A stretch of DNA of 64,000 nucleotides from Nodosilinea sp. FACHB-141 (GTDB lineage Bacteria; Cyanobacteriota; Cyanobacteriia; Phormidesmidales; Phormidesmidaceae). Of the stretch, positions 1 to 64,000 are shown in pieces; position 1 is the first letter of the stretch; each line of letters begins with the position of its first letter. The stretch is taken from contig NZ_JACJPP010000017.1 in assembly GCF_014696135.1 (NCBI RefSeq), positions 1 through 64,000 on the forward strand. Direction: 5' to 3'. The position numbers and the translations under genes are program-made. Below the pieces are notes generated by a model. It was not told the origin of the DNA and searched no databases. It was given only the letters and a program-made list of their open reading frames with translations.

Positions 1-320
1 CATGGGTTCATAGTAGGTTTTGGGGCAAGGGTTATAAATACACAGACCTTGCAGATCATTGCCTAATTGTCTCAAGCAGGAGAGCGGTGCTCAAAAGACC
101 CATTTAGAGTAGGAATAGTCAACCGCTGAGCAGGGTGTCATAGACACCCTGCTCAGCGGTTACAAAGAGCTGCCGAGAGATCGTGATGCTGCTTAGAGAC
201 TATTTGCGTTCTATAGAAATGGTTTCTGTAAAAGATCCAGTCGCAGAGTAGTTGCAGCGCGGGACAACTACACCTTTACACCCGAGCCAGCAATGGGCCA
301 GCTCCTAATGGCTTTCAACT
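1..320. other. Non-coding left edge with a hairpin
   Basis: I see no credible gene in this stretch downstream of chrA. Its only clear structure is the perfect inverted repeat at 121-161, listed separately. Short frames are all broken and show no family resemblance. Confidence 0.5.
121..161. repeat. Perfect 19-bp inverted repeat, 3-nt loop
   Basis: The arm AACCGCTGAGCAGGGTGTC (121-139) is followed by ATA and then its exact reverse complement (143-161). It lies about 160 bp past the chrA stop. No T-run follows on either strand, so a standard intrinsic terminator is not supported. It may be a dispersed palindrome or a cruciform-forming site. Confidence 0.75.
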
Positions 321-1529
321 TTATAAAGCTGGATGGGTGAGAGGGTAAATGACCAGACCCAGCAGAGCGGAAACCAGCACAATGAGTGGCTCAGGCAGCT
401 TCTTTTTGAAGATCAGCAGCAAAGCTAGGGTGACAACAGCCACGATGACTGTGGGAATATCTACCAGCGATCGCTTCCCAAGCACCACCACCGCTCCGGT
501 GATTGCCCCGATCGCCGCTACCGTCACCCCTTCGACAAAGGCCGCTACCCCTGGCTGCTTGCCATGCTTCTTAAAGTACGGTGCTGGAATAATCGTAAAT
601 AGATAACAGGGTAGAAACGTCGCCAGGGTCGCCACAATTGCTCCGGCTAACCCCGCTACCAGAAACCCAATAAATCCAACCGTAATAACAATTGGCCCTG
701 GTGTAATCATCGCCACCGCTACGGCATCGACAAACTGTTCAGAATTCAGCCACTGCAACTCATTTACCAATCCACCGTAGAGAAAAGGCACAATCGCTAG
801 GCCACTGCCAAACACAAACGCCCCTGCCTTGCCAAAGAAGGTGAAGATTTGCCAGAGGATGCCTGGATCGGTGACTGGAACAGCCATCAGAGTCGGCAGG
901 AAAGGCACTGCAGCAAAACTAGATAGCCTTTTAGGCCGCCACTGCTTGGGCGGAGCCTTCACTAACCACACCAGCACCCCCGCCGCCAAAATCAGCGCAA
1001 TTTTTTCAGACTCGGTGATTACCGTGACCGCCGCTGAGACAATGTAAATCGCCCAAAACAGCCAGTCTTGGCCGATAGTTTTGACCGTGAGCTTGTAGCT
1101 GCTGTTGGCAATGATGCCGATGACCGTGGCACCGACCGTGTAAAAAATGGCCTGCATCCAGGGCAGGCCCCCATAAATTGTGTAGGCCCACCCCAGCCCC
1201 AGCACCATTAAAAAGGCTGGTAGGGGAAAGACTAGCCCCGTCAGCGTTGCGCCCAGAGTGCCATAGTGGACATAGCCCATATAGATCGCCAGCTGCTCCG
1301 CTAGGGGGCCAGGGGCCAACTGCGCCAGAGATAGCCCTTCTTTGTAGTCAGACTCAGAGATCCAGCCGCGCTCTTCCACCAGGTCGCGTTTCATATAGCC
1401 CACTAGGGCAATGGGGCCACCAAATCCCCAGGTGCCCAACTTGAGAAAGTACAGCACCATTTGCCCCAGCGAGTAGGGCGGCGGCGACAGTTCGGGGTGC
1501 TGGTTTGCTGGCAGTGGGGCCTCGGCCAT
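321..1529 (-). CDS. chrA: Chromate transporter ChrA (CHR family)
   Basis: A polytopic inner-membrane protein of about 402 residues. It has the duplicated CHR-domain layout of long-chain ChrA transporters, which export chromate. The first half carries FLKLGTWGFGGPIALVGYM and the second carries a related FGKAGAFVFGSGLAIVPF stretch and an AMITPGPIVIT segment; about ten hydrophobic helices are visible. I chose the ATG at 1529 because AGAGGAA precedes it at normal spacing, whereas the longer frame adds only nine unconserved residues. chrB follows on the same strand side, and an inverted-repeat operator sits about 90 bp upstream. Family assignment is secure; chromate as substrate is inferred from the family and from chrB. 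Confidence 0.93.
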   Translation of the reverse strand: MAEAPLPANQHPELSPPPYSLGQMVLYFLKLGTWGFGGPIALVGYMKRDLVEERGWISESDYKEGLSLAQLAPGPLAEQLAIYMGYVHYGTLGATLTGLVFPLPAFLMVLGLGWAYTIYGGLPWMQAIFYTVGATVIGIIANSSYKLTVKTIGQDWLFWAIYIVSAAVTVITESEKIALILAAGVLVWLVKAPPKQWRPKRLSSFAAVPFLPTLMAVPVTDPGILWQIFTFFGKAGAFVFGSGLAIVPFLYGGLVNELQWLNSEQFVDAVAVAMITPGPIVITVGFIGFLVAGLAGAIVATLATFLPCYLFTIIPAPYFKKHGKQPGVAAFVEGVTVAAIGAITGAVVVLGKRSLVDIPTVIVAVVTLALLLIFKKKLPEPLIVLVSALLGLVIYPLTHPAL

Positions 1530-1616
1530 GGGGTGATTCCTCTGGTGACAGAACAATTTCTCTGAAACTATTCAGAAGATGCTCAGTCAAAACTGTAATG
1601 CTTGTTTATCTTGTAA

Positions 1617-1630
1617 GCAACATGTGTTGC
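1617..1630 (-). promoter_or_regulatory. Putative ChrB operator in the chrA promoter
   Basis: GCAACA-TG-TGTTGC is a perfect 6-bp inverted repeat with a 2-nt spacer. Read on the minus strand it falls between a possible -35 (TTGTGC) and a possible -10 (GATAAA) about 18 nt apart. The same motif occurs upstream of chrB at 2671-2684. ChrB proteins are known chromate-responsive regulators, so an operator role is likely but inferred. Confidence 0.6.
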
Positions 1631-1656
1631 ACAAAATTTGATGCGCCTGTCTCAGT

Positions 1657-2622
1657 TTACCGCTCAGCGGCTTGAGGGGCGGAGGAACCTAGCGGAATGG
1701 CCCGCTCCTGAGCCAAGGTTGCGTACAGCCCCTCAAACAGAGCAATACCGTGTAACTCTAGGGCAGTGTCAGAGAAATCGGTCAGCAGCCAGCCCCGCAG
1801 CAGGGCATCGACCCCCGCAGTCTGGGGCTGGCGGTATTGACCATCGCGCAGGTCAATTTCATGCACAATCTGACCCAGCACCTGCAGAGCTGGATCATTG
1901 TCTAAACCAAAGGCTTTAACCATGACCTCAAAGGTGCACAGATTGCCCTGGTGCTGAAAGTCGCCTTTGTCCATATCAAAGGTGACTTCGTCAGCTGCCG
2001 CCGTTTTGGCGTAGCGAATCACAGCCTTGGGGTCAATAAATCGACGAATCAGCCAGATGCAGGCCAGGCGATCCACATGGGGACGGGGCCGAGTTACCCA
2101 CGATCGCTGCTGATACTGGTCTAGGGCAGCGGCGACAATGGCGATCGCCTCCGATACAGGCGTAAGGTCTTCAGCAATCTGGTTGAGACGGGCCATCACC
2201 TGCGCCCCTTCAGGGCAGTCAAAGAAGTCGATGCGGCGAATGTCAGCATAGTGCTTGTAGAGCTTTTCGAGGCGCTCGTGTAAATCACCCTGGGCATCAG
2301 AGGCAGGGGAGCTAGCCAGCGCTGTAGCCTGGGTCGCTAGCTCGGCGTAGTCGTCGCGTCGAGCGGCTCGAAACCGCTCGACGATCTCGGAGTCGGATAG
2401 GCCCTCAAACTGCTCAACCCGCATAATCAGTGCTTCTCCACTGGCTTTTTGCACCTCTTGGGCTAGCCACTGAAACGCTTCGAGGCACTCATCGCGATCG
2501 GGCAGCACCTGAACACTGTTGAAGGCGATCGCCCCCAGCCGCTTCAGCCGCCGCCACAGGGTTACCCTCGGGCTCGACGAGGCCTTTGAGGGCAAAGAAT
2601 AGGAAAAAACCAGCCAGCTCAC
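1657..2622 (-). CDS. chrB: Chromate resistance regulator ChrB
   Basis: About 321 residues with the two domains of ChrB. The N-terminal ChrB domain (residues about 1-130) starts at SWLVFSYSLPSK and includes RVTLWRRLKRLGA. The C-terminal chromate-resistance domain (about 150-310) contains RPHVDRLACIWLIRRFIDP and VHEIDLRDG. ChrB represses chr operons and releases on chromate in characterised proteobacteria. The GTG at 2622 is preferred over the TTG at 2640 because AGAGGT lies six bases before it. It sits upstream of chrA on the same strand, with a separate operator-like repeat before each gene. Confidence 0.88.
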   Translation of the reverse strand: MSWLVFSYSLPSKASSSPRVTLWRRLKRLGAIAFNSVQVLPDRDECLEAFQWLAQEVQKASGEALIMRVEQFEGLSDSEIVERFRAARRDDYAELATQATALASSPASDAQGDLHERLEKLYKHYADIRRIDFFDCPEGAQVMARLNQIAEDLTPVSEAIAIVAAALDQYQQRSWVTRPRPHVDRLACIWLIRRFIDPKAVIRYAKTAAADEVTFDMDKGDFQHQGNLCTFEVMVKAFGLDNDPALQVLGQIVHEIDLRDGQYRQPQTAGVDALLRGWLLTDFSDTALELHGIALFEGLYATLAQERAIPLGSSAPQAAER

Positions 2623-2670
2623 GCTATGACCTCTACTCAAAGGCCAGAGTAACGGATATAGCTATAAGGA

Positions 2671-2684
2671 GCAACAGGTGTTGC
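2671..2684 (-). promoter_or_regulatory. Putative ChrB operator upstream of chrB
   Basis: GCAACA-GG-TGTTGC matches the repeat upstream of chrA except for the 2-nt spacer. It lies about 50 bp before the chrB start, next to the A/T-rich TATAGCTATAT, which could serve as a -10 region on the minus strand. This suggests that chrB is autoregulated. Confidence 0.6.
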
Positions 2685-3359
2685 TACACGCTGGCTTGGC
2701 TGGGGCTATTGACCTTTAAAAGGGCTGGCGACGCGCTGATGGTGACCAATGGCCTTGAGCCGCCTATACCCCGAGAAGCAGTTAAATCAGGACTTAAAGT
2801 TGTTTCCCTTTCTAGCAAAATTGATATGCCCAATGTCTCTGAGCTTGTGTAGCGGCCCAATGCCGTGTGTCGATTGCACATTGCTCTTAGGAAGGGGCGG
2901 GCAGAACCGTATCGTGAGCTCGCAGCTCTGGCAGGGTGAGTTGCTGCGGAGCAAACGTACTCTGCAACGGTTAAGGTACGAGAAACTATAGAGCCCGACG
3001 CGATCTTCCGTGAATCACCGTAAAACTTGTATCACGAACAAAGCTTTCACTTGAGTGTTTCCGTAAAAACGCGGATTCTGACTGATGAATTAATTCAGAC
3101 TAAGGCGACTTGTCCTGGCTAAGCAAGCTCGTATTGGTGTGGCTAAAACAACGTGGACCTTATGGTCTGTGGGGTAATCGCACACTTGTCCGCATCGGGA
3201 ACTCGATTTTTCAGGGAAAGGGGAGAGTGCTTCTGTTTGAACAGGACATCACGCTTGGCTCAACTCACGCCGTTGAGTTTAGACCTGCCTCAAGCTCACG
3301 CATGGACAGTCTCTAGTTCTGCTCAGGGCTCAATTTGAATTTTATCTTAAGGCTTTTTT
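2685..3359. other. Intergenic region without a recognised gene
   Basis: Several short frames occur here but none has a convincing start, family motif or conserved-looking composition. A short palindrome, TGAATTAATTCA, lies near 3084. The promoter and leader of the large RTX-type gene at 3360 should be in the right half. Confidence 0.4.
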
Positions 3360-5702
3360 ATGTTCGATCCCGTGCTTAATCTTTCTGACCTTAACGGCAG
3401 CAACGGCTTTGTGATTACCGGCATCGCTGCAGATGACAATTCAGGCTTTTCTGTCAGCAATGCAGGCGACATCAACAACGACGGCATTGACGACCTGATT
3501 ATTGGGGCAGATGGAGCAGACCCCAACGGCAACAGTAATGCTGGCGAAAGCTATGTGGTCTTTGGTGGAACCGGCGTGGGCAGCAGCGGCAGCTTCAACC
3601 TCTCTGACCTCAACGGCAGCAACGGCTTTGTGATTAACGGCATCGCTGCGGAGGACAACTTAGGCAGATCTGTCAGCAGTGCGGGCGACATCAACAACGA
3701 CGGCATTGACGACCTGATCATTGGAGCATTCGTAGCAGACCCCAATGGCAAAAGTGGGGCTGGCGAAAGCTATGTGGTATTTGGTGGGGCAACGGTGGGC
3801 AGCAGTGGCAGCCTCAACCTCTCTGACCTTAACGGTAGCAACGGCTTTGTGATTGAGGGCATCGATGAGTTTGACACCTTAGGTTTATCCGTCAGCAGTG
3901 CGGGGGATATCAACAACGATGGCATCGACGACTTGGTTGTTGGGGCAAACCTAGCAGACCCCAATGGCACCGTTAATGCTGGCGAGAGCTATGTGATTTT
4001 TGGTGGGGCCGGCGTGGGCAGTAGTGGCAGACTCAACCCCTCTAGCCTCGACGGCAGCAACGGCTTTGTGATTAACGGTACGGAGGTGGATGACTTCTCA
4101 GGTTTTTCGGTCAGCAGTGCAGGAGACATTAACAACGATGGCATCGACGATCTGATCATTGGGGCACCCAAGGCACTCCCTCCAAGCAGCGCGGGGGCTG
4201 GCAAGAGCTATGTGGTGTTTGGTGGGGCCGGCGTGGGCGCTGGAGGCAGCCTCAACCTCTCTGTTCTCGATGGCAGCAACGGCTTTGTGATCAACGGTAT
4301 TGATGCAGGTGGCATCTTAGGCAGTTCTGTCAGCAATGCGGGTGACATCAACAACGATGGCATCGACGACTTGATCGTTGCGGCAATCGTGGCAGACCCC
4401 AACGGCCTCTTTAATGCTGGCAGAAGCTTTGTGGTATTTGGTGGAGCAGGTGTGGGCGCTGGAGGCAGCTTCGACCTCTCTGCCCTCAACGGTAGCAACG
4501 GCTTTGGAATCAACGGCCTTAACGGGGGCGATCGCTTAGGCACCTCCCTCAGCGCAGCGGGTGACATCAACAACGATAGCATTGACGACCTAATCATTCG
4601 GGAAGGTGCTAACGAGGGCTATGTGGTGTTTGGCGGAGCAACCCTGGGCAGCGGGGGCAGCTTCGACCTCTCTACTCTCAACGGCAGCAACGGCTTTGTG
4701 ATCAACAGCACCGATGAGTTTAGCAGCATAGGCCCCGCCGTCAGCGCGGTGGGAGACATCAACAACGATGGCATCGATGACGTGATTCTTGGCGCACTTT
4801 TTGCAAACGCCAATGGCAACGATAGGGCTGGCAAGAGCTATGTGGTGTTTGGCAGGGCAAGCGCCCCTAACCTTGCCCCCGATGCCGTCAATGACAGTGG
4901 CTTCACCGCCAACCAAAGCACCCCTTTGGTAATTTCCGCGACGGCGCTGCTGGCCAACGACACTGATCCGGATGCCAACACCGTACTGCGCGTCACCGCT
5001 GTGAGCAGTGCCACAGGCGGCAGCGTAGCGCTGAGCAACAATGACACCCCCAATGACTTTGCTGACGATTTTGTCACTTTTACCCCCAATGCTAACTTTA
5101 GCGGCACGGCTAGCTTTGTTTACACCCTCAGCGACGGCAGCTCGAGCGATACCGCTACGGTGAGCATCGCGGTGGGCAAAACCGTCAACGGTGGCAACGG
5201 CAAAGACACCCTCATCGGCACCGCAGGCAACGATAACTTGAACGGAGGCAATGGTGACGACGCCCTATCGGGCCTAGCGGGCAACGACACACTGGTAGGT
5301 GGCAATGGCGCTGACCGTCTGGTGGGCGGTGCTGGGGGCGATGGCTTAACCGGGGGTAATGGGGCTGACAGGTTTGTCATCTCCAGCTTGAGTGACTCGC
5401 TGTTGAGCAACTTCGACCGCATCACTGACCTGAAAATTGGCACCGATGTGATTGATGGTCCTACTGCTGTCAACGCGGCCAACGTAGCAGAGCTAGGTGC
5501 AGTTGCCTCTCTGAATCAGGCCGGTATCAGTGCTGTGTTGACGGCGGGTGCCTTTGAAGCCAATCGAGCAGCGACCTTTAGCTTGGGCTCCCGCGCCTTT
5601 GTCGCTCTGAACGACAACACGGCCGGATTTCAAGAGGCTAGCGATGCCGTGTTTGAGATTACTGGCTTCAGCGGCAGTTTGACCAGTTTGGCGATCGCTT
5701 AA
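3360..5702 (+). CDS. FG-GAP repeat / cadherin-like / RTX calcium-binding surface protein
   Basis: A 780-residue probable secreted or surface adhesin. Residues about 6-500 hold seven tandem FG-GAP (integrin-alpha-type) repeats of about 72 residues, each with GSNGF, AGDINNDGIDDLIIGA (the DINNDGIDD calcium loop) and SYVVFGG. Residues about 505-605 form an Ig/cadherin-like domain (PDAVND, LLANDTDPDA, FTPNANFSG, YTLSDG). Residues about 608-680 carry RTX nonapeptides of GGNGxDxLxG type, and the C-terminal 100 residues resemble the secretion tail of RTX proteins. There is no N-terminal signal peptide, which fits type I secretion. No type I secretion genes are nearby. Repeat 6 is shortened and repeat 7 is the most divergent. 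A terminator follows. Confidence 0.88.
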   Translation: MFDPVLNLSDLNGSNGFVITGIAADDNSGFSVSNAGDINNDGIDDLIIGADGADPNGNSNAGESYVVFGGTGVGSSGSFNLSDLNGSNGFVINGIAAEDNLGRSVSSAGDINNDGIDDLIIGAFVADPNGKSGAGESYVVFGGATVGSSGSLNLSDLNGSNGFVIEGIDEFDTLGLSVSSAGDINNDGIDDLVVGANLADPNGTVNAGESYVIFGGAGVGSSGRLNPSSLDGSNGFVINGTEVDDFSGFSVSSAGDINNDGIDDLIIGAPKALPPSSAGAGKSYVVFGGAGVGAGGSLNLSVLDGSNGFVINGIDAGGILGSSVSNAGDINNDGIDDLIVAAIVADPNGLFNAGRSFVVFGGAGVGAGGSFDLSALNGSNGFGINGLNGGDRLGTSLSAAGDINNDSIDDLIIREGANEGYVVFGGATLGSGGSFDLSTLNGSNGFVINSTDEFSSIGPAVSAVGDINNDGIDDVILGALFANANGNDRAGKSYVVFGRASAPNLAPDAVNDSGFTANQSTPLVISATALLANDTDPDANTVLRVTAVSSATGGSVALSNNDTPNDFADDFVTFTPNANFSGTASFVYTLSDGSSSDTATVSIAVGKTVNGGNGKDTLIGTAGNDNLNGGNGDDALSGLAGNDTLVGGNGADRLVGGAGGDGLTGGNGADRFVISSLSDSLLSNFDRITDLKIGTDVIDGPTAVNAANVAELGAVASLNQAGISAVLTAGAFEANRAATFSLGSRAFVALNDNTAGFQEASDAVFEITGFSGSLTSLAIA

Positions 5703-5719
5703 TCACTCATCGACCCATT

Positions 5720-5750
5720 AAACCAGTGAGGTGCAATCTCACTGGTTTTT
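5720..5750 (+). terminator. Intrinsic terminator of the RTX-type gene
   Basis: AAACCAGTGAG, a 7-nt loop and CTCACTGGTTT form a perfect 11-bp stem that runs into a T-tract, 18 nt after the stop codon. Confidence 0.85.
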
Positions 5751-6079
5751 ACCGCTTCTGGCATTACGTACAGTGCGATCGCCTCATCTAAAGTGAGCCA
5801 CAGAAGTAGGAATAAGGCATTGTTTCTAGTCCTACAGTGGTTGAGATTAGGTCTTCAAACTCACTGGCAGGACAGCAATATTGGCTTAAATTTTTTCGCT
5901 ATATAAAAGAGCAACTTTACTGTGCAGGCAGGAATTGGTCTGTACTCGCCACAGTGAGAGTGGAGTAATCGCCTGCGCGCAGCTAGCCTATATGTTGTTG
6001 CCACAACCAGTCAACGAGAGAATGCGGGTTTCCCGTAGTACGCTTAGGGGCATATCATTAAGCTCGATCGCGGCTATCT
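5751..6079. other. Intergenic, nothing recognised
   Basis: This space separates two convergent genes. I see no coding frame and no strong secondary structure beyond the terminator at its left edge. Confidence 0.4.
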
Positions 6080-7012
6080 TTATTCCACTTCCTTGATAAA
6101 ATCAAGCACCTGCTGCGCTTCTTGAGGGCGATTTTGCTGTCTTAGCATCTCAGCGCAACGGTGGTAGGTATTGATGATGAACTCAGTAGAATATTGTTGA
6201 AACCATGGCTCGCTCAGCTGCTCGCGAATTGGTTTATATACTTCAGCAGACTGCTCAAAATAGTTAATGGCTAAGTCGGTTTGATTCTGCGCAATTAGCG
6301 CCTCCGCCATATTGGCAAGCGTTGCTGCTTCAAACACTTCCACTGTAAGCGTAGTTTGCAGCGCTTCAACCCCGCGTTCGGCTTGAAGGATTGGCAAAGC
6401 TTGCTGGTAATACTCAATGGCTTGCTGAGGCTGACCTAAGGAATTGTAAGCAAAGCCAAGATGATGGCTTACAAACGCTTCCCCCTCGGGATAGCGTATG
6501 GCTCGATAGTTTGACAAAGCTGGCTGAAGATACTCAATGGCTTGCTGAGGTTGATCCCAGAAAATGTAAGCCTGGCCAAGAGTGGTCTGTACGTTCCCTG
6601 CGTAATAGCTATCATCCAAAGATTGATAAATGGCCAAGGCTTGCTGAAAGTACTTAACGGCTTGTTGGTCCTGACCCAAGTCATAGTAAACCAAGCCCTG
6701 ACTATTTAATGCATACGCTTCGTCGTCCCGATCGCCGTTCTGACGAAAAACTTCTAAAGCAGCTTGAAACGATTGCAAAGCTGCTTGATGTAGACCAGCA
6801 TCATGCTGGTTAATACCTTGGCTCAAAAGGCGCTGGGCTTCTCGGTCTAAGAGGATATCAGGATCTCGAATGCTAGATGGGTGAATTGGGGCAATTTCGA
6901 TCCGGTTTTCTTGCGCTCGTGTAAGCGGCACAGCAACAGGCGTAAGAAGCGCTAGCGGAAGAATAATCAACAACAGTAACGGTTTGGTGAAGCGCAGGGA
7001 GGGTAGAAGCAT
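6080..7012 (-). CDS. Secreted tetratricopeptide (TPR) protein
   Basis: 310 residues. The N-terminus is a signal peptide or anchor (hydrophobic core LLLLIILPLALLTPVAV, residues about 12-28), so the protein probably acts in the periplasm. From residue about 60 it has TPR units. At least four are clear, with spacing of 34-40 and motifs such as ALQSFQAALEVF, AVKYFQQALAIY, AIEYLQPALSNY and AIEYYQQALPIL. TPRs mediate protein-protein contacts; no enzymatic domain is visible. It converges with the RTX-type gene and has no obvious operon partner, so its partner is unknown. Confidence 0.8.
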   Translation of the reverse strand: MLLPSLRFTKPLLLLIILPLALLTPVAVPLTRAQENRIEIAPIHPSSIRDPDILLDREAQRLLSQGINQHDAGLHQAALQSFQAALEVFRQNGDRDDEAYALNSQGLVYYDLGQDQQAVKYFQQALAIYQSLDDSYYAGNVQTTLGQAYIFWDQPQQAIEYLQPALSNYRAIRYPEGEAFVSHHLGFAYNSLGQPQQAIEYYQQALPILQAERGVEALQTTLTVEVFEAATLANMAEALIAQNQTDLAINYFEQSAEVYKPIREQLSEPWFQQYSTEFIINTYHRCAEMLRQQNRPQEAQQVLDFIKEVE

Positions 7013-7280
7013 CTGCTTTCTAAGGGAGGGAGAAGATTATCGCTGACGCTTCAACCGTACTGCGGAGTTACTAAGGCAAACAAGGCTAGAAAAGCTACTT
7101 TAAGTAAACAAGTTGATCGGACACTGGTTCGTTAAGACGAGATACATCGAACCCCTCTCATACAAAGATTTCCTGGGTTGATAAGGGATGAGAGCAGAGG
7201 CCTATCGCTGTCACCACCACCGTTGCAATTGCCCCATCACTTAAGTTTGAGTGGCCCCTCGCCGTCCTGTAGGCATGGTT

Positions 7281-7320
7281 ACTAACCACTGATTGAGGAC
7301 GTCCTCAATCAGTAGTTGGT
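7281..7320. repeat. 40-bp near-perfect palindrome
   Basis: The 26-bp core at 7288-7313 is perfect (arm ACTGATTGAGGAC). Flanking bases extend pairing to 7281 and 7320 with only one mismatch and one G-T pair. It abuts the point where a transposase reading frame is lost. Confidence 0.8.
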
Positions 7321-7383
7321 GAGACTTCCGCGCTGGTTCAGACCAGCGTTATACTCAGACCAGTTACGGACTCGGTACTGCAT
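7309..7383 (-). pseudogene. N-terminal stub of an IS5-type transposase
   Basis: On the minus strand an ATG at 7383 opens a 24-residue frame. It contains YRVRNWSEYNAGLNQRGSLT, which matches the usual start of IS5-family transposases (YxxxNWxEYNxxLxxRGSLT). The frame stops right after RGSLT, where the 40-bp palindrome begins, so the rest of the transposase is gone. The recognition is from memory of the family and the fragment is short. Confidence 0.6.
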
Positions 7384-7582
7384 CGGCGTCAGGTTTTGGG
7401 TGGTACTTAAACATTAGGCCATCGCCCCGTTCGTAACACCTTACTCATACAGCAACGCCGTTTGGGGTGATAATCTGGGAGTGCATTCCCGGTTGTAAAC
7501 CTGGCATTCGTTCTCTCTTCTCTAGTTTGGGTCAAACGAGAAATAGTCAGATTGCGTCCAGGTATCTTTAGTCCAGGTGTCT

Positions 7583-10500
7583 ATGGTTGCACTGCTCGGT
7601 TATCACCCCCAAGCGCTGCTGTACGAGAGCGCTAACTCGCGGGTGTATCGAGCTACAGCGGCAGCTAACGCCCAGCCCGTGATTCTAAAGGTGCTCAGCC
7701 CAGACTACCCGACACCGGCCGAGCTAGCTCGCTACCGGCGGGAGTACGAAATTCTCAGCAGCCTATCCGGGGCGGGCATTGTTCGGGCCTACGGCTTGGT
7801 ACCCTACGAAAAAACCTTGGTGATCATTCTGGAAGATTTTGGAGCGATCGCCCTGCGCGATGTGATCCACCAAGAGTCCCTCAGCCTAGAGCAATTTTTA
7901 GAATTAGCGATCGCTATCACCGCTGCCCTAGCCCAAATTCACGCTGCCAATATTATTCACAAAGATATTAACCCCGCCAATATTGTTTTGAATCGGCAAA
8001 CCGGACAGGTCAAAATCATTGACTTTGGCATTGCCACCCGTATTAACCAACTCAGCCCCAACCTCAAGCACCCCAACGTTTTAGAGGGCACCCTAGCCTA
8101 TCTTTCGCCAGAGCAAACCGGGCGGATGAATCGGCTTTTAGACTACCGCACCGACTTTTATTCCCTTGGGGTAACCTGCTTTGAGCTATTGACCCAGCGG
8201 CTGCCCTTCTATGCCGCAGATCCCCTGGAACTGATCCACAGCCACCTGGCCAAGCAGCCCCCCGACCTCACAGCCCTCAATCCGGCAATTCCGCCCCTAG
8301 TGTCGGCCATCGTGCTCAAACTGCTGAGCAAAAATCCTGAGGATCGCTACCAAAGTGCCCTGGGCCTGCAGGCAGATTTGGAATATTGCCTGGCCCAGTG
8401 GCGACAGCAGGGGGCGATCGCAATGGTGCCCCTGGGCCGCGAAGACTATGTTGCCTGGCTGAGCATTTCCCCAAAACTCTACGGTCGAGAGGACGATCTG
8501 GCCGCGCTGCTGGCGGCCTTTGACCGCATTGCCACTGGCAACGAGGCCACCACCGAGGCCAGCGGAGCCCAGTCCCAACGCCCAGAAATGATCACCGTCA
8601 CCGGCTACTCGGGCATTGGTAAGACGACGCTGGTGCGCGAGATCTATCGGCCGATTACCGAGCGGCGGGGCTACTTTATTACTGGCAAGTTTAACCAGCT
8701 CCAGCGCACCATTCCCTACAGCGCCCTAGCGGCTGCCTTTAGCGACCTGGTCAAACAGTTGCTGACCGAAAGCCCAGAGGCCTTACAGCAGTGGCAGGCT
8801 AAACTGCGGGCGGCGCTGGGAGCTAGTGGCCAGGTGATTGTCGAGGTGATTCCCGCTGTAGAACTGGTGATTGGCCCGCAGCAGCCGGTGTCCGCTCTGG
8901 GGCCCGCCGAAACCAAAAACCGCTTTCAACGGGTCTTCCAAACGTTTGTTCGCGCCCTTAGCGATCCGGCCCACCCGCTGGTGATCTTTCTTGATGATTT
9001 GCAGTGGGCCGATGCCGGTAGCCTGCAGCTGATTCAGCTGATGCTGAGCGATCGCGACGCCCGATCGCTGCTGCTGATTGGGGCTTACCGCAGCAACGAG
9101 GTCAGCAGCACCCACCCGCTGACTATGGCCCTGAAAGGTCTGGCGGCTGGGGGAGTGCCCCTCACCCAGATTCTGCTCCACCCCCTCACCGTCGATCACC
9201 TCAGCCAGCTCCTGGCCGACAGTCTCCACAGCGATGCCGACAGCACACGGCCCCTGGCCGAGCTGATTCACCACAAAACCAACGGCAACCCCTTCTTTGC
9301 CAACGAGTTTTTAAAGACCCTAGCGGCAGAAAACTTACTGCATTTCGATCTGGATCAGCGCCTTTGGGTCTGGGACATTGCCCAGATCCAGGCCCAGGCC
9401 ATCACCGACAATGTGGTCGAATTGATGACAGAGAAGCTGCGCAAGCTGGACCCCAAGACCCAAGGAATGTTGCAGTTAGCCGCCTGTATCGGGTCCGGCT
9501 TTGGCCTTAACACCCTGGCGGTGATCGCCCAGCAGCCACAGGCGGCGATCGCCGCTGATCTGTTGCCTGCCCTTCAGGCGGGGCTGGTATTAGCGCCCTG
9601 TGAACCCGACGACCAGGGGGTAATGCAGACCTACCGCTTTCTCCACGACCGGGTGCAGCAGGCGGCCTATGCCCTGATTCCAGAGTCGCAGAAGCAGCGA
9701 CTGCACCTGCAAATTGGCCAACTGTTACTCAACGACAGCTCCAGTCGCCCCCGGGCCGATGGTGGCGATGAGACTCTGTTTAGCATCGTGGATCACCTCA
9801 ACATCGGGCGATCGCAGCTGTCCACCGAGGCTGAGCGCCTGGAGTTGGCCCAGCTCAACTTGCGAGCGGCTCGCAAGGCCAAAGCCTCTACCGCTTACCA
9901 GGCCGCCCACAGCTACCTGGCGGTGGGGTTAGACTGTCTGCCCTCCGCCACCTGGAATCAGCAGTACGCCCTCACCCTGGCGCTCCACCAGGAGCAGGCG
10001 GAGGTGGAATACCTGATCGGCAACTTTGAGACCTCCAAGCAGATTCTCAACACTATTCTCTGCCATGCCACGGCGGTGATTGACCAGGCGGAGGCCTACA
10101 ACCTGCTGGTGGTGCAGTCTACTCTCAAAACCGACTACGCTGCTGCTCTAGACTACGGGCGGCAGGCTCTGGCGCTTTTGGGAGTCGAGTTTCCCGCCGA
10201 CCAGTACGAGGCGGCCTTTGAGCAGCAATATCGGCAGTTTCAAGCTCGCCTGGGCGATCGCCCGCTGTCGGCCCTGCTGGATCAGCCGGAAATTACCGAG
10301 GCCGAACAGCGCCTGGCGGTGAAGGTGCTCTCGAATATGGGGTCGGCGGCCTACCGATACCGACAGGTGATCTGGCAGGTGGTGGTCACCGTGTCAATGA
10401 ACCTCTTTTTGGAGTATGGCAACGGGCCCGAGTCGTGCTACGGCTACTCGAATTATGGCACCCTACTGGGTTCGGTGCTAGGCAACTACGCAGCGGGCTA

Positions 10501-12733
10501 CGAATCTTGCCTGATCTCGATGCAGCTTAGCGATCGCTACCAGAGCCTCACCCAGCGATCGCGCGACTGCTTCATTCTGAGCAATTTCGTCCACTCCTGG
10601 GTGCAGCCCCTACGGCTGGCCGATGGAATCAACCAGGAGGGGGTGCGCGCCGGTCTGGAATCTGGGGAATTTCAGTACGTCGGCTATTCCCTCAGCTACC
10701 GCATCTCCAATTTGATGGCCCAGGGCAAACCCCTGCCAGAACTCACCGAGCGGGTGCAGGAGGCACTGCTGTTTTGTCAGGGGGTGAACAATCAGTGGGC
10801 GATCGATGTGCTGGAGGGCTACCAATTGGTGCTAGCCAACCTGGCCGGGCAGACCGCCGATCGCCTCAGCTTCGATCTGCCAACCCTGACCGAAAGCAAT
10901 TATCTCCAGGCCTGCGAAGCCCACAAAAGTTATAGCGCTCTGTGCCGCTACGCCATTGCCAAGGCCCTAGCGCTCTACCTGTATCACGCTGATGAGGCGG
11001 CCTGGGCCTGCATCGAGCGGGCGCTGGCGTTGCAAAACTATATTTTGGGGGTGATCTCCAACGCCGAGCTGCACTTCTACGGGGCGCTGATTTTGCTGCG
11101 CCTGGCCCACAACGCCACCGATCGCCAGCGGGCGGAGTACCAGCAGCAGGTGGCCACCCATTTTGCCAAACTGGAGTGCTGGGCCACCAGCTGCCCCGAC
11201 AACTTCCAGCACAAGGTCTGGCTGCTAGAGGCCGAACTAGCTCAGCTCCAGGGCAGTTCCCTGGATTACACCCTCGACCGCTACGACCGGGCGATCGCCG
11301 CCGCCGCCGCCCAGGGTTTTTTGCAGGATGAGGCCATCGGCCACGAGTGCGCCGCCGACTTCTGGCAGCGCCGCCACAAGCCCGACTTTGCCCGCAGCCA
11401 CAGGCAAAAAGCCCGCTACACCTACAACCGGTGGGGGGCAACGGGCAAAGTAGAACAGGTAGACCTGCCAAAGAGTGGCAACCCGGAGCGCCCCTGGCAC
11501 CCCAGCGGCGCCACCACTACTGGATCCACCTCCGGCCAGGCCCTCGATCTGAGCACGCTGATGAAGGCCTCCCAAGCGATCGCCAGCGAAATTGTACTGG
11601 ACCAACTGCTGGCCCGGCTGATGGAGGTGCTGATGGAAAATGCCGGGGCCCAGCGGGGCCACCTGATGCTAGAGTCGGCGGGCAGCTTTTATATCGAGGC
11701 TACCAGCGAGGTCGATGGCGAAACCACGGTGCTGGCCTCGCTGCCCATGGCCGACCGGGTACCCGTGAGCGTGATCAACTATGTGCTGCGCACCCAGGAC
11801 AGCCTGGTGTCCCACCAGACAACCGAGGCCGCGCTGGGCCAGGATCCTTACATTCAGCGCCATCGCCCCCAATCGATCCTCTGTACACCGCTGATCCACC
11901 AGGGCAAGCTCACCGGCATTTTGTATTTAGAGAATCGCCTAGTGGCCGAGGTCTTTACCCACGATCGCCTAGAGTTGCTCAAGCTGCTGTCGGCCCAAGC
12001 GGCCATTTCCCTGGAGAATGCCCGCCTGTACACCACCCTGGAGCAAAAGGTGCTGGAGCGCACCCAGGAATTAACTGCTGAAAAGGCCCTCTCTGAGCGG
12101 TTGCTGCTCAACATTTTGCCGGAGTCAGTGGCGGAGCGGCTCAAACGGCAGAATCAGGCGATCGCCGACGGTTTTGACGCGGTCACCGTGCTGTTTGCCG
12201 ACATTGTCGGCTTCACCCGCTTTGCCAGCCAGATTCCTCCTCAACAGCTAGTAGATCTGCTCAACCACATCTTTTCTCAGTTCGATCAACTCTGCGATCA
12301 GCACGGCCTAGAAAAAATCAAAACGATTGGCGATGCCTATATGGTGGCCGGTGGCTTGCCTGAGCCCCACCCCGACCACGCCGCCGCCATTGCCGATATG
12401 GCCCTGGCCATGCAAGCTGCCATTCAGAAACCCCTGGTCCTATCCACCCTGCCCCAATGGCTGCCCCCTCAAGACATTGCCATTCGCATTGGTATTCATA
12501 CGGGGCCCGTGGTAGCTGGGGTGATCGGCACCAAAAAATTTACCTACGACCTGTGGGGCGATACAGTTAATGTAGCCAGCCGCATGGAAGCCCAGGGGCA
12601 GGGCGGTAAAATTCAGGTTTCCGCCACCACCTACGAACAGCTTAAGGGGCGCTACCACCTGCAGCGGCGGGGAGCGATCGCCGTCAAAGGCTGGGGCGAA
12701 ATGGTCACCTACTGGCTGACAGGGCCACGCTAA
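7583..12733 (+). CDS. Ser/Thr kinase - AAA/STAND ATPase - GAF - adenylate cyclase hybrid
   Basis: A signalling protein of about 1716 residues. Residues about 10-275 are a protein kinase domain (HKDINPANIVLN catalytic loop, DFG at about 147, GTLAYLSPEQTGRMN). Its nucleotide loop is degenerate (SANSRVYR instead of GxGxxG). An ATPase module follows, with Walker A GYSGIGKTT (about 341) and Walker B LVIFLDDLQWAD (about 470), then a long helical TPR-like region. A GAF domain spans about 1325-1475 and a coiled linker leads to a class III cyclase catalytic domain (about 1530-1710). Both metal Asp motifs (FADIVGFT, IGDAYM), the substrate pair Lys (KIKTIGD) and Asp (TYDLWGD), and the transition-state Asn/Arg (VNVASR) are present. 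The Lys/Asp pair predicts ATP use, hence cAMP. ATG at 7583 is preferred over GTG at 7577. No partner genes are adjacent. Confidence 0.93.
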   Translation: MVALLGYHPQALLYESANSRVYRATAAANAQPVILKVLSPDYPTPAELARYRREYEILSSLSGAGIVRAYGLVPYEKTLVIILEDFGAIALRDVIHQESLSLEQFLELAIAITAALAQIHAANIIHKDINPANIVLNRQTGQVKIIDFGIATRINQLSPNLKHPNVLEGTLAYLSPEQTGRMNRLLDYRTDFYSLGVTCFELLTQRLPFYAADPLELIHSHLAKQPPDLTALNPAIPPLVSAIVLKLLSKNPEDRYQSALGLQADLEYCLAQWRQQGAIAMVPLGREDYVAWLSISPKLYGREDDLAALLAAFDRIATGNEATTEASGAQSQRPEMITVTGYSGIGKTTLVREIYRPITERRGYFITGKFNQLQRTIPYSALAAAFSDLVKQLLTESPEALQQWQAKLRAALGASGQVIVEVIPAVELVIGPQQPVSALGPAETKNRFQRVFQTFVRALSDPAHPLVIFLDDLQWADAGSLQLIQLMLSDRDARSLLLIGAYRSNEVSSTHPLTMALKGLAAGGVPLTQILLHPLTVDHLSQLLADSLHSDADSTRPLAELIHHKTNGNPFFANEFLKTLAAENLLHFDLDQRLWVWDIAQIQAQAITDNVVELMTEKLRKLDPKTQGMLQLAACIGSGFGLNTLAVIAQQPQAAIAADLLPALQAGLVLAPCEPDDQGVMQTYRFLHDRVQQAAYALIPESQKQRLHLQIGQLLLNDSSSRPRADGGDETLFSIVDHLNIGRSQLSTEAERLELAQLNLRAARKAKASTAYQAAHSYLAVGLDCLPSATWNQQYALTLALHQEQAEVEYLIGNFETSKQILNTILCHATAVIDQAEAYNLLVVQSTLKTDYAAALDYGRQALALLGVEFPADQYEAAFEQQYRQFQARLGDRPLSALLDQPEITEAEQRLAVKVLSNMGSAAYRYRQVIWQVVVTVSMNLFLEYGNGPESCYGYSNYGTLLGSVLGNYAAGYESCLISMQLSDRYQSLTQRSRDCFILSNFVHSWVQPLRLADGINQEGVRAGLESGEFQYVGYSLSYRISNLMAQGKPLPELTERVQEALLFCQGVNNQWAIDVLEGYQLVLANLAGQTADRLSFDLPTLTESNYLQACEAHKSYSALCRYAIAKALALYLYHADEAAWACIERALALQNYILGVISNAELHFYGALILLRLAHNATDRQRAEYQQQVATHFAKLECWATSCPDNFQHKVWLLEAELAQLQGSSLDYTLDRYDRAIAAAAAQGFLQDEAIGHECAADFWQRRHKPDFARSHRQKARYTYNRWGATGKVEQVDLPKSGNPERPWHPSGATTTGSTSGQALDLSTLMKASQAIASEIVLDQLLARLMEVLMENAGAQRGHLMLESAGSFYIEATSEVDGETTVLASLPMADRVPVSVINYVLRTQDSLVSHQTTEAALGQDPYIQRHRPQSILCTPLIHQGKLTGILYLENRLVAEVFTHDRLELLKLLSAQAAISLENARLYTTLEQKVLERTQELTAEKALSERLLLNILPESVAERLKRQNQAIADGFDAVTVLFADIVGFTRFASQIPPQQLVDLLNHIFSQFDQLCDQHGLEKIKTIGDAYMVAGGLPEPHPDHAAAIADMALAMQAAIQKPLVLSTLPQWLPPQDIAIRIGIHTGPVVAGVIGTKKFTYDLWGDTVNVASRMEAQGQGGKIQVSATTYEQLKGRYHLQRRGAIAVKGWGEMVTYWLTGPR

Positions 12734-12756
12734 GGCGGGAAAACGGCAATCGCCAA

Positions 12757-13437
12757 CCTGTAATGGAATATGGTGGCGTAGCGCGTCACCAGCGTCGGTC
12801 AGATCGAAAAGAGGGCGGCGAAGGAAATAGTTCCAATCGAAATCACTTGAAGAAAAGTCTCCAAATCGCTCCTGCAATATCGCTGTTGTCAGATCGCGCC
12901 GCTTGGGTAAGCGCGCTCTTTCGGCGGAGGCCAGTGCGTCGGGTTGCTTTGCTAGGGTAAGGTCAGTGCAGTAGACAGGCGCTCCCGGTTGCATCCGCCA
13001 GAAGTTTTTGAGTGAGCCAGCATCGAAGGCATCAAAACCTGTATCTGCCACCAGCGCCATCCCACTTCACGATCCCTGTCCCGATCTGCCGCCACAGGTA
13101 AAGCAATACGGCCTAGGCTTCCCGCAGGCTTTCCCTTGTTCGAGAAGGAGCCCGAAACAACGGTGTTCCAGGCTTTGACAATGGGCCGACCCAGTTGTTC
13201 AACGACCCACAAGCTCTCGACTTGTCCCGCGTCGATGGCCTCGATCCTGTTGTCGCGCACGGGGTGGTAGTTCGACGTGTCTATGGCAATGGTGTCCTCT
13301 AGCACGCCTGCGAACAAGGACGCAACCTTGGAGTAGCTGGTGGAATTGATGGAGAGAATGACAACGTCAACGTCCTGCACGGCTTCTGCGGCTGTAACGG
13401 CGCGGGCACCAAACTCCAGCGCATCGACGGGGTAAGA
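12757..13437 (-). pseudogene. Remnant of an NADPH-dependent F420-reductase-like oxidoreductase
   Basis: Minus-strand remains of an NAD(P)-binding reductase of the F420H2:NADP type. Frame one (about 13437-13065) reads through AEAVQDVDVVILSI, DTSNYHPVRDNRIEAID and GRPIVKAWNTVVSGS. The frame then shifts by about two extra bases near 13061-13064. A second frame continues as MALVADTGFDAFDAGSLKNFW to LFDLTDAGDALRHH. The N-terminal Rossmann GxGxxG segment is missing; a stop at 13438-13440 precedes the remnant. The 3' end runs into the antisense of the cyclase gene without a stop. It is 5'-truncated and frameshifted, so it cannot be functional. Confidence 0.7.
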
Positions 13438-13750
13438 TTATGATGCTGCTCTGTGGTGCAGGGCAACTAGTTTAGGCTATTATGCAGCCTGATCATGGGT
13501 TAACCCTCACATTTAAGGGCTCAACCTTCTCATTCCATCCAACATGATGAATGCCACAAAACCGTCGTTTCTAAAGAAGAAATGCTTTGATTTTGCTCAA
13601 TACCCATCTCATATCTATTAATAAACTGGCTTGAAGGGCATCGAGAGGCACCATAAGATTAGAGCGGATCCTATAGCTTGACTAGTCGATATAGTCTTGC
13701 CATTTTAGGCCCTAAAGCGTTTGGCTCAAAGAGTCAAAATGGAAGCAGTA
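13438..13750. other. Intergenic, nothing recognised
   Basis: An A/T-richer spacer between the reductase remnant and the response regulator. I find no open frame with family resemblance and no strong hairpin. Confidence 0.4.
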
Positions 13751-14191
13751 CTATACTGAAAAAACCAATTCTTCTGTACTACCCTGCGACTCGAAGCTTT
13801 TGATGCCAGATCTTGTGGCCAGGATTTGATCGACTGACTCAAGAATTGACTTTAAGCCAGCCCCCTTAGAAAGGACAGCATCAGCTGAGGGACAAATACC
13901 TTCTGCAGAACAGAGCATATCGTTAGTGAAGAATGCAGACATCAGCACTAACAGAGGCGGTTGGCCAAGTTCACTCTTGAGCTTACAGATGAGTTCAGCT
14001 CCGTCTAAAGCTCTTTGGTAGCTTCTACCGGGCAAACAGAAATCAACCAGTGCCAAGTCGAATTGGTGAGCAACTGGAATAAATTGAAAAGGGTCTTGGA
14101 AAGCTTTAGCCTTAAAACCTACTTGTTCTAAGGAGCAGGCGAGTGCAAAGCCCCATGCTTCATTGTCATCAATAACAGCAACCCGCATCAT
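13751..14191 (-). CDS. Single-domain response regulator (CheY-like receiver)
   Basis: 146 residues, essentially one receiver domain. The acidic pair is in VAVIDDNEAW (Asp 8-9). The phospho-acceptor Asp lies in LALVDFCLPG (about 50), the Ser switch in LVLMSAF (about 85) and the conserved Lys in AVLSKGAG (about 109). All residues needed for phosphotransfer are present. There is no output domain, so it probably relays phosphate or acts by protein contact. No histidine kinase is adjacent, making it an orphan here. The region upstream of its start carries a strong hairpin at 14518-14557. Confidence 0.85.
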   Translation of the reverse strand: MMRVAVIDDNEAWGFALACSLEQVGFKAKAFQDPFQFIPVAHQFDLALVDFCLPGRSYQRALDGAELICKLKSELGQPPLLVLMSAFFTNDMLCSAEGICPSADAVLSKGAGLKSILESVDQILATRSGIKSFESQGSTEELVFSV

Positions 14192-14717
14192 CTTTAATGA
14201 AACCTACCTAAATTATCCAAGTATCATTATCCAATTGCTTCTAATCCACTTTTACTGCACGAAGCACTTCTATGAGTCCTCCTCGGGAAGGATATCTTAA
14301 TAAAATCCAAAAAACAACAGCCCCTAAAACAACGCTCATACAGTTTTAAGAAGTGGTTTGGAATGATCTTTGGCTGTCTCTTGAGCCACTGAGAAATATT
14401 CAATTTTAATAATATTACTAAGCATGCTCAATTCTTGAATGCTTCTCAATCGCCTACTTGGCGAACAATTGAAAGACCCAGACAATTTCTGCACATTTCA
14501 AAAATTATGAGTGGTTATCTATCGTGTGGATGAAGATCTTTTCATCCACACGATAGACTAGAAGGCTCGCGGTGGCAGATAGGGTAGTAGCCATGTTATT
14601 CGCTGTTCGCCAAAAGGTTTTTCTCAGAAGCTCTTTTTTGGCAAGTTCAGCATTAGGAGGAGCACGCGGAATCTGCCGCACCTAATATTACGTCTTGATT
14701 GATAAGGAGAATCGGTT
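14192..14717. other. Divergent intergenic region with a strong hairpin
   Basis: This region separates the minus-strand response regulator from a plus-strand secreted protein, so it must hold promoters for both. No gene is visible. Its main structure is the 17-bp inverted repeat at 14518-14557. Confidence 0.45.
14518..14557. repeat. Perfect 17-bp inverted repeat, 6-nt loop
   Basis: TCTATCGTGTGGATGAA (14518-14534), GATCTT, then the exact reverse complement (14541-14557). It has no T-run and lies between divergent genes, so it is not a terminator. It may be a dispersed palindrome or a regulatory cruciform. Confidence 0.75.
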
Positions 14718-15161
14718 ATGAAGCTACCTACACTTAAAGCAAAAGGAGCTCTTACAGCAATTACTCTAATGCTGCCTTTAGGGCTAATTGGAACAGTAGT
14801 TTGGGAGCAAGAAGCAAGGGCACAACAAAATAGCCCTTCAAAACTATCTGACTCCTTACCGGATGGTGTATACCTCTACAGTGATGTGCCGCAGCCTGAC
14901 CAAATTCAGCATACCTACATCGTTTTTGAAAAGGAACAGGGCAAGGTCGTCGGAGCACTCTATACTCCTCAATCGGAATTTGCCTGCTTCACAGGAGAGC
15001 AGGAGGGGAATCAGTTAGAGGTTAAAGCTGTCCCATCCGAGGCTTCTCAAAGTTTTGAGGCCACCGCTAAACTCAGCGAACTTCATCGTATCGATTCCTA
15101 CAGCACGAATGACCAACGCATTCTCTCGATCTGCAAGCAGGATGCAACTAGCGTTAATTGA
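14718..15161 (+). CDS. Small secreted protein of unknown function
   Basis: 147 residues with a clear signal peptide: a Lys-rich start (MKLPTLKAKG), a hydrophobic core LTAITLMLPLGLIGTVV and a probable cleavage after ARA in EARAQQN (about residue 36). The mature part begins after SPSKLSDSLPDGVYLYSD and contains YIVFEKEQGKVVGALYTPQ, plus two cysteines that could pair. AAGGAG lies 8 nt before the ATG (ATAAGGAGAATCGGTT), supporting this start. I recognise the style of conserved cyanobacterial exported proteins but no named domain. Its job is unknown. Confidence 0.7.
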   Translation: MKLPTLKAKGALTAITLMLPLGLIGTVVWEQEARAQQNSPSKLSDSLPDGVYLYSDVPQPDQIQHTYIVFEKEQGKVVGALYTPQSEFACFTGEQEGNQLEVKAVPSEASQSFEATAKLSELHRIDSYSTNDQRILSICKQDATSVN

Positions 15162-15344
15162 TGACCTCAGTTGCCTTCCGAGAAACAGGGTGCCGAAGGA
15201 GGCTCCACAATTTCATCACAAAGAGGCGATTTAGGTCAGATTAGAGGGTCATGAATTGGGACAGGGGCACTATTCCCCTAGAAGGGAGTGGCTAATTCTC
15301 TCAGCAGCAGGGAACATAGGGCATGGAATGGGTTCTGAGGCTCT

Positions 15345-15602
15345 ATGGGCGTCTTTAGCGGTAAATCCCTACAGCAGGGAAAATATGTTGTTGAACAGGA
15401 ACTAGGCCGCGGCGGCTTTGGCATCACTTACAAAGCCAGAAATACCGTGCTGGCGCAAGCTGTGGTGCTGAAGACGATCAATGATGCGTTGCGTCAAGAG
15501 CCCCAATTTGAGGAGCACCAGAGGCATTTCCAGGATGAAGCCAAACGGCTAGCCCGGTACTCCCACTGGGTAGTTGATACGGCTCATGTGGTCTCCTCTT
15601 AA
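15345..15602 (+). pseudogene. Truncated N-terminus of a Ser/Thr protein kinase
   Basis: 85 codons that match only the start of a cyanobacterial PknB-type kinase: the glycine loop (LGRGGFGITYKA) and the ATP-binding Lys (VVLKTI), up to ARYSH. There the family would continue with a PxIV segment, but this frame diverges into VVDTAHVVSS and stops. The catalytic loop, DFG and the rest are absent and are not found in other frames downstream. It is therefore a 3'-truncated remnant with no kinase activity expected. Confidence 0.75.
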
Positions 15603-15978
15603 CCCCTCCCGCCGTGGAGTACCCATTGGGCATGTGACACTTGAACGAAAGGTTTTGTTTACAGACTTTTAGGGAATGTCCGTGTAGGGTAGCAACCCAA
15701 CATAGCGGTACAGCAGAAACTCATCAGCTTCTAGGTTTGAGCTTAAGAGATTTGGCGGCAAGTGCATTGTTGTAAGGGAAACCGATTAGGTTCCTGAAGA
15801 AGAGCAATGGGAACCGATGCATACCGCTGTCGTCAATGTTTCCATCCCTTGCTGGGCAAAACTTCTTAAATTAATCATCCAAAATAAAAACTCATTCAGA
15901 GTTGGGGATAGATCAGGTTCGCTTAGGTTTCGTAGTCTTAAGCTATCCATATCGGGATCGCATCCTCAGTCAGTTCCT
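15603..15978. other. Spacer after the kinase stub
   Basis: No downstream kinase sequence survives here. One frame stays open from 15817 into the next gene, but its first 54 residues look unconserved, so I place that gene's start at 15979. Confidence 0.35.
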
Positions 15979-16344
15979 ATGACAAGCAGTAATTCTTTAG
16001 CTTATAGAGGAATCAAGATTACCCTGATCATCTTGATGGCAATGGGGTTGACGATCGCCTCTTTGCGCTACAAGCAACCTGCTCATTGTGAAACACTTTG
16101 CAGAGATGCTCAATCCTGCCAAATTGGACAGTGCATGTTTGGTGAGCAGCAGGCAGGCTTCCCTCTGTCGTTTGTTCAAGATACGGAGGCTAATTCCCCT
16201 ACAAGTGGTTGGGGTAAGGTCGGACCAGAAGATTATTTCTATGCGAATCTTGAGGCATTTGCCCTCAATGTTGCTTTTTACAGTCTCATCCTATGGCTGT
16301 TTCAAAGGCTGCTTAAATGGCTTTTTTCGTCGTTTCAAACCTAA
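15979..16344 (+). CDS. Small membrane protein, unknown function
   Basis: 121 residues from the ATG at 15979 (an upstream ATG at 15817 would add 54). It has two membrane segments, an N-terminal one (GIKITLIILMAMGLTIASL) and a C-terminal one (ALNVAFYSLILWLFQRLL). Between them is a cysteine-rich loop (CETLCRDAQSCQIGQC), probably on the outside and disulphide-bonded. I do not recognise the family. It precedes the secreted repeat protein at 16413 by about 70 bp on the same strand, so the two may be co-transcribed. Confidence 0.55.
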   Translation: MTSSNSLAYRGIKITLIILMAMGLTIASLRYKQPAHCETLCRDAQSCQIGQCMFGEQQAGFPLSFVQDTEANSPTSGWGKVGPEDYFYANLEAFALNVAFYSLILWLFQRLLKWLFSSFQT

Positions 16345-16412
16345 TTCAGTATCAAGGGTGCATTTTCAGAGAACAGCCTCTTACTCAAACTTTCTAGCTC
16401 TATCGAGTCACT

Positions 16413-18149
16413 ATGAAATCTAACGTGCTCTGTGCCAAACTTCTCCTCCTAGCCGCCCTACCCGCTCTTGGAATACTTACCCCGAAACAAGCGATCGCCC
16501 TACCCGCTCCGGATCTGCAAGCCAGATTGCTGTCAGACATCGCCTTTCAATATGCAAAGCTGGGTGATTCGCAACAGGCATTTGCTATTTCTGAGCAGGC
16601 CCTGGAAGCAGCAGCGGCGATGCAACCCTGCTTCAAAGCAAATTCTCTAGCCAAGGTAGCGGGTAGCTACTGGCTAATTGGGCAGGAGACAGAAGGCAAG
16701 CGACAGGTTACAGAGGCCATTGAAACCGCCCGTACTCAGGAGGCAACCGGATGTAGTGGCAGTGCCACCTCTCCGACCGAATCGTTAATGAACCGGGCTG
16801 TGGAATTGTCCGACGAGGGGCAGTTTGAGTTAGCGATCGCGCTAGCCAGCGGGATGGGAGCCCCACTGGCCCTGTCGGAAATTGCAGCTGATTTGTTGGA
16901 CGTAGGACAATCTCGGCGAGCGGACGAGTTACTAAAGGAAGCGATCGCCCAGACACAAACGATTAAGGAAGCGCTCGGCCAGGCACAAACGACTAACGAT
17001 GCCTATTACCAAACGCAAACGTTGAACATGATGGGCATGAATCTGGCTCTAGCAGGGCATCCTGAGCCCGCAAAGATGGTGCTAGAACAGGCCATTCTGA
17101 GCGCGGAAACCGTGGAGACCGACAACCCCGAAAGGGCTTCGTTGCAGGGAAGTGCTCTGCTTTGGACGGCCCGGCAGTTTGTGGAGTTAGGTGCAAACGA
17201 TCGGGCGATCGCGGTTCTTGATCAAACCCTTCCCAAAATCCGTAACCTTCCTACTGCCCCGCTTCCCCTCGATAAAGTGATTCAGTTTGTCGATGCGGCG
17301 CTCCTTTACCAGCAGGTAGGTCTAAACGACAAAGCCGTGGCGACACTGGAAGAGGCCCATCAGGTTGGAAAAGCCATCGCTCCCGCTAATGCCTTGCGAG
17401 GTCGAGCCGATGCGGATGCGCTGGGTCGAGTAGCCGTTGGCCATGCCAAAATTGGCGACTTTGAGCGAGCCATGCAAATTGTCGAGGAAATCCAGCCGGT
17501 CAGCGAGCGGCAGGGGGCATTGGGAGACATTGCGATCGCCTATGCCGCAGCAGGTAATTTAGACGAGGCAGTCAAACTGGCGGAGTCTAACCCCAACCGT
17601 AACGGTGCGATGATCGGCATCGTCAGACACTATTTGCAAGAAAAGCAGCTAGATCAGGCGTGGCAGGTTGTTCAGGTACAGCAGGTCAAAGGCATCTTGT
17701 CAGAAGTGGCAGTTGGGTATCTCGATGCAGGCCAGCCTGAGCGGGCGTTGCAGCTCGTTCAAACCGGCAAGCTAGAGGGATTTATGCCAGACATCATGCA
17801 GGGCTATGCTGCGGCTGGGCAACCGGAGCAGGCAATGGAACTGGCTCAAAGTGAAGGCATCGAATGGCTCCTGCCCTCGGTGGTGCAAGGATTTGCTCAG
17901 CAAGGGCAGTTTGATGCTGCTTTGCAAACGGCGCAATCGATTGTCGAGCCGGTCGATCGCGCACAGGCGTTGATTGCGATCGCTCGTGCCTATACTGAGC
18001 CACCGGCTGAGGCACAAGGGATACGACGGTTCGTGACGCGGACGCAGGATAGGATTGTCGGGCTGTTTGGCACCTCCGATCGTGAACGAGCAGCTGAGGT
18101 GTTGGTACAAGCTCTACAAGCGACTCAATCTATCTCCTCAGAGGAATGA
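16413..18149 (+). CDS. Secreted TPR-like repeat protein
   Basis: 578 residues with a signal peptide (LLLLAALPALGILT, cleavage probably near AIALPAP). Degenerate TPR/helical repeats fill the whole mature protein: AFAISEQALEAAAAM, AVATLEEAHQVG, RAMQIVEEIQ, EAVKLAES, RALQLVQTGKLEGFMPDI, QAMELAQSEGIEWLLPSV. The last repeats are short and unusually regular (about 32-34 residues). Such proteins scaffold other proteins in the periplasm or outer membrane. No catalytic motif is visible. It follows a small membrane protein on the same strand. Confidence 0.75.
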   Translation: MKSNVLCAKLLLLAALPALGILTPKQAIALPAPDLQARLLSDIAFQYAKLGDSQQAFAISEQALEAAAAMQPCFKANSLAKVAGSYWLIGQETEGKRQVTEAIETARTQEATGCSGSATSPTESLMNRAVELSDEGQFELAIALASGMGAPLALSEIAADLLDVGQSRRADELLKEAIAQTQTIKEALGQAQTTNDAYYQTQTLNMMGMNLALAGHPEPAKMVLEQAILSAETVETDNPERASLQGSALLWTARQFVELGANDRAIAVLDQTLPKIRNLPTAPLPLDKVIQFVDAALLYQQVGLNDKAVATLEEAHQVGKAIAPANALRGRADADALGRVAVGHAKIGDFERAMQIVEEIQPVSERQGALGDIAIAYAAAGNLDEAVKLAESNPNRNGAMIGIVRHYLQEKQLDQAWQVVQVQQVKGILSEVAVGYLDAGQPERALQLVQTGKLEGFMPDIMQGYAAAGQPEQAMELAQSEGIEWLLPSVVQGFAQQGQFDAALQTAQSIVEPVDRAQALIAIARAYTEPPAEAQGIRRFVTRTQDRIVGLFGTSDRERAAEVLVQALQATQSISSEE

Positions 18150-18510
18150 GGGATGTGGGAGCGCAAGCAGTCGTTTTTGCGTTCTAAAACCGTCGTACTA
18201 CTGTCGCACATCAGGCCGCTGGAGCTGCCGTCGGAGGCATTGTCGATGACGCGCGCGATCAGCTCTGAAGCCTACCGCGTCAGTACTATGACTAAGTTGA
18301 ATGCATCGGCTGAGACGCAGTACAACCATTCTGGTGCAACGGACTAACGGAGTTACTTTTAGGATTACAAATTCTTTTGTAGTCGCAGCCAGAACCGTTA
18401 TCTGATGAGGACACGCAACCATTGCATTGAGTGACATTCGACTTGGAGTGCAGGTTGATGAAACTTAGCAGTCTTATCAGTAACACACCGATAGTGGTGT
18501 TCTCGCAGAG
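18150..18510. other. Intergenic, nothing recognised
   Basis: Short frames only, none with a convincing start or family motif. I see no strong hairpin. Confidence 0.35.
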
Positions 18511-18762
18511 GTGCTGGTGCAAAACAACGTATCAGTAGATGAAAGGTCGCAGGCTTGCGAGCAAGTCAGGAGACAATTTATTAGCCTTGTGCAGGATTAC
18601 ATCACAAGGCAGCCAACGGGATTAACACGAATTTTTGGTGCTTTTGAGCTTACCCGCAAGCCTCGCTCGGGCTCCAAAGTCGTGATTACTTTCGCGACTT
18701 CAGCGGAGCAGCCATTCATTCCGCTGAGTTTAACCACACCTGAGCTCCAATTCATAGCCTGA
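18511..18762 (+). CDS. Hypothetical small protein
   Basis: 83 residues that I do not recognise. It is soluble and basic in the middle (ELTRKPRSGSKVVITFATS), and the C-terminal SLTTPELQFIA overlaps the end of the convergent membrane-protein gene by 11 bp. The amino-acid composition is protein-like rather than shadow-like, and the antisense frame is not a known gene. No good ribosome binding site is seen. Confidence 0.4.
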   Translation: MLVQNNVSVDERSQACEQVRRQFISLVQDYITRQPTGLTRIFGAFELTRKPRSGSKVVITFATSAEQPFIPLSLTTPELQFIA

Positions 18763-19525
18763 TTCTGGAACGTCGAAACAGCAAAGCTGATCCGATAAAC
18801 ATCATGACGAAAAATGCGTTCAGACCCAGTACACCTAACACACCCATAGATGCTTCTACCGAGGTCACCTGAGGCTTGTTGATGATCAGTGCGATCACAG
18901 GAACCAATGCCTGAGCGAGTGCTGTTGTAATCAACGTACGTGCCATTCCCTGTGGCCGAAAACGCGCCATGGTGGCACCGAGGATTCCAATGGCGAGCAC
19001 TCCGAAATACATCAGGTTAACGGGGTTGTCCTCAGACCCGATGATCCCAACGGCAAGATTCATCCAGACGAGCAGGAACGCTGCCGCAAGGGCAATACCA
19101 ACAGCTACTCGGTATGCCATAGTGCCCCCTTTCTTCGCTACCAGTTCATAAGCGAGACCTGTACCAAAAATGAGGGCACCGGCAACAATGAAGTCGATCA
19201 AGTCCCAGACCATTTGATCGGTAAACAGCATCGCTAACAAGGGCAACAGCAATATGGATGCTGTCCCGAGCGCAAGGTAAATAATGTTTTTGTTTTGCAT
19301 AATGATATTTGTTATGTTCTCTCTCATAATTCCTGCAAATGTTTCGAGGAACATCCAAAGAGCGCAACCCAATAGCGCTCGTCTTTCCTCGGCACGCTCT
19401 CGGAGAAGATCAGTGAAAGTTTGCTTCATTCCCTCACCAAACCGCTCATAGTACGGCTTTGAATAGAGACGAAGCAGTTTTGCATACCAGTTTCGGTATC
19501 GTCGTATTAAGCGTTCAGATGTCAT
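18752..19525 (-). CDS. Multi-pass membrane protein coupled to a PadR regulator
   Basis: 257 residues from ATG 19525. The basic N-terminal segment (RLIRRYRNWYAKLLRLYSKPYYERFGEGMKQ is conserved in spacing; key residues Y, R, F, M) resembles the permease-prefix region found next to PadR-type regulators. About six hydrophobic helices follow, e.g. IIYLALGTASILLLPLLAM and VAVGIALAAAFLLVWM, ending in a basic tail RRSRIRL. The start lies 11 bp inside the padR gene, indicating translational coupling. A transport or stress-sensing role controlled by the PadR protein is inference; there is no ATPase nearby. Confidence 0.7.
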   Translation of the reverse strand: MTSERLIRRYRNWYAKLLRLYSKPYYERFGEGMKQTFTDLLRERAEERRALLGCALWMFLETFAGIMRENITNIIMQNKNIIYLALGTASILLLPLLAMLFTDQMVWDLIDFIVAGALIFGTGLAYELVAKKGGTMAYRVAVGIALAAAFLLVWMNLAVGIIGSEDNPVNLMYFGVLAIGILGATMARFRPQGMARTLITTALAQALVPVIALIINKPQVTSVEASMGVLGVLGLNAFFVMMFIGSALLFRRSRIRL

Positions 19526-19880
19526 ACGCAAAAGTATTCGGAAAGATCCGCTTCTGTTGTGCAACCATCAAAATTTCGCTGTATCGCTCCAATTCCGCGG
19601 CGAGTGCTTTTTTACCGAGTCCGGTGATTTTGTAATAGATCCGCCGCTCGTCGTCCATTGTTGGGTCTATCTTTTTGTCGCTCTCACCTATCAATCCCGC
19701 CTTGATCATGCGACCAATCGAGCCGTAGAGCGTTCCAGGCCCCATCTTTACCTTTCCCTGTGAATCCGACTCGACCTGCTTCATGATTTCATAGCCATGG
19801 CTCTCCTGTGTGGAGAGTGCAAGAAGGATATAAAACACTGCTGGAGTAAGGGGTTTATGGGTTGTATTCTTTTTAGCCAT
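19515..19880 (-). CDS. PadR-family transcriptional regulator
   Basis: 121 residues with the PadR winged-helix signature: LTPAVFYILLALSTQESHGYEIMKQVE, then GPGTLYGSIGRMIKAGLI and RRIYYKITGLGKKAL. Residues GYEI, GTLY and YYKIT are the family hallmarks. PadR proteins are usually repressors that bind palindromes in their own promoters. A perfect 9-bp inverted repeat starts 10 bp upstream of the start codon. The gene overlaps the downstream membrane-protein gene by 11 bp, so the two form a self-contained regulated unit. Confidence 0.92.
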   Translation of the reverse strand: MAKKNTTHKPLTPAVFYILLALSTQESHGYEIMKQVESDSQGKVKMGPGTLYGSIGRMIKAGLIGESDKKIDPTMDDERRIYYKITGLGKKALAAELERYSEILMVAQQKRIFPNTFAYDI

Positions 19881-19889
19881 GCTTCATAC

Positions 19890-19908
19890 TATATCCGCTG
19901 CGGATATA
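19890..19908 (-). promoter_or_regulatory. Putative PadR operator
   Basis: TATATCCGC-T-GCGGATATA is a perfect inverted repeat with 9-bp arms and a 1-nt centre, just upstream of the padR start. Its A/T ends (TATAT/ATATA) fit PadR operators, and its position would block transcription or translation initiation of the padR-membrane protein unit. Confidence 0.65.
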
Positions 19909-20251
19909 TGTCAATGCGATACCAAGAGGCAGCGATCGCGCTCATCTAAAACATAATCAGTGGCAATCGGTTTAGACTGCGTTCTGATGCGATCGCCACT
20001 AGGTTGCAACCGTTTCAGACCATGATTCTGAAGACAGGGGATTAGGGGCGATCGGTGAAGTGTTTCGAGATCAGGAGTTGAAGTGATCAAAGGTGGTGTT
20101 AAGACAACTTTGAATGAGCAGACGATACTGCTGGAAGGTAGCCAAGGTGACCATCGATCAAACCGAATGCTCAATGGCCTCAACCTACTGAAGGCTTTTA
20201 GGCGGCTGGCGATCGCATTTGCCTAAAGCTAAACTTGTGGCGGTCGATGTG
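19909..20251. other. Intergenic, nothing recognised
   Basis: Contains several HIP1 octamers. A 90-codon minus-strand frame (19911-20183) has no family resemblance I can defend. No gene is called. Confidence 0.35.
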
Positions 20252-20500
20252 ATGGCAGCGATCAAGTGCAAGGAATGTGGCCGCGATGCGAGCAGCAAAG
20301 CGAAGCCGTCCCCTACTTGCGGAGCACAAGTGACAGGCACTATGGAGTCGGTGGTTTGGTGGACGATAGTAGGAGTCTTTTCTGCCGCCGCACTGGGTTG
20401 TGCATATCTTCAGGACTTATCAAATCAGTGCTGTGCGGATGGGCTTGAGCGGGAGTCCGGGGGATTGATGCAATCAGCAAGAGCAGGATACCCCTGCTAA
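20252..20500 (+). CDS. Small zinc-ribbon-like membrane protein, degenerate
   Basis: 82 residues from the ATG at 20252. The N-terminus (IKCKECGRDASSKAKPSPTCGA) matches the common zinc-ribbon opening IKCPECG...KACPNCGA. The second knuckle has lost its first cysteine (SPTC instead of CPNC), leaving three of four ligands. A membrane segment (VVWWTIVGVFSAAALGCAY) follows. The tail after it looks unconserved. This could be a decaying copy; zinc binding is doubtful. Confidence 0.5.
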   Translation: MAAIKCKECGRDASSKAKPSPTCGAQVTGTMESVVWWTIVGVFSAAALGCAYLQDLSNQCCADGLERESGGLMQSARAGYPC

Positions 20501-20633
20501 GTATTAGCTGTCCCACCGGTGAACTACTCAACCCACTCCAAAGCCACAGCTAAGCCATCCAGCTACCCCTGCGCGGGCCTCGACTAATTGGGGCAATCTA
20601 GGCTCAGCATATTTGTGATACATCCTGAGAATT

Positions 20634-20668
20634 TCCCACTGGCTGCACTGGCCGGTGGGATTTATTTT
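20634..20668 (+). terminator. Probable intrinsic terminator
   Basis: TCCCACTGGC and GCCGGTGGGA form a 10-bp stem (one G-T pair) around a 7-nt loop, followed by TTTATTTT. It lies 134 bp after the zinc-ribbon gene on the same strand. Confidence 0.7.
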
Positions 20669-20729
20669 GGTCGGTGCTGACCATTGACCGCGATGCTTAA
20701 ACCGTTTATGTGGCGATCGCGTGGTCAGG

Positions 20730-21557
20730 CTATTGGGCGGGCGGAGCGGGTTGCTGAAGGTTGATAAACGGGACGGTTTCGCCCGTCACTTGAGGGAGAA
20801 CCCCGTTCCACTTTTCGATGGCACGTTGCTGGAGTAGTTCGGCGGAGATGGACTCTTGCTGAAGGCGGTTAGCTTCTGCCTGAGCGCGGGCGGTCGCGAC
20901 CGTTGCCTCACCGTTGGCCTTTGCCTTCTCTACTTCCTGTCGCGCCCGCTCAGCCTCCTGCTTGGCCGTGATGACAGAGTTGATGGCAGCCTGCAACTCT
21001 GCGTCTGGACGGAGGGAGACAAAGCTGATGGAGTGGACCTGGAAGCCGAGGGGATCTAGGTCAGACTGAATCTCCTTGAGGACGGTATCGAGGAACAAGC
21101 TTTTCTGCTCTCCGTAAATTTCGATTGCTTTCATAGTGGAGCCGACTCGGTTGAAGGAGTCCTGCACCATACGTCGAACGTACACATCCGCAATCATTTC
21201 AGGGGACTGGCGAAACTCAGAAAAGATTTGCTCGGCCTTGTCGGGGGCGAAGCTGTAGGAGATAGCCACGTCTGCCGTGAAGCTAGCGCCCTCAGATGAG
21301 TTGAGGGTAATCTGCTCATTCTGGTCAGGGTTGTCGCTGCGCTCCCAAACCAGGTTTTGGCGGTAGGTGGGGAAGTTGTAGATGTCCTCGGTCACCGGGT
21401 TGACACCGTAGCGCCCCACCTCAAGGGTTTCCATCTGACCACGCTTGCCGCCTGCCTGGTAGACCTTTACACCAACATTGCCGGGAGGGACGGTAGCGCA
21501 GCCGCCGAGAAGAGTAGCAGAAAGAACGATCGAGATTCCAAGGGTCTTGGTCTTCAT
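20730..21557 (-). CDS. SPFH/Band 7 (prohibitin-like) lipoprotein
   Basis: 275 residues. A lipoprotein signal (lipobox LLGGC, Cys about 20) anchors it to a membrane outside the cytoplasm. Residues about 25-200 are an SPFH/Band 7 domain (PPGNVGVKVY, GRYGVNP, FTADVAISYSFAP, SVRRM-type segment VYVRRMVQDSFNRVGS). An Ala/Glu-rich helix follows (KQEAERARQEVEKAKANGEATVATA is the central pattern; key residues A, E, R). SPFH proteins form ring assemblies that organise membranes or shield proteases. Its start overlaps the stop of a 56-aa membrane protein by ATGA, so both are probably made together. Confidence 0.88.
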   Translation of the reverse strand: MKTKTLGISIVLSATLLGGCATVPPGNVGVKVYQAGGKRGQMETLEVGRYGVNPVTEDIYNFPTYRQNLVWERSDNPDQNEQITLNSSEGASFTADVAISYSFAPDKAEQIFSEFRQSPEMIADVYVRRMVQDSFNRVGSTMKAIEIYGEQKSLFLDTVLKEIQSDLDPLGFQVHSISFVSLRPDAELQAAINSVITAKQEAERARQEVEKAKANGEATVATARAQAEANRLQQESISAELLQQRAIEKWNGVLPQVTGETVPFINLQQPAPPAQ

Positions 21558-21724
21558 TTGATTTGCGCCAAAGCGTAAAGGACAGAGAGTGTGCCTGCCA
21601 GACCCAGGATTACTGAGGCTGGCAGGGCAAAAGGAAAGGCAGCATTGAAAGCTTCTTTTGCCAGCAGAAACAAGATGACTCCGCTCGCTAGCGGGAAAAA
21701 TACGTTGAGCGTCTTCCGGATCAT
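21554..21724 (-). CDS. 56-aa two-helix membrane protein coupled to the SPFH lipoprotein
   Basis: An ATG at 21724 opens a 56-residue frame ending in TGA. That TGA overlaps the ATG of the SPFH gene (ATGA), a classic coupled junction. The protein has two hydrophobic helices, LNVFFPLASGVILFLLA and PFALPASVILGLAGTLSVLY, and a short Lys-ended tail. I do not recognise a family. The junction and clean membrane pattern make it likely to be real, despite being short enough to be missed by routine gene calling. Confidence 0.65.
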   Translation of the reverse strand: MIRKTLNVFFPLASGVILFLLAKEAFNAAFPFALPASVILGLAGTLSVLYALAQIK

Positions 21725-21786
21725 GGCTAAATAGGGTTCTGGATTTGTAGGATGGTCAGCCTTGCAAGCCTGTCCTTGAGGGGTAG

Positions 21787-22026
21787 ATGGTCCAAGTATT
21801 CCCTGAAGTGTTCGATCGCTTCATTTCACTGATGACTCCACGTGCGATCGCGACCCTGATTCCGTTGTGCCCGTTGGTTGAGTAGCTAGGGCACTATGCG
21901 TCAACCCTAGCTGAAGTAGATAAGTGGATTGTGATTCCACCGTTCAACAGTTCACAACGCTTTGCCCAGTACACTTGGGCAGTGCTCAAAAAAGCGTTCT
22001 CAGAAGTATTCTCAAAATCGCGCTAA
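21787..22026 (+). pseudogene. Broken small gene with internal TAG
   Basis: A 79-codon plus-strand frame is interrupted by TAG at codon 33 (21883-21885). Both sides look like protein: FPEVFDRFISLMTPRAIATL before it, and EVDKWIVIPPFNSSQRFAQY plus TWAVLKKAFSEVF after it. This suggests a gene inactivated by one nonsense mutation. I do not recognise the family, and no tRNA suppression is implied. Confidence 0.4.
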
Positions 22027-22042
22027 CCCACTCTGAATCGCG

Positions 22043-22258
22043 TTACAGCAGGTTCAATTGCTGTACCTTGGGCTGGTCCACTTCATCGGGTATCGCTGGC
22101 CTCAGCTCTGCCAAATGGCCTTTCCAATCAGCCTCAGCATCGACGTAACCATATTTTTAGCCCCCCTTGGACACCATTCCAGTGCGGCCATCGGGCAAGA
22201 CAACGCGATCGCCATAGTCAAAGCCGTGGGGGTTGAATTGGTGCAATTCATACTCTGC
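22043..22258 (-). pseudogene. Gene remnant with internal stop
   Basis: A minus-strand frame reads YELHQFNPHGFDYGDRVVLP and DGRTGMVSKGG, then hits TAA (22157-22159). It continues as KYGYVDAEADWKGHLAELRP before a natural TAA at 22043. The GDRVxLPDGRTGxV pattern is typical of small beta-barrel proteins. There is no start codon in frame upstream. Probably a decayed, 5'-truncated gene of unknown function. Confidence 0.35.
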
Positions 22259-22261
22259 TGA

Positions 22262-22687
22262 GTTTTTGGAAATATGCTGACTTTGGGATCAATACATTTA
22301 TTTTTCTGATGCTCGGCATTGAGATTAATCTAGTCTTAATCGCTCACTTATAGCAAAGGGCATGCTAATTGCTAGTTAAAATTGATTGCAAACCGTATCG
22401 TGGTATACTAAAAAATGTTTACCTGAATTAAGAGCTAAGCCTGTTAGGAAAATGAATGCTGACGTTCATCGACACTTAAAATCTGCTAAAAAAGCAGTTG
22501 CAAATTCAAACTTTGATCACTTTGCCGCTCGGCACTGGGAAAGAACAGTCAAGCAGAAGTTGCTGTAATCGCTTCGCTGTAGTAGCACTGTGCGACTTGA
22601 ACCCCACCAAGTTTTGCTATAAATTGCTAGCCGCTTTAGATCCTAGTTGAAAGACAAGGGTGGTCACTTCAGTTTATCAACCTGAAG
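22262..22687. other. Intergenic, little recognisable
   Basis: A/T-rich sequence. A short plus-strand frame (22452-22568; KSAKKAVANSNFDHFAARHW) could encode a 38-residue peptide, but nothing else supports it. Confidence 0.3.
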
Positions 22688-22846
22688 ATGATTGTCATAC
22701 AGTTTTTTTTGGGAATCTATTTAGGTTGGATTCGTAATCCATTCATTGGATTCGGAAAGTTGCATGGGTATTCCATGCAACTTCAATTTCATGCGCTCAA
22801 TATTCTTCTTTTTGCCCCTGCGTTAACTCTTTTTTCACTGAGTTAA
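22688..22846 (+). CDS. Possible 52-aa membrane peptide
   Basis: An ATG-to-TAA frame of 52 codons. Its hydrophobic start (MIVIQFFLGIYLGWI) and hydrophobic C-terminal stretch (ALNILLFAPALTLFSLS) would fit a small membrane protein. No clear ribosome binding site and no known family; it could be chance. Confidence 0.22.
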   Translation: MIVIQFFLGIYLGWIRNPFIGFGKLHGYSMQLQFHALNILLFAPALTLFSLS

Positions 22847-23004
22847 TACCACTTATATCACAGCCAATTTGCTTTGCACGATGTGAAGACTCAGCAAGAG
22901 AGCCTTTCAGAATGTGCTTACTAGTTTGAGATATCTATCAACAGTTGGCTTTTACTCCTCTCTTTCACATGCCTCAAAAAATTTTCGTCATTGATTAGTT
23001 TGTC

Positions 23005-23214
23005 ATGGTGCTTACTCCGCTTATAACCTCACTTGCGATCGCCTGTTTTGCCCTGTATCTCAGGAAAATGGCACAGGAAGAGATGGTCAGGATATTTGCC
23101 GCAATTGTATCGCTTCTAAGTTTGCTCGCAAGTCTTACTCTAGCTCCCTGGTTTATTCAAGCGTTACTTCTGATTGTTATCTTGATGTCTTGGCGTAATT
23201 CAGTTGTTCGCTAA
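23005..23214 (+). CDS. Small two-helix membrane protein
   Basis: 69 residues with two membrane helices, PLITSLAIACFALYL and a longer C-terminal one spanning LASLTLAPWFIQALLLIVILM. The LAPW-x-IQ motif recalls small conserved cyanobacterial membrane proteins, but I cannot name the family. It stands alone between remnants. The start (GTC-ATG-GTG) lacks an obvious Shine-Dalgarno sequence. Confidence 0.5.
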   Translation: MVLTPLITSLAIACFALYLRKMAQEEMVRIFAAIVSLLSLLASLTLAPWFIQALLLIVILMSWRNSVVR

Positions 23215-23351
23215 ATCTATTGTTGTTTTCAATTGTCTAATAATTCTTCTTCAGTTACTGCAGGAAAATTCAAGTGAAAAAGGAAAAGTTTCAAGAGGGT
23301 AGGATCAATGATTGTCCCTCATATTGCCTCTCAAACCGTTAGGTGAAACGA

Positions 23352-23500
23352 GTTGGGCTAGGCCAACTTTCGCTTGACGGATTACCCCAGTATCGAGCAT
23401 CTATGGGAGATTATCTTCTGTGCTTACTTGATGATTAGTTTCCATACAAAGCACTTCTGTCAGCATGCCCCAATATGGCTGGGGGCTCGGCTTTTTTGCC
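23352..23500 (+). pseudogene. C-terminal fragment of an IS4/IS701-like transposase
   Basis: The plus-strand reading LG-stop-ANFRLTDYPSIEHLWEIIFCAYLM resembles the LGWADYRLTDYxxIExWWE region near the end of IS4-superfamily transposases, with the Trp codon mutated to TAG. The frame then loses resemblance. No inverted repeats or flanking duplications are recognisable. Family assignment is from memory and tentative. Confidence 0.4.
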
Positions 23501-23690
23501 TCACCCTGGATCTTCTCAATGAACGGCTTCAGAAGCTTTTCCATGCGCTGATTGTCGATATAGCGGCTGATGGCATCGTTGTCGCCCCGCTCAGTGCTGG
23601 CCCCTCTTTGCCCGCGATAGGTACCATCGGCAGCGATCGCCTTGCAGTAGCCGCTGCTCAGCGACCCAATTTACGGATTGATAAGGGCTA
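23401..23690 (-). pseudogene. Unidentified gene fragment antisense to the transposase remnant
   Basis: A minus-strand frame without a start codon reads SGYCKAIAADGTYRGQRGAS, then NDAISRYIDNQRMEKLLKPF and IEKIQGEAKKP, before running into the antisense of the transposase fragment and a TAG at 23401-23403. The first 60 codons look coding and the rest do not. It appears to be a 5'-truncated gene joined to IS debris. Function unknown. Confidence 0.3.
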
Positions 23691-23759
23691 TGAGGTTCAG
23701 CCCATGAGCCAGCAAAGCGCCTTATTCTGAGTAGAGTTATTGCCAGAAGGCCGCAAACT

Positions 23760-24305
23760 ATGTCTATCGCTACAGCTGAGAACGGCTGGGTCAATACTGT
23801 TGATGGTCAAACTCCAGAGGTAATCATCAGGGCACGAAAAATCCTTGAGGGTACTATCTACGGCACCCCCTCCACCAGTTCCCCCGATGGCTTGCCCTGG
23901 GTCTCCCCACTCTTCTTCACCTACGATTCTGACTGGAACCTGTACTGGTCTTCAGCAATGGTGGCCCAGCACTCTCAAAACCTCTATGCCAACCAGGGTC
24001 GGGCTGCGATCGCCATTTACAGTACAGATCGGGAAGAGGGCAAAGGCCAAGGGCTTTATCTCTCTGGCACTGCGGCTGAAGTAGAAACAGAGGATATGGA
24101 TCGGGTGATTCCCCTTCTGCTAAAGCGGGCAGCTAAGGGCCAGCAGCGATCGCCTGCTGATTACCTCGCCCCATCCCCTCGACGGCTCTATCGGTTCCAG
24201 CCCCAAACAGTTTGGATCACTGGAGAGCGTATAGCCTTCAGTGAGACCGTTTTGATAGACACGAAGATTCAGCTCAATCTAGCCAGCCTAGTCACTAGGT
24301 TTTAG
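23760..24305 (+). CDS. Pyridoxamine 5'-phosphate oxidase-like flavin-binding protein
   Basis: 181 residues with a split-barrel FMN-binding fold of the PNPOx-like superfamily. It shows YGTPSTSSPDGLPWVSPLFF (first strands), NLYWSSAMVAQHSQNL (a typical WxSxxxxxHxxNL motif) and AAIAIYST...GLYLSGTA. Members oxidise or reduce small molecules with FMN or F420, or bind haem; which applies here is unclear. It is about 35 residues longer at the C-terminus than the minimal domain. It has no operon partner, since the next gene is convergent. Confidence 0.82.
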   Translation: MSIATAENGWVNTVDGQTPEVIIRARKILEGTIYGTPSTSSPDGLPWVSPLFFTYDSDWNLYWSSAMVAQHSQNLYANQGRAAIAIYSTDREEGKGQGLYLSGTAAEVETEDMDRVIPLLLKRAAKGQQRSPADYLAPSPRRLYRFQPQTVWITGERIAFSETVLIDTKIQLNLASLVTRF

Positions 24306-24355
24306 CTTCCTATCAAATCATCTACTCACAGCGTTTCTATTTAGGAAAGGTTCAA

Positions 24356-25162
24356 CTATGGCCAGCTCGTTTCAAAACTATCCTGGCCACTGCCATAGAC
24401 CAAATCTCCAAACTGCTGCCAATGCACAATTTCGTGTTCGGACATGGGCGGAGATGTGAGGGCAGCAAGATTATCTTCCAATAACTGGAGGGTTTTGGGA
24501 GCCGTTAGCACTAACCGAATAGCGGGTTGGTACAATCCAAAGCGATAACAATCAGAAGCTGTTGGCGGGGCAGTAAGCCAATCTGTAGGTTTTTGCAGGA
24601 GCGTTCCCCAACGAGTGCTTGTAAAAGCGACGACCGGGATTTTAGCGGCCTCTGCCATGGGAAACACGGTTTCTTCAGCCTTACGGTGAGCCATGTTGTA
24701 GCGATGCATTAGAACATCACAGAGAGATTCTTGGATAAGCTGCTGGGCGATCGCTCGATTATGGGTTGTGATGCCCACATACCGAATTACCCCATCAGAT
24801 TTCCAACGATAGAGCTGATCCGCCAGGGCCCTTACCTGCTGCCAATCATCGGTAGGGGAGACATATTCGGCAAAGAGCACGTCTATTGTGTCGATGTCGA
24901 GGGTCTGCTGTACCTGCTCAATGTACTTTCGCCAATGGCCAATCTCTCGCTTCTCGCTCCCTGTAGCCACAATGACGGACTCTCTATGCTGCCGTAATAG
25001 CTGCTTCAAATCATTAACAATGGGGCTATCTCCAATGCCATAGGAAAAGAAGTAATTGACGCCAGCTTGCCAAGCCAGATCAACACAGCCCGCCTCCATA
25101 GTCTGCTGTACTGCTAGTCCAAGCATGCTGGCGGGGTTGCCCTGAATTGTTTGAATGTCCAT
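24356..25162 (-). CDS. Aldo/keto reductase-family protein lacking key catalytic residues
   Basis: 268 residues with an AKR-type TIM barrel: LAWQAGVNYFFSYG (position of GxNxxDTAxxYG), SVIVATGSEKRE, IDVLFAEYVSP (position of xDxxxLHxxD), WKSDGVIRYVGITTHNRAIA and LMHRYNMAHRKAE. The catalytic Tyr of the YG motif may be kept, but the Asp of DTA and the His of LHxxD are replaced. It may be a non-classical reductase or a non-enzymatic member. Length is short for AKRs (usually about 310-330). It is convergent with the PNPOx-like gene. Confidence 0.72.
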   Translation of the reverse strand: MDIQTIQGNPASMLGLAVQQTMEAGCVDLAWQAGVNYFFSYGIGDSPIVNDLKQLLRQHRESVIVATGSEKREIGHWRKYIEQVQQTLDIDTIDVLFAEYVSPTDDWQQVRALADQLYRWKSDGVIRYVGITTHNRAIAQQLIQESLCDVLMHRYNMAHRKAEETVFPMAEAAKIPVVAFTSTRWGTLLQKPTDWLTAPPTASDCYRFGLYQPAIRLVLTAPKTLQLLEDNLAALTSPPMSEHEIVHWQQFGDLVYGSGQDSFETSWP

Positions 25163-25242
25163 AGCGGTTTTGTCTCCACAGACTCAAGAAAGGCAGGAAA
25201 CCACTACCTCGACGTTAAATTAAATCCTTGACCCCTAAAACG

Positions 25243-25565
25243 CTACGCATTTTTATCTTCTTCAATGAAGGGTACAGCGATTGCATCAGCATCTACCAGC
25301 ATCAGTCGATGGGCTTTGCCCTCAACCTTTTGCTTGAGCTTGTCCATTGTCGCCTCTGAAATATCACCCGGGCGTAGGCATAGTCAAGCTTGACCATAAG
25401 CAGAGCGATCTGCCCGGTGCCAATACCAGACTCAAGAAAGGTGGTGTCGGGGGTAGCCTGCCCCAGCCTTAAAATCTCAACCGTAAGCCGTTCAGACACC
25501 TCTGGAGCCAGGGTGCGGGTATTGTCGTAGAAATCAGCGGCTCGGTTGAAGGAAATGGCCATCAA
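25243..25565 (-). pseudogene. Truncated, frameshifted SAM-dependent methyltransferase
   Basis: The N-terminus FNRAADFYDNTRTLAPEVSE and the glycine motif (FLESGIGTGQIAL) identify a class I methyltransferase. After LDYAYARV the frame shifts; the next frame continues with DISEATMDKLKQKVEGKAHR and LVDADAIAVPF, then stops at 25243. The catalytic C-terminal half is absent, so this is a pseudogene. Confidence 0.75.
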
Positions 25566-25638
25566 TTCTTCCTGGGGCAGTTCTAGCTCTTAAGCTACCA
25601 GCCGCAGGCGATCCACTTGGCTAACCATCATCAATTTA

Positions 25639-26547
25639 ATGCCGATGCTAATTCAACTCCTGCCCATGATCCTGGTGGCTTGCTTGGGGTTTGGGCTGAG
25701 GCGAGCTGGGGTGCTGCACTCTGGCGATGCCAAGACCATTGGCAAGCTGCTGACTACGCTGGTGCTTCCAGCAGTAATTCTGCGGGCGCTGGCCACCGTC
25801 ACCTTTGCCCCAGAACTTATCTACCTGCCCCTGTCTGCTTTAGTAGTCGTGGCGGGCCTAACAGCGATCGCCTTCTCCGGAGTTTGGTGGTTCAAGTGGG
25901 ACAAACCAAAGGCTGGGGCTCTGATGACCACCTTTCCCACCTTTGAGGGCGGTGCGGTGGGGTATCCCATTATGCTGCTCACCTTTGGCGATCTGGGTCT
26001 CAGTCGAATTGTGTTGTTTGACCTAGCCCAGGCCATCTATCTGTTCACGGTGGTCTACTGCCTCTCCGCTTGGTTTGGCCGAGCTGAGGTCACAGGCCGG
26101 GCGGTAGCTCTGAAGCTGGCCCAAACGCCTTTCTTCTGGGCCATTGTGCTGGGTCTACTACTCAACGCTCTGGGCTGGATGAATGAGGTGCTGCTGGGCC
26201 TGCTGAACATTGCCGAGGGGAGCTTTTTGCTGCTGGTGCTCCTGCTACTGGGAATGGAGTTTCAGGTTCAACTTGCCTCTGTAGGGCGTTATGCCCTCCT
26301 GGTACTAGCCAAGATTGGCTGCGGGTTAAGCTTGGGCTGGGCAGCTACCCAAGCCTTTGGTCTTCAGGGTGTGGAGCAGGCCGCTGTCCTCGCCGGAGCA
26401 GCCCTACCCCCTAGCCTGCTAACCCTACTCTTCGCCCAAGAGAACGATCTCGACACTCGCTTTGTTATTAGCTTTATCTCCGCTGCGGTACCTCTTTACC
26501 TGGCGATAGTGACTCCCCTTCTAGTCCATTTATCGCTGTTACCCTAG
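25639..26547 (+). CDS. AEC-family transporter (auxin efflux carrier fold)
   Basis: 302 residues and about ten membrane helices in the AEC layout. N-terminal features are LPMILVACLGFGLRRAGVL and LVLPAVILRAL. The conserved central motif is FPTFEGGAVGYPIML (the GxxGxP region). The C-terminal half is LGMEFQVQLASVG, VLAGAALPPSLLTLLFAQEN. AEC proteins export small organic acids or other metabolites in bacteria; the substrate here is unknown. The gene starts about 75 bp beyond the divergent methyltransferase remnant. ATG 25645 is an alternative start. Confidence 0.88.
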   Translation: MPMLIQLLPMILVACLGFGLRRAGVLHSGDAKTIGKLLTTLVLPAVILRALATVTFAPELIYLPLSALVVVAGLTAIAFSGVWWFKWDKPKAGALMTTFPTFEGGAVGYPIMLLTFGDLGLSRIVLFDLAQAIYLFTVVYCLSAWFGRAEVTGRAVALKLAQTPFFWAIVLGLLLNALGWMNEVLLGLLNIAEGSFLLLVLLLLGMEFQVQLASVGRYALLVLAKIGCGLSLGWAATQAFGLQGVEQAAVLAGAALPPSLLTLLFAQENDLDTRFVISFISAAVPLYLAIVTPLLVHLSLLP

Positions 26548-26700
26548 CTAGGCTAGGTATCCTGGCACGGCCAACAATAGAAGAGCAATGGTGCAAGAGG
26601 CGATCGCCCTAATATGCCGTGAGCTTTAGTTGCCCTCACCATTGCAGTTGCACATTTTAGAATATAAGCAAATCTGAAAAATAGGCCATTTTCTCAATCA

Positions 26701-26737
26701 CCCCAAAGCTAAAGATATATCTTTAGCCAAATTGGGG
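26701..26737. repeat. Strong composite hairpin
   Basis: CCCCAA (26701-26706) and TTGGGG (26732-26737) flank a perfect 20-bp palindrome with arm GCTAAAGATA (26708-26727). It lies between the AEC transporter and the tRNA fragment. It could terminate the AEC transcript, although no T-run follows, or belong to a recombination site. Confidence 0.65.
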
Positions 26738-26825
26738 GCAGAGACAGTTTTAGTTCAAAATTGGATCGTTTAAAACAGTTGAACGCCAAACCTTTTGACT
26801 TAAGAGCGTTTTAGACATTGACACT

Positions 26826-26883
26826 TCAGTCTCGAAAACTATTTTGGGAAAACCCAACGGGGGTTCGAATCCCTCCCTCTCCG
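26826..26883 (+). tRNA. tRNA-Ser(CGA) 3' fragment (non-functional)
   Basis: The sequence has an anticodon loop CTCGAAA (anticodon CGA at 26833-26835), a class II variable arm (TTGGG-AAAA-CCCAA), a T arm (GGGGG-TTCGAAT-CCCTC) and a 3' acceptor strand CCTCTCC plus discriminator G. The matching 5' acceptor strand (GGAGAGG) and the D arm are absent upstream, and homology fades at the anticodon stem. This is the 3' part of a tRNA-Ser gene, most simply explained as the displaced end left by integration into the anticodon loop. Confidence 0.75.
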
Positions 26884-27034
26884 TTTTGTCATTGTGCATT
26901 GCCTGCAGGCTTGCCTATTCGGACTGGTGCCAGTAGTTCAATCTGGAGTTACGAGCACCAGTCCAAAACAAGCAGCGTTTTGCGCCTAATAGAGCCCAAA
27001 ACAAGCAAGCAGGAGATTCAGGATTGAGCTTGAC
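26884..27034. other. Spacer with a long-range inverted repeat
   Basis: GGACTGGTGC (26921-26930) and GCACCAGTCC (26955-26964) are perfect 10-bp arms separated by 24 nt, just beyond the tRNA fragment. No gene is present. Confidence 0.5.
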
Positions 27035-27604
27035 CTAAGCCGCCTGGGCTTGGGCTGGGTGCTTGCCCTCACAAAATTCCTCCACAATTTTGCTGTTGAA
27101 GGCGGGCAAATCGTGAGGGTTGCGGCTGGTGACTAGCCCCTGATCGACGACCACCTCTTGATCAACCCAGGTGGCACCGGCATTGCTGAGGTCGGTCTTT
27201 AGAGAAGGCCAGGAGGTGACGGTGCGACCCTTGACCACATCGGCTTCAATCAGCGTCCAAGGCCCGTGACAAATTGCCGCTACGGGTTTGCTATCGGCAA
27301 AGAACGCTTTGATAAACTGAACCGCCTGCTCGTTAGTTCTCAGCTGGTCGGGATTTAGCACCCCACCGGGCAACACGAGAGCGTCGTAATCGCTGGCCTG
27401 AACCTGATCAAGGGTGCGATCGACCGGCACTGGGTCGCCTTTGTCATGGTGGTTCCATCCTTGAATGGAGTCGCCCTCAGGGGCGATCACATGCACTTGG
27501 GCACCGGCTTGTTCTAGGGCCTGTTTGGGCTCGGTTAGCTCAACTTGCTCAAATCCATCGGTGGCTAAAATTGCCACTTTGCGGTTTTTAAGTTTTTGGG
27601 CCAT
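27035..27604 (-). CDS. DJ-1/PfpI family protein (type 1 glutamine amidotransferase-like)
   Basis: 189 residues. The fold motifs are VAILATDGFEQVEL (catalytic-site Glu), DYDALVLPGGVLNPD and the nucleophile elbow AAICHGPW (Cys about 116, followed by His). The C-terminal NPHDLPAF is typical of the PfpI/YhbO subgroup, described as proteases or deglycases acting on glycated proteins in stress. Length is normal. It stands alone on the minus strand. Confidence 0.9.
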   Translation of the reverse strand: MAQKLKNRKVAILATDGFEQVELTEPKQALEQAGAQVHVIAPEGDSIQGWNHHDKGDPVPVDRTLDQVQASDYDALVLPGGVLNPDQLRTNEQAVQFIKAFFADSKPVAAICHGPWTLIEADVVKGRTVTSWPSLKTDLSNAGATWVDQEVVVDQGLVTSRNPHDLPAFNSKIVEEFCEGKHPAQAQAA

Positions 27605-28294
27605 GCTAAGTCTCCTGCGGGTTAAGGTTTTGCTTGTCGGTTCTAGATTTCCACCGCTCTCAGCCGAATTCTGCCCTTGAAATTAAGGCAGCACATCCTC
27701 AGTCGTGCTAAGCACAACCAGCATCCATTCACTCAATTTGACGGGCTGTGCTAGCCGTTGCGGATGCGTTGGTTACACCGCCTGCTAACTGGTCGGGGCC
27801 ACAGGCTGAAGCTTGCAGATTTGTTGCCAAGAGCTGTCTTCAGCTTAGGTATCTGAACCGAGGGCAACGTCTAGCCGCGGGTGGAGTTAGTCCGTTCACG
27901 GCAGCGGTTTAGCCACACCTAGAGCGGTAGGGCCAAACCGCCGTCGCTAAACCTACCTCAGGGCAGACGAATGGGTCTACTACTGCAGTTGCCAACGAAA
28001 AGCAGGGATTAAAAACGTCTTTACTGGATTGAGAACTGTGATGGAAGATTGAGAACCCACAAGTCCCTTTTGAATACTTAAACTGAAGCTAATCAGCGCT
28101 AATTTGGACCACAGCTTTTTGGCAAAGCAGCGATTAGCTATGTCTTTCGGTTGATAGAGCCAGCTACATTTTCTAAAAATCGGCTGACATAGTTTGTCCA
28201 ATAGAGCGATCGCGCGCTGTGTTGAAACAGCCTAAAACAGCGAGATTCTCCCCAGCGATCTTCAGCAGAGACTATTTAAGATGGAGCGAGTTCC
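27605..28294. other. Long divergent intergenic region
   Basis: About 690 bp between a minus-strand and a plus-strand gene. No convincing coding frame; a 73-codon minus-strand frame has no family resemblance. Promoters for both neighbours must lie here. GGAGCGAG near 28281 can serve as ribosome binding site for the next gene. Confidence 0.4.
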
Positions 28295-29695
28295 ATGAAA
28301 AATACCGCTATTGAGACCAAGCCTCACCGGGTTGTGATTGTTGGAGGAGGGTTTGGCGGGCTTTATGCCGCTAAAGCCTTGGGAAAGTCTCAACACGTTG
28401 AAGTCACGTTAATTGACAAACGAAATTTTCACCTGTTTCAACCGCTGCTCTATCAAGTTGCCACTGGTAAGCTGTCGCCCGGGGATATTTCATCCCCCTT
28501 GCGAACTATTTTGAGTGCTTACCGCCATGTCAGAGTGCTGATGGATGCGGTGATTGATGTTGACCCCCAGCAGCAGCAGGTGACACTAAACCATACAACT
28601 CTGCCCTACGACACGCTGATTGTGGCCACGGGCGTTAGCCACCACTACTTCGGCCATGACCAATGGGAGGACGCCGCACCGGGGCTTAAGACCCTTGAAG
28701 ATGCCTTAGAAATGCGGAAACGAATTTTTGGGGCGTTTGAAGCGGCTGAAAAAGAGTCAGATCCAGAGCGGCGGCGGGCCTGGCTGACATTTGTAGTGGT
28801 AGGTGGTGGGCCAACCGGTGTGGAACTGGCTGGGGCCTTAGCCGAACTGGCTTTTCACACGCTTAAGGACGAATTTCACCACATTGACACCACCGAAGCC
28901 CGCATTTTGCTGCTGGAAGGGCTCGATCGCGTACTGCCGCCCTACCCCGCTGACCTGTCGGCCAAAGCCGCCGCATCGCTGAAGGATCTAGGCGTGACAG
29001 TGCGCACCCAGTCACTAGTAACCGACATCGAGGACGATATAGTGACGGTACGTCAGGGCGAGCAGACAGAGCAGGTGCGGGCCAAAACCATTCTCTGGGC
29101 CGCTGGAGTAAGGGCTTCTGGACTGGGCAAGGTGCTGGCTGCTCGGGCCGGGGCCCAGCTCGATCGCTCAGGTCGAGTGATTGTGAATCCTGATCTAAGC
29201 CTGCCCGAGCAGCCGAACATTTTTGTGGTGGGAGATTTAGCGCACTTTGCCCACCAAGGCGAGCAGCCCCTGCCCGGCGTCGCACCCGTGGCAATGCAGC
29301 AAGGGGCCTACATCGCCAAGCTGATTCAGCAGCGGCTTCAAGGGAAAGAGATGCCTCCCTTCCACTACGACGACGTGGGCAGCCTGGCGGTGATCGGCCA
29401 TCACGCGGCGGTGGTGAATATGGGACGGTTCAAGCTGTGGGGCTTCCCCGCCTGGCTGATCTGGATTTTTGTGCACATCTATTACCTAATTGAGTTTGAC
29501 AACAAGCTGGTGGTGATGATCCAGTGGTTGTGGAGCTATTTCACTCGCAAGGGCGGGTCACGGCTGATCACATGGGAAGAGAGCCGTCTGGATGAGCCGA
29601 TGGTTGTGGATCAAGAGCCCCAGCGGGTTGAGCGGCATGATGCGCCAGAGCGCAGCTCAGGGGAATTCAAGGCACCGGTCATTGCAGAATCGTAG
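28295..29695 (+). CDS. Type II NAD(P)H dehydrogenase (NDH-2)
   Basis: 466 residues. Two Rossmann motifs bind FAD (VVIVGGGFGGLYAAKAL, residues about 13-29) and NAD(P)H (VVVGGGPTGVELAGALAE, about 168). FVVGDLAHF (about 311) closes the FAD site. The C-terminal amphipathic region (WLIWIFVHIYYLIEFDNKL) is the typical membrane-binding segment. NDH-2 passes electrons from NAD(P)H to quinone without proton pumping. It ends 15 bp before xylB on the same strand, suggesting co-transcription and a role in reoxidising NADH made by polyol dehydrogenases (inference). Confidence 0.9.
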   Translation: MKNTAIETKPHRVVIVGGGFGGLYAAKALGKSQHVEVTLIDKRNFHLFQPLLYQVATGKLSPGDISSPLRTILSAYRHVRVLMDAVIDVDPQQQQVTLNHTTLPYDTLIVATGVSHHYFGHDQWEDAAPGLKTLEDALEMRKRIFGAFEAAEKESDPERRRAWLTFVVVGGGPTGVELAGALAELAFHTLKDEFHHIDTTEARILLLEGLDRVLPPYPADLSAKAAASLKDLGVTVRTQSLVTDIEDDIVTVRQGEQTEQVRAKTILWAAGVRASGLGKVLAARAGAQLDRSGRVIVNPDLSLPEQPNIFVVGDLAHFAHQGEQPLPGVAPVAMQQGAYIAKLIQQRLQGKEMPPFHYDDVGSLAVIGHHAAVVNMGRFKLWGFPAWLIWIFVHIYYLIEFDNKLVVMIQWLWSYFTRKGGSRLITWEESRLDEPMVVDQEPQRVERHDAPERSSGEFKAPVIAES

Positions 29696-29710
29696 ACAGG
29701 GGAGGCTGAA

Positions 29711-31177
29711 TTGGCAGACGTAGTCATTGGTTTAGACTTGGGAACCGGCGGGGTGCGGGCGATCGCCGTCAATCTGCAAGGCCAAGTGGTTGCCCAAACA
29801 ACCCAGAGTTATCCTCTGCTGACGCCACACCCCGGCTGGACGGAGCAGCAGCCTGCCGACTGGGTCGAGGCTAGTTTGACGGCTCTAAGTGAGGTAGCCG
29901 GACAGATTGAGGGGCAGCGAGCGATCGCCCTAGGGCTGTCAGGGCAAATGCACGGCATGGTACCGCTCGATGGGGCGGGCAAGGTGATTCGCCCAGCAAT
30001 TCTCTGGAATGACCAGCGCACGGGGGCTGCCGTGGCGGAGATTGAGGCAGCGGTGTCCCGCTCAGACCTGATTCAGCGGACGGGCAATCCAGCGATTACC
30101 GGGTTTCAGCTGCCGAAACTGGTGTGGCTACGTAAGGAGGAACCCCAGGCCTACGAGCAGGTGCGACAAATTCTGCTGCCTAAGGACTACCTCGGCTATA
30201 TGCTAACTGGCGAAGCGGTGACGGAACCCTCTGATGCCTCTGGCATTGGCTGTCTAAACCTGGCCAGCCGGCAGTGGGATCAGGACATCCTTACTGCTCT
30301 CGATATTAGCCCCGACCTGTTCCCTACCGTGGTCGAATCAACCGCGATCGCTGGACGGCTAAAGCAGGAACTGGCTGAGCGGACAGGACTCCCGGCAGGA
30401 CTGCCCGTGGTAGCGGGGGGCGGTGACAATGCCGCAGCGGCCATTGGTTTAGGAATTTCAGACCGCAACCTGAAGCGGGGCAGCCTCAGCATCGGCACGT
30501 CGGGGGTGATTTTTGCCCCCTGCGATGTTCCCACCCCCGACCCCCAAGGGCGGGTGCACCTGTTTTGCCATGCCGATGGCGGCTACCACCTGCTAGGGGT
30601 AACGCTAGCGGCGGGGGGGGCCCTGCGCTGGTACCGCGACACCTTTGCTCCCGACATCGCCTTTGCCGACCTGATGGCTCTGGCCGAAAAATCTGAACCG
30701 GGGGCGCGGGGCGTGCTGTTTTTGCCTCACCTGGCGGGCGAGCGCAGCCCCTACCTCGACCCCGACACGCGGGGGGCTTGGGTGAATTTGTCGCTGGCCC
30801 ACACCCAGGGCGACCTGATTCGAGCAGTGCTGGAGGGGGTGGCCTTTAGCTTGCGGGCAGCCCTAGAGGTAATTCAGGAAATTTCTCCGGTGAATCAGCT
30901 ACTGGCAACGGGGGGTGGGGTGCGATCGCCCCTCTGGTTCCACCTACTAGCGGATGTACTGCACACCGAACTGGTCGCGCCTAAAGCCGAGGAGGGAGCG
31001 GCCTATGGAGCGGCGATTTTGGCGATGGTGGGGGTAGGGGCCTATCCGTCACTGGCGGAGGCGTTTGACATGCTGCCTGAGGCGATCGAGGCGGTGCAGC
31101 CCCAAAAGCACGCAGCCTATGAGGCGGCATTTGAACGATACACCCCACTTTACGAGTCGCTCAAAGTGGTGAGGTAG
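29711..31177 (+). CDS. xylB: Xylulokinase
   Basis: 488 residues of the FGGY sugar kinase family. It shows [15 protein letters not shown] (phosphate 1 motif), [14 protein letters not shown] and [10 protein letters not shown] (the xylulokinase-specific QMHG and WxDxR), [16 protein letters not shown] and [13 protein letters not shown]. It converts D-xylulose to xylulose 5-phosphate, which enters the pentose phosphate pathway. The start is TTG at 29711, chosen because GGGGAGG lies six bases upstream. It follows NDH-2 by 15 bp and belongs functionally with the polyol genes downstream. Confidence 0.92.
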
Positions 31178-31270
31178 GGATGATGACAACGCTGTAATGC
31201 AAGTTTAGGGTAAACCGTCATTTTGGTTTGGCCCAATGGAAGCTGTCGATGTACCAATGCCCCTAACCTA

Positions 31271-32047
31271 ATGCCAAGACAATATGTATCCAGAACGGAT
31301 GGCCTCAGCCTCAAGCGTCGCGATGCCCTAGGCTTCATCGGTGGCACCTTGATGGTTTCGCTATTCGGCTGCTTCCGCAAGCCCTCGGCCTCGGCTGAAC
31401 TGAGCAGTACCGTAGCCCAAACCCCGACCGAGGCAGCGGCAGCGCAGCCTGCCTGCACCGTACGCCCTCAGCAGACCGAAGGCCCCTATTTTGTTGATGA
31501 AGCGCTAAATCGCTCTGATATTCGCTCTGACCCGACGACTGGCACCGTGAAACCGGGTGTTCCCCTAACGCTGCAATTTCGCGTTTCCCAAGTAGGTGCT
31601 AATGCCTGTGTGCCGCTGGCAGGCGCAATGGTAGACGTCTGGCACTGCGATGCCACGGGAGCCTATTCAGATGTAGCCGATCGCAGAGCCAACACCCTAG
31701 GCCAAAAGTTTTTGCGCGGGTCCCAAGTCACCAACGCTGACGGCACGGTTGAGTTCACCACCATTTACCCAGGTTGGTATCCGGGCCGGGCTGTACATAT
31801 TCACTTCAAAATTCGCAGCAATACTGCCGCAAATCAGGGCTATGAATTTACCTCACAGCTTTATTTTGACGATGCTTTGAGCGATCGCATCTACGCCCAG
31901 GCCCCCTATAACGCTAGAGGCCAGCGCACTACCAGTAATCAGAATGACGGTATCTTTCGCAGCGGTGGCGATCAGCTCATGCTCTCCCTCACCCAAGCTG
32001 GGGAGGGCTACACCGGACATTTTGAGATTGGGCTGGAGCTAACCTGA
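31271..32047 (+). CDS. Exported intradiol ring-cleavage dioxygenase-like protein
   Basis: 258 residues from ATG 31271. An N-terminal twin-arginine/lipoprotein-like signal (LKRRDALGFIGGTLMVSLFGC) suggests export. The catalytic domain has TEGPYFVDE, MVDVWHCDATGAYSD and the iron-ligand segment YPGWYPGRAVHIHFKI (Tyr and two His of the 2-Tyr-2-His ferric site). Family members open catechol-type rings. Exported versions are known mainly as uncharacterised lipoproteins that may act on plant or humic aromatics. It lies between xylB and the polyol genes but has no obvious tie to them. Confidence 0.85.
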   Translation: MPRQYVSRTDGLSLKRRDALGFIGGTLMVSLFGCFRKPSASAELSSTVAQTPTEAAAAQPACTVRPQQTEGPYFVDEALNRSDIRSDPTTGTVKPGVPLTLQFRVSQVGANACVPLAGAMVDVWHCDATGAYSDVADRRANTLGQKFLRGSQVTNADGTVEFTTIYPGWYPGRAVHIHFKIRSNTAANQGYEFTSQLYFDDALSDRIYAQAPYNARGQRTTSNQNDGIFRSGGDQLMLSLTQAGEGYTGHFEIGLELT

Positions 32048-32082
32048 TCGGCAGTCCAGCTCCTTTTAATGACCTCTAAGTT

Positions 32083-32110
32083 GTAGGGGCATAGCATGCT
32101 ATGCCCCTAC
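32083..32110. repeat. 28-bp perfect palindrome of the GTAGGGGCAT type
   Basis: The arm GTAGGGGCATAGCA is followed directly by its reverse complement. It sits between two convergent genes. A near-identical element is at 41357-41383, so this is a dispersed repeat, possibly acting as a bidirectional transcript end. Confidence 0.75.
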
Positions 32111-32145
32111 GGAGATGCGGGTTTTGAAGCGGAATTTCAGATTTT

Positions 32146-33126
32146 TTAGCTAGAGGCAGCGGCCTGTTGGTGTAAAAAGGCATCGACCTCCTGGGGAGTG
32201 GGCTGGGCGGCAATCGCCCCCGGTTTCAACGTCGTCAGTGCCCCTACCGCGCTGGCGTAGCGCAAAACCGCTTTAATCTCAGCTGGGTCTTGCCAAACAT
32301 TCCATCCCCGCTGGCAAAGCTGATGAAGAATTCCGGCCAGGAAGGCATCCCCCGCCCCGGTGGTATCTTTGCTGCTGACATCAAAGGCCGGGAGTGAGAC
32401 GCTGTGCTGTTTCGTGGCGCAGGTGCTGCCGTTGCCCCCGTCGGTGAGCAGCACGGCCTCACACTGGGGGAACTGCTGGCAGATCTCAGCAGCGGAATCC
32501 GTATCCAACAGCCATTGAGCTTCTTCCTTAGAGAGCTTGAGCAGATCGGCGATCTGCAAAAATTCCCGAATTTTGGGTGGTGCGAGTTCTACCTCAGGCC
32601 AAAACACTGGCCGCCAGTTTAGATCGATCACAATTTTGGCCCCGGCCTGCTGGGCCTTATCCCGCGCTCGCTCCATGGCGCTGGCGGTGGTGGGGTAAGC
32701 CAAGCCCAGCGTCCCCATCACTTTATACTTTACCCCGCTAAAATCGACGGTATCTATCCAGTCGGGGGTAAGGTAGGCATCGGCAAAGGCAGCGGGGTCG
32801 GGGGCGCTAAAGCCGATAAACTGGCGATCGCCCGTTTCATCCCGCTGCACCAGCACCGTGCGGGTAGGCATATCGGCCACCCGCTGAATCTGGCATGCCA
32901 CCCCCTGCTCCTGCAAGACCTCAATTAGCCAATCGCCCAGGTCATCCTCGCCCAGAGCGCTGACTAGGCGGGTGGGGGTGCCGAGTTTAGCGATCGCAGC
33001 GGCCACATTGGCGGGCGCTCCACCGGGATAATCGGTGCCCTGGCTTGAAGCTGCCCCAGGCGTTTCACCTACCTCAAACAGGCGATCGACTAAGCATTCT
33101 CCCAGACAAATTACGGGCTCAGTCAT
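32146..33126 (-). CDS. Fructokinase (PfkB/ribokinase family)
   Basis: 326 residues. The PfkB signatures are GGAPANVAAAIAKLG (residues about 35-49) and DTTGAGDAFLAGIL (about 258, with the catalytic Asp). ICLGECLVDRLFEVGE is the fructokinase-type start. It phosphorylates fructose to fructose 6-phosphate. AGGAGAAAA precedes the ATG. The neighbours are a SorC-type regulator and an SDR on the same strand, so it forms the catabolic arm of the polyol locus: mannitol or sorbitol oxidation gives fructose, its substrate. Confidence 0.9.
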   Translation of the reverse strand: MTEPVICLGECLVDRLFEVGETPGAASSQGTDYPGGAPANVAAAIAKLGTPTRLVSALGEDDLGDWLIEVLQEQGVACQIQRVADMPTRTVLVQRDETGDRQFIGFSAPDPAAFADAYLTPDWIDTVDFSGVKYKVMGTLGLAYPTTASAMERARDKAQQAGAKIVIDLNWRPVFWPEVELAPPKIREFLQIADLLKLSKEEAQWLLDTDSAAEICQQFPQCEAVLLTDGGNGSTCATKQHSVSLPAFDVSSKDTTGAGDAFLAGILHQLCQRGWNVWQDPAEIKAVLRYASAVGALTTLKPGAIAAQPTPQEVDAFLHQQAAASS

Positions 33127-33189
33127 AGTTTTCTCCTAAATCGCTCTAAACCCATCTATCCGAGCTAGCCGATCTCGGGTCGATAGCAG

Positions 33190-34179
33190 TTATCCCTTAA
33201 TCAAAATCGCTGTGGCGGCGGCTTCATCGGTAATCAACCCACTGATCAGCCGACCCTGTAGGGCCGCGAGAATGGCCTCGGCTTTGCGAAGCCCCCCAGC
33301 AACGCCGATGATCAGACGCCGGGCTGGTTGCTCTAGGGGCACACCCGCAACTCGGCTGTTGGTACCTGCTTGCAGCAACTTTCCCTGGGAGTTGAACGCC
33401 CAACCCGCAATTTCGCCTACAGCTCCTAGCTCAATTAACTCGGTCAGTTCGGCATCGTTGATAAAGCCGTCCTCGTGCAGGGGCGCGTTCCAGGCGATGT
33501 GGCTAACGCCAACAAAGGTGACCTTAGCCTGTTCCGCTAAAGCTTTAACCGCCAAAAACGATCGCTGGGTCTGCAACAGGTCGCGCTCCTCCACGCTGGT
33601 GGCCACCGCTGGAGTGGGCACCGGATAGGTCTGCGACCCCACCCGATCAGACAAATGCATGACCACCTCATGGCGACCGGCCAGACCGCAGTGCGACATA
33701 TTGCCCACAATCGAGACAATCTTGTGCTGAGGCTGATCCATTGAGGGAATTTGATCCACCATGGCCCGCAGGGTGCGCCCCGAGCTAAAGGCCAGAATGG
33801 AAGGGGTTCTGGCAACTAAATAGGTCTCCAGGTAAGTCGCCGCGCAAACGCCCAAGCCGTTGTAGAGGTCGCCACCGACGGCGGGGTCGGGCACGACTTC
33901 ACACATCGATAGAGCGAACCGATCCCGCAGGGCCTCGGCCAGGGCGATGCAGTGGCTGAGGGGATGGTCGAGGCGAAATTTGATCAGCTTTTCGCTGACG
34001 GCCAAGGCCACCAAGCGCTGGGCTGCCTGCCGCGACACGTTGAGTTTAGCGGCAATTTCCTCCTGGGTATTACCGGCAATGTAGTAGAGCCAGGCGGCGT
34101 GGGCCGCTAAGTCAAGCCTACGATGGCCCTGCTGGGCCGGTCTCCGACCATCGCGTTTCTCCGCATACATGTCTCCCAT
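33190..34179 (-). CDS. SorC/DeoR-type sugar-binding transcriptional regulator
   Basis: 329 residues. The N-terminal helix-turn-helix is in GNTQEEIAAKLNVSRQAAQRLVALA (residues about 35-60). The rest is the SorC-family sugar-phosphate-binding domain (DLYNGLGVCAATYLE, LAFSSGRTLRAMVDQIP, VGVSHIAWNAPLHEDGF, GVAGGLRKAEAILAAL). Such regulators respond to phosphorylated sugars or polyols, and this one is the obvious candidate controller of the polyol locus. GAGGTG lies 5 nt upstream of the ATG. It is flanked by the fructokinase and SDR genes. Confidence 0.88.
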   Translation of the reverse strand: MGDMYAEKRDGRRPAQQGHRRLDLAAHAAWLYYIAGNTQEEIAAKLNVSRQAAQRLVALAVSEKLIKFRLDHPLSHCIALAEALRDRFALSMCEVVPDPAVGGDLYNGLGVCAATYLETYLVARTPSILAFSSGRTLRAMVDQIPSMDQPQHKIVSIVGNMSHCGLAGRHEVVMHLSDRVGSQTYPVPTPAVATSVEERDLLQTQRSFLAVKALAEQAKVTFVGVSHIAWNAPLHEDGFINDAELTELIELGAVGEIAGWAFNSQGKLLQAGTNSRVAGVPLEQPARRLIIGVAGGLRKAEAILAALQGRLISGLITDEAAATAILIKG

Positions 34180-34245
34180 CTGGTCACCTCATCCACCACT
34201 GCCTAAAGAAGGATTTTATTTGATTAAAGATCTACCCAAAGAATG

Positions 34246-34282
34246 ATTGAGCATATCGTCCGCTAGAGAATATTTGCTCAAT
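34246..34282. promoter_or_regulatory. Inverted repeat in the SDR-regulator gap
   Basis: ATTGAGCA (34246-34253) and TGCTCAAT (34275-34282) are perfect 8-bp arms separated by 21 nt, between the SDR stop and the regulator start. It could be an operator for the SorC-type protein or a transcript-end hairpin. Confidence 0.35.
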
Positions 34283-34283
34283 T

Positions 34284-35084
34284 CTATTGTCCTCCCGTAA
34301 TATCCAAATTGAAGCCAGTAATATAGCTAGCCTCATCACTCATTAAAAAAGCAACTCCGTTGGCAACTTCTTCCAACCGACCCAACCGGCGCAGCGGCAC
34401 CAAGTTGATCATCTGCTGCTCGACCACTTTGGGGTCGGCGTCAAAATACTGCGATCCTACCCCCGCCTGTAGTTCAGTCTGCCGAGTCCACATGAAGCCG
34501 GGACCAACCAGCGACGGTGACAGAGCGTTAACGCGAATACCATAAGGGGCTAGGTCTTTGGCAGCGGTCTGGGTCATGCCAACCACCGCAAACTTTGAGG
34601 CGGCGTAGGCCAGCATGTTGGGCGGCCCATCTACCCCGGCGTGGCTAGCCATGTTGACGATTGCCCCGCCCGCCTTCCGCAAATGCTGGGCAGCGGCCTT
34701 GAGAATGTGAAACACACCGACCACGTTGATGTCGATCACCTTCTGAAAATCTTGCTCAGGATACTCGTCGGTTTTGGCAAACGCACCCTGGTAGCCGGCA
34801 TTGTTAAACACATAGTCGAGCTGACCCACCTGCTCAACGGCGATCGCAATCATGTCGGCCACCTCCTGGGCATCGGTGACATCGCAGCGAACGGTGTACA
34901 CAGGATTGCCATAGTCTTTTAGCCCCTGGGCGACCTCGGCCAGCCTCATCTCGTTAATATCTAGCAACACAATTGTTGCTCCGTTGGCGGCAAATCGGTG
35001 AGCGGTAGCTTTGCCAATTTCCCCCGCCCCACCAGTAATCAGAATGGTTTTGCCCTGGAAATCGTAGGTTGCCGTCGCGCTCAT
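34284..35084 (-). CDS. Short-chain dehydrogenase/reductase, probable polyol dehydrogenase
   Basis: 266 residues of classical SDR type. The cofactor motif is ITGGAGEIGKATA (TGxxxGxG, residues about 17-24). Asp in VLLDINE suggests NAD. The NNAG motif is FNNAGYQG. The catalytic Ser is in VNMASHAG and the Tyr-x-x-x-Lys in YAASKFAVVG. VPLRRLGRLEEVANGVAFL closes the fold. In this context it probably oxidises sorbitol or a related polyol to fructose, as SmoS does in Rhodobacter; this is context, not proof. It is divergent from the binding-protein gene. Confidence 0.85.
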   Translation of the reverse strand: MSATATYDFQGKTILITGGAGEIGKATAHRFAANGATIVLLDINEMRLAEVAQGLKDYGNPVYTVRCDVTDAQEVADMIAIAVEQVGQLDYVFNNAGYQGAFAKTDEYPEQDFQKVIDINVVGVFHILKAAAQHLRKAGGAIVNMASHAGVDGPPNMLAYAASKFAVVGMTQTAAKDLAPYGIRVNALSPSLVGPGFMWTRQTELQAGVGSQYFDADPKVVEQQMINLVPLRRLGRLEEVANGVAFLMSDEASYITGFNLDITGGQ

Positions 35085-35251
35085 ACAGGTGGCCTCAAGA
35101 TTAGAACTGCAATCAAGAATTGTTGCGAATACTACTGAACGCCTCGCCCCTGGGAAGCGACATCAGTATGATTCCATTATTGGGCTTTTGCCCATGACTA
35201 GAGCATAAGTTCAATTTAGTTTATTTTTTTAGCAATTCGAGGAGCCGTGCG

Positions 35252-36601
35252 ATGCGCTTATTTCGCCGAGCCCGAATGCTGGCAGCATTCCTCATTGGCC
35301 TGCTGCTGGTGCAGCTGGTCAATGCCTGTTCAGCAGGCCCCCAGGCCGGGGACCGCACTCGTCTAACCATCGCCACCGTCAACAACGGCGACATGGTGGT
35401 GATGCAAGACCTGTCGAGCCATTTCGAAGCCGACAACCCCGATATCGAGCTGCGCTGGGTGGTGCTAGAGGAAAACATTCTGCGCCAGCGCACCACCACC
35501 GATGTGGCCAGCCAGGGCGGTCAGTTCGATGTATTGACGATTGGGTCCTACGAAACGCCAATCTGGGCCAGGCGGGGCTGGCTGCGATCGCTCGACGGGC
35601 TGCCCGCCGAGTACGACGTTGACGACCTGATCGACCCGATTCGCACCGGGCTTTCCTACGAAGACAACCTCTATGCGGTGCCCTTCTACGGCGAAAGCTC
35701 GATGCTTTACTACCGCACCGACCTGTTTGACAAGGCGGGCATTACGGTGCCCCCCAACCCCACCTATGCCCAGGTGGGCGAGTGGGCCAGCCAGGTGCAC
35801 GACCCAACCAACGGCGTCTACGGCATTTGCCTGCGGGGCAAGCCGGGCTGGGGCGAGAATATGGCCTTTCTCACCACCCTGGTCAACACCTTCGGCGGCC
35901 GCTGGTTCGACATGGACTGGCAGCCCACCATCGACAGCCCCGAGTGGCAAAACGCCGTCAATTATTACGTTGATGTGATGAACCAGTACGGGCCGCCCGG
36001 AGCCAGTTCCAACGGCTTCAACGAAAACTTGGCCCTGTTCTCCACCGGCAAGTGCGGCATGTGGATCGATGCCACCGTCGCTGCCGGGCTGCTCTCGAAC
36101 CCTGAGCAGTCGCAGGTGGCCGATCGCCTCGGCTTTGCCCGCGCCCCAGTCGAGTCTTACCCCAACGGCTCTAACTGGCTGTGGTCTTGGGCGCTAGCGA
36201 TTCCGGCCACATCCCAGTCGCCCGAGGCCGCCGAGCGCTTCGTCGCCTGGGCCACCTCCAAGGAGTACGTCCAGCTGGTTGCGGATGAGTACGGCTGGGT
36301 CTCAGTTCCACCGGGCACCCGCACCTCCACCTACGAAAACCCTGACTACCAAGCCGCCGCTCCCTTCGCCGCCACCGTGCTGACCTCCATCCAGTCAGCC
36401 GATATCACCAACCCTTCCCCACTGCCGACCCCCTACAAGGGCGTGCAGTACGTGGATATTCCTGAATTTCAGGCGATCGGCACCCAGGTCGGCCAACGCA
36501 TGGCCTCCGCCCTGACCAACCAGGTCTCGGTCGATCAGGCGATCGCGCAGTCGCAGACCGTCGCCGAGCGGTTTATGCGACACACGGGTTATATCGAGTA
36601 G
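35252..36601 (+). CDS. ABC transporter polyol-binding lipoprotein (SmoE-like)
   Basis: 449 residues. The signal ends in a lipobox-like LVNACS (Cys about 26). The mature protein is a family 1 solute-binding protein (LTIATVNNGDMVVMQDL, FDVLTIGSYETPIWARRGWL, YAVPFYGESSMLYYRTDLFDKAG, FNENLALFSTGKCGMWIDATVAAG). The EN-x-LRQRTTTD and GSYE-x-P features match mannitol/sorbitol-binding proteins. GGAG lies 8 nt before the ATG. It starts the import operon (binding protein, two permeases, ATPase, dehydrogenase) and is divergent from the SDR gene across a 167-bp promoter region. Confidence 0.9.
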   Translation: MRLFRRARMLAAFLIGLLLVQLVNACSAGPQAGDRTRLTIATVNNGDMVVMQDLSSHFEADNPDIELRWVVLEENILRQRTTTDVASQGGQFDVLTIGSYETPIWARRGWLRSLDGLPAEYDVDDLIDPIRTGLSYEDNLYAVPFYGESSMLYYRTDLFDKAGITVPPNPTYAQVGEWASQVHDPTNGVYGICLRGKPGWGENMAFLTTLVNTFGGRWFDMDWQPTIDSPEWQNAVNYYVDVMNQYGPPGASSNGFNENLALFSTGKCGMWIDATVAAGLLSNPEQSQVADRLGFARAPVESYPNGSNWLWSWALAIPATSQSPEAAERFVAWATSKEYVQLVADEYGWVSVPPGTRTSTYENPDYQAAAPFAATVLTSIQSADITNPSPLPTPYKGVQYVDIPEFQAIGTQVGQRMASALTNQVSVDQAIAQSQTVAERFMRHTGYIE

Positions 36602-36603
36602 GC

Positions 36604-36826
36604 GAGTGGGCAGGTGGATGGGTAGGCGGGTGGATAGGTAGATGGGTAGATGGGTAGGCGGGTAGACGGGTGGATGGGTTTTCCATGTACCTGACACCTA
36701 AACCCCAAAATCTGACACCTGATACCCAACACCAACACCAACACCCCCCACTCATCCACCCTTTCACTCTCCCACCCGCCTACCCTCCCACTCATCCACC
36801 CCCTACTCATCCACCCCCTTCCCCCC
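36604..36826. repeat. Heptanucleotide repeat tracts in inverted arrangement
   Basis: The left tract (36604-36677) is built of degenerate 7-mers of GGGTRGR type. The right tract (about 36745-36826) is the complementary C-rich form (CCACTCA, CCACCCC, CCTACTC). About 70 bp separate them, so RNA could fold back on itself between the binding-protein and permease genes. Such heptamer repeats are typical of cyanobacterial genomes. No Shine-Dalgarno sequence remains in front of the permease ATG. Confidence 0.7.
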
Positions 36827-37744
36827 ATGACCTCATCTATCGCAACCCCTACCCACTCGCCGCCGCCCGCGCGGGCGCGATCGCACCGCTCAATTCCCGC
36901 CCGGCTGCTGGTCGCACCGTCGGTGATTCTGCTGGTGCTCTGGATGGTGGTGCCGCTGGCGATGGCCATCTGGTTTGCCTTCCAGCGCTACAACCTGCTG
37001 ATTCCTGACGAGCGCGAGTTTGTTGGCTTTGCCAACTTTGCCTACATTCTCACCGACCCCACCCTGTGGATTTCGATCGGCATCACGATGGTGCTGGTGG
37101 TGTCGGTGCTGGCGATTACCATTGGCCTCGGCACCGTGCTGGCGGTGCTGTTTAACCAGGAGTTTCCCGGTCGCGGCGTGGCGCGGGTGCTGGCGATTTC
37201 ACCATTTTTTGTCATGCCCACGGTCAGCGCCCTGATCTGGAAAAACATGCTGATGCACCCGGTGAACGGGCTGTTTGCCCAGATCACGCGGGGGCTCGGC
37301 CTGGGGGCGATCGACTGGTTTGCCGACTTCCCGCTGCTGGCGATCATCATCATCGTGGCCTGGCAGTGGCTGCCCTTTTCCCTGCTGATTTTGCTGACGG
37401 CAATTCAGTCTCTCGACACCGATCAGATGGAAGCGGCTCGCATGGATGGCGCTAGCGCAATGCAGCTATTCCGCTTTGTGGTGCTGCCCCACCTCAATCG
37501 AGCGATCGCCGTGGTCGCCATGATCGAGACGATTTTCTTCCTCACCATCTTTGCCGAAATTTTCGTTACCACCGGGGGCGGTCCTGGCTTGGCCACCACC
37601 AACCTGGCCTACTACATCTACCTCAAAGCGCTGCTGGAATTCGACGTCGGTGGAGCCTCGGCGGGCGGTTTGATTGCCGTCGTGCTGGCCAACATCGTGG
37701 CGATTTTCTTAATGCGCAGTGTTGCTCGTAATTTGGACTCTTGA
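36827..37744 (+). CDS. ABC transporter permease, MalF/SmoF-like
   Basis: 305 residues. It has six membrane helices after a basic, proline-rich N-terminus, starting LLVAPSVILLVLWMVVPLAMAIW. The EAA loop that docks the ATPase is EAARMDGASAMQLFRFVVLP (residues about 203-222). The helix LLAIIIIVAWQWLPFSLLILL is typical of the sugar permease family. It pairs with the next permease, with only one base between the genes. The start follows the repeat tract directly, so translation may depend on coupling or be weak. Confidence 0.9.
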   Translation: MTSSIATPTHSPPPARARSHRSIPARLLVAPSVILLVLWMVVPLAMAIWFAFQRYNLLIPDEREFVGFANFAYILTDPTLWISIGITMVLVVSVLAITIGLGTVLAVLFNQEFPGRGVARVLAISPFFVMPTVSALIWKNMLMHPVNGLFAQITRGLGLGAIDWFADFPLLAIIIIVAWQWLPFSLLILLTAIQSLDTDQMEAARMDGASAMQLFRFVVLPHLNRAIAVVAMIETIFFLTIFAEIFVTTGGGPGLATTNLAYYIYLKALLEFDVGGASAGGLIAVVLANIVAIFLMRSVARNLDS

Positions 37745-37745
37745 T

Positions 37746-38567
37746 ATGGCAACTAAGCAATCTCACCGCTGGTGGATTCCCCTGCTGGGCTGGCTAGTGG
37801 CCTGCCTGCTGTTCTTCCCGATTTTCTGGATGTTTATCACCAGCTTTAAGACCGAGGTGGCGGCGGTCGCCACGCCGCCCCAGCTGTTCTTTCGGCCCAC
37901 CCTGGAGAACTACGTGGCGGTGCAGACCCGCGCCTCTTACTTCACCTTCGCCTGGAACAGCGTGGTGATCTCCCTAGGGGCGACGATTCTGTCGCTGCTG
38001 CTGGCGATTCCGGCGGCCTACGCCATGTCGTTTTTCCCCACTAAGCGTACCAAGGGCACGCTGCTGTGGATGCTCTCGACCAAAATGCTGCCCGCCGTGG
38101 GCGTGCTGGTGCCGATCTACATTTTGGCACGGGAGACGGGGCTGCTGGATACCCGCATCGGCCTGATCATTATTTACACCTTAATTAACCTGCCAATTGT
38201 GGTGTGGATGATCTACAGCTTCTTCAAGGAAGTACCGAAGGAAATTCTCGAGGCCGATCGCATGGATGGCGCATCCACCTATCAGGAACTGGTGCATGTG
38301 TTGCTGCCCCTAGCCCTACCAGGAATCTTCTCCACCGCCCTGCTCTCGATTATTTTGTCGTGGAATGAAGCCTTCTGGAGCCTCAATTTGACCACCTTTG
38401 ATGCGGCTCCATTGACGGCGTTTATTGCGTCATTTTCGAGCCCCCAGGGTTTGTTTTGGGCAAAGCTATCGGCGGCTTCTAGCATGGCGATCGCCCCCAT
38501 TCTGATCTTTGGCTGGGTCAGCCAGCGGCAGCTGGTGCGAGGTCTCACCTTTGGGGCCGTCAAGTAG
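37746..38567 (+). CDS. ABC transporter permease, MalG/SmoG-like
   Basis: 273 residues from ATG 37746, one base after the previous stop. It has six helices, WWIPLLGWLVACLLFFPIFWM being the first. The EAA loop is EADRMDGASTYQELVHVLLPLALPG (about residues 182-206). The pattern FKTEVAAVATPPQLFFRPTLENY is the usual periplasmic segment of mannitol/sorbitol-type MalG homologues. It forms the channel together with the MalF-like subunit. Confidence 0.9.
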   Translation: MATKQSHRWWIPLLGWLVACLLFFPIFWMFITSFKTEVAAVATPPQLFFRPTLENYVAVQTRASYFTFAWNSVVISLGATILSLLLAIPAAYAMSFFPTKRTKGTLLWMLSTKMLPAVGVLVPIYILARETGLLDTRIGLIIIYTLINLPIVVWMIYSFFKEVPKEILEADRMDGASTYQELVHVLLPLALPGIFSTALLSIILSWNEAFWSLNLTTFDAAPLTAFIASFSSPQGLFWAKLSAASSMAIAPILIFGWVSQRQLVRGLTFGAVK

Positions 38568-38587
38568 AAATTGTTTGAAAGCCGTAG

Positions 38588-38604
38588 GGTGGGCACTGCC
38601 CACC
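38588..38604. repeat. Small GGTGGGCA palindrome
   Basis: GGTGGGCA-C-TGCCCACC lies within GTAGGGTGGGCA..., a palindrome style commonly dispersed in cyanobacterial genomes. It is in the 105-bp gap between the second permease and the ATPase and could modulate downstream expression. Confidence 0.55.
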
Positions 38605-38672
38605 AGCCTTCATTCAAGAACATTCCACTCTACAGAAATTGTCTTTTCTCCCATCAATAAGGTGAGCCACCC

Positions 38673-39875
38673 ATGTCAACCGTCACGTTACGAGATATCC
38701 ATAAAACCTACGTCGATAACGAAGTTATCAAAGGCGTCAATCTCGACATTCATGACCAAGAATTTGTCGTCTTTGTCGGCCCCTCCGGCTGCGGCAAATC
38801 GACCCTGCTGCGCATGATTGCTGGTCTAGAAGACATCACCTCGGGCGATTTGCTGGTGGATGGCGAGCGCATGAACGATGTGCCGCCCGACCAGCGGGGG
38901 CTGGCGATGGTGTTCCAAACCTACGCCCTGTACCCCCACATGACCGTGGCCGAGAATATGGCCTTTAGCCTGCGCCTAGCCGGGGTTTCTAAGGAGCGGC
39001 GCATGGAGCGGGCACGGGATGTGGCGCGGATCTTGCAGCTGGAGCCATTGCTCGATCGCAAGCCGGGCAAGCTCTCGGGAGGGCAGCGGCAGCGGGTCGC
39101 GATCGGTCGAGCCCTAGTGCGCAACCCCAAGGTATTCCTCTTTGACGAGCCGCTGTCGAACCTGGATGCATCTTTGCGGGTGCAGATGCGTATCGAGCTG
39201 GCAGGGCTGCATGAAAGCCTGCAATCCACCATGATCTACGTCACCCACGACCAAATTGAAGCTATGACCCTGGCCGACAAGATTGTGGTGCTCCAGGGCG
39301 GCATCGTTGAGCAGGTCGGTTCGCCCCTAGAGCTGTACCACCATCCCCGCAACCTGTTTGTGGCCGGGTTCATTGGCTCGCCCAAGATGAACTTTTTGGC
39401 GGTACAGACCACCGGTGTGCAAGACTCTGGCACCACCGTGCGCCTGCCGGGCGATGCCACCATCACCATTCCGGTGCAGCCAAGAACCTTGATGGCAGGC
39501 GATCGCGCCACCCTGGGCATTCGCCCCGAGCACCTGCGGATCGATGCCAGCAACCCCACGCTGATGGGCGAAGTCTTGGTGGTCGAGCGTCTGGGCGGCG
39601 AAACCTACCTCTACGTCAAGGTCGCTGGCGGCGACACCTTTATCGTGCAGACCGACGGCAACAGCCGAGCCAAGGTGCGCGATCGCGTCCCCGTCACTAT
39701 CGATGGTCACCTATGCCACCTGTTTGATGGCGAAGGCCAGGCGATTCCCAAAGCCGAGCGCCATCCCCTCAGCCTCACCCGCCATCCCGAAGTCCCGCTA
39801 CAAACTGAAGCCCCGCGAGAGCAGACCTATGAACAGCCCATCCAACACCACGAAGTCCCTCGTCAAGCTGAATGA
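38673..39875 (+). CDS. ABC transporter ATPase, SmoK/UgpC/MsmK family
   Basis: 400 residues. It has Walker A GPSGCGKSTLLRMIAG (residues about 36-45), the Q loop MVFQTYALYPHMTV, the signature LSGGQRQRVAIGRALVRNP, Walker B VFLFDEPLSNLDA and the switch His in YVTHDQIEAMTLAD. The C-terminal 150 residues are the TOBE/OB regulatory domain (LGIRPEHLRI, VVERLGGETYLYV). It powers polyol import through the two permeases. Its end overlaps the mannitol dehydrogenase start by 47 bp; the tail after about residue 360 is unconserved and proline/glutamate-rich. Confidence 0.93.
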   Translation: MSTVTLRDIHKTYVDNEVIKGVNLDIHDQEFVVFVGPSGCGKSTLLRMIAGLEDITSGDLLVDGERMNDVPPDQRGLAMVFQTYALYPHMTVAENMAFSLRLAGVSKERRMERARDVARILQLEPLLDRKPGKLSGGQRQRVAIGRALVRNPKVFLFDEPLSNLDASLRVQMRIELAGLHESLQSTMIYVTHDQIEAMTLADKIVVLQGGIVEQVGSPLELYHHPRNLFVAGFIGSPKMNFLAVQTTGVQDSGTTVRLPGDATITIPVQPRTLMAGDRATLGIRPEHLRIDASNPTLMGEVLVVERLGGETYLYVKVAGGDTFIVQTDGNSRAKVRDRVPVTIDGHLCHLFDGEGQAIPKAERHPLSLTRHPEVPLQTEAPREQTYEQPIQHHEVPRQAE

Positions 39876-41322
39876 GCGATCGCTCGGCCAGCTAAGCGAC
39901 CGGGTGCGCGTGCCCCGGTACGATCGCAGCGCCGTCACCCCCGGCATCGTCCACATCGGCGTCGGCGGCTTTCACCGCGCCCACCAGGCGCTCTATCTAG
40001 ACAACTACCTGGAGCAAAACCCTGGCAGCGACTGGGCCATCTGCGGCGTCGGCCTGCTGGAGTTTGACCAGAAAATGCGCGATGCTCTGGAGTCCCAGGA
40101 TTGTTTGTATACCCTGGTGGAGCGATCGCCAGCCGGTGACGACGCCCGCGTCATCGGCTCGATCACCCAATACCTGTTCGCCCCCGCCAACCGCGAGGCC
40201 GTGATCGAAACCCTGGCCGACCCCCAGTGCCGCATCGTCACCCTGACCATCACCGAAGGCGGCTACTACGTCGTCGAGGGCACGGGCGAGTTCGACGCTA
40301 ACCATCCCACGATTCAGCACGACCTGCAAAACCCTGACCAGCCCCAGGGGGTCTACGGCTTTCTCACCGCCGCCCTGGCCCGGCGGCAGCAGCGGGGCAT
40401 CGCGCCCTTTACCGTGCTCTCCTGCGACAACATTCAGGGCAACGGCGACATGGTGGGCAGAATGTTGACCACCTTTGCCGATCTGCAAACCCCCGACCTG
40501 GGCGGATGGATTAGAGAGAACGTCGCCTTCCCCAACTGCATGGTCGATCGCATTACCCCCGCCACCGCCCCCAACGACCTGCAAATGGTGGCCGACCAGT
40601 TCGACATTGACGACGCCTGGCCCGTGGTGGCCGAGCCCTTCTTGCAGTGGGTGGTCGAAGATCGCTTCAGTGCCGGACGCCCCGACTGGGAGAGCGTCGG
40701 CGTGCAGATGACCGACGACGTGCACCCCTACGAGATGATGAAGATCCGGCTGCTCAATACCAGCCACCAGCTGATTGGCTATCTCGGCTCGCTCAAGGGC
40801 TATAGCTACGTTCACGAAGCCATGGCCGACGCCCAGATTCGCCAGGCGGTCGAGCATCTGATGGATGAAGTCACCCCAACCCTGCACCCCGTCCCCGGTA
40901 TCGACGTCACTCAATACAAGCAGACTCTGGTGGAACGGTTCTCGAACCCGAAAATTCGCGACCAGCTGCCCCGGCTCTGTCTCAACAGCTCGGCCAAGAT
41001 TCCTAAATGGGCGCTCGGTTCCTTGCGCGACAAGCTAGAGCAGAATGGCGCGATCGACTATCTCAGTCTCACCATCGCTGCCTGGTTCCGCTACCTCAAC
41101 GGCAAAGACGATCAAGGCCACGACATGCCGATCGACGACCCGATGGCGGATACGCTGACGGAACGGGCGAAGTTGGGCGGCACTGACCCCATGCCGCTGC
41201 TGAATTTGACAGAGGTGTTTGGCGACCTCTCCCAGTCGTCACGATTCGTGGAGGCGGTGACCCAGTACCTGCACCAGCTCCATGAATTAGGTACCGAAGC
41301 TACCCTGGCTAAGCTGCTCTAG
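39829..41322 (+). CDS. mtlK: Mannitol dehydrogenase family polyol dehydrogenase
   Basis: 497 residues from ATG 39829. The N-terminal cofactor domain begins IVHIGVGGFHRAHQALYLD (GxGxFxRxH). The family active-site signature is MMKIRLLNTSHQLIGYLG (Lys-x4-Asn-x2-His). LCLNSSAKIPKWALGSL and YLNGKDDQGHDM complete the C-terminal domain. It oxidises mannitol (also sorbitol or arabitol in relatives) with NAD to fructose or xylulose, substrates of the fructokinase and xylulokinase nearby. The start lies inside the ATPase gene, so translation is probably coupled. The mtlK name rests on family and context. Confidence 0.9.
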   Translation: MNSPSNTTKSLVKLNERSLGQLSDRVRVPRYDRSAVTPGIVHIGVGGFHRAHQALYLDNYLEQNPGSDWAICGVGLLEFDQKMRDALESQDCLYTLVERSPAGDDARVIGSITQYLFAPANREAVIETLADPQCRIVTLTITEGGYYVVEGTGEFDANHPTIQHDLQNPDQPQGVYGFLTAALARRQQRGIAPFTVLSCDNIQGNGDMVGRMLTTFADLQTPDLGGWIRENVAFPNCMVDRITPATAPNDLQMVADQFDIDDAWPVVAEPFLQWVVEDRFSAGRPDWESVGVQMTDDVHPYEMMKIRLLNTSHQLIGYLGSLKGYSYVHEAMADAQIRQAVEHLMDEVTPTLHPVPGIDVTQYKQTLVERFSNPKIRDQLPRLCLNSSAKIPKWALGSLRDKLEQNGAIDYLSLTIAAWFRYLNGKDDQGHDMPIDDPMADTLTERAKLGGTDPMPLLNLTEVFGDLSQSSRFVEAVTQYLHQLHELGTEATLAKLL

Positions 41323-41356
41323 GTCATTACAGCTAAATAGAGTAAAAACCTTCCGA

Positions 41357-41383
41357 TAGGGGCATTGCAATGCAATGCCCCTA
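41357..41383. repeat. GTAGGGGCAT-type palindrome, second copy
   Basis: TAGGGGCATTGCA, one central A, then the exact reverse complement. Like the copy at 32083-32110, it lies between two convergent genes. Confidence 0.75.
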
Positions 41384-41437
41384 CGTCGAATTTGGCCCAA
41401 CCCAATGGACGTTTGCAGTACAACCGACGAATCTGGC

Positions 41438-42481
41438 CTAGTCTCGCTCTAACACGCCCACCTGGCGGAGCCCAGCCAAACTTTCTTGCCCGGTGCAGAA
41501 TAGTACTGTCCTAATCTCGGCCACCAGCACTTCCGCCAGGGCTGCCACGGCCTCCTCTGACTCACTCGCCGCCTGCAAAAACGGCATCGCTAGCCCTGCC
41601 AAATCGGCTCCCAAGGCCAAGGTTTTTGCCACATCCAGCCCGTGGCGCAATCCTCCGGAAGCAATCAGCGGCAGGGTCGGAGCCACCCGCCGCGCTTGCA
41701 CAATGCAGTCTGCCGTGGGCAAACCCCATTCCCCAAAGGTCTGCCCCAGCCGCCGCTGGTGGGTATCGATCGCCCGCTCACTTTCTACCCTAGCCCAGGA
41801 TGTGCCCCCGGCTCCGGCCACATCCACGGCTGCGACCCCGGCCTCCACTAGCCGCTGCACCATGGGGGCCGAAATGCCGTTGCCGACCTCCTTGGCAATC
41901 ACCGGCACCGGCAACACCGCGCAGAGCTGCTCAATCTTGCCTAGCAGACCCTTAAAGTTGGTATCGCCGCCGGTCTGCACCGCCTCCTGCAGGGGGTTAA
42001 GGTGCAAGATCAGCGCGTCAGCCGCCAGCTTATCTACCACACGGCGGCAGTGGTCGAGACCGTAACCATAGTTGAGCTGCACTGCCCCCAGATTCGCCAG
42101 CAGCAGAATGTCGGGAGCCTGCGATCGCACTGCAAACGTATCCATCACGTCAGGATTTTCGACCCCGACCCGTTGAGAGCCGACCCCCATGGCCAGCCCG
42201 TAGCGCTGGGCCACTGCCGCCAGTCGCCGGTTAATCTCGTGCGCCGCCTCGGTGCCCCCAGTCATCGACGAAATTAGCAGCGGTGCTCCCAGTCGGTGCC
42301 CCAGAAACACCGTGCTCAGGTCGATGTCTTGGTAGTCGAGTTCCGGTAGACAGCAGTGGGTAAACCGATAGCGCTCTAGCCCTGTGGTTACCTGGGCACA
42401 CTGCACCGGCCCCTCTAGGCAAATGCGCAGGTGGTCGGCCTTGCGGGTCTGGGTCTCATGGGCGACAGGCAGTAGAGTCAC
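41438..42481 (-). CDS. fni: Type 2 isopentenyl-diphosphate delta-isomerase
   Basis: 347 residues. An FMN- and NAD(P)H-dependent enzyme that interconverts isopentenyl and dimethylallyl diphosphate for carotenoids, quinones and phytol. Visible motifs are [12 protein letters not shown] at the start, [20 protein letters not shown] (FMN site), [49 protein letters not shown] and [22 protein letters not shown] (phosphate binding). Length is typical. It is followed on the same strand by no close partner; pyrR lies 88 bp upstream. Confidence 0.95.
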
Positions 42482-42569
42482 AGGGGTTTCGCAAAATCAA
42501 CGCTCCCTATCCTAGGAAAAATCGGGGCGCTTTTGGCGCGATCGCACACCAGACGTAACACCCTATCCC

Positions 42570-43115
42570 CTAAGCCCGCTTCAACAGCTCCACCCCATCT
42601 CGCCCGTCCGTATCCTGCAAAAACACCTTCACCGACTCATCCTTTGCCGTCGGCAGGGTTTTACCGACAAAGTCAGGGCGCACGGGCAGCTCCCGGTGGC
42701 CCCGGTCAATCAACACTGCCAAGCGAATGGCGCTGGGCCGGCCATAGTCAATCACCGCGTTGAGAGCAGCACGAATGGTGCGGCCGCTAAAGATCACATC
42801 GTCTACCAGCACGACGACGCGATCGCTGATGTCGAAGGGGATCTCGGTGCGGGCTGGGGTGCGCGTGCTGATTTTATCCAGGTCATCGCGATACAGGGTG
42901 ATGTCGATCGCGCCCACCGGCAGCTCTACCCCCTCCAACCGCTGAATTTGCTGGGCCAGCAGATGGGCCAGGGGCACGCCTCGGGTATAAATGCCCAGCA
43001 GCACCAGACGGCTCAGATCGCCGCCCCGCTCCACCACTTCCGACGCCAGCCGGTTTAGCGTGCGGCGCATTTCCTCCGCCGATAAAATCTTGACCACGTT
43101 GCTGCTTGTATTCAT
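42570..43115 (-). CDS. pyrR: Bifunctional pyrimidine regulatory protein / uracil phosphoribosyltransferase PyrR
   Basis: 181 residues. The PRPP-binding loop is [20 protein letters not shown] (residues about 97-116). Other PyrR features are [24 protein letters not shown] and [18 protein letters not shown]. In many bacteria PyrR binds pyr mRNA leaders and attenuates transcription, with weak UPRTase activity. No pyr genes or PyrR-binding leader are seen nearby, so in this genome it acts in trans or mainly as an enzyme. Confidence 0.95.
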
Positions 43116-43261
43116 GCCCCGGCCTCCTGGCAGCTGTAAAGCCTCACTATACCTGACCTACAGGGCAACTCATCCACGGAACTGGCCTAGGAAAAGTGCC
43201 TGAGAATAGCCCCAGAAATCTATCTGGAGCGATCGCCACCCGCCATTCCGTCCAGCCGTTT

Positions 43262-43672
43262 CTAGCCCCGATTCTTGATCGTCATCACCTGCACAATCTG
43301 CTGGGCTAGGGGGCTGGGAATCTCTAAAATTCGGTACAGGTCTTCTAAGAATGCTTGCTCCTGGGGCGTAACGGTGCGGTCAGACAGCACCAGATCGGTG
43401 GCAACCGCAAAAGCCGTCTCCCGTAAATCTTGGGGCAAAACAGCTTTGGCCTGATCAACCATCGCCCCCGGCCCCTCGGTCTTGAGGCGCGTCAGCAACA
43501 GATCAAACAGGTGGTGCACAGCATCTTTGGAGTAGCTGCTAAACAACGCCATGCGCGACAGCAGCATAGTCATATCCTGACCCTCCTGGTCGGCCAAATA
43601 GCCGTCGGCGGCGATCGCCACTAGCGCAATGCTGGCCAGCGCCTCTGCGGTGCCCATAGATGACTCGGTCAT
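43262..43672 (-). CDS. TerB-like tellurite-resistance-family protein
   Basis: 136 residues from ATG 43672. It is all helical, with the TerB-like acidic motifs LVAIAADGYLADQEGQDM and LVLSDRTVTPQEQAFLEDLY (paired DGxLxxxE-type segments that can bind metal). Stand-alone TerB-like proteins are common in cyanobacteria and are not proof of tellurite resistance. A start nine codons upstream is possible. It is on the same strand as pyrR and about 146 bp upstream of it. Confidence 0.78.
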   Translation of the reverse strand: MTESSMGTAEALASIALVAIAADGYLADQEGQDMTMLLSRMALFSSYSKDAVHHLFDLLLTRLKTEGPGAMVDQAKAVLPQDLRETAFAVATDLVLSDRTVTPQEQAFLEDLYRILEIPSPLAQQIVQVMTIKNRG

Positions 43673-43859
43673 GGCGATTTTCCCTGGTATTCTGGGCACA
43701 GAGCCCTATGTGCCCCTATTTTTGCCCTAAAGCCGATGCGGCGCAATCCTGTTGTGAGGAGTCTTTACTTGGGAGGCGTCTTTGCCGCTGACTCCCTAAT
43801 CCTCTCCGTGGCATCCGCCAAAATACGGAACTTTGTGATCAAACTCACCTTTGGCCGTG

Positions 43860-43981
43860 ATAAATCCGCTAGGTTTTCAGGAACCTTCCAGGGATACTGA
43901 AATTGACTCAACTTTAGCCGAGTCATCTACAGGGAACACACAACCAACCGGCAAGCCCGCAAGGGACTGTCGGTTTTTTTT
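43860..43981 (+). ncRNA. Candidate small structured RNA with its own terminator
   Basis: On the plus strand three helices line up. They are TTTCAG/CTGAAA (43875-43880 with 43897-43902), TGACTC/GAGTCA (43904-43909 with 43920-43925), and a terminator stem AACCGGCA/TGTCGGTT (43946-43953 with 43968-43975) followed by eight T residues ending at 43981. No plus-strand gene lies upstream; both neighbours are on the minus strand. That makes an orphan terminator unlikely and a short transcript of about 110-130 nt plausible. The 5' end is uncertain; a weak TTGTGA/GATAAA pair lies near 43833-43864. Confidence 0.5.
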
Positions 43982-43985
43982 GCCC

Positions 43986-45461
43986 CTACTTACCCGACGC
44001 CTGGTGGTAAAACCGCTGCATGTCCTCAAACCAAAGCTGCCGCGACTCATCCCAGGTATAAAACATGTGGCCTCCCTGAAAATGCCGCAGGGTGAGGTTT
44101 GGCTGTAGCTCCGGGTTGAGATTCATCAAATCCCTCAGGTGCTCTGACGAGAAGTAGGGCGTCACTAGATCATAGATGCCGTGGGTAATGTAGACCTGGA
44201 GGTAGGGGTTGAGGGCCATGCCCACCCGCAGATCATCCACCGAGCCGACAAAGCCTTGGCGGTATTCACTTTCAGGCAAAAACTCCCAGGCTTTAAATAC
44301 CTCAAAGCTGAGCAGGTTGTAGGTCAGAGTGGTGTTCACCCCCAACGTCGAGCGCAGGTGGCTGTTAATAGCTCCGGTAAACAGGCGATCGATGCCCTCT
44401 AGGGTGGGGTCGGTGCCCTCATGCATCAAGCGATCGGGGAAGGGGTCGATCGCGGTGACTGAGCCATCATAGAGACCTAAAATGCGCTGCTGATGGCGCA
44501 GCAGCTCGCGGGCAAATACCACAATGTCGATGCGGCCTCGGTGGCGCTGCACCACCTCCGGTGGTAGGCCAATCAGATGGGCCAGCTGACCAAAGACCCG
44601 CTGCTGGTCTTCGCCAGAGGCGGTGCTGCCCAAGGCTAGCAAAGGAATCAGCGACTTGCGGGCAAAGTCAGCGGCCTTGGCCCCGTGGGCAGCCGGGCTA
44701 TCAGTAGTGTCGACCTGCCCGTGATACACCGCCGTGGCCGCCATCGAAGGAATCACCGTCGCCCAGCCGCTAAGGCTGTAGTCGTTGCCCTCCAGCAGCA
44801 TAAACTCCATCACCGGCGAAATCAGAATCGCCCCGCACAGGCCAACCCCATAGTCTTGCTGAAGCTTGCGACAAAGCTTTGCCACCCGAAAGCCGCCGTA
44901 GCTCTCCCCGGCAATAAATACGGGCGACAGCCAGCGATGGTGAGCCGAGAGATAGCCCTGAATAAACTCGCCCAGGGCGTTGAGATCGCGATCGACCGTC
45001 CAGAATTTTTTGGCCTTTTCGTCGGGTTTGTCTTCCCCTTTATCGTCAGGCTTGTCGTCCGATTTCTCACCTTTAGCGTCGTCCTTGGGCAAAACCCGGC
45101 TAAAGCCCGTGCCCACGGGGTCAATGAAGACTAAGTCGGTGAAGCTCAGCCAGCTTTCGCTGTTGTCGGCCACCTCTACCGGCGGACGCGGCAGGCTACC
45201 GTCGGAGTTAAACACCACCCGGCGCGGACCTAGCGCCCCCACATGCAGATAGGCCGATGCCGCCCCTGGTCCGCCATTAAATACAAAAGTAATAGGCCGC
45301 TGAGCCGGGTCTTGGTCGGCAACGGTATAGGCCACGTGGAACAGCTCCGCCACGGGCTTGTCGTGTTCGTAGAGGGTTTGCCACTGGGCTGAAGCGGTGT
45401 AGGCCTGGTCACCCAGCATGTGCTCGGAGGTGTTGCCCTGACGTTGGGTGTGATCTGGCAT
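43986..45461 (-). CDS. S10 serine carboxypeptidase-like peptidase
   Basis: 491 residues with the S10 alpha/beta-hydrolase features. The oxyanion segment is FVFNGGPGAASAYLHVGALGP (NGGPG). The family motif DLVFIDPVGTGFSR follows. The nucleophile is in FIAGESYGGFRVAKL (Ser about 183). The catalytic Asp is in GIYDLVTPYFSSEHL and the His in FQGGHMFYTWDESR. A Lys/Asp/Glu-rich insert of about 27 residues (residues about 128-154) interrupts the domain. There is no signal peptide, unlike secreted carboxypeptidases, so it is probably cytoplasmic. Its start faces the HIP1-centred palindrome in the divergent promoter region. Confidence 0.88.
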   Translation of the reverse strand: MPDHTQRQGNTSEHMLGDQAYTASAQWQTLYEHDKPVAELFHVAYTVADQDPAQRPITFVFNGGPGAASAYLHVGALGPRRVVFNSDGSLPRPPVEVADNSESWLSFTDLVFIDPVGTGFSRVLPKDDAKGEKSDDKPDDKGEDKPDEKAKKFWTVDRDLNALGEFIQGYLSAHHRWLSPVFIAGESYGGFRVAKLCRKLQQDYGVGLCGAILISPVMEFMLLEGNDYSLSGWATVIPSMAATAVYHGQVDTTDSPAAHGAKAADFARKSLIPLLALGSTASGEDQQRVFGQLAHLIGLPPEVVQRHRGRIDIVVFARELLRHQQRILGLYDGSVTAIDPFPDRLMHEGTDPTLEGIDRLFTGAINSHLRSTLGVNTTLTYNLLSFEVFKAWEFLPESEYRQGFVGSVDDLRVGMALNPYLQVYITHGIYDLVTPYFSSEHLRDLMNLNPELQPNLTLRHFQGGHMFYTWDESRQLWFEDMQRFYHQASGK

Positions 45462-45527
45462 GGAGATGCGGGGGTGAAGACTCTACTTGTTATAGCGCGG
45501 TCGGTCGCCTTCAGAATAGGCGCAGGC

Positions 45528-45565
45528 CTAGTGGAGGGGGATGCGATCGCATCCCCCTCCACTAG
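45528..45565. promoter_or_regulatory. 38-bp perfect palindrome centred on HIP1
   Basis: The arm CTAGTGGAGGGGGATGCGA (45528-45546) meets its exact reverse complement with no spacer; the centre is GCGATCGC. It lies between two divergently transcribed genes, so it cannot be a terminator for either and may be a regulatory or structural site. Confidence 0.6.
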
Positions 45566-45632
45566 AGCAGACACTTGACTCGCTAGCGATTAAATTGGGT
45601 TAAGCCAAATCTGCCTTAGGAGTTGAGACCCA

Positions 45633-46487
45633 ATGAGATGGCTCCTGCCCAACATTATCAGCGCCTTTGATAACGTCTACAGTGGCTGGATTTTGTGGAA
45701 CTTGTTTTTGGCGGCGATTCCGCTGCTGCTGAGCTTTAGTTTGTTTCGCCGCCAGAGCCTGTCCAACCGATGGTTTTTGGCGGCCTGCGTACTGGTGGGG
45801 ATAATTGGCGTGCTAGGGCTGGGTCCTCGCACCCCTCGTGCTGTGCAAGGACTCTACAACCTACTCCAAGACAACTCCAGTCCGTTCTCCTGGTTTGAGC
45901 TGCTGTGGCTACTGGCGGTTACGGCCTTTGCCGGTCTTCTCAGTCTGAAAATTTTTAAGACCAAGCAAGATCCCAAGGGCTGGCTGTGGTGGGTGGGGCT
46001 GGTAGTGTTCTTGATCTTTCTACCCAATGCTCCTTATGTCCTCACCGATATTATTCATTTGATTCGAGGCACCAGCTCGGGACAGATTCGCATTTTGGTT
46101 GTGGCTCTGGTGTTCATTCCCCTGCACGCGGCCGCCATTTTGCTGGGGTTCGAAGCCTACGTCGTCTCGATTCTCAACCTGGCTGCCTACCTCAAGCAGC
46201 ACGGGGCAAAGGCAATGATCTTGCCCCTCGAGCTAACCATTCACGCGCTCAGCGCGGTGGGCATCTACCTAGGCCGATTTCTGCGCTTTAACAGCTGGGA
46301 TCTGGTCACTGACCCCACTGGCGTCATCGCCTATACCCTCGATGCTCTGACCTCAAAGCAACCAGCGGCCGTTATCTTCGTCACATTTGTTATTTTGGCC
46401 AGCCTTTACTGGGTGATGAAACAAATTACCCTGGGGCTGAAGCTGCGCATTCGCTACGCCCGCCAGGGCATAGATGCGCTCGACTAG
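45633..46487 (+). CDS. DUF1361 membrane protein
   Basis: 284 residues with about seven membrane helices. The DUF1361 hallmark is in the middle: WVGLVVFLIFLPNAPYVLTD followed by IIHL. Further motifs are FIPLHAAAILLGFEAYVVS and IYLGRFLRFNSWDLVTDP. GGAG (TTAGGAGTTGAGACCC) precedes the ATG by a workable distance. The function of the family is unknown. It is divergent from the S10 peptidase. Confidence 0.88.
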   Translation: MRWLLPNIISAFDNVYSGWILWNLFLAAIPLLLSFSLFRRQSLSNRWFLAACVLVGIIGVLGLGPRTPRAVQGLYNLLQDNSSPFSWFELLWLLAVTAFAGLLSLKIFKTKQDPKGWLWWVGLVVFLIFLPNAPYVLTDIIHLIRGTSSGQIRILVVALVFIPLHAAAILLGFEAYVVSILNLAAYLKQHGAKAMILPLELTIHALSAVGIYLGRFLRFNSWDLVTDPTGVIAYTLDALTSKQPAAVIFVTFVILASLYWVMKQITLGLKLRIRYARQGIDALD

Positions 46488-46621
46488 GGCGATTCCCGGA
46501 GGGATACTCGTTCCGAGTCGGAGCCCGAACGCTGCGCAAATCGCCTCAGACTCCGAAACCCGCCGTGCAGCGACTGTAGGCAGAAGCGGGCACCTTAGCC
46601 CTAGCGTTACTTTAGGCAGTC

Positions 46622-48154
46622 ATGTCTTTTAAAACCAGTGTCAAGCACTTTCAAAACCTGGTGACCTCTTTTCACCCGGTCATAGTAATCGACACGGTGG
46701 AAGAAGAACGGGTACAGGGGCTGATCAGGGCCGCCTGTGCTGACATGCAGATGGCCGTATTCGAGTGGAGCGTTGCCCAGGGGTTGATGCGATCGCCCGA
46801 TAGCCCCGACCATCGCTGGCAAAATGAGTATGCCCCCCCCGGTAGCAAGCGTGGCCAGGCCCTGCCCAAAACCAATGAACCCCTCGACATGCTGCGCCAC
46901 ATTCAAGACATGAGCTTCAAGGCCGTCTTTTGGCTCAAAGACTTTGCTGAACACCTCAAAGATCCAGTGGTTGCCCGTCAGTTTCGAGAAGTATCCCAAC
47001 AGTTTTCTTTCAACAGCTCAACGCTGGTGCTCAGCGGCAGCGGCTATGCTCTACCACCAACCATTGCGCAGAACGCCGTCTATTTAGATATCAAGCTGCC
47101 CGAACCCGAAGAACTCTATAGAGCTATTTCCGAGACAGTGAAGACCCTCCAAGGTCAAGTCACAATTAATTTAAATCCGGATGATGTTCGCGCCCTGGTG
47201 TCAGCTCTCCAGGGCATGACCCTACATCAAGCTCGAAAGGTTGTGTCCTATGCAGCTCGGCATGACGGCAAACTCGACGTCGGTGATGTGAAGTGGGTAC
47301 TAGAGCGCAAGGCCCGAGTGATTCACGAAGAGGGTCTATTGGACTACTTTCCACCCGAAACCAACCTGGCCGAGCTAGGTGGGTTTGAGGGGCTCAAGCG
47401 CTGGCTCGCCTACGCCAAAGTGGGCTTCACGCCCCAGGCTCGTCAATACAACCTGCCCGCTCCCAAAGGCATTTTGATTGTGGGCATTCAGGGCTGCGGC
47501 AAGTCGCTGGCCGCCAAAACCATCGCCCGCCAGTGGAATCTCCCTCTCCTTAAGCTCGACGCTGGCCGCCTCTACGACAAGTACATCGGCGAGTCCGACA
47601 AAAACTTCCGCCGCGCCGTCACCATGGCCGAGACCATGGCCCCCTGCATTCTGTGGATCGACGAGATCGAAAAGAGCATGGGTCAAACCAGCAGCGAATC
47701 CGATGGCGGCCTGAGCCGTCGCCTATTCGGCTATTTCCTCACCTGGCTGCAAGAAAAATCCCAAGAAATTTTTGTAGTAGCCACCGCCAATGACCTTTCA
47801 GCTATTCCGCCAGAACTGCTGCGCAAGGGCCGCTTCGACGAAATCTTCTTTGTCGACCTGCCCGAGGCCGACGAACGCCACACCATCCTGCAAATTCACC
47901 TAGGGCGACGGCAGCAGGGCATCGAAAACTTTGATCTCAACGAATTGGTAACTGCTACCGAAGGCTTCAGCGGAGCCGAAATTGAGCAGGCCATCATCAC
48001 CGCCCACTACCGCGCCCTTTACGAAAATCGACCTGCCGACACCACTCTGCTGATCGAAGAGATCAAACGCACGGTTCCCCTCTCTGTGACTCGTCGAGAG
48101 GATATCCAGCAGCTACGAACCACGGCTCGGGAAAGGTTTGTAGCAGCACGGTAG
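46622..48154 (+). CDS. ycf46: Ycf46-family AAA ATPase
   Basis: 510 residues. The N-terminal domain (residues 1-240, [27 protein letters not shown]) is that of Ycf46, which is also encoded in algal plastids. The AAA module has Walker [16 protein letters not shown] (about 287), Walker [13 protein letters not shown] (about 345), sensor 1 [23 protein letters not shown] with arginine fingers, and a C-terminal lid. It probably remodels protein complexes; in cyanobacteria it has been linked to inorganic-carbon responses. It stands alone, 134 bp after the DUF1361 gene. Confidence 0.93.
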
Positions 48155-48285
48155 CTAGTTCCGCACTCCATCTGGATTCACGGCCGTTGGCAGATCACCG
48201 ATAAGTTATTCGTGTTCTGCCAAGCCAATCTCTAAAACAGTGACAGAGCTAACCTAACCCGCGAAAATTTGTCAAAGATTGGTAG

Positions 48286-49410
48286 TTAAGCATCTAAATA
48301 ATCAAGCGCCATTTGAAGAGATGCACAGTCAATCTTAAAGGAATTTGGCGATGGTCGAATAATGCCGTTAGGCAGTTTAGGGAAGTCTATGGTTTTTAAA
48401 AACTCTGGGGTAACCTGACCACGAACACCACACCACTGCCCATTCAACCCACTAATATGGCGGCGATGAGCCCAGCGACTTGACCACCCCGGAGAGTAAA
48501 GCTCGACTACTTTAACTCCGCTATTGGGCAGTTCAGGATTTTGCAAACCCAAGCGATTAAAAGCCATATGGCTAAGGGCAGCACCATGAACAGCTACCAC
48601 GACCTTAACATCGCGAGTAATTGACCATTTTTGAGCACAGGTTAAGTCCTCGAAATAATAGGTTTTAAAGCCCTTTCCTTCGAGAAACTGGACTACTTCG
48701 TCGTTGTTGATTAAACAGCGATTCCCCCTGCGAGGGATAAAAACTTTTTCTACCCCTAAAGGCTCACAGCCCGCAAACTCAGCCTCATTAAACAAGGCTG
48801 CATGAAGGTTGTAAAGCTTTGAATCAATCTCGGCAACTAGGTGCTGATTTATAATTGGGAAAAACTGGGGTGCTTCCGTGCTAACTGCTGTAGTAGGACG
48901 AGCGACTGACATAGAGATCACTTCGCCATAAACACTATCATCGGTGTAGATTACCGGAATACCCAATGTCGCAAAGACTTCGCGAGCCAGATTTGGTGCT
49001 CGTTCTCTAAGAACCACGTGAACATCTACATCTTGACCCAAACGCTTACTCAGCATTTGCTTTGCCAGCAGAGCCGGAGCCGCCAAGTTTTCAATGACAT
49101 GCCCTATGTTGGTATCTAGCTCTTGCCGGCCATCAAACAAAAATTTTTCTGGATAGTCTAATACTTGAGTTCCCTTTACAGCTTTGCAAAGTGCCTTATA
49201 GATTTTAGAGCGTTGAGAACCTGGTTTTCTAGGGCCGGTCTGGCCAGTTTTGACGTCTATTTTGACCTGCAAAGGATGTAAATACTCCTCAGGCAGAAAT
49301 ATTCTTTCAATTGCAGGACGTAATGTATCTCCTAGTGCCGTGGGATGAGAAAAAATCATTGAAGCAGGAATTTTTATCTCAGGCAGAACTTCAACAAACG
49401 ACAACCCCAT
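48286..49410 (-). CDS. Glycosyltransferase family 61 (DUF563) protein
   Basis: 374 residues. The C-terminal half has the GT61 pattern: VFIPRRGNRCLINNDEVVQF, TYYFEDLTCAQKWSITRDVK and VVVAVHGAALSHMAFNRLG (the HGA-x-x-x-x-x motif). VVELYSPGWSSRWA follows. No signal peptide or membrane helix. It probably transfers a sugar onto a surface polysaccharide or protein. It is isolated, with a 1.1-kb gap upstream, and is more A/T-rich than its neighbours, which may mean later acquisition. Confidence 0.82.
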   Translation of the reverse strand: MGLSFVEVLPEIKIPASMIFSHPTALGDTLRPAIERIFLPEEYLHPLQVKIDVKTGQTGPRKPGSQRSKIYKALCKAVKGTQVLDYPEKFLFDGRQELDTNIGHVIENLAAPALLAKQMLSKRLGQDVDVHVVLRERAPNLAREVFATLGIPVIYTDDSVYGEVISMSVARPTTAVSTEAPQFFPIINQHLVAEIDSKLYNLHAALFNEAEFAGCEPLGVEKVFIPRRGNRCLINNDEVVQFLEGKGFKTYYFEDLTCAQKWSITRDVKVVVAVHGAALSHMAFNRLGLQNPELPNSGVKVVELYSPGWSSRWAHRRHISGLNGQWCGVRGQVTPEFLKTIDFPKLPNGIIRPSPNSFKIDCASLQMALDYLDA

Positions 49411-50455
49411 ACCTGGCTCTCTTTCTAATAAAACTTAACAGATTAAAAAAGGTGGCTTTCGCTCTTGAGAGCACGAAGACTACTAGACATAAAAGTTTTT
49501 ACAGCCAATTCCACAATCGTCAGAACTGTATACTCTAAAGTTTTGATAAAATAGTCTGTAACTTTAGTTGTATCTTGACAGTTTAGACTCCGCTTAGGAG
49601 TCTTTACATATGCACTCACCCATGCCTCTAACAAGAAATATGAGTGCTGCACTAGAGCTGTGCCAAGTCTACAACTCAAGTCGGTTAACCGCAACGATTG
49701 CCTTTGCTTTCATTAGTTGATAGGTGATTTAGTAACTTGAGTTCTCTACTGATTAACATCCGGAAACGAAATTAGTGAAGCCTATAGATGTCACTGTCAG
49801 GGTGAAGGATTTCAGGACTTAAAGTGGGCTGAAGAAACAGAAATTAACCAGTGCTCTGTGAAGTTGACAGGCCAAATTAATTTTTACTGGCGATCGCCTC
49901 CATATTAATGCCTACAAACCCTAGCTATATGGTTCCTTCACCATTGAGCAACAAACTTTAAGGGAATGTTAACCATAAGGTTACCCACCCTTCTAACAGT
50001 AACCTCAGCGGTTGGCGGCGTTGGGCTTCCTTATAGTGCCAAATTGTAGGGCTTCAGCTTACGTCAATATCGACTAGCAAAGTGCTCTGCTGTATACCGC
50101 ATTTTTAGTACCTTCTCCTAGGGCTCTGATGCTCGCCTTTGGGATTGATTATTTTGAACGGAACCAGTCGGACTGTCACCACTATGGGCTAGTCCCTTAG
50201 CCAAGCGGCTGGCGATCTCCTCAACCGATACGATGCTCTACTGCACCTATACTGTCCGCCAGACTCATTGGGAGGCGCTTGCCTACACAGAGGCCACCCA
50301 CCACTTCTACAATTCAAGGGTTGTGGCCAGGCAGCCAACATTAAGGGCGCAGAGCGTCTGCCAAGCCTGTAGCGTGGCTTGATCCATCTACGGAACTCTG
50401 CCCAGTGCTGGCGCCCCGTCCCCCGTGGTGACAACCTTGACAAGTGTTTATAAAT
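49411..50455. other. Long intergenic region, nothing firm
   Basis: About 1 kb without a defensible gene. It contains a small hairpin (AGACTCC/GGAGTCT, 49585-49603) and short frames on both strands that lack family resemblance. The base composition is more A/T-rich than in the flanking conserved genes. Confidence 0.35.
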
Positions 50456-50487
50456 GTTAAATTGATAAAGCGTTAAATTGATAAAGC
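50456..50487 (+). repeat. 16-bp direct tandem repeat upstream of uvrA
   Basis: GTTAAATTGATAAAGC occurs twice back to back, 22 bp before the uvrA start codon. Each unit contains a GATAAA that could act as a -10. I find no cyanobacterial LexA-type box here. Confidence 0.7.
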
Positions 50488-50508
50488 GTTTTCAATAAGC
50501 CCCCAGAT

Positions 50509-53500
50509 ATGCCCAAATCGGACGCTTCCGCTAAGAAAACCGCTGCCTCTAGCAAAGGCCGAGCGTCCACCAATGGCAACCAGCACACCGGCCTCGCCCA
50601 CCACCACGCCGCCATTGACGACAACGTCATTCGCATTCGGGGAGCTCGGCAGCACAACCTAAAGAATCTGGACCTAGAGATTCCCCGCAACAAGCTGATT
50701 GTGTTTACGGGGGTTTCTGGTTCAGGCAAGTCGTCCCTGGCCTTTGACACGATTTTTGCCGAAGGCCAGCGTCGCTATGTGGAGTCCCTCAGCGCCTACG
50801 CTCGCCAGTTTTTGGGCCAGGTGGATAAGCCCGATGTGGACGCGATCGAGGGGCTGAGCCCGGCCATCTCCATCGACCAAAAATCGACCTCCCACAACCC
50901 CCGCTCGACCGTGGGCACGGTGACGGAAATCTACGACTACCTGCGTCTGCTCTACGGGCGGGCGGGCGATCCCCACTGTCCCCACTGCGATCGCAGCATC
51001 TCCCCGCAATCCATTGACCAGATGATCGATCGGGTCATGGCCCTGCCCGATCGCACTCGCTTCCAAATTCTCGCCCCCGTGGTGCGGGGCAAAAAGGGCA
51101 CCCACAAAAAGCTGCTCTCTAGCCTGGCCTCCGAAGGGTTTGTGCGGGTGCGGGTCAACGGCGAGCTGCGCGAACTGACCGATAACATTGAACTCGACAA
51201 GAACTACAGCCACAACATTGAGGTGGTGGTCGATCGCCTGGTGAAGAAGGAGGACCTGCAAGACCGCCTAGCCGATTCGCTGCGCACCTGCCTGAAGCGA
51301 TCGGAGGGGATCGCGGTGATCGACATTCTGGCGGAGAAGCCCCAGGAGACCGCCAACCCGGAGCCGGGCAGCAATGTGGTATCTCTAACCGATCGCCTGC
51401 CCCAGGCGGCCGAGGCCGAAGGCAGCTACGGCCAGCCCAAGGAGTTGGTGTTCTCCGAAAACTTCGCCTGCCCCGAGCACGGCGCAGTGATGGAAGAGCT
51501 ATCGCCCCGGCTATTCTCGTTTAACTCGCCCTATGGGGCCTGCCCCCACTGCCACGGGTTGGGCAGTCTACGGACCTTCTCGGCGGAGCTGGTGGTACCG
51601 GATCCTACCCTGCCGGTCTACGCGGCGATCGCACCCTGGTCGGAGAAAGACAACACCTACTACTTTTCGTTGCTCTACAGCGTCGGTCAGGCCTTTGGCT
51701 TTGAGATCCAGAGCCGGTGGGATCAGCTCACCCCCGAGCAGCAGCACATCGTGCTCCACGGCAGCGACGAAAAAATCTACATCGAGTCAGACTCGCGCTA
51801 CCGCGAGCGCAAGGGCTATCAGCGCCAGTATGAGGGGGTGCTGCCCATTCTCGACCGGCAGTATAAAGACGCCACCTCTGAGCTACACAAGCAAAAGCTC
51901 GAAAAATACCTGATTGACCAGCCCTGCGAGGTCTGCCACGGCACCCGCCTCAAGCCCGAGTCGAACGCGGTGCGGATTGGCCCCCACTCTATTAGCGATC
52001 TCACCAACGTCTCTATTCGCGAATGCCTCAGCCGCATTCGCAACCTGGTGGGCGAAGAGGGCGAGGCCCCCAAGCTCTCGGCCCGGCAGCTCCAGATTGG
52101 GGCCCTGGTGCTGCGCGAGATTCGCGCCCGGCTCCAGTTCATGATGGATGTGGGTTTAGACTACCTAACCCTGCACCGCACCGCCATGACCCTGTCGGGG
52201 GGCGAGGCCCAGCGCATTCGCCTAGCCACCCAAATTGGCTCGGGCCTCACCGGCGTGCTCTACGTGCTGGATGAGCCCAGCATTGGCCTACACCAGCGCG
52301 ACAACGATCGCCTGCTCAATACCCTGCACCGCCTGCGCGATTTGGGCAACACGCTCATTGTCGTGGAGCACGACGAAGACACGATCAGAGCCGCCGATTA
52401 TTTAGTTGATATTGGCCCTGGGGCGGGAGTGCACGGCGGGGCGATCGTGGCCGAGGGCGATCTCAAAACCCTGATGACCGCGAAGGATTCCCTCACGGGG
52501 GCCTATCTGTCAGGTCGGATGTCGATTCCCACCCCACCAGAGCGGCGACCGGGGAATGGGCGATCGCTTACCCTGAAAAATGTTCGCCGCAACAACCTCA
52601 AGCATCTGGATGTCGAACTGCCCCTGGGGGCCTTGGTGTGCATCACTGGCGTCTCGGGCTCGGGCAAATCGACCCTGGTAAACGAGTTGCTCTACCCGGC
52701 CCTTCAGCACCACTTTGGCAGCAAGGTGCCCTTCCCTAAGCATATGGACAAGCTGGACGGGCTCAAGGCGCTGGATAAGGTGATCGTCATCGACCAGTCG
52801 CCCATCGGGCGCACGCCCCGCTCCAACCCCGCCACCTATACCGGCGTGTTCGACGTGATTCGCAACCTGTTCACCGAAACGATTGAGGCCAAGGCACGGG
52901 GTTATAAAGCGGGGCAGTTCTCCTTTAACGTCAAGGGCGGGCGCTGCGAGGCCTGCGGCGGTCAGGGGGTGAACGTGATTGAGATGAATTTTCTGCCCGA
53001 TGTGTATGTACAGTGCGAGGTCTGCAAGGGGGCGCGCTACAACCGCGACACCCTGCAAGTCACTTACAAGGGCAAAAACATTTCTGACGTGCTGAATATG
53101 ACCGCCGAAGAGGCTCTAGGTTTCTTCGAGAATATTCCTCAAGCCGCCAGCCGCCTGCAAACGATGGTAGATGTGGGTTTGGGCTACATTCGCCTGGGGC
53201 AGACGGCCCCCACCCTCTCCGGTGGAGAGGCCCAGCGGATGAAGCTGGCCTCGGAGCTGGCTCGCCGTTCGACGGGCAAAACCCTGTATTTGATCGACGA
53301 ACCGACCACGGGCCTGTCGTTCTACGACGTGCACAAGCTACTGGATGTGGTGCAGCGCCTGGTGGATAAGGGCAACTCGGTGCTGATGATCGAGCACAAC
53401 CTGGATGTGATTCGCTGCGCCGACTGGATTGTGGACCTGGGGCCGGAGGGGGGCGATCGCGGCGGTGAGCTAATTGCGGTCGGCACCCCCGAGGTGGTGG

Positions 53501-53589
53501 CTAAGGTGGCTGGTTCCTACACGGGCAACTACCTGGCCAAGGTGCTAGAGCAGCATCCCGCCGTGGATAAAGCGGCATCGGCTGGATGA
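50509..53589 (+). CDS. uvrA: Excinuclease ABC subunit A
   Basis: 1026 residues, slightly longer than usual because of a low-complexity N-terminus (about 40 residues before IRGARQHNLKN). There are two ABC ATPase modules: Walker A FTGVSGSGKSSLAFDTIF (about 68) and ITGVSGSGKSTLVNELLY (about 712). Signatures are LSGGEAQRIRLATQIGSG and LSGGEAQRMKLASELARR. Zinc modules are CPHCD, CEVCHGTRL and CEACGGQG...CEVCKGARY. It recognises DNA lesions with UvrB in nucleotide excision repair. No uvrB or uvrC is near, as is common in cyanobacteria. Confidence 0.97.
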   Translation: MPKSDASAKKTAASSKGRASTNGNQHTGLAHHHAAIDDNVIRIRGARQHNLKNLDLEIPRNKLIVFTGVSGSGKSSLAFDTIFAEGQRRYVESLSAYARQFLGQVDKPDVDAIEGLSPAISIDQKSTSHNPRSTVGTVTEIYDYLRLLYGRAGDPHCPHCDRSISPQSIDQMIDRVMALPDRTRFQILAPVVRGKKGTHKKLLSSLASEGFVRVRVNGELRELTDNIELDKNYSHNIEVVVDRLVKKEDLQDRLADSLRTCLKRSEGIAVIDILAEKPQETANPEPGSNVVSLTDRLPQAAEAEGSYGQPKELVFSENFACPEHGAVMEELSPRLFSFNSPYGACPHCHGLGSLRTFSAELVVPDPTLPVYAAIAPWSEKDNTYYFSLLYSVGQAFGFEIQSRWDQLTPEQQHIVLHGSDEKIYIESDSRYRERKGYQRQYEGVLPILDRQYKDATSELHKQKLEKYLIDQPCEVCHGTRLKPESNAVRIGPHSISDLTNVSIRECLSRIRNLVGEEGEAPKLSARQLQIGALVLREIRARLQFMMDVGLDYLTLHRTAMTLSGGEAQRIRLATQIGSGLTGVLYVLDEPSIGLHQRDNDRLLNTLHRLRDLGNTLIVVEHDEDTIRAADYLVDIGPGAGVHGGAIVAEGDLKTLMTAKDSLTGAYLSGRMSIPTPPERRPGNGRSLTLKNVRRNNLKHLDVELPLGALVCITGVSGSGKSTLVNELLYPALQHHFGSKVPFPKHMDKLDGLKALDKVIVIDQSPIGRTPRSNPATYTGVFDVIRNLFTETIEAKARGYKAGQFSFNVKGGRCEACGGQGVNVIEMNFLPDVYVQCEVCKGARYNRDTLQVTYKGKNISDVLNMTAEEALGFFENIPQAASRLQTMVDVGLGYIRLGQTAPTLSGGEAQRMKLASELARRSTGKTLYLIDEPTTGLSFYDVHKLLDVVQRLVDKGNSVLMIEHNLDVIRCADWIVDLGPEGGDRGGELIAVGTPEVVAKVAGSYTGNYLAKVLEQHPAVDKAASAG

Positions 53590-53635
53590 GCTATCAGAGG
53601 CTCAGTAGATCGAAGACAATTCCTCCTGCCAAGAT

Positions 53636-53739
53636 CTAGCCCTCACCCCCAGCCCCTCTCCCAGGGAGGAGAGGGGAGCCGGAAAACCTTTCAAAGTCCC
53701 TCTCCCAGTTTGGGAGAGGGATTTAGGGTGAGGGCTAGC
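53636..53739. repeat. MITE-like dispersed repeat
   Basis: The outer ends CTAGCCC...TCACCC and GGGTGAGGGCTAG are inverted, with one extra C on the left. Inside are two hairpins, CCCCTCTCC/GGAGAGGGG-like and CCCTCTCCCA-GTT-TGGGAGAGGG. This CTCTCCC/GGGAGAG element is a familiar dispersed repeat of cyanobacterial genomes. It follows uvrA and encodes nothing. Confidence 0.65.
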
Positions 53740-53818
53740 AGGGAATTTGCGATCTACCGAGGTTAGGATGTGGCTAAATCAAAGCGATTAGCCCATGAAT
53801 TTTCTGCCGACGACTGCC

Positions 53819-54004
53819 ATGCAGACTGAGGTACCCACCAGCTTAATGGCTTAAGCCCAAAGGTTGATCGATGCGGGCTGGTTTAGCAGCATGGACGACA
53901 TCATGCTCAGTGCACTGCGTCGTTTCCTGGACTCGCATCGGGAGGATCTTACAGAAGATTCCATCCGCCAGGATGTGGAATGGGGACTGCGCGGGAATGA
54001 CTAA
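53819..54004 (+). pseudogene. Antitoxin gene with a nonsense codon
   Basis: The frame reads MQTEVPTSLMA, then TAA (53852-53854), then AQRLIDAGWFSSMDDIMLS, ALRRFLDSHRED and IRQDVEWGLRGND. This matches cyanobacterial CopG/ParD-like antitoxins that precede PIN-domain toxins. Only the stop at codon 12 breaks it. It overlaps the toxin start by 8 bp, as in intact modules. Confidence 0.6.
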
Positions 54005-54059
54005 TACAGCGACAGTCGTCATCTGTGATGCTGGCCCGCTGAATAACGAGCAAGGGTGA
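53997..54059 (+). pseudogene. Truncated PIN-domain toxin gene
   Basis: Twenty codons starting MTNTATVVICDAGPL, the hallmark start of PIN-like toxins (VICDAGPL, with the first catalytic Asp). After DAGPL the frame runs into a terminator hairpin and stops, so more than 100 residues are missing. Confidence 0.6.
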
Positions 54060-54090
54060 GAGAAGGTTAACTTCTCTCACCCTTGCTTTT
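54049..54090 (+). terminator. 17-bp hairpin with T-run
   Basis: AGCAAGGGTGAGAGAAG (54049-54065), loop GTTAA, then the exact reverse complement (54071-54087) and TTT. It forms the end of the broken toxin frame and reads as an intrinsic terminator on the plus strand. Confidence 0.75.
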
Positions 54091-54170
54091 GTGTTGAATT
54101 TTAGAAAATGGTGGCTGAGCGGAGTCGTTCGCTTTGCGTCTCCCAAAGGGAGAAAGCCACCGTTTTGGCG

Positions 54171-54527
54171 TTACGCCGCCAGCTTGGGTTTGCGGGTGGG
54201 GCGCTTGCGATCGCTCTTGCGAATGCCGCCAGCCATTTCGTATTCGTTGCTGTCTTTGCCGTAGCGGGTAGCGACCCCTAGCAAAATGCGTTCCGAAAAG
54301 TCGCGGACAACTTGCTCAGCGTCTTGAACGGCGTTGCCAGCCTGGTCAAGCAGAGAGAGGAATTCGTTGTAGTCGTGGAGCTTTTGGCGCAAATCTTCGA
54401 TCGCTCGGGTGTAGGCGGTGGTGGTGATGCCGTTGCCCAGGTCAAGGTCTCTTTCAATCGACTGAGCACCCGCATTCCGTTTTTCGGCCAGGGTGAGGTA
54501 CTTGGAGGTGCGTTTTTGGCGCGGCAT
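54171..54527 (-). CDS. Conserved hypothetical cyanobacterial protein
   Basis: 118 residues, soluble and basic. Features are an N-terminal basic stretch (MPRQKRTSKYLTLAEKRNAG), LDLGNGITTTAY, a central helix (RQKLHDYNEFLSLLDQAGNAV), YSE/FSERILLGVATRYGKDSNEYEMAGG and a basic tail SDRKRPTRKPKLAA. I recall similar proteins with the same YGKxSxEYEMAGG ending in several cyanobacteria, but no function. The strongly basic tail suggests contact with nucleic acid, which is only inference. Confidence 0.72.
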   Translation of the reverse strand: MPRQKRTSKYLTLAEKRNAGAQSIERDLDLGNGITTTAYTRAIEDLRQKLHDYNEFLSLLDQAGNAVQDAEQVVRDFSERILLGVATRYGKDSNEYEMAGGIRKSDRKRPTRKPKLAA

Positions 54528-54797
54528 AGGTTAGATGACCCTATTGAAATTACTCTTTGACTGTAGCGATCGCTGTAAGCCAGCGAGACTAGGGTTTTCG
54601 CGGATTTGGGTTGGATAGTCTGTGTTGTTTTGGCCCCGGTTGAGCAGGGTTGTGTAAAGGGAGTGACTTTTCGTCGATGGGGCAGGCGCAAAGGCTGGCG
54701 GCAAGGGCGGTTTGATGGGTTGGTGGCAGTACGGAGGGTGTCACCCCTGAGGGCGATCGCTGCCGTTTGAGAGGAGGCTTTGGGTGTGGTGGTGCTA

Positions 54798-55049
54798 AGT
54801 AACGGGAGGCCGATACAGAGTAACGGCAGGCCAGTACAAAGAAACGAGAGGCTGGTGCAAAGGAACAAGGGGCCGTTGCAGAGTGACGAGAGGCCTGTAC
54901 AAAGAAACAGAAGGTTGGTACAGAGTAGCGGCAGGCTGTTACAGAGTAGCGGCAGGCCCGTGCAAAGAAACAGGGGGCCGTTGCAGAGTAATGGAAGGCT
55001 GGTGCAAAGGAGCTAGAGGCCGTTGCAAAGGAACAGCTAGAGGTTTGGG
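54798..55049. repeat. 21-bp minisatellite, about 12 units
   Basis: Degenerate 21-bp units of the form AGNAACRGNAGGCYGGTRCAA repeat about twelve times. Because 21 is a multiple of three, a plus-strand frame (54780-55016) stays open and reads as heptads such as SNGRPVQ and RNERLVQ. There is no good start or ribosome binding site, so coding is doubtful. Confidence 0.75.
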
Positions 55050-55126
55050 AGCACGCTGTTGGTTTTGTGGGACACGTCTCGACGCGCTAGCATTGGGACG
55101 ATGATCTTATCCTTGGCAGTATGCCT

Positions 55127-58100
55127 CTACCGGAGGGATTCAAGCACTTCAGGGGTAAAAGGGTTTTCGCCTCTCTCTAAAGCATTGACCCACTCCTGGC
55201 GCTGAGCTTTAGCTTCTTCGTCAGCTGTCCATTCAATGAAGGCTTGAAAATCGGTGATGGCCCCCTGAGTGTTGCCGGTCAGGGCTCGAGCCAAGCCGCG
55301 ACTGTCGACGATGTCGCCATTGTTGGGGGACAGAGCGACGGCTTTGTCACAAGCGTACATGACTGCTTCTGCTTGGTTGTAAATGCTGCCATCCCAGCAG
55401 AGGCTATTCCAATCATCGGCTGAGATACTATTTTTTAGCTTCAGGGCATCAGCTTGGCGGTAGGCTGCTACGGCTGCTGCCAAGTTGCCGTCATTAACAA
55501 GTTGATTACCCTTAGCTAAATACCCCTGTACCGCTAGTTCTTCGGCGTAGGTTTCAGGTTCAAAGCCTAGGGTAGAATCCAGCAACTTAGCCGAGGCTAA
55601 CTTAGCGGTCACTTCAGAAATTTTTCCTGCCCGGGCGAGTTCCTCTGCCTCGTCAACAAAGGTTTGAGCCTGAGCGACAATTTGAGCTTTAGTCCTTGGG
55701 TCAATGGCAAGACTGCTGTCCCAATCGACCGCTTGCTGAAATAGTTCTCTAGCCTGTTTAAGGTTACCGTCGCGGGCCAGCTTTTCACCCTGGGTAACTA
55801 GCATGGGTGCTGCCGCCACCGGTAACGAGGAGTCACGTTCTTGGCATATTGGTAATTTTATTAGTAACTCTGGAGATTGCTTTGTAAAGTAAGTGTCCAA
55901 CCAGTTACAACCTTTAGCGGCTAAATCTGCTAACTGAAAGTTCCATAACTTGACGCTCTGGTCAGCACTGGCGGTGGCGATAGTCTCGCCGTCGGGGCTA
56001 AAGGCTACACTCAAGACACTGTCGCTGTGGCCTTTGAGGGTCTGTAACTCCTCCCCTTGCCGGTTCCATAACTTGACGCTCTGGTCAGCACTGGCGGTGG
56101 CGATAGTCTCGCCGTCGGGGCTAAAGGCTACACTCCAAATACCAGCGCTATGGCCTTTGAGGGTCTGTAACTCCTCCCCTTGCCGGTTCCATAACTTGAC
56201 GCTCTGGTCAGCACTGGCGGTGGCGATAGTCTCGCCGTCGGGGCTAAAGGCTACACTCAAGACCCAGTTGCTGTGACCTTTGATGGTCTGTAACTCCTCC
56301 CCTTGCCGGTTCCATAACTTGACGCTCTGGTCAGCACTGGCGGTGGCGATAGTCTCGCCGTCGGGGCTAAAGGCTACACTCCAAACACCAGCACTGTGGC
56401 CTTTGAGTGTTTGCAACTCTTCCCCTTGTCGGTTCCATAACTTGACGCTCTGATCATCGCCAGCGGTAGCAATGGTCTCGCCGTCAGGGCTAAAGGCCAC
56501 ACTCCTGACCCAATCGCTGTGGCCTTTGAGGGTCTGTAACTCTTCCCCTTGCCGGTTCCATAACTTGACACTCTGATCATCGCTAGCGGTGGCAATAGTC
56601 TCACCGTCGGGGCTAAAGACCACACTCAAAACACTATCGCTATGGCCTTTGAGGGTTTGCAACTCTTCCCCTTGTCGGTTCCATAACTTGATGTTCTGGT
56701 CATTACTGGCGGTGGCGATAGTCTCGCCGTCGGGGCTAAAGGCCACACTCCTGACCCAATCGCTGTGGCCTTTGAGGGTCTGTAGCTCCTCCCCTTGCCG
56801 GTTCCATAACTTGACGCTCTGATCATCGCTAGCGGTAGCAATGGTCTCGCCGTCAGGGCTAAAGGCCACACTCCTGACCCAATTGCTGTGGCCTTTGAGG
56901 GTCTGTAACTCCTCCCCTTGCCGGTTCCATAACTTGACGCTCTGATCATCACTGGCGGTGGCAATAGTCTCGCCGTCGGGGCTAAAAACTACACTCGAGA
57001 TCCTAGCGCTGTGGCCTTTGAGGGTCTGTAACTCCTCCCCTTGCCGGTTCCATAACTTGACGCTCTGGTCAGCACTGGCGGTAGCAATGGTCTCGCCGTC
57101 AGGGCTAAAGGCTACACTCAAGACCCAGTTGCTGTGGCCTTTGAGGGTCTGTAGCTCCTCCCCTTGCCGGTTCCATAACTTGACGCTCTGATCATCACTA
57201 GCGGTAGCAATGGTCTCGCCGTCGGGGCTAAAGACCACACTCCAGACACCGGCGCTGTGGCCTTTGAGGGTCTGTAGCTCCTCCCCCTGCTGGTTCCATA
57301 ACTTGATGCTCCGATCATCACTAGCGGTAGCAATGGTCTCGCCGTCGGGGCTAAAGACCACACTCAAAACACTATCGCTATGGCCTTTAAGGGTTTGTAA
57401 CTCCTCCCCCTGCTGGTTCCATAACTTGACGCTCTGATCATCGCTAGCGGTGGCAATAGTCTCACCGTCGGGGCTAAAGGCTACACTCCTGACACGATCG
57501 CTGTGGCCTTTGAGGGTTTGCAACTCCTCCCCTTGCCGGTTCCATAACTTGACGCTCTGATCATCACTAGCGGTAGCAATGGTCTCGCCGTTGGGGCTAA
57601 AGACCACACTCCTGACACTATCACTGTGGCCAATTAAGCGTTCGCGCTCATTAACCCCATACATTACTTCTCGAATAGACGATATAGCTCGAAAGCGGGT
57701 ATGAGGCTCTAGACGAGTTGCATTATCACTTTGCAAAGCTTGCCCTGTGAGCATGGCTTGAGTTACGGCAGCTTCTTCCAAACCTGCTTCTAAATAGGTT
57801 TCCATGGCTAAGCTGTCGGCTAATGTTTGAGCATTAATTTTGCCCGTCAGTGCCTGCTGCTGTTGTACCCAGGCAAAGACTCCAACTCCAGTTGATACGG
57901 CTGCCAGTGACCCTAAACCGATGGCCGCTAGGCGAGTTTGCCTGAGTTTTTGCTGCTCTGCCTCGATCCGCTTACGCTGTTCTTCAAACCGTTGTTGCTC
58001 TGCCTCGACCCGCATCTGCCGCTCTTGGATCAGCTGAGCCATCAACGGCTGCTGCGACGAGCGCAAAAACGCCGCCAGGTAGTCGTGCACCAGCTGGTAG

Positions 58101-60688
58101 CGGTCGTCAGGGGCATTAGGCACCTGCACCACCAGTCCCGATTGAGTCAGAATTTGCAGCACCAACCCAAAGGCTTCGGCATCTACCTCAGTGTGGTTGG
58201 TAAAGGTATGTAGGTCATTCAGCAGCTCGGTCTGTGTTTTCAAGGGGCGGGTGCCTCTCTCATCAGTCAGCAAATACAGCACCAGGTTTGCCAATTTCTG
58301 GTGGGCCATCGGACCGCAGTCTCGCACCACATCGTTCAGGTACTGCTGCACCAGAGCCGCTTTAATGCTCGCCCTACTATGGGGCCACCCCTGATAGTCC
58401 GCCAGCGTCGCAATCCCCTCCGCTTGCAGCTGAGACCCCACAATTTGCAGCTCAATCGGGCGCACCTCCCCCGCCTCAGCCGCCAGGTCGGACACCACCC
58501 GCTCCACCAGGTCGGGGGCCGGGGCATAGGGCGTGGGCTGGGTCAGGTCGTCAATCACCCCCTTAGCATCGTCAGGGCTAAAGTTGCCCAGATAATAGAT
58601 CCACTTTTTATCGAGAATGTTGTTGTCAATAATCGCCAGGTCCGTCAGGCGGTTGCACTCTAGCAGGTAGTGGGTATAGTCTTCGCGCAGCGACAGCACC
58701 ACCTTGATATACGGCATCGCCAAACAGTCGCCCAAAAAGTTATAAAAGCGCAGACGCTCCGCTGGCTGATCGCAGGCAAAAAAGAACTCCTCAAACTGGT
58801 CAAAAATAAGCACGATGACCCGATTAACCTGAGTCTGCTGGCGCAACAGATTCAATAACAGAGTCTCTAGGTCAGCGGCATTCTCCCCCGCAGATTCGGC
58901 TAGAGCAGCTGGCCTTGGCATAGCGCCCAGCACCTCTTCCACCCAGTTGCCATAGCTCCGCAGCCGCACCGGCACCACCTGCCGCCCCCCAAACCGCTGC
59001 TGCTCCAGAGTCGGCACCAGCCCCGCCTCAATCAGCGAGCTTTTGCCCACCCCCGATGGCCCATAGACAACGGTGAGCACAAATTCATCCTGCTCTAGCC
59101 GGGTGACCAACCGGCTCACATCCTGCCTGCGGCCCGAGGCCATAATCAAGTCGGGGCCGTGGTCGCCCGTGGGCAGCGCCGGGTTAGTAATCTGCTGCTT
59201 GGGCTGTAGCCGCCCCGCCCCCACAAACGCGCGAAAGTTAAACCGACTCTCGATCGCCTCTTTTTCTCGCCGCGTCTCAAAGGCTTGCAGATAGTGGCCC
59301 TGCTCAAAATACCCTCGGCGCAGATACTCCAGCGTTTGGCTGTAGAGCCGCGGGTCATACTCCGGCTGGGTAATGCGTTGCACCTGCTCCAGCGTTTGCA
59401 CCGCCGCATCCACCTGCCCTTGCCCCATCTGAGCTTTGCCCAGCGAAAACACATACCAACTGCGATGAAAACTACTCACCCAAGCGTAGAAATCGCGATC
59501 CGACACCGAGGCTTCGGCATCGCTGTCGGCAAACGGCTGAATTAACGCCAGGGCAGCTTCGGCCTGGCGCTGGGCTGCGATATAGTTCTCGTTGGCCAAG
59601 TCAACTTCCGCCAAAAAGCCCTCGGCCCGGGCCTGGCGAACTGGGTTGGCTTGGGCCTGGTGCAGTAACCGCGCCGTGGCTGCAACCGTCTCCAAAGCTT
59701 CCCACGCTTCCAGGCAGTGCAAGGCTTCGGCCCAGTAGTTAATGTAGCGAGCCATTAGCTCTAGCCGCTGGGCCTGGTCAAAGGTTTGTACGGCCTGCTC
59801 GAAGTAGCGGCACGCCTGCTGATAGGCCGGTTCAAACTCGCGGCGGTGGCGCACCGAGTAGTTGCGCCACCACAGGCCCAGGTAAAACTGCCCGTGGCCA
59901 ATTTTCTCTTGCCATTGGGCAATTGTGGCAGCGCTGGGATTTTGGTCAACCAGGGCTTGCCACTGAGCCAGGCTGTGTTCGTAGTGCTCGCGGGCCTCTG
60001 GGGTGTTGTTGTCGGCAATGCGGCCCTGCACAAAAGCCAACCCCGCCAACTGCTCTGGGCTAAGGGCAATACCCTGCGCCGTCAGCACCTCCAGGCTGGC
60101 CTCTAGCTCACGGCAGCGGGCCGAGCCGGGGGTGAGGCCCAGCTCTTGGTTGCTAAGAAAGCGGTTTTCCCGCGAGTCCACCACCTGCCGCCCCACGTCG
60201 GCAATCAGCTGATCTAAAAAGGCAAGAAAAAACTCGGGCGGCGTGGCAAAGGTAACCGAGTTGGCCCAAGTGTAAAAATCTGGGGCCGTACGAATCAACT
60301 GCTTGAGGCCGTCGTCGGTGAGCCACAGCACCAGCGGAAACGGAAACTGGCGAAACTCCTCGCGAATTTGGTTGGTAGCGGTGAGCAACTGCTGCAGGTC
60401 GTGCACCCCGTCCAGCCCATAGACCATTAGGGCATTGGGAAACGGGTTACCAATCTGGCTGCGAATGGTGGTGAAGAGAGTTGTGGTGCTCGGGTCGAGG
60501 GTGATTTCGGCAAAGGAAACACTGCACTGCTGTCGCAGCTGATTTACCAACCCCTGCCGCTGCTGGGTCGAGTTGCACACCGCCAAAATCAGCTCAAACT
60601 CACCCTGAGAAAAGCGCAGCAGGCGGCAAAGCTCCTCCAGCGCTTGCTGGTTGTGGCGATCGATCTCAGAGGGCGAAACGTCAGGCAT
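55127..60688 (-). CDS. STAND-type ATPase with 14 WD40 repeats and TPR tail
   Basis: 1853 residues from ATG 60688. The N-terminal region (1-200) begins PSEIDRHNQQALEELCRLL and resembles the effector-associated N-terminal domain of cyanobacterial STAND proteins. A helical/TPR segment follows to about 490. The nSTAND ATPase has Walker A VVYGPSGVGKSSLIEAG (about 540) and Walker B VIVLIFDQFEEFFF (about 628). Next come a coiled coil and one membrane helix (AAIGLGSLAAVSTGVGVFAW). Fourteen 41-residue WD40 repeats (about 1018-1592) suggest two seven-blade propellers, and a TPR tail (about 1625-1853) ends the protein. The start overlaps the stop of the upstream NTPase gene by ATGCCTGA. STAND proteins are signal-activated oligomerising switches; the trigger and effector here are unknown. 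Confidence 0.9.
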   Translation of the reverse strand: MPDVSPSEIDRHNQQALEELCRLLRFSQGEFELILAVCNSTQQRQGLVNQLRQQCSVSFAEITLDPSTTTLFTTIRSQIGNPFPNALMVYGLDGVHDLQQLLTATNQIREEFRQFPFPLVLWLTDDGLKQLIRTAPDFYTWANSVTFATPPEFFLAFLDQLIADVGRQVVDSRENRFLSNQELGLTPGSARCRELEASLEVLTAQGIALSPEQLAGLAFVQGRIADNNTPEAREHYEHSLAQWQALVDQNPSAATIAQWQEKIGHGQFYLGLWWRNYSVRHRREFEPAYQQACRYFEQAVQTFDQAQRLELMARYINYWAEALHCLEAWEALETVAATARLLHQAQANPVRQARAEGFLAEVDLANENYIAAQRQAEAALALIQPFADSDAEASVSDRDFYAWVSSFHRSWYVFSLGKAQMGQGQVDAAVQTLEQVQRITQPEYDPRLYSQTLEYLRRGYFEQGHYLQAFETRREKEAIESRFNFRAFVGAGRLQPKQQITNPALPTGDHGPDLIMASGRRQDVSRLVTRLEQDEFVLTVVYGPSGVGKSSLIEAGLVPTLEQQRFGGRQVVPVRLRSYGNWVEEVLGAMPRPAALAESAGENAADLETLLLNLLRQQTQVNRVIVLIFDQFEEFFFACDQPAERLRFYNFLGDCLAMPYIKVVLSLREDYTHYLLECNRLTDLAIIDNNILDKKWIYYLGNFSPDDAKGVIDDLTQPTPYAPAPDLVERVVSDLAAEAGEVRPIELQIVGSQLQAEGIATLADYQGWPHSRASIKAALVQQYLNDVVRDCGPMAHQKLANLVLYLLTDERGTRPLKTQTELLNDLHTFTNHTEVDAEAFGLVLQILTQSGLVVQVPNAPDDRYQLVHDYLAAFLRSSQQPLMAQLIQERQMRVEAEQQRFEEQRKRIEAEQQKLRQTRLAAIGLGSLAAVSTGVGVFAWVQQQQALTGKINAQTLADSLAMETYLEAGLEEAAVTQAMLTGQALQSDNATRLEPHTRFRAISSIREVMYGVNERERLIGHSDSVRSVVFSPNGETIATASDDQSVKLWNRQGEELQTLKGHSDRVRSVAFSPDGETIATASDDQSVKLWNQQGEELQTLKGHSDSVLSVVFSPDGETIATASDDRSIKLWNQQGEELQTLKGHSAGVWSVVFSPDGETIATASDDQSVKLWNRQGEELQTLKGHSNWVLSVAFSPDGETIATASADQSVKLWNRQGEELQTLKGHSARISSVVFSPDGETIATASDDQSVKLWNRQGEELQTLKGHSNWVRSVAFSPDGETIATASDDQSVKLWNRQGEELQTLKGHSDWVRSVAFSPDGETIATASNDQNIKLWNRQGEELQTLKGHSDSVLSVVFSPDGETIATASDDQSVKLWNRQGEELQTLKGHSDWVRSVAFSPDGETIATAGDDQSVKLWNRQGEELQTLKGHSAGVWSVAFSPDGETIATASADQSVKLWNRQGEELQTIKGHSNWVLSVAFSPDGETIATASADQSVKLWNRQGEELQTLKGHSAGIWSVAFSPDGETIATASADQSVKLWNRQGEELQTLKGHSDSVLSVAFSPDGETIATASADQSVKLWNFQLADLAAKGCNWLDTYFTKQSPELLIKLPICQERDSSLPVAAAPMLVTQGEKLARDGNLKQARELFQQAVDWDSSLAIDPRTKAQIVAQAQTFVDEAEELARAGKISEVTAKLASAKLLDSTLGFEPETYAEELAVQGYLAKGNQLVNDGNLAAAVAAYRQADALKLKNSISADDWNSLCWDGSIYNQAEAVMYACDKAVALSPNNGDIVDSRGLARALTGNTQGAITDFQAFIEWTADEEAKAQRQEWVNALERGENPFTPEVLESLR
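55929..57640 (-). repeat. 123-bp tandem repeat array (WD40 units)
   Basis: Fourteen direct repeats of 123 bp encode the WD40 units. Most differ only in the hypervariable triplet after GHS (SDS, SDR, SAG, SNW, SAR, SDW) and in a few third-position changes. This is far more uniform than ordinary WD40 genes and points to recent expansion or gene conversion. Confidence 0.9.
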
Positions 60689-62054
60689 CGGGCGTGAGTT
60701 CCTTAGCGGCCAGTAGCGCGGGGTTGAGGTCAAACCAGGTTTGCCCCGCATCCCGATATTCAAACACAAACAAACTGCGCAGCAGAGCTTGATACTCGCC
60801 TTCGCCCCGCACCGCCTTTGTGCGATGCACCTCCCGCAGCAGGCCCCATTCTTCGACCTCGATCGCCTTAGTGAGATCGCTCAGCCGCAGACTAATCACC
60901 TGACCGAGCAGAGCCTGGGTGAGGGGCGGGTCGGCCTTCTTGAGGCAATCGTTGACCAGCACCAGCAAATTCCGCACGTGGCCACCGCTGGCCAAACACA
61001 GGCGATCGAGGGTTTCAGGCGAGTCAAAGATTTGCCCCAGCTGATCCAGGCGCTGGTCATCAGGCACCTCCGGAAAGGCGCGGGCCAAAATCATCTGGCG
61101 CAGAGCCTCCAGCCCCGCTTCGCAAGCGCTGCCGTCGCGGTTTTGGGTGCGCACCATGGGCAACACCTGGGGGCTAGCCCCAAACCGATTGGTCAGGTTC
61201 TCTTTTTCGTTAGAAAACGACAGCACCAGAGGGATGGTGTAGATCACATGGCAGCGCAACTGCTTGAGCTGGTCGCCCCGATCCACAAATAAGTACTCGG
61301 GTTGGCGGCGGTCCTGCACGCGGGGCTTGTTGTCGATGCGATCGAGGTTATCGACAATCACCACCAGCCCAGCCTTGCCCTGGTCGATCAGCTGCCGGTT
61401 GGCCGCGTCAATTAGCTCGCCATTGATGATGTCGAGAATGGTCTTGATGCGCGGCTCTAGATGCTGGCGCAGGAGGGCGCGCACGTCTTTGCTATCTTTG
61501 GCCTTGGTGGTAATTTCGCCAATGCCGAGGGAGAGCGAATAGGTGCCATCCGCAGCGCTGATACCCAGGTCACCACCGACCTTGATACCGCCAATTTCAG
61601 GCCCTTTAACCTTTAGCCCTGTGACCTCAGAGTTGAGCAGGTCGGCGGTGCTCTTAATTAGCTGTTGAAAGCGGCTGGGAGTTAGACGCAGCTTGGCATC
61701 CTCTAGGCTTTTGCTGACCTGCTTGGCGATCGCCAGCAAAATATCGCTGATATCCACATCCCCCATGTCTAAGTCGTCGGTCGACTCAAAGTAGACCACA
61801 TGGTAGCCCGCGGCCTCTAGATCGCCCTGTAGACGAGAAAGCTCGGTCGATTTGCCACAGCCAATGTGGCCGGTAAACAACTGGCAGGTGGGCTCTTCTC
61901 CAGACAGGGTAATGGTGCGCTTCAGCTCTTGCACCAGATCGCTGCCTCGCACCGCTGAGAAGTCGATATAGTACTGCTTATCGGCGGAAGAGGTGAGGTT
62001 TAGGGTTTTGCTAGGGTTACAGGCCCGAAAAAACCGCCCTGCATCAAATGCCAT
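60681..62054 (-). CDS. P-loop NTPase paired with the STAND protein
   Basis: 457 residues from ATG 62054. Walker A is FTGHIGCGKSTELSRL (about 60-70) and Walker B is GLVVIVDNLDRID (about 228-240), followed by a sensor-like region (QLKQLRCHVIYTIPLVLSF). A C-terminal helical, winged-helix-like part includes ASGGHVRNLLVLVNDCL and LTKAIEVEEWGLL. It resembles KAP/AAA-type conflict or signalling ATPases without membrane helices. A second frame start 13 codons upstream exists. The stop overlaps the STAND gene start by 8 bp, so both proteins are probably made in fixed ratio. Confidence 0.85.
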   Translation of the reverse strand: MAFDAGRFFRACNPSKTLNLTSSADKQYYIDFSAVRGSDLVQELKRTITLSGEEPTCQLFTGHIGCGKSTELSRLQGDLEAAGYHVVYFESTDDLDMGDVDISDILLAIAKQVSKSLEDAKLRLTPSRFQQLIKSTADLLNSEVTGLKVKGPEIGGIKVGGDLGISAADGTYSLSLGIGEITTKAKDSKDVRALLRQHLEPRIKTILDIINGELIDAANRQLIDQGKAGLVVIVDNLDRIDNKPRVQDRRQPEYLFVDRGDQLKQLRCHVIYTIPLVLSFSNEKENLTNRFGASPQVLPMVRTQNRDGSACEAGLEALRQMILARAFPEVPDDQRLDQLGQIFDSPETLDRLCLASGGHVRNLLVLVNDCLKKADPPLTQALLGQVISLRLSDLTKAIEVEEWGLLREVHRTKAVRGEGEYQALLRSLFVFEYRDAGQTWFDLNPALLAAKELTPDA

Positions 62055-62362
62055 GGTTTGTCGCTGCCCTATCGTTACGCTCCAACTGCCCAAACTATGG
62101 CGTATTTTCTAAGAATGAGCGACAGAAGTCCTGAAAATTTAACGGATGCGAGGAATGTGGGTTCTTTGGTAGCGTGAACCACTAGAAAAGGCAGAGGCGA
62201 TCGCAGCCGCCAACTAACGCAGTGGGCAGAGCAGTACTTGCCTATACTGGCAGTACTGGCTGGAGATTAGAGCAGCACTGGCCAGGGGACAAATCGGCAT
62301 CAGCCCTTTAGAAAACAGGTGAGGCAATAGGTGCCATTGCATACTTACCTGGACAAACGACT
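62055..62362. other. Divergent promoter region
   Basis: This space lies between the minus-strand NTPase/STAND operon and the plus-strand NTF2-like gene. It has no coding frame of note. GCAGTACT occurs twice near 62230-62260, and one HIP1 octamer is present. Confidence 0.4.
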
Positions 62363-62725
62363 ATGGAACCTCGGGAACTCGTGAAGACTTGGGTTGATAC
62401 ATTCAACCGCCGCGATGTGGAAGGCCTAGTAGCCTTCTACAGCGACGATGCCATTAACCATCAAGTGGCCGATGCGCCCGTCATCGGTCGCCACGCCATT
62501 CGAGCCATGTTTGCGGCGGCGTTTGCCCAGGCCGACATGGTCTGCATCGTTGAGCAAATTTTTCAGGATGGAGAGTGGGCCATTCTCGAATGGCGCGATC
62601 CTTTAGGGCTGCGAGGCTGCGGTTTTTTTCATATTCTGGACGGCAAAATTGTCTTTCAGCGCGGTTATTGGGACAAGCTGACATTTTTGCGGCTCAACGG
62701 CTTGCCCCTGCCAGATGCACCCTAA
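62363..62725 (+). CDS. NTF2/SnoaL-like domain protein
   Basis: 120 residues forming one NTF2-like cone fold. The opening LVKTWVDTFNRRDVEGLVAFY and SDDAINHQVADAPVIGRHAI are typical of SnoaL-like proteins. VEQIFQDGEWAILEWRDP and GCGFFHILDGKIVFQRGYWDK complete the sheet. Members are small enzymes or ligand-binding proteins; the substrate here is unknown. It converges with the secreted-protein gene. Confidence 0.85.
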   Translation: MEPRELVKTWVDTFNRRDVEGLVAFYSDDAINHQVADAPVIGRHAIRAMFAAAFAQADMVCIVEQIFQDGEWAILEWRDPLGLRGCGFFHILDGKIVFQRGYWDKLTFLRLNGLPLPDAP

Positions 62726-62781
62726 CAGGGGATAGAGGCACCACTCGTGCATGAAGGATTCAATGGGGATTCCCCAAAGCG

Positions 62782-62811
62782 AGAGGGCAGGGGCGATCGC
62801 CCCTGCCCTCT
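62782..62811. repeat. 30-bp perfect palindrome centred on HIP1
   Basis: The arm AGAGGGCAGGGGCGA meets its exact reverse complement; the centre is GCGATCGC. It lies between two convergent genes and could end both transcripts, although no T-run follows. Confidence 0.75.
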
Positions 62812-62857
62812 ATAATTTCTCCAGATACTCTCCTAGAAATTTGACCTCTACTTTTAC

Positions 62858-63223
62858 CTAAAAGCCAGCATCCGATTCGGTCCAGGTGGCGCAGGGTTCA
62901 ACGCTGCAGCTAGCCATCACCAGCTCAATCAAGAAGTTGCCCTCGTAGGGAGCAACTACTCCAGGCACAGCGTCAACCAGCGTATCTGAGGCTACCAGTT
63001 CACCCGACTGAGCGTCGTAGAGAAACATGTCAAGATCGCTACAGTCTTCATCGCAGCTGGCGAACACAGCCTCATCCGCCAGCAAGTAACCTTCATAGGT
63101 AATGGTTTCGCCGGTGCTGAGCCAGTCTGAGCGGGACTGAGCCTGGGCAATCGTTGCTGTGGTAGCAATCGCGATCGCCCCTAACGCCACCGTTGCCGTC
63201 ATCTTCACTCCAAACTTAGTCAT
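62858..63223 (-). CDS. Small secreted protein, unknown function
   Basis: 121 residues from ATG 63223. The signal peptide is MTKFGVKMTATVALGAIAIA... with cleavage probably at AQAQS (about residue 28). The mature domain (WLSTGETITYEGYLLADEAVF, DLDMFLYDAQSGELVASDTL, VVAPYEGNFLIELVMASC) looks like a small beta-sandwich with a calcium-style DxDxxLYD loop and four cysteines in CDEDC and CSVEPC. It resembles pre-peptidase C-terminal-type domains. Upstream in-frame codons to 63385 are probably not translated. Confidence 0.65.
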   Translation of the reverse strand: MTKFGVKMTATVALGAIAIATTATIAQAQSRSDWLSTGETITYEGYLLADEAVFASCDEDCSDLDMFLYDAQSGELVASDTLVDAVPGVVAPYEGNFLIELVMASCSVEPCATWTESDAGF

Positions 63224-63360
63224 ATTCAATGCTCCGAGGTTGATAAAAATGAGGCCAACGCCCGGTCCGTGACCAGCGATTGACCTTACCCCTAGACTGC
63301 CTCTAGCGGTATCTATTACCACACCAAGTTTTGCCAGCTCTACGGAGACTTTACTAATGT

Positions 63361-64000
63361 TTAAGGAAGCTGCACCAACACCCAATCGCGCACCTGGCCC
63401 AAGCGCACCGTCTCGGCGGGTAGCGCACCTAAGTCTGGGACGGCAACCCAGGCGTAGCTGCCTGGAGCTAAGGTCTGCCAGTCGTCGGTAGCGGTGCCGG
63501 GCTGGGGCGTGTAGAAGGTGATTAGCACCGCATCTTCGTCACCCAGGCCGATGCTGTTGACAATAGCGTGGACAGAGTTTTGGGCCACAATCTCTTGGAG
63601 GGGTGGAGTGGTCAGCGCCAATTTAATGTCGGGGTTGTAGTTGCCCCATAGACCAGTGGCGTAGAGCAAGGCGATCGCCCCCCATGGCCCCAACAGCCAT
63701 CCCCCCTGCCAAAGTGCAGCGGATTCACCACGCTGGTGGTGGGCAGAGCGCCAGGAAACGGCCAGCGGCACTAGCCACCCCAGTCCCGCCGCGATCGCGA
63801 CTAGGCCGTAGCGCCACAGCTCCTCCACCGGGAATCGCTGGGGTTGCAGCAAGGCGACACCCCCCGCAATGATCAGCACAGCCCCAATACTCGTTAGGAG
63901 CACGGTTAAACCTGTCACCAGGCGAGGACGTCGATGCGATCGGTAAAGCGCTCCTAGGGTCGTCAGGGTTAGCGCCGCCAGCAGGGCGACAAAAGGCAAT
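63361..64000 (-). CDS. C-terminal part of a multi-pass membrane protein, possibly glycosyltransferase family 39
   Basis: 212 codons up to the window edge; the 5' part lies beyond 64000. At least four membrane helices are visible (VTGLTVLLTSIGAVLIIAGG, YGLVAIAAGLGWLVPLAVSW, LGPWGAIALLYATGLWGNYN). A soluble tail of about 75 residues follows (LTTPPLQEIVAQNSVHAIV..., WQTLAPGSYAWVAVPDL). This helix bundle plus small tail recalls the C-terminus of ArnT/PMT-type glycosyltransferases, but the catalytic N-terminus is not in view, so the assignment is tentative. Confidence 0.55.
   Translation of the reverse strand, partial: LPFVALLAALTLTTLGALYRSHRRPRLVTGLTVLLTSIGAVLIIAGGVALLQPQRFPVEELWRYGLVAIAAGLGWLVPLAVSWRSAHHQRGESAALWQGGWLLGPWGAIALLYATGLWGNYNPDIKLALTTPPLQEIVAQNSVHAIVNSIGLGDEDAVLITFYTPQPGTATDDWQTLAPGSYAWVAVPDLGALPAETVRLGQVRDWVLVQLP

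Follow-up and report, generated by a model that had tools for sequence, protein, structure and literature searches.

The closest described systems are the class A islands of the Islander collection. Anticodon-centred sites account for 2083 of its 3919 islands, and the class A arrangement comprises a regenerated tRNA gene, a displaced 3' fragment in the same orientation, an integrase carried by the island, crossover in the anticodon loop, and tandem arrays (PMC4383910). The locus described here is alike in these features, with the crossover in the loop presumed; only the host group and the target gene differ, together with the state of the element, whose integrase is dead and whose cargo is decayed. 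The tycheposons of Prochlorococcus (PMC10872708) are broadly similar, being cargo islands of a cyanobacterium that sit next to a tRNA gene and have a tyrosine recombinase; the target here is tRNA-Ser(CGA). Integrative mobilizable and conjugative elements offer a third comparison: in one relative (G015) the start of the element has a TrwC relaxase gene behind the integrase, but there is no relaxase among the 19 proteins scanned from the present island. Literature searches listed no account of tRNA-Ser(CGA) as a hotspot in this cyanobacterial group. The island itself is ordinary in kind, and the hotspot is the more useful result.

The window analysed covers the opening 64 kb of the 107,227-bp contig C17 of Nodosilinea sp. 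FACHB-141 (G000), with the contig end at window position 1. We conclude, with a probability of about 0.93, that positions 26827-26884 are the right attachment site of an old, decayed integrative island in the anticodon loop of tRNA-Ser(CGA). The features concerned are as follows.

1..26826, no strand: right part of the decayed island, which would continue on C9:1-15981 (pieces collinear with G008 between tRNA and fragment; contig-end analysis)
26701..26737, no strand: strong inverted repeat inside the right end of the island (z -4.6; similar sequence in G008)
26827..26884, plus strand: displaced 3' portion of tRNA-Ser(CGA), taken as the right attachment site (match to intact G000:C9:15982-16068)
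26831..26837, plus strand: anticodon-loop heptamer CTCGAAA, presumed crossover region (minimal core common to the loop-keeping displaced fragments)
26918..26967, no strand: hairpin lying right of the scar, before the DJ-1/PfpI-like gene (fold z-scores; arms in G008 and G019)
27035..27604, minus strand: presumed DJ-1/PfpI-like gene, first gene right of the scar and outside the island (adjoins the fragment in G008 and G019)
41437..43165, plus strand: start of a conserved chromosomal stretch (in G020 ~147 bp after the intact tRNA-Ser(CGA))

Aligned with the intact tRNA-Ser(CGA) gene of this genome, the fragment is 93% identical along 58 nt (E 2.0e-18), with four substitutions. It begins 4 nt ahead of the anticodon loop and holds four bases of the anticodon stem on its 5' side, then the loop, the variable arm, the T-arm and the acceptor strand to the 3' end; nothing tRNA-like lies upstream of it, and ARAGORN found no tRNA in the window. 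A first-pass annotation of this DNA had read a tRNA-Ser(CGA) truncated to the part from the anticodon stem onward, and the alignment bears this out, although its span of 26701-26964 contains the scar and is wider than it. The intact gene that this annotation proposed to look for is present on a separate contig, at C9:15982-16068 on the minus strand, with an integrase remnant beside it.

Retention of the T-arm and the acceptor strand might suggest that the fragment is a working RNA, such as one half of a split tRNA. However, an intact tRNA-Ser(CGA) exists, the fragment folds no better than shuffled sequences (z 0.07), and it has decayed differently from its counterpart in G008, the two carrying 4 and 3 substitutions, respectively, with none in common. 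Such wholly private changes point to drift after displacement, as expected of a functionless scar, and on the fold and the substitutions we rejected a functional fragment RNA, the chance of which we regard as negligible. Rfam gave no match in the window at gathering scores. At lax thresholds the best match near the scar is a weak antisense one at 26839-26883 to the plastid family Plastid-psbl-rps4 3'UTR; the family consensus looks like an antisense trnS 3' end, and the match was therefore rejected as a new RNA.

Two inverted repeats flank the fragment. The left one, at 26701-26737, lies ~90 bp inside the island and has a fold z-score of -4.6, with 0 of 200 shuffles folding as well; the right one, at 26918-26967, scores -5.1 on the plus strand and -6.7 on the minus strand, again with 0 of 200 shuffles in each case. 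Neither has sequence in common with the tRNA core, so that the strong repeats of the first-pass annotation are real but do not belong to the scar or to attachment sites. Both arms of the right repeat are kept in G008 and G019 despite base changes (alignment read by eye). This conservation, and its position behind the gene at 27035-27604, which we take from its sequence to be DJ-1/PfpI-like, make it probably the 3' hairpin of that gene.

The complete structure is seen on a single contig in the close relative G008, where C13 carries the intact tRNA (93770-93684), a decayed tyrosine integrase, cargo and the fragment (71825-71768), tRNA and fragment being on the same strand and separated by 21,858 bp. 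Sequence upstream of this tRNA is 94-96% identical to C9, sequence beyond the fragment is 98% identical to the window from 26949 on, and the cargo is collinear in pieces with C9:6518-15408 and with window 5974-26826. The layout confirms that the element lies to the left of the fragment. A decayed island does occupy the region of ~13-26 kb that had been proposed as the element, but its extent is greater, ~43.6 kb if the two contigs are joined as argued below, and it runs past the left end of the window onto C9.

In the FACHB-141 assembly the halves of the island are on separate contigs, which counts against our reading, and only through a C9-C17 join would the fragment lie downstream of the intact gene in the same orientation. 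The sequences C9:1-172 and C17:1-163 correspond to opposite ends of a gene region present twice in this genome, one full copy of which measures 1,040 bp in G008; from a motif we take its product to be a short-chain-dehydrogenase-like protein. The end pair of the other copy terminates contigs C25 and C16, and G017:C19 has C25-like and C16-like sides on one contig, flanking the dehydrogenase-like gene. This contiguity partners C25 with C16 and leaves C9 and C17 as partners. The C9:1 and C17:1 ends are in the orientation the island requires, and we infer that they join through the duplicated gene, giving an island of 15,981 + about 780 + 26,826 bp, or roughly 43.6 kb, divided between the two contigs. 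The assembly breaks at G000 C9:1, C17:1, C16:41026 and C25:123618 fall inside the two dehydrogenase-like gene copies, and the AraC-type neighbour of this gene is likewise duplicated. An insertion sequence at the contig break was considered and dropped, since the repeat encodes what presumably, from its motif, is a dehydrogenase-like protein.

The integrase expected to the left of the window was found on C9 beside the intact tRNA, 0.1-0.8 kb downstream of it, albeit as a frameshifted and stop-ridden remnant: it consists of five pieces in different frames with internal stops and reads as a pseudogene. The homologue in G019 is nearly whole, with two in-frame stops, and the open frames that adjoin the intact tRNA-Ser(CGA) in G012, G010, G015 and G009 measure 356-368 aa. 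Two homologues were scanned against Pfam PF00589 (Phage_integrase); that of G010 scored above the cut-off (E 2.9e-7) and that of G012, which has LRQ where relatives have LRH, below it (E 0.025). A scan of public genomes, one per species, gave 19 loci with relatives of the integrase. Ten of these have an intact tRNA-Ser(CGA) ~120-150 bp upstream, six of which apparently overlap the same-genus genomes compared here, the remaining four being from PCC 7375, Adonisia, L. ectocarpi and a Xenococcaceae MAG. Two further loci (Adonisia turfae and Leptolyngbya PCC 7375) have a displaced tRNA-Ser(CGA) fragment upstream, and one (Calothrix PCC 7103) has tRNA-Cys there; the other six have no tRNA in the upstream stretch examined. 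The PCC 7375 loci fit the same layout, about 35 kb apart by coordinates. Three cyanobacterial plasmids match the integrase over 93-97% of its length at 31-35% identity. A phage origin is unsupported, a search of 50,697 phage records having returned 14 weak matches that cover at most 33% of the query.

The best explanation is that a tyrosine integrase carried out recombination between the attachment site of the island and the tRNA-Ser(CGA) anticodon loop. The island would have brought a replacement 3' half that left the tRNA gene whole, now on C9 with the integrase adjacent, and the original 3' half would have been displaced to the far end of the island, where it is now 26827-26884. Subsequent decay would then have reduced the integrase to a pseudogene while the displaced half drifted. 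Integration into the anticodon loop, as first proposed for this fragment, is supported by the intact tRNA with its adjacent integrase remnant and by the G008 layout, and the crossover itself would have fallen within the loop.

Displaced tRNA-Ser(CGA) fragments are also present in G008, G019, G009, G012, G015, G007, G010 and, in a shorter form, G022. In these relatives the homology begins 0-5 nt before the anticodon loop, with the exception of G022, where the loop is gone. The distance from tRNA to fragment on single contigs is 31.0 kb in G019, 33.5 kb in G012 and 84.1 kb in G009, all in the same orientation; where intact gene and fragment share a contig (G008, G019, G012 and G009), order and orientation agree in 4 of 4. 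Among 22 intact tRNA-Ser(CGA) loci from 23 same-genus genomes, FACHB-141 included and G021 (a weak match only) left out, a displaced fragment accompanies 9 of the 11 that have an integrase trace and 0 of the other 11 (Fisher p 2.2e-4), a value that is optimistic, the true weight being less given the shared ancestry of the genomes, and that uses class lists compiled by hand in which G017 is assigned to the integrase class by DNA similarity alone and the tRNA-Ser(UGA) fragments of G001, G019 and G022 are excluded. G017 has the integrase trace and the same right flank and is without the fragment. A partial duplication or rearrangement of the tRNA gene, with no integrase involved, could also leave such a piece, and the right flank is indeed rearranged close to the fragment (see below); yet a near-identical 5' limit at the anticodon arm in several genomes, in the same orientation and tracking the integrase, argues for integration, and we consider duplication very improbable.

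Displaced 3' pieces resembling tRNA-Ser(UGA) were seen in G022 (C323:3708-3753), G019 (C19:92116-92069) and G001 (C127:36995-37081 and 31961-31922), in the last of which such a piece lies ~5 kb downstream of an intact tRNA-Ser(UGA). This second serine tRNA seems also to be used as a docking site.

That FACHB-141, G008 and G019 have flank and fragment in common suggests an old event, after which the cargo turned over. G019 has the orthologous fragment with different cargo; it also has the integrase, its tRNA and fragment are 31 kb apart, and on this account it would show turnover behind an old scar. A sister strain that keeps the fragment and lacks the accessory genes had been named as evidence against integration; G019 touches on this case through its different cargo, yet it also has the integrase and the 31-kb interval.

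We scanned 19 proteins of the FACHB-141 island, 10 from open reading frames of the window and nine from C9:1-12609; a tenth C9 protein, PmbA/TldD, lies outside the island. The cargo includes a chromate transporter, an FG-GAP/RTX-repeat protein, a large kinase-AAA-cyclase, response regulators, an ABC transporter, an HlyD-like protein, an alcohol dehydrogenase and an AraC regulator. PADLOC, run on 10 window proteins, returned nothing but TPR matches. In G012 the interval from tRNA to fragment (C10:308054-341548) holds two helicases, one DruE-like and one DrmD-like, along with pieces of a type IIG restriction enzyme. In G015 (C9:11520-33817) a SAVED protein accompanies the TrwC relaxase gene downstream of the integrase, with type III-B CRISPR genes farther along; the right boundary in G015 is not on that contig. 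From these sequences tRNA-Ser(CGA) is best read as a reusable docking site in the genus, and the anti-phage defence genes at this tRNA in two relatives make it a place to seek new ones. For FACHB-141, the scar gives a precise right edge to the accessory region of roughly 43.6 kb and indicates that the island genes entered, or were replaced, behind a single integration site.

A further alternative is that the fragment is at the same time the left end of an older, second island in tandem to the right, so that 26.9-41.4 kb would be foreign too. In G012, G009, G007, G010, G015 and G022 what follows the fragment resembles the left end of another element, in some with an integrase, and the islands there look to be tandem; moreover, G020 lacks the 26.95-41.3 kb block next to its tRNA. 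Against this, a search that covered C17 found no integrase trace to the right of the fragment, and in G004 the block runs on unbroken into the 41.4 kb flank, as does its right part in G010, with no tRNA-Ser(CGA) between. We regard a second island at this position as unlikely.

The chromosome to the right of the fragment was rearranged near the scar, with one breakpoint between 26885 and about 26950. The DJ-1-like gene is common to the right flank of G008, G019 and the fragment-less G017; we rejected it as the original neighbour of the tRNA, as it is located elsewhere in G004, G011, G012 and G009. In G004 the block equivalent to 26950-43165 is contiguous, ~60 kb upstream of its tRNA-Ser(CGA) and in the opposite relative orientation. 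G020 lacks the window 26885-41437 block beside its tRNA and keeps ~60 bp resembling the left end of the element; it may be a deletion derivative. Because the right flank is rearranged there is no simple empty-site comparison. Comparison with strains lacking the insert, as had been suggested, was thus made among these relatives but gave no clean empty site with both flanks, the closest being G020, without the 26.9-41.4 kb block and with the left-end-like remnant, and the right flank is relocated in an outgroup.

A broader reading would make tRNA-Ser(CGA) a long-lived hotspot in Nodosilinea and relatives, with an integrase family of its own and tandem, mobilizable defence islands, in which the integrase acting at scars also drove the rearrangement whose breakpoint lies at most about 65 bp from the fragment. 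Inspection by eye found no attachment-like sequence at the G004 end of the block, so nothing ties the rearrangement to the integrase, and this combination as a whole appears quite doubtful. We also note, at 55940-57631 of the window, an array in which a 123-bp unit recurs 13.8 times (88% matches) and which probably encodes a 41-residue protein repeat.
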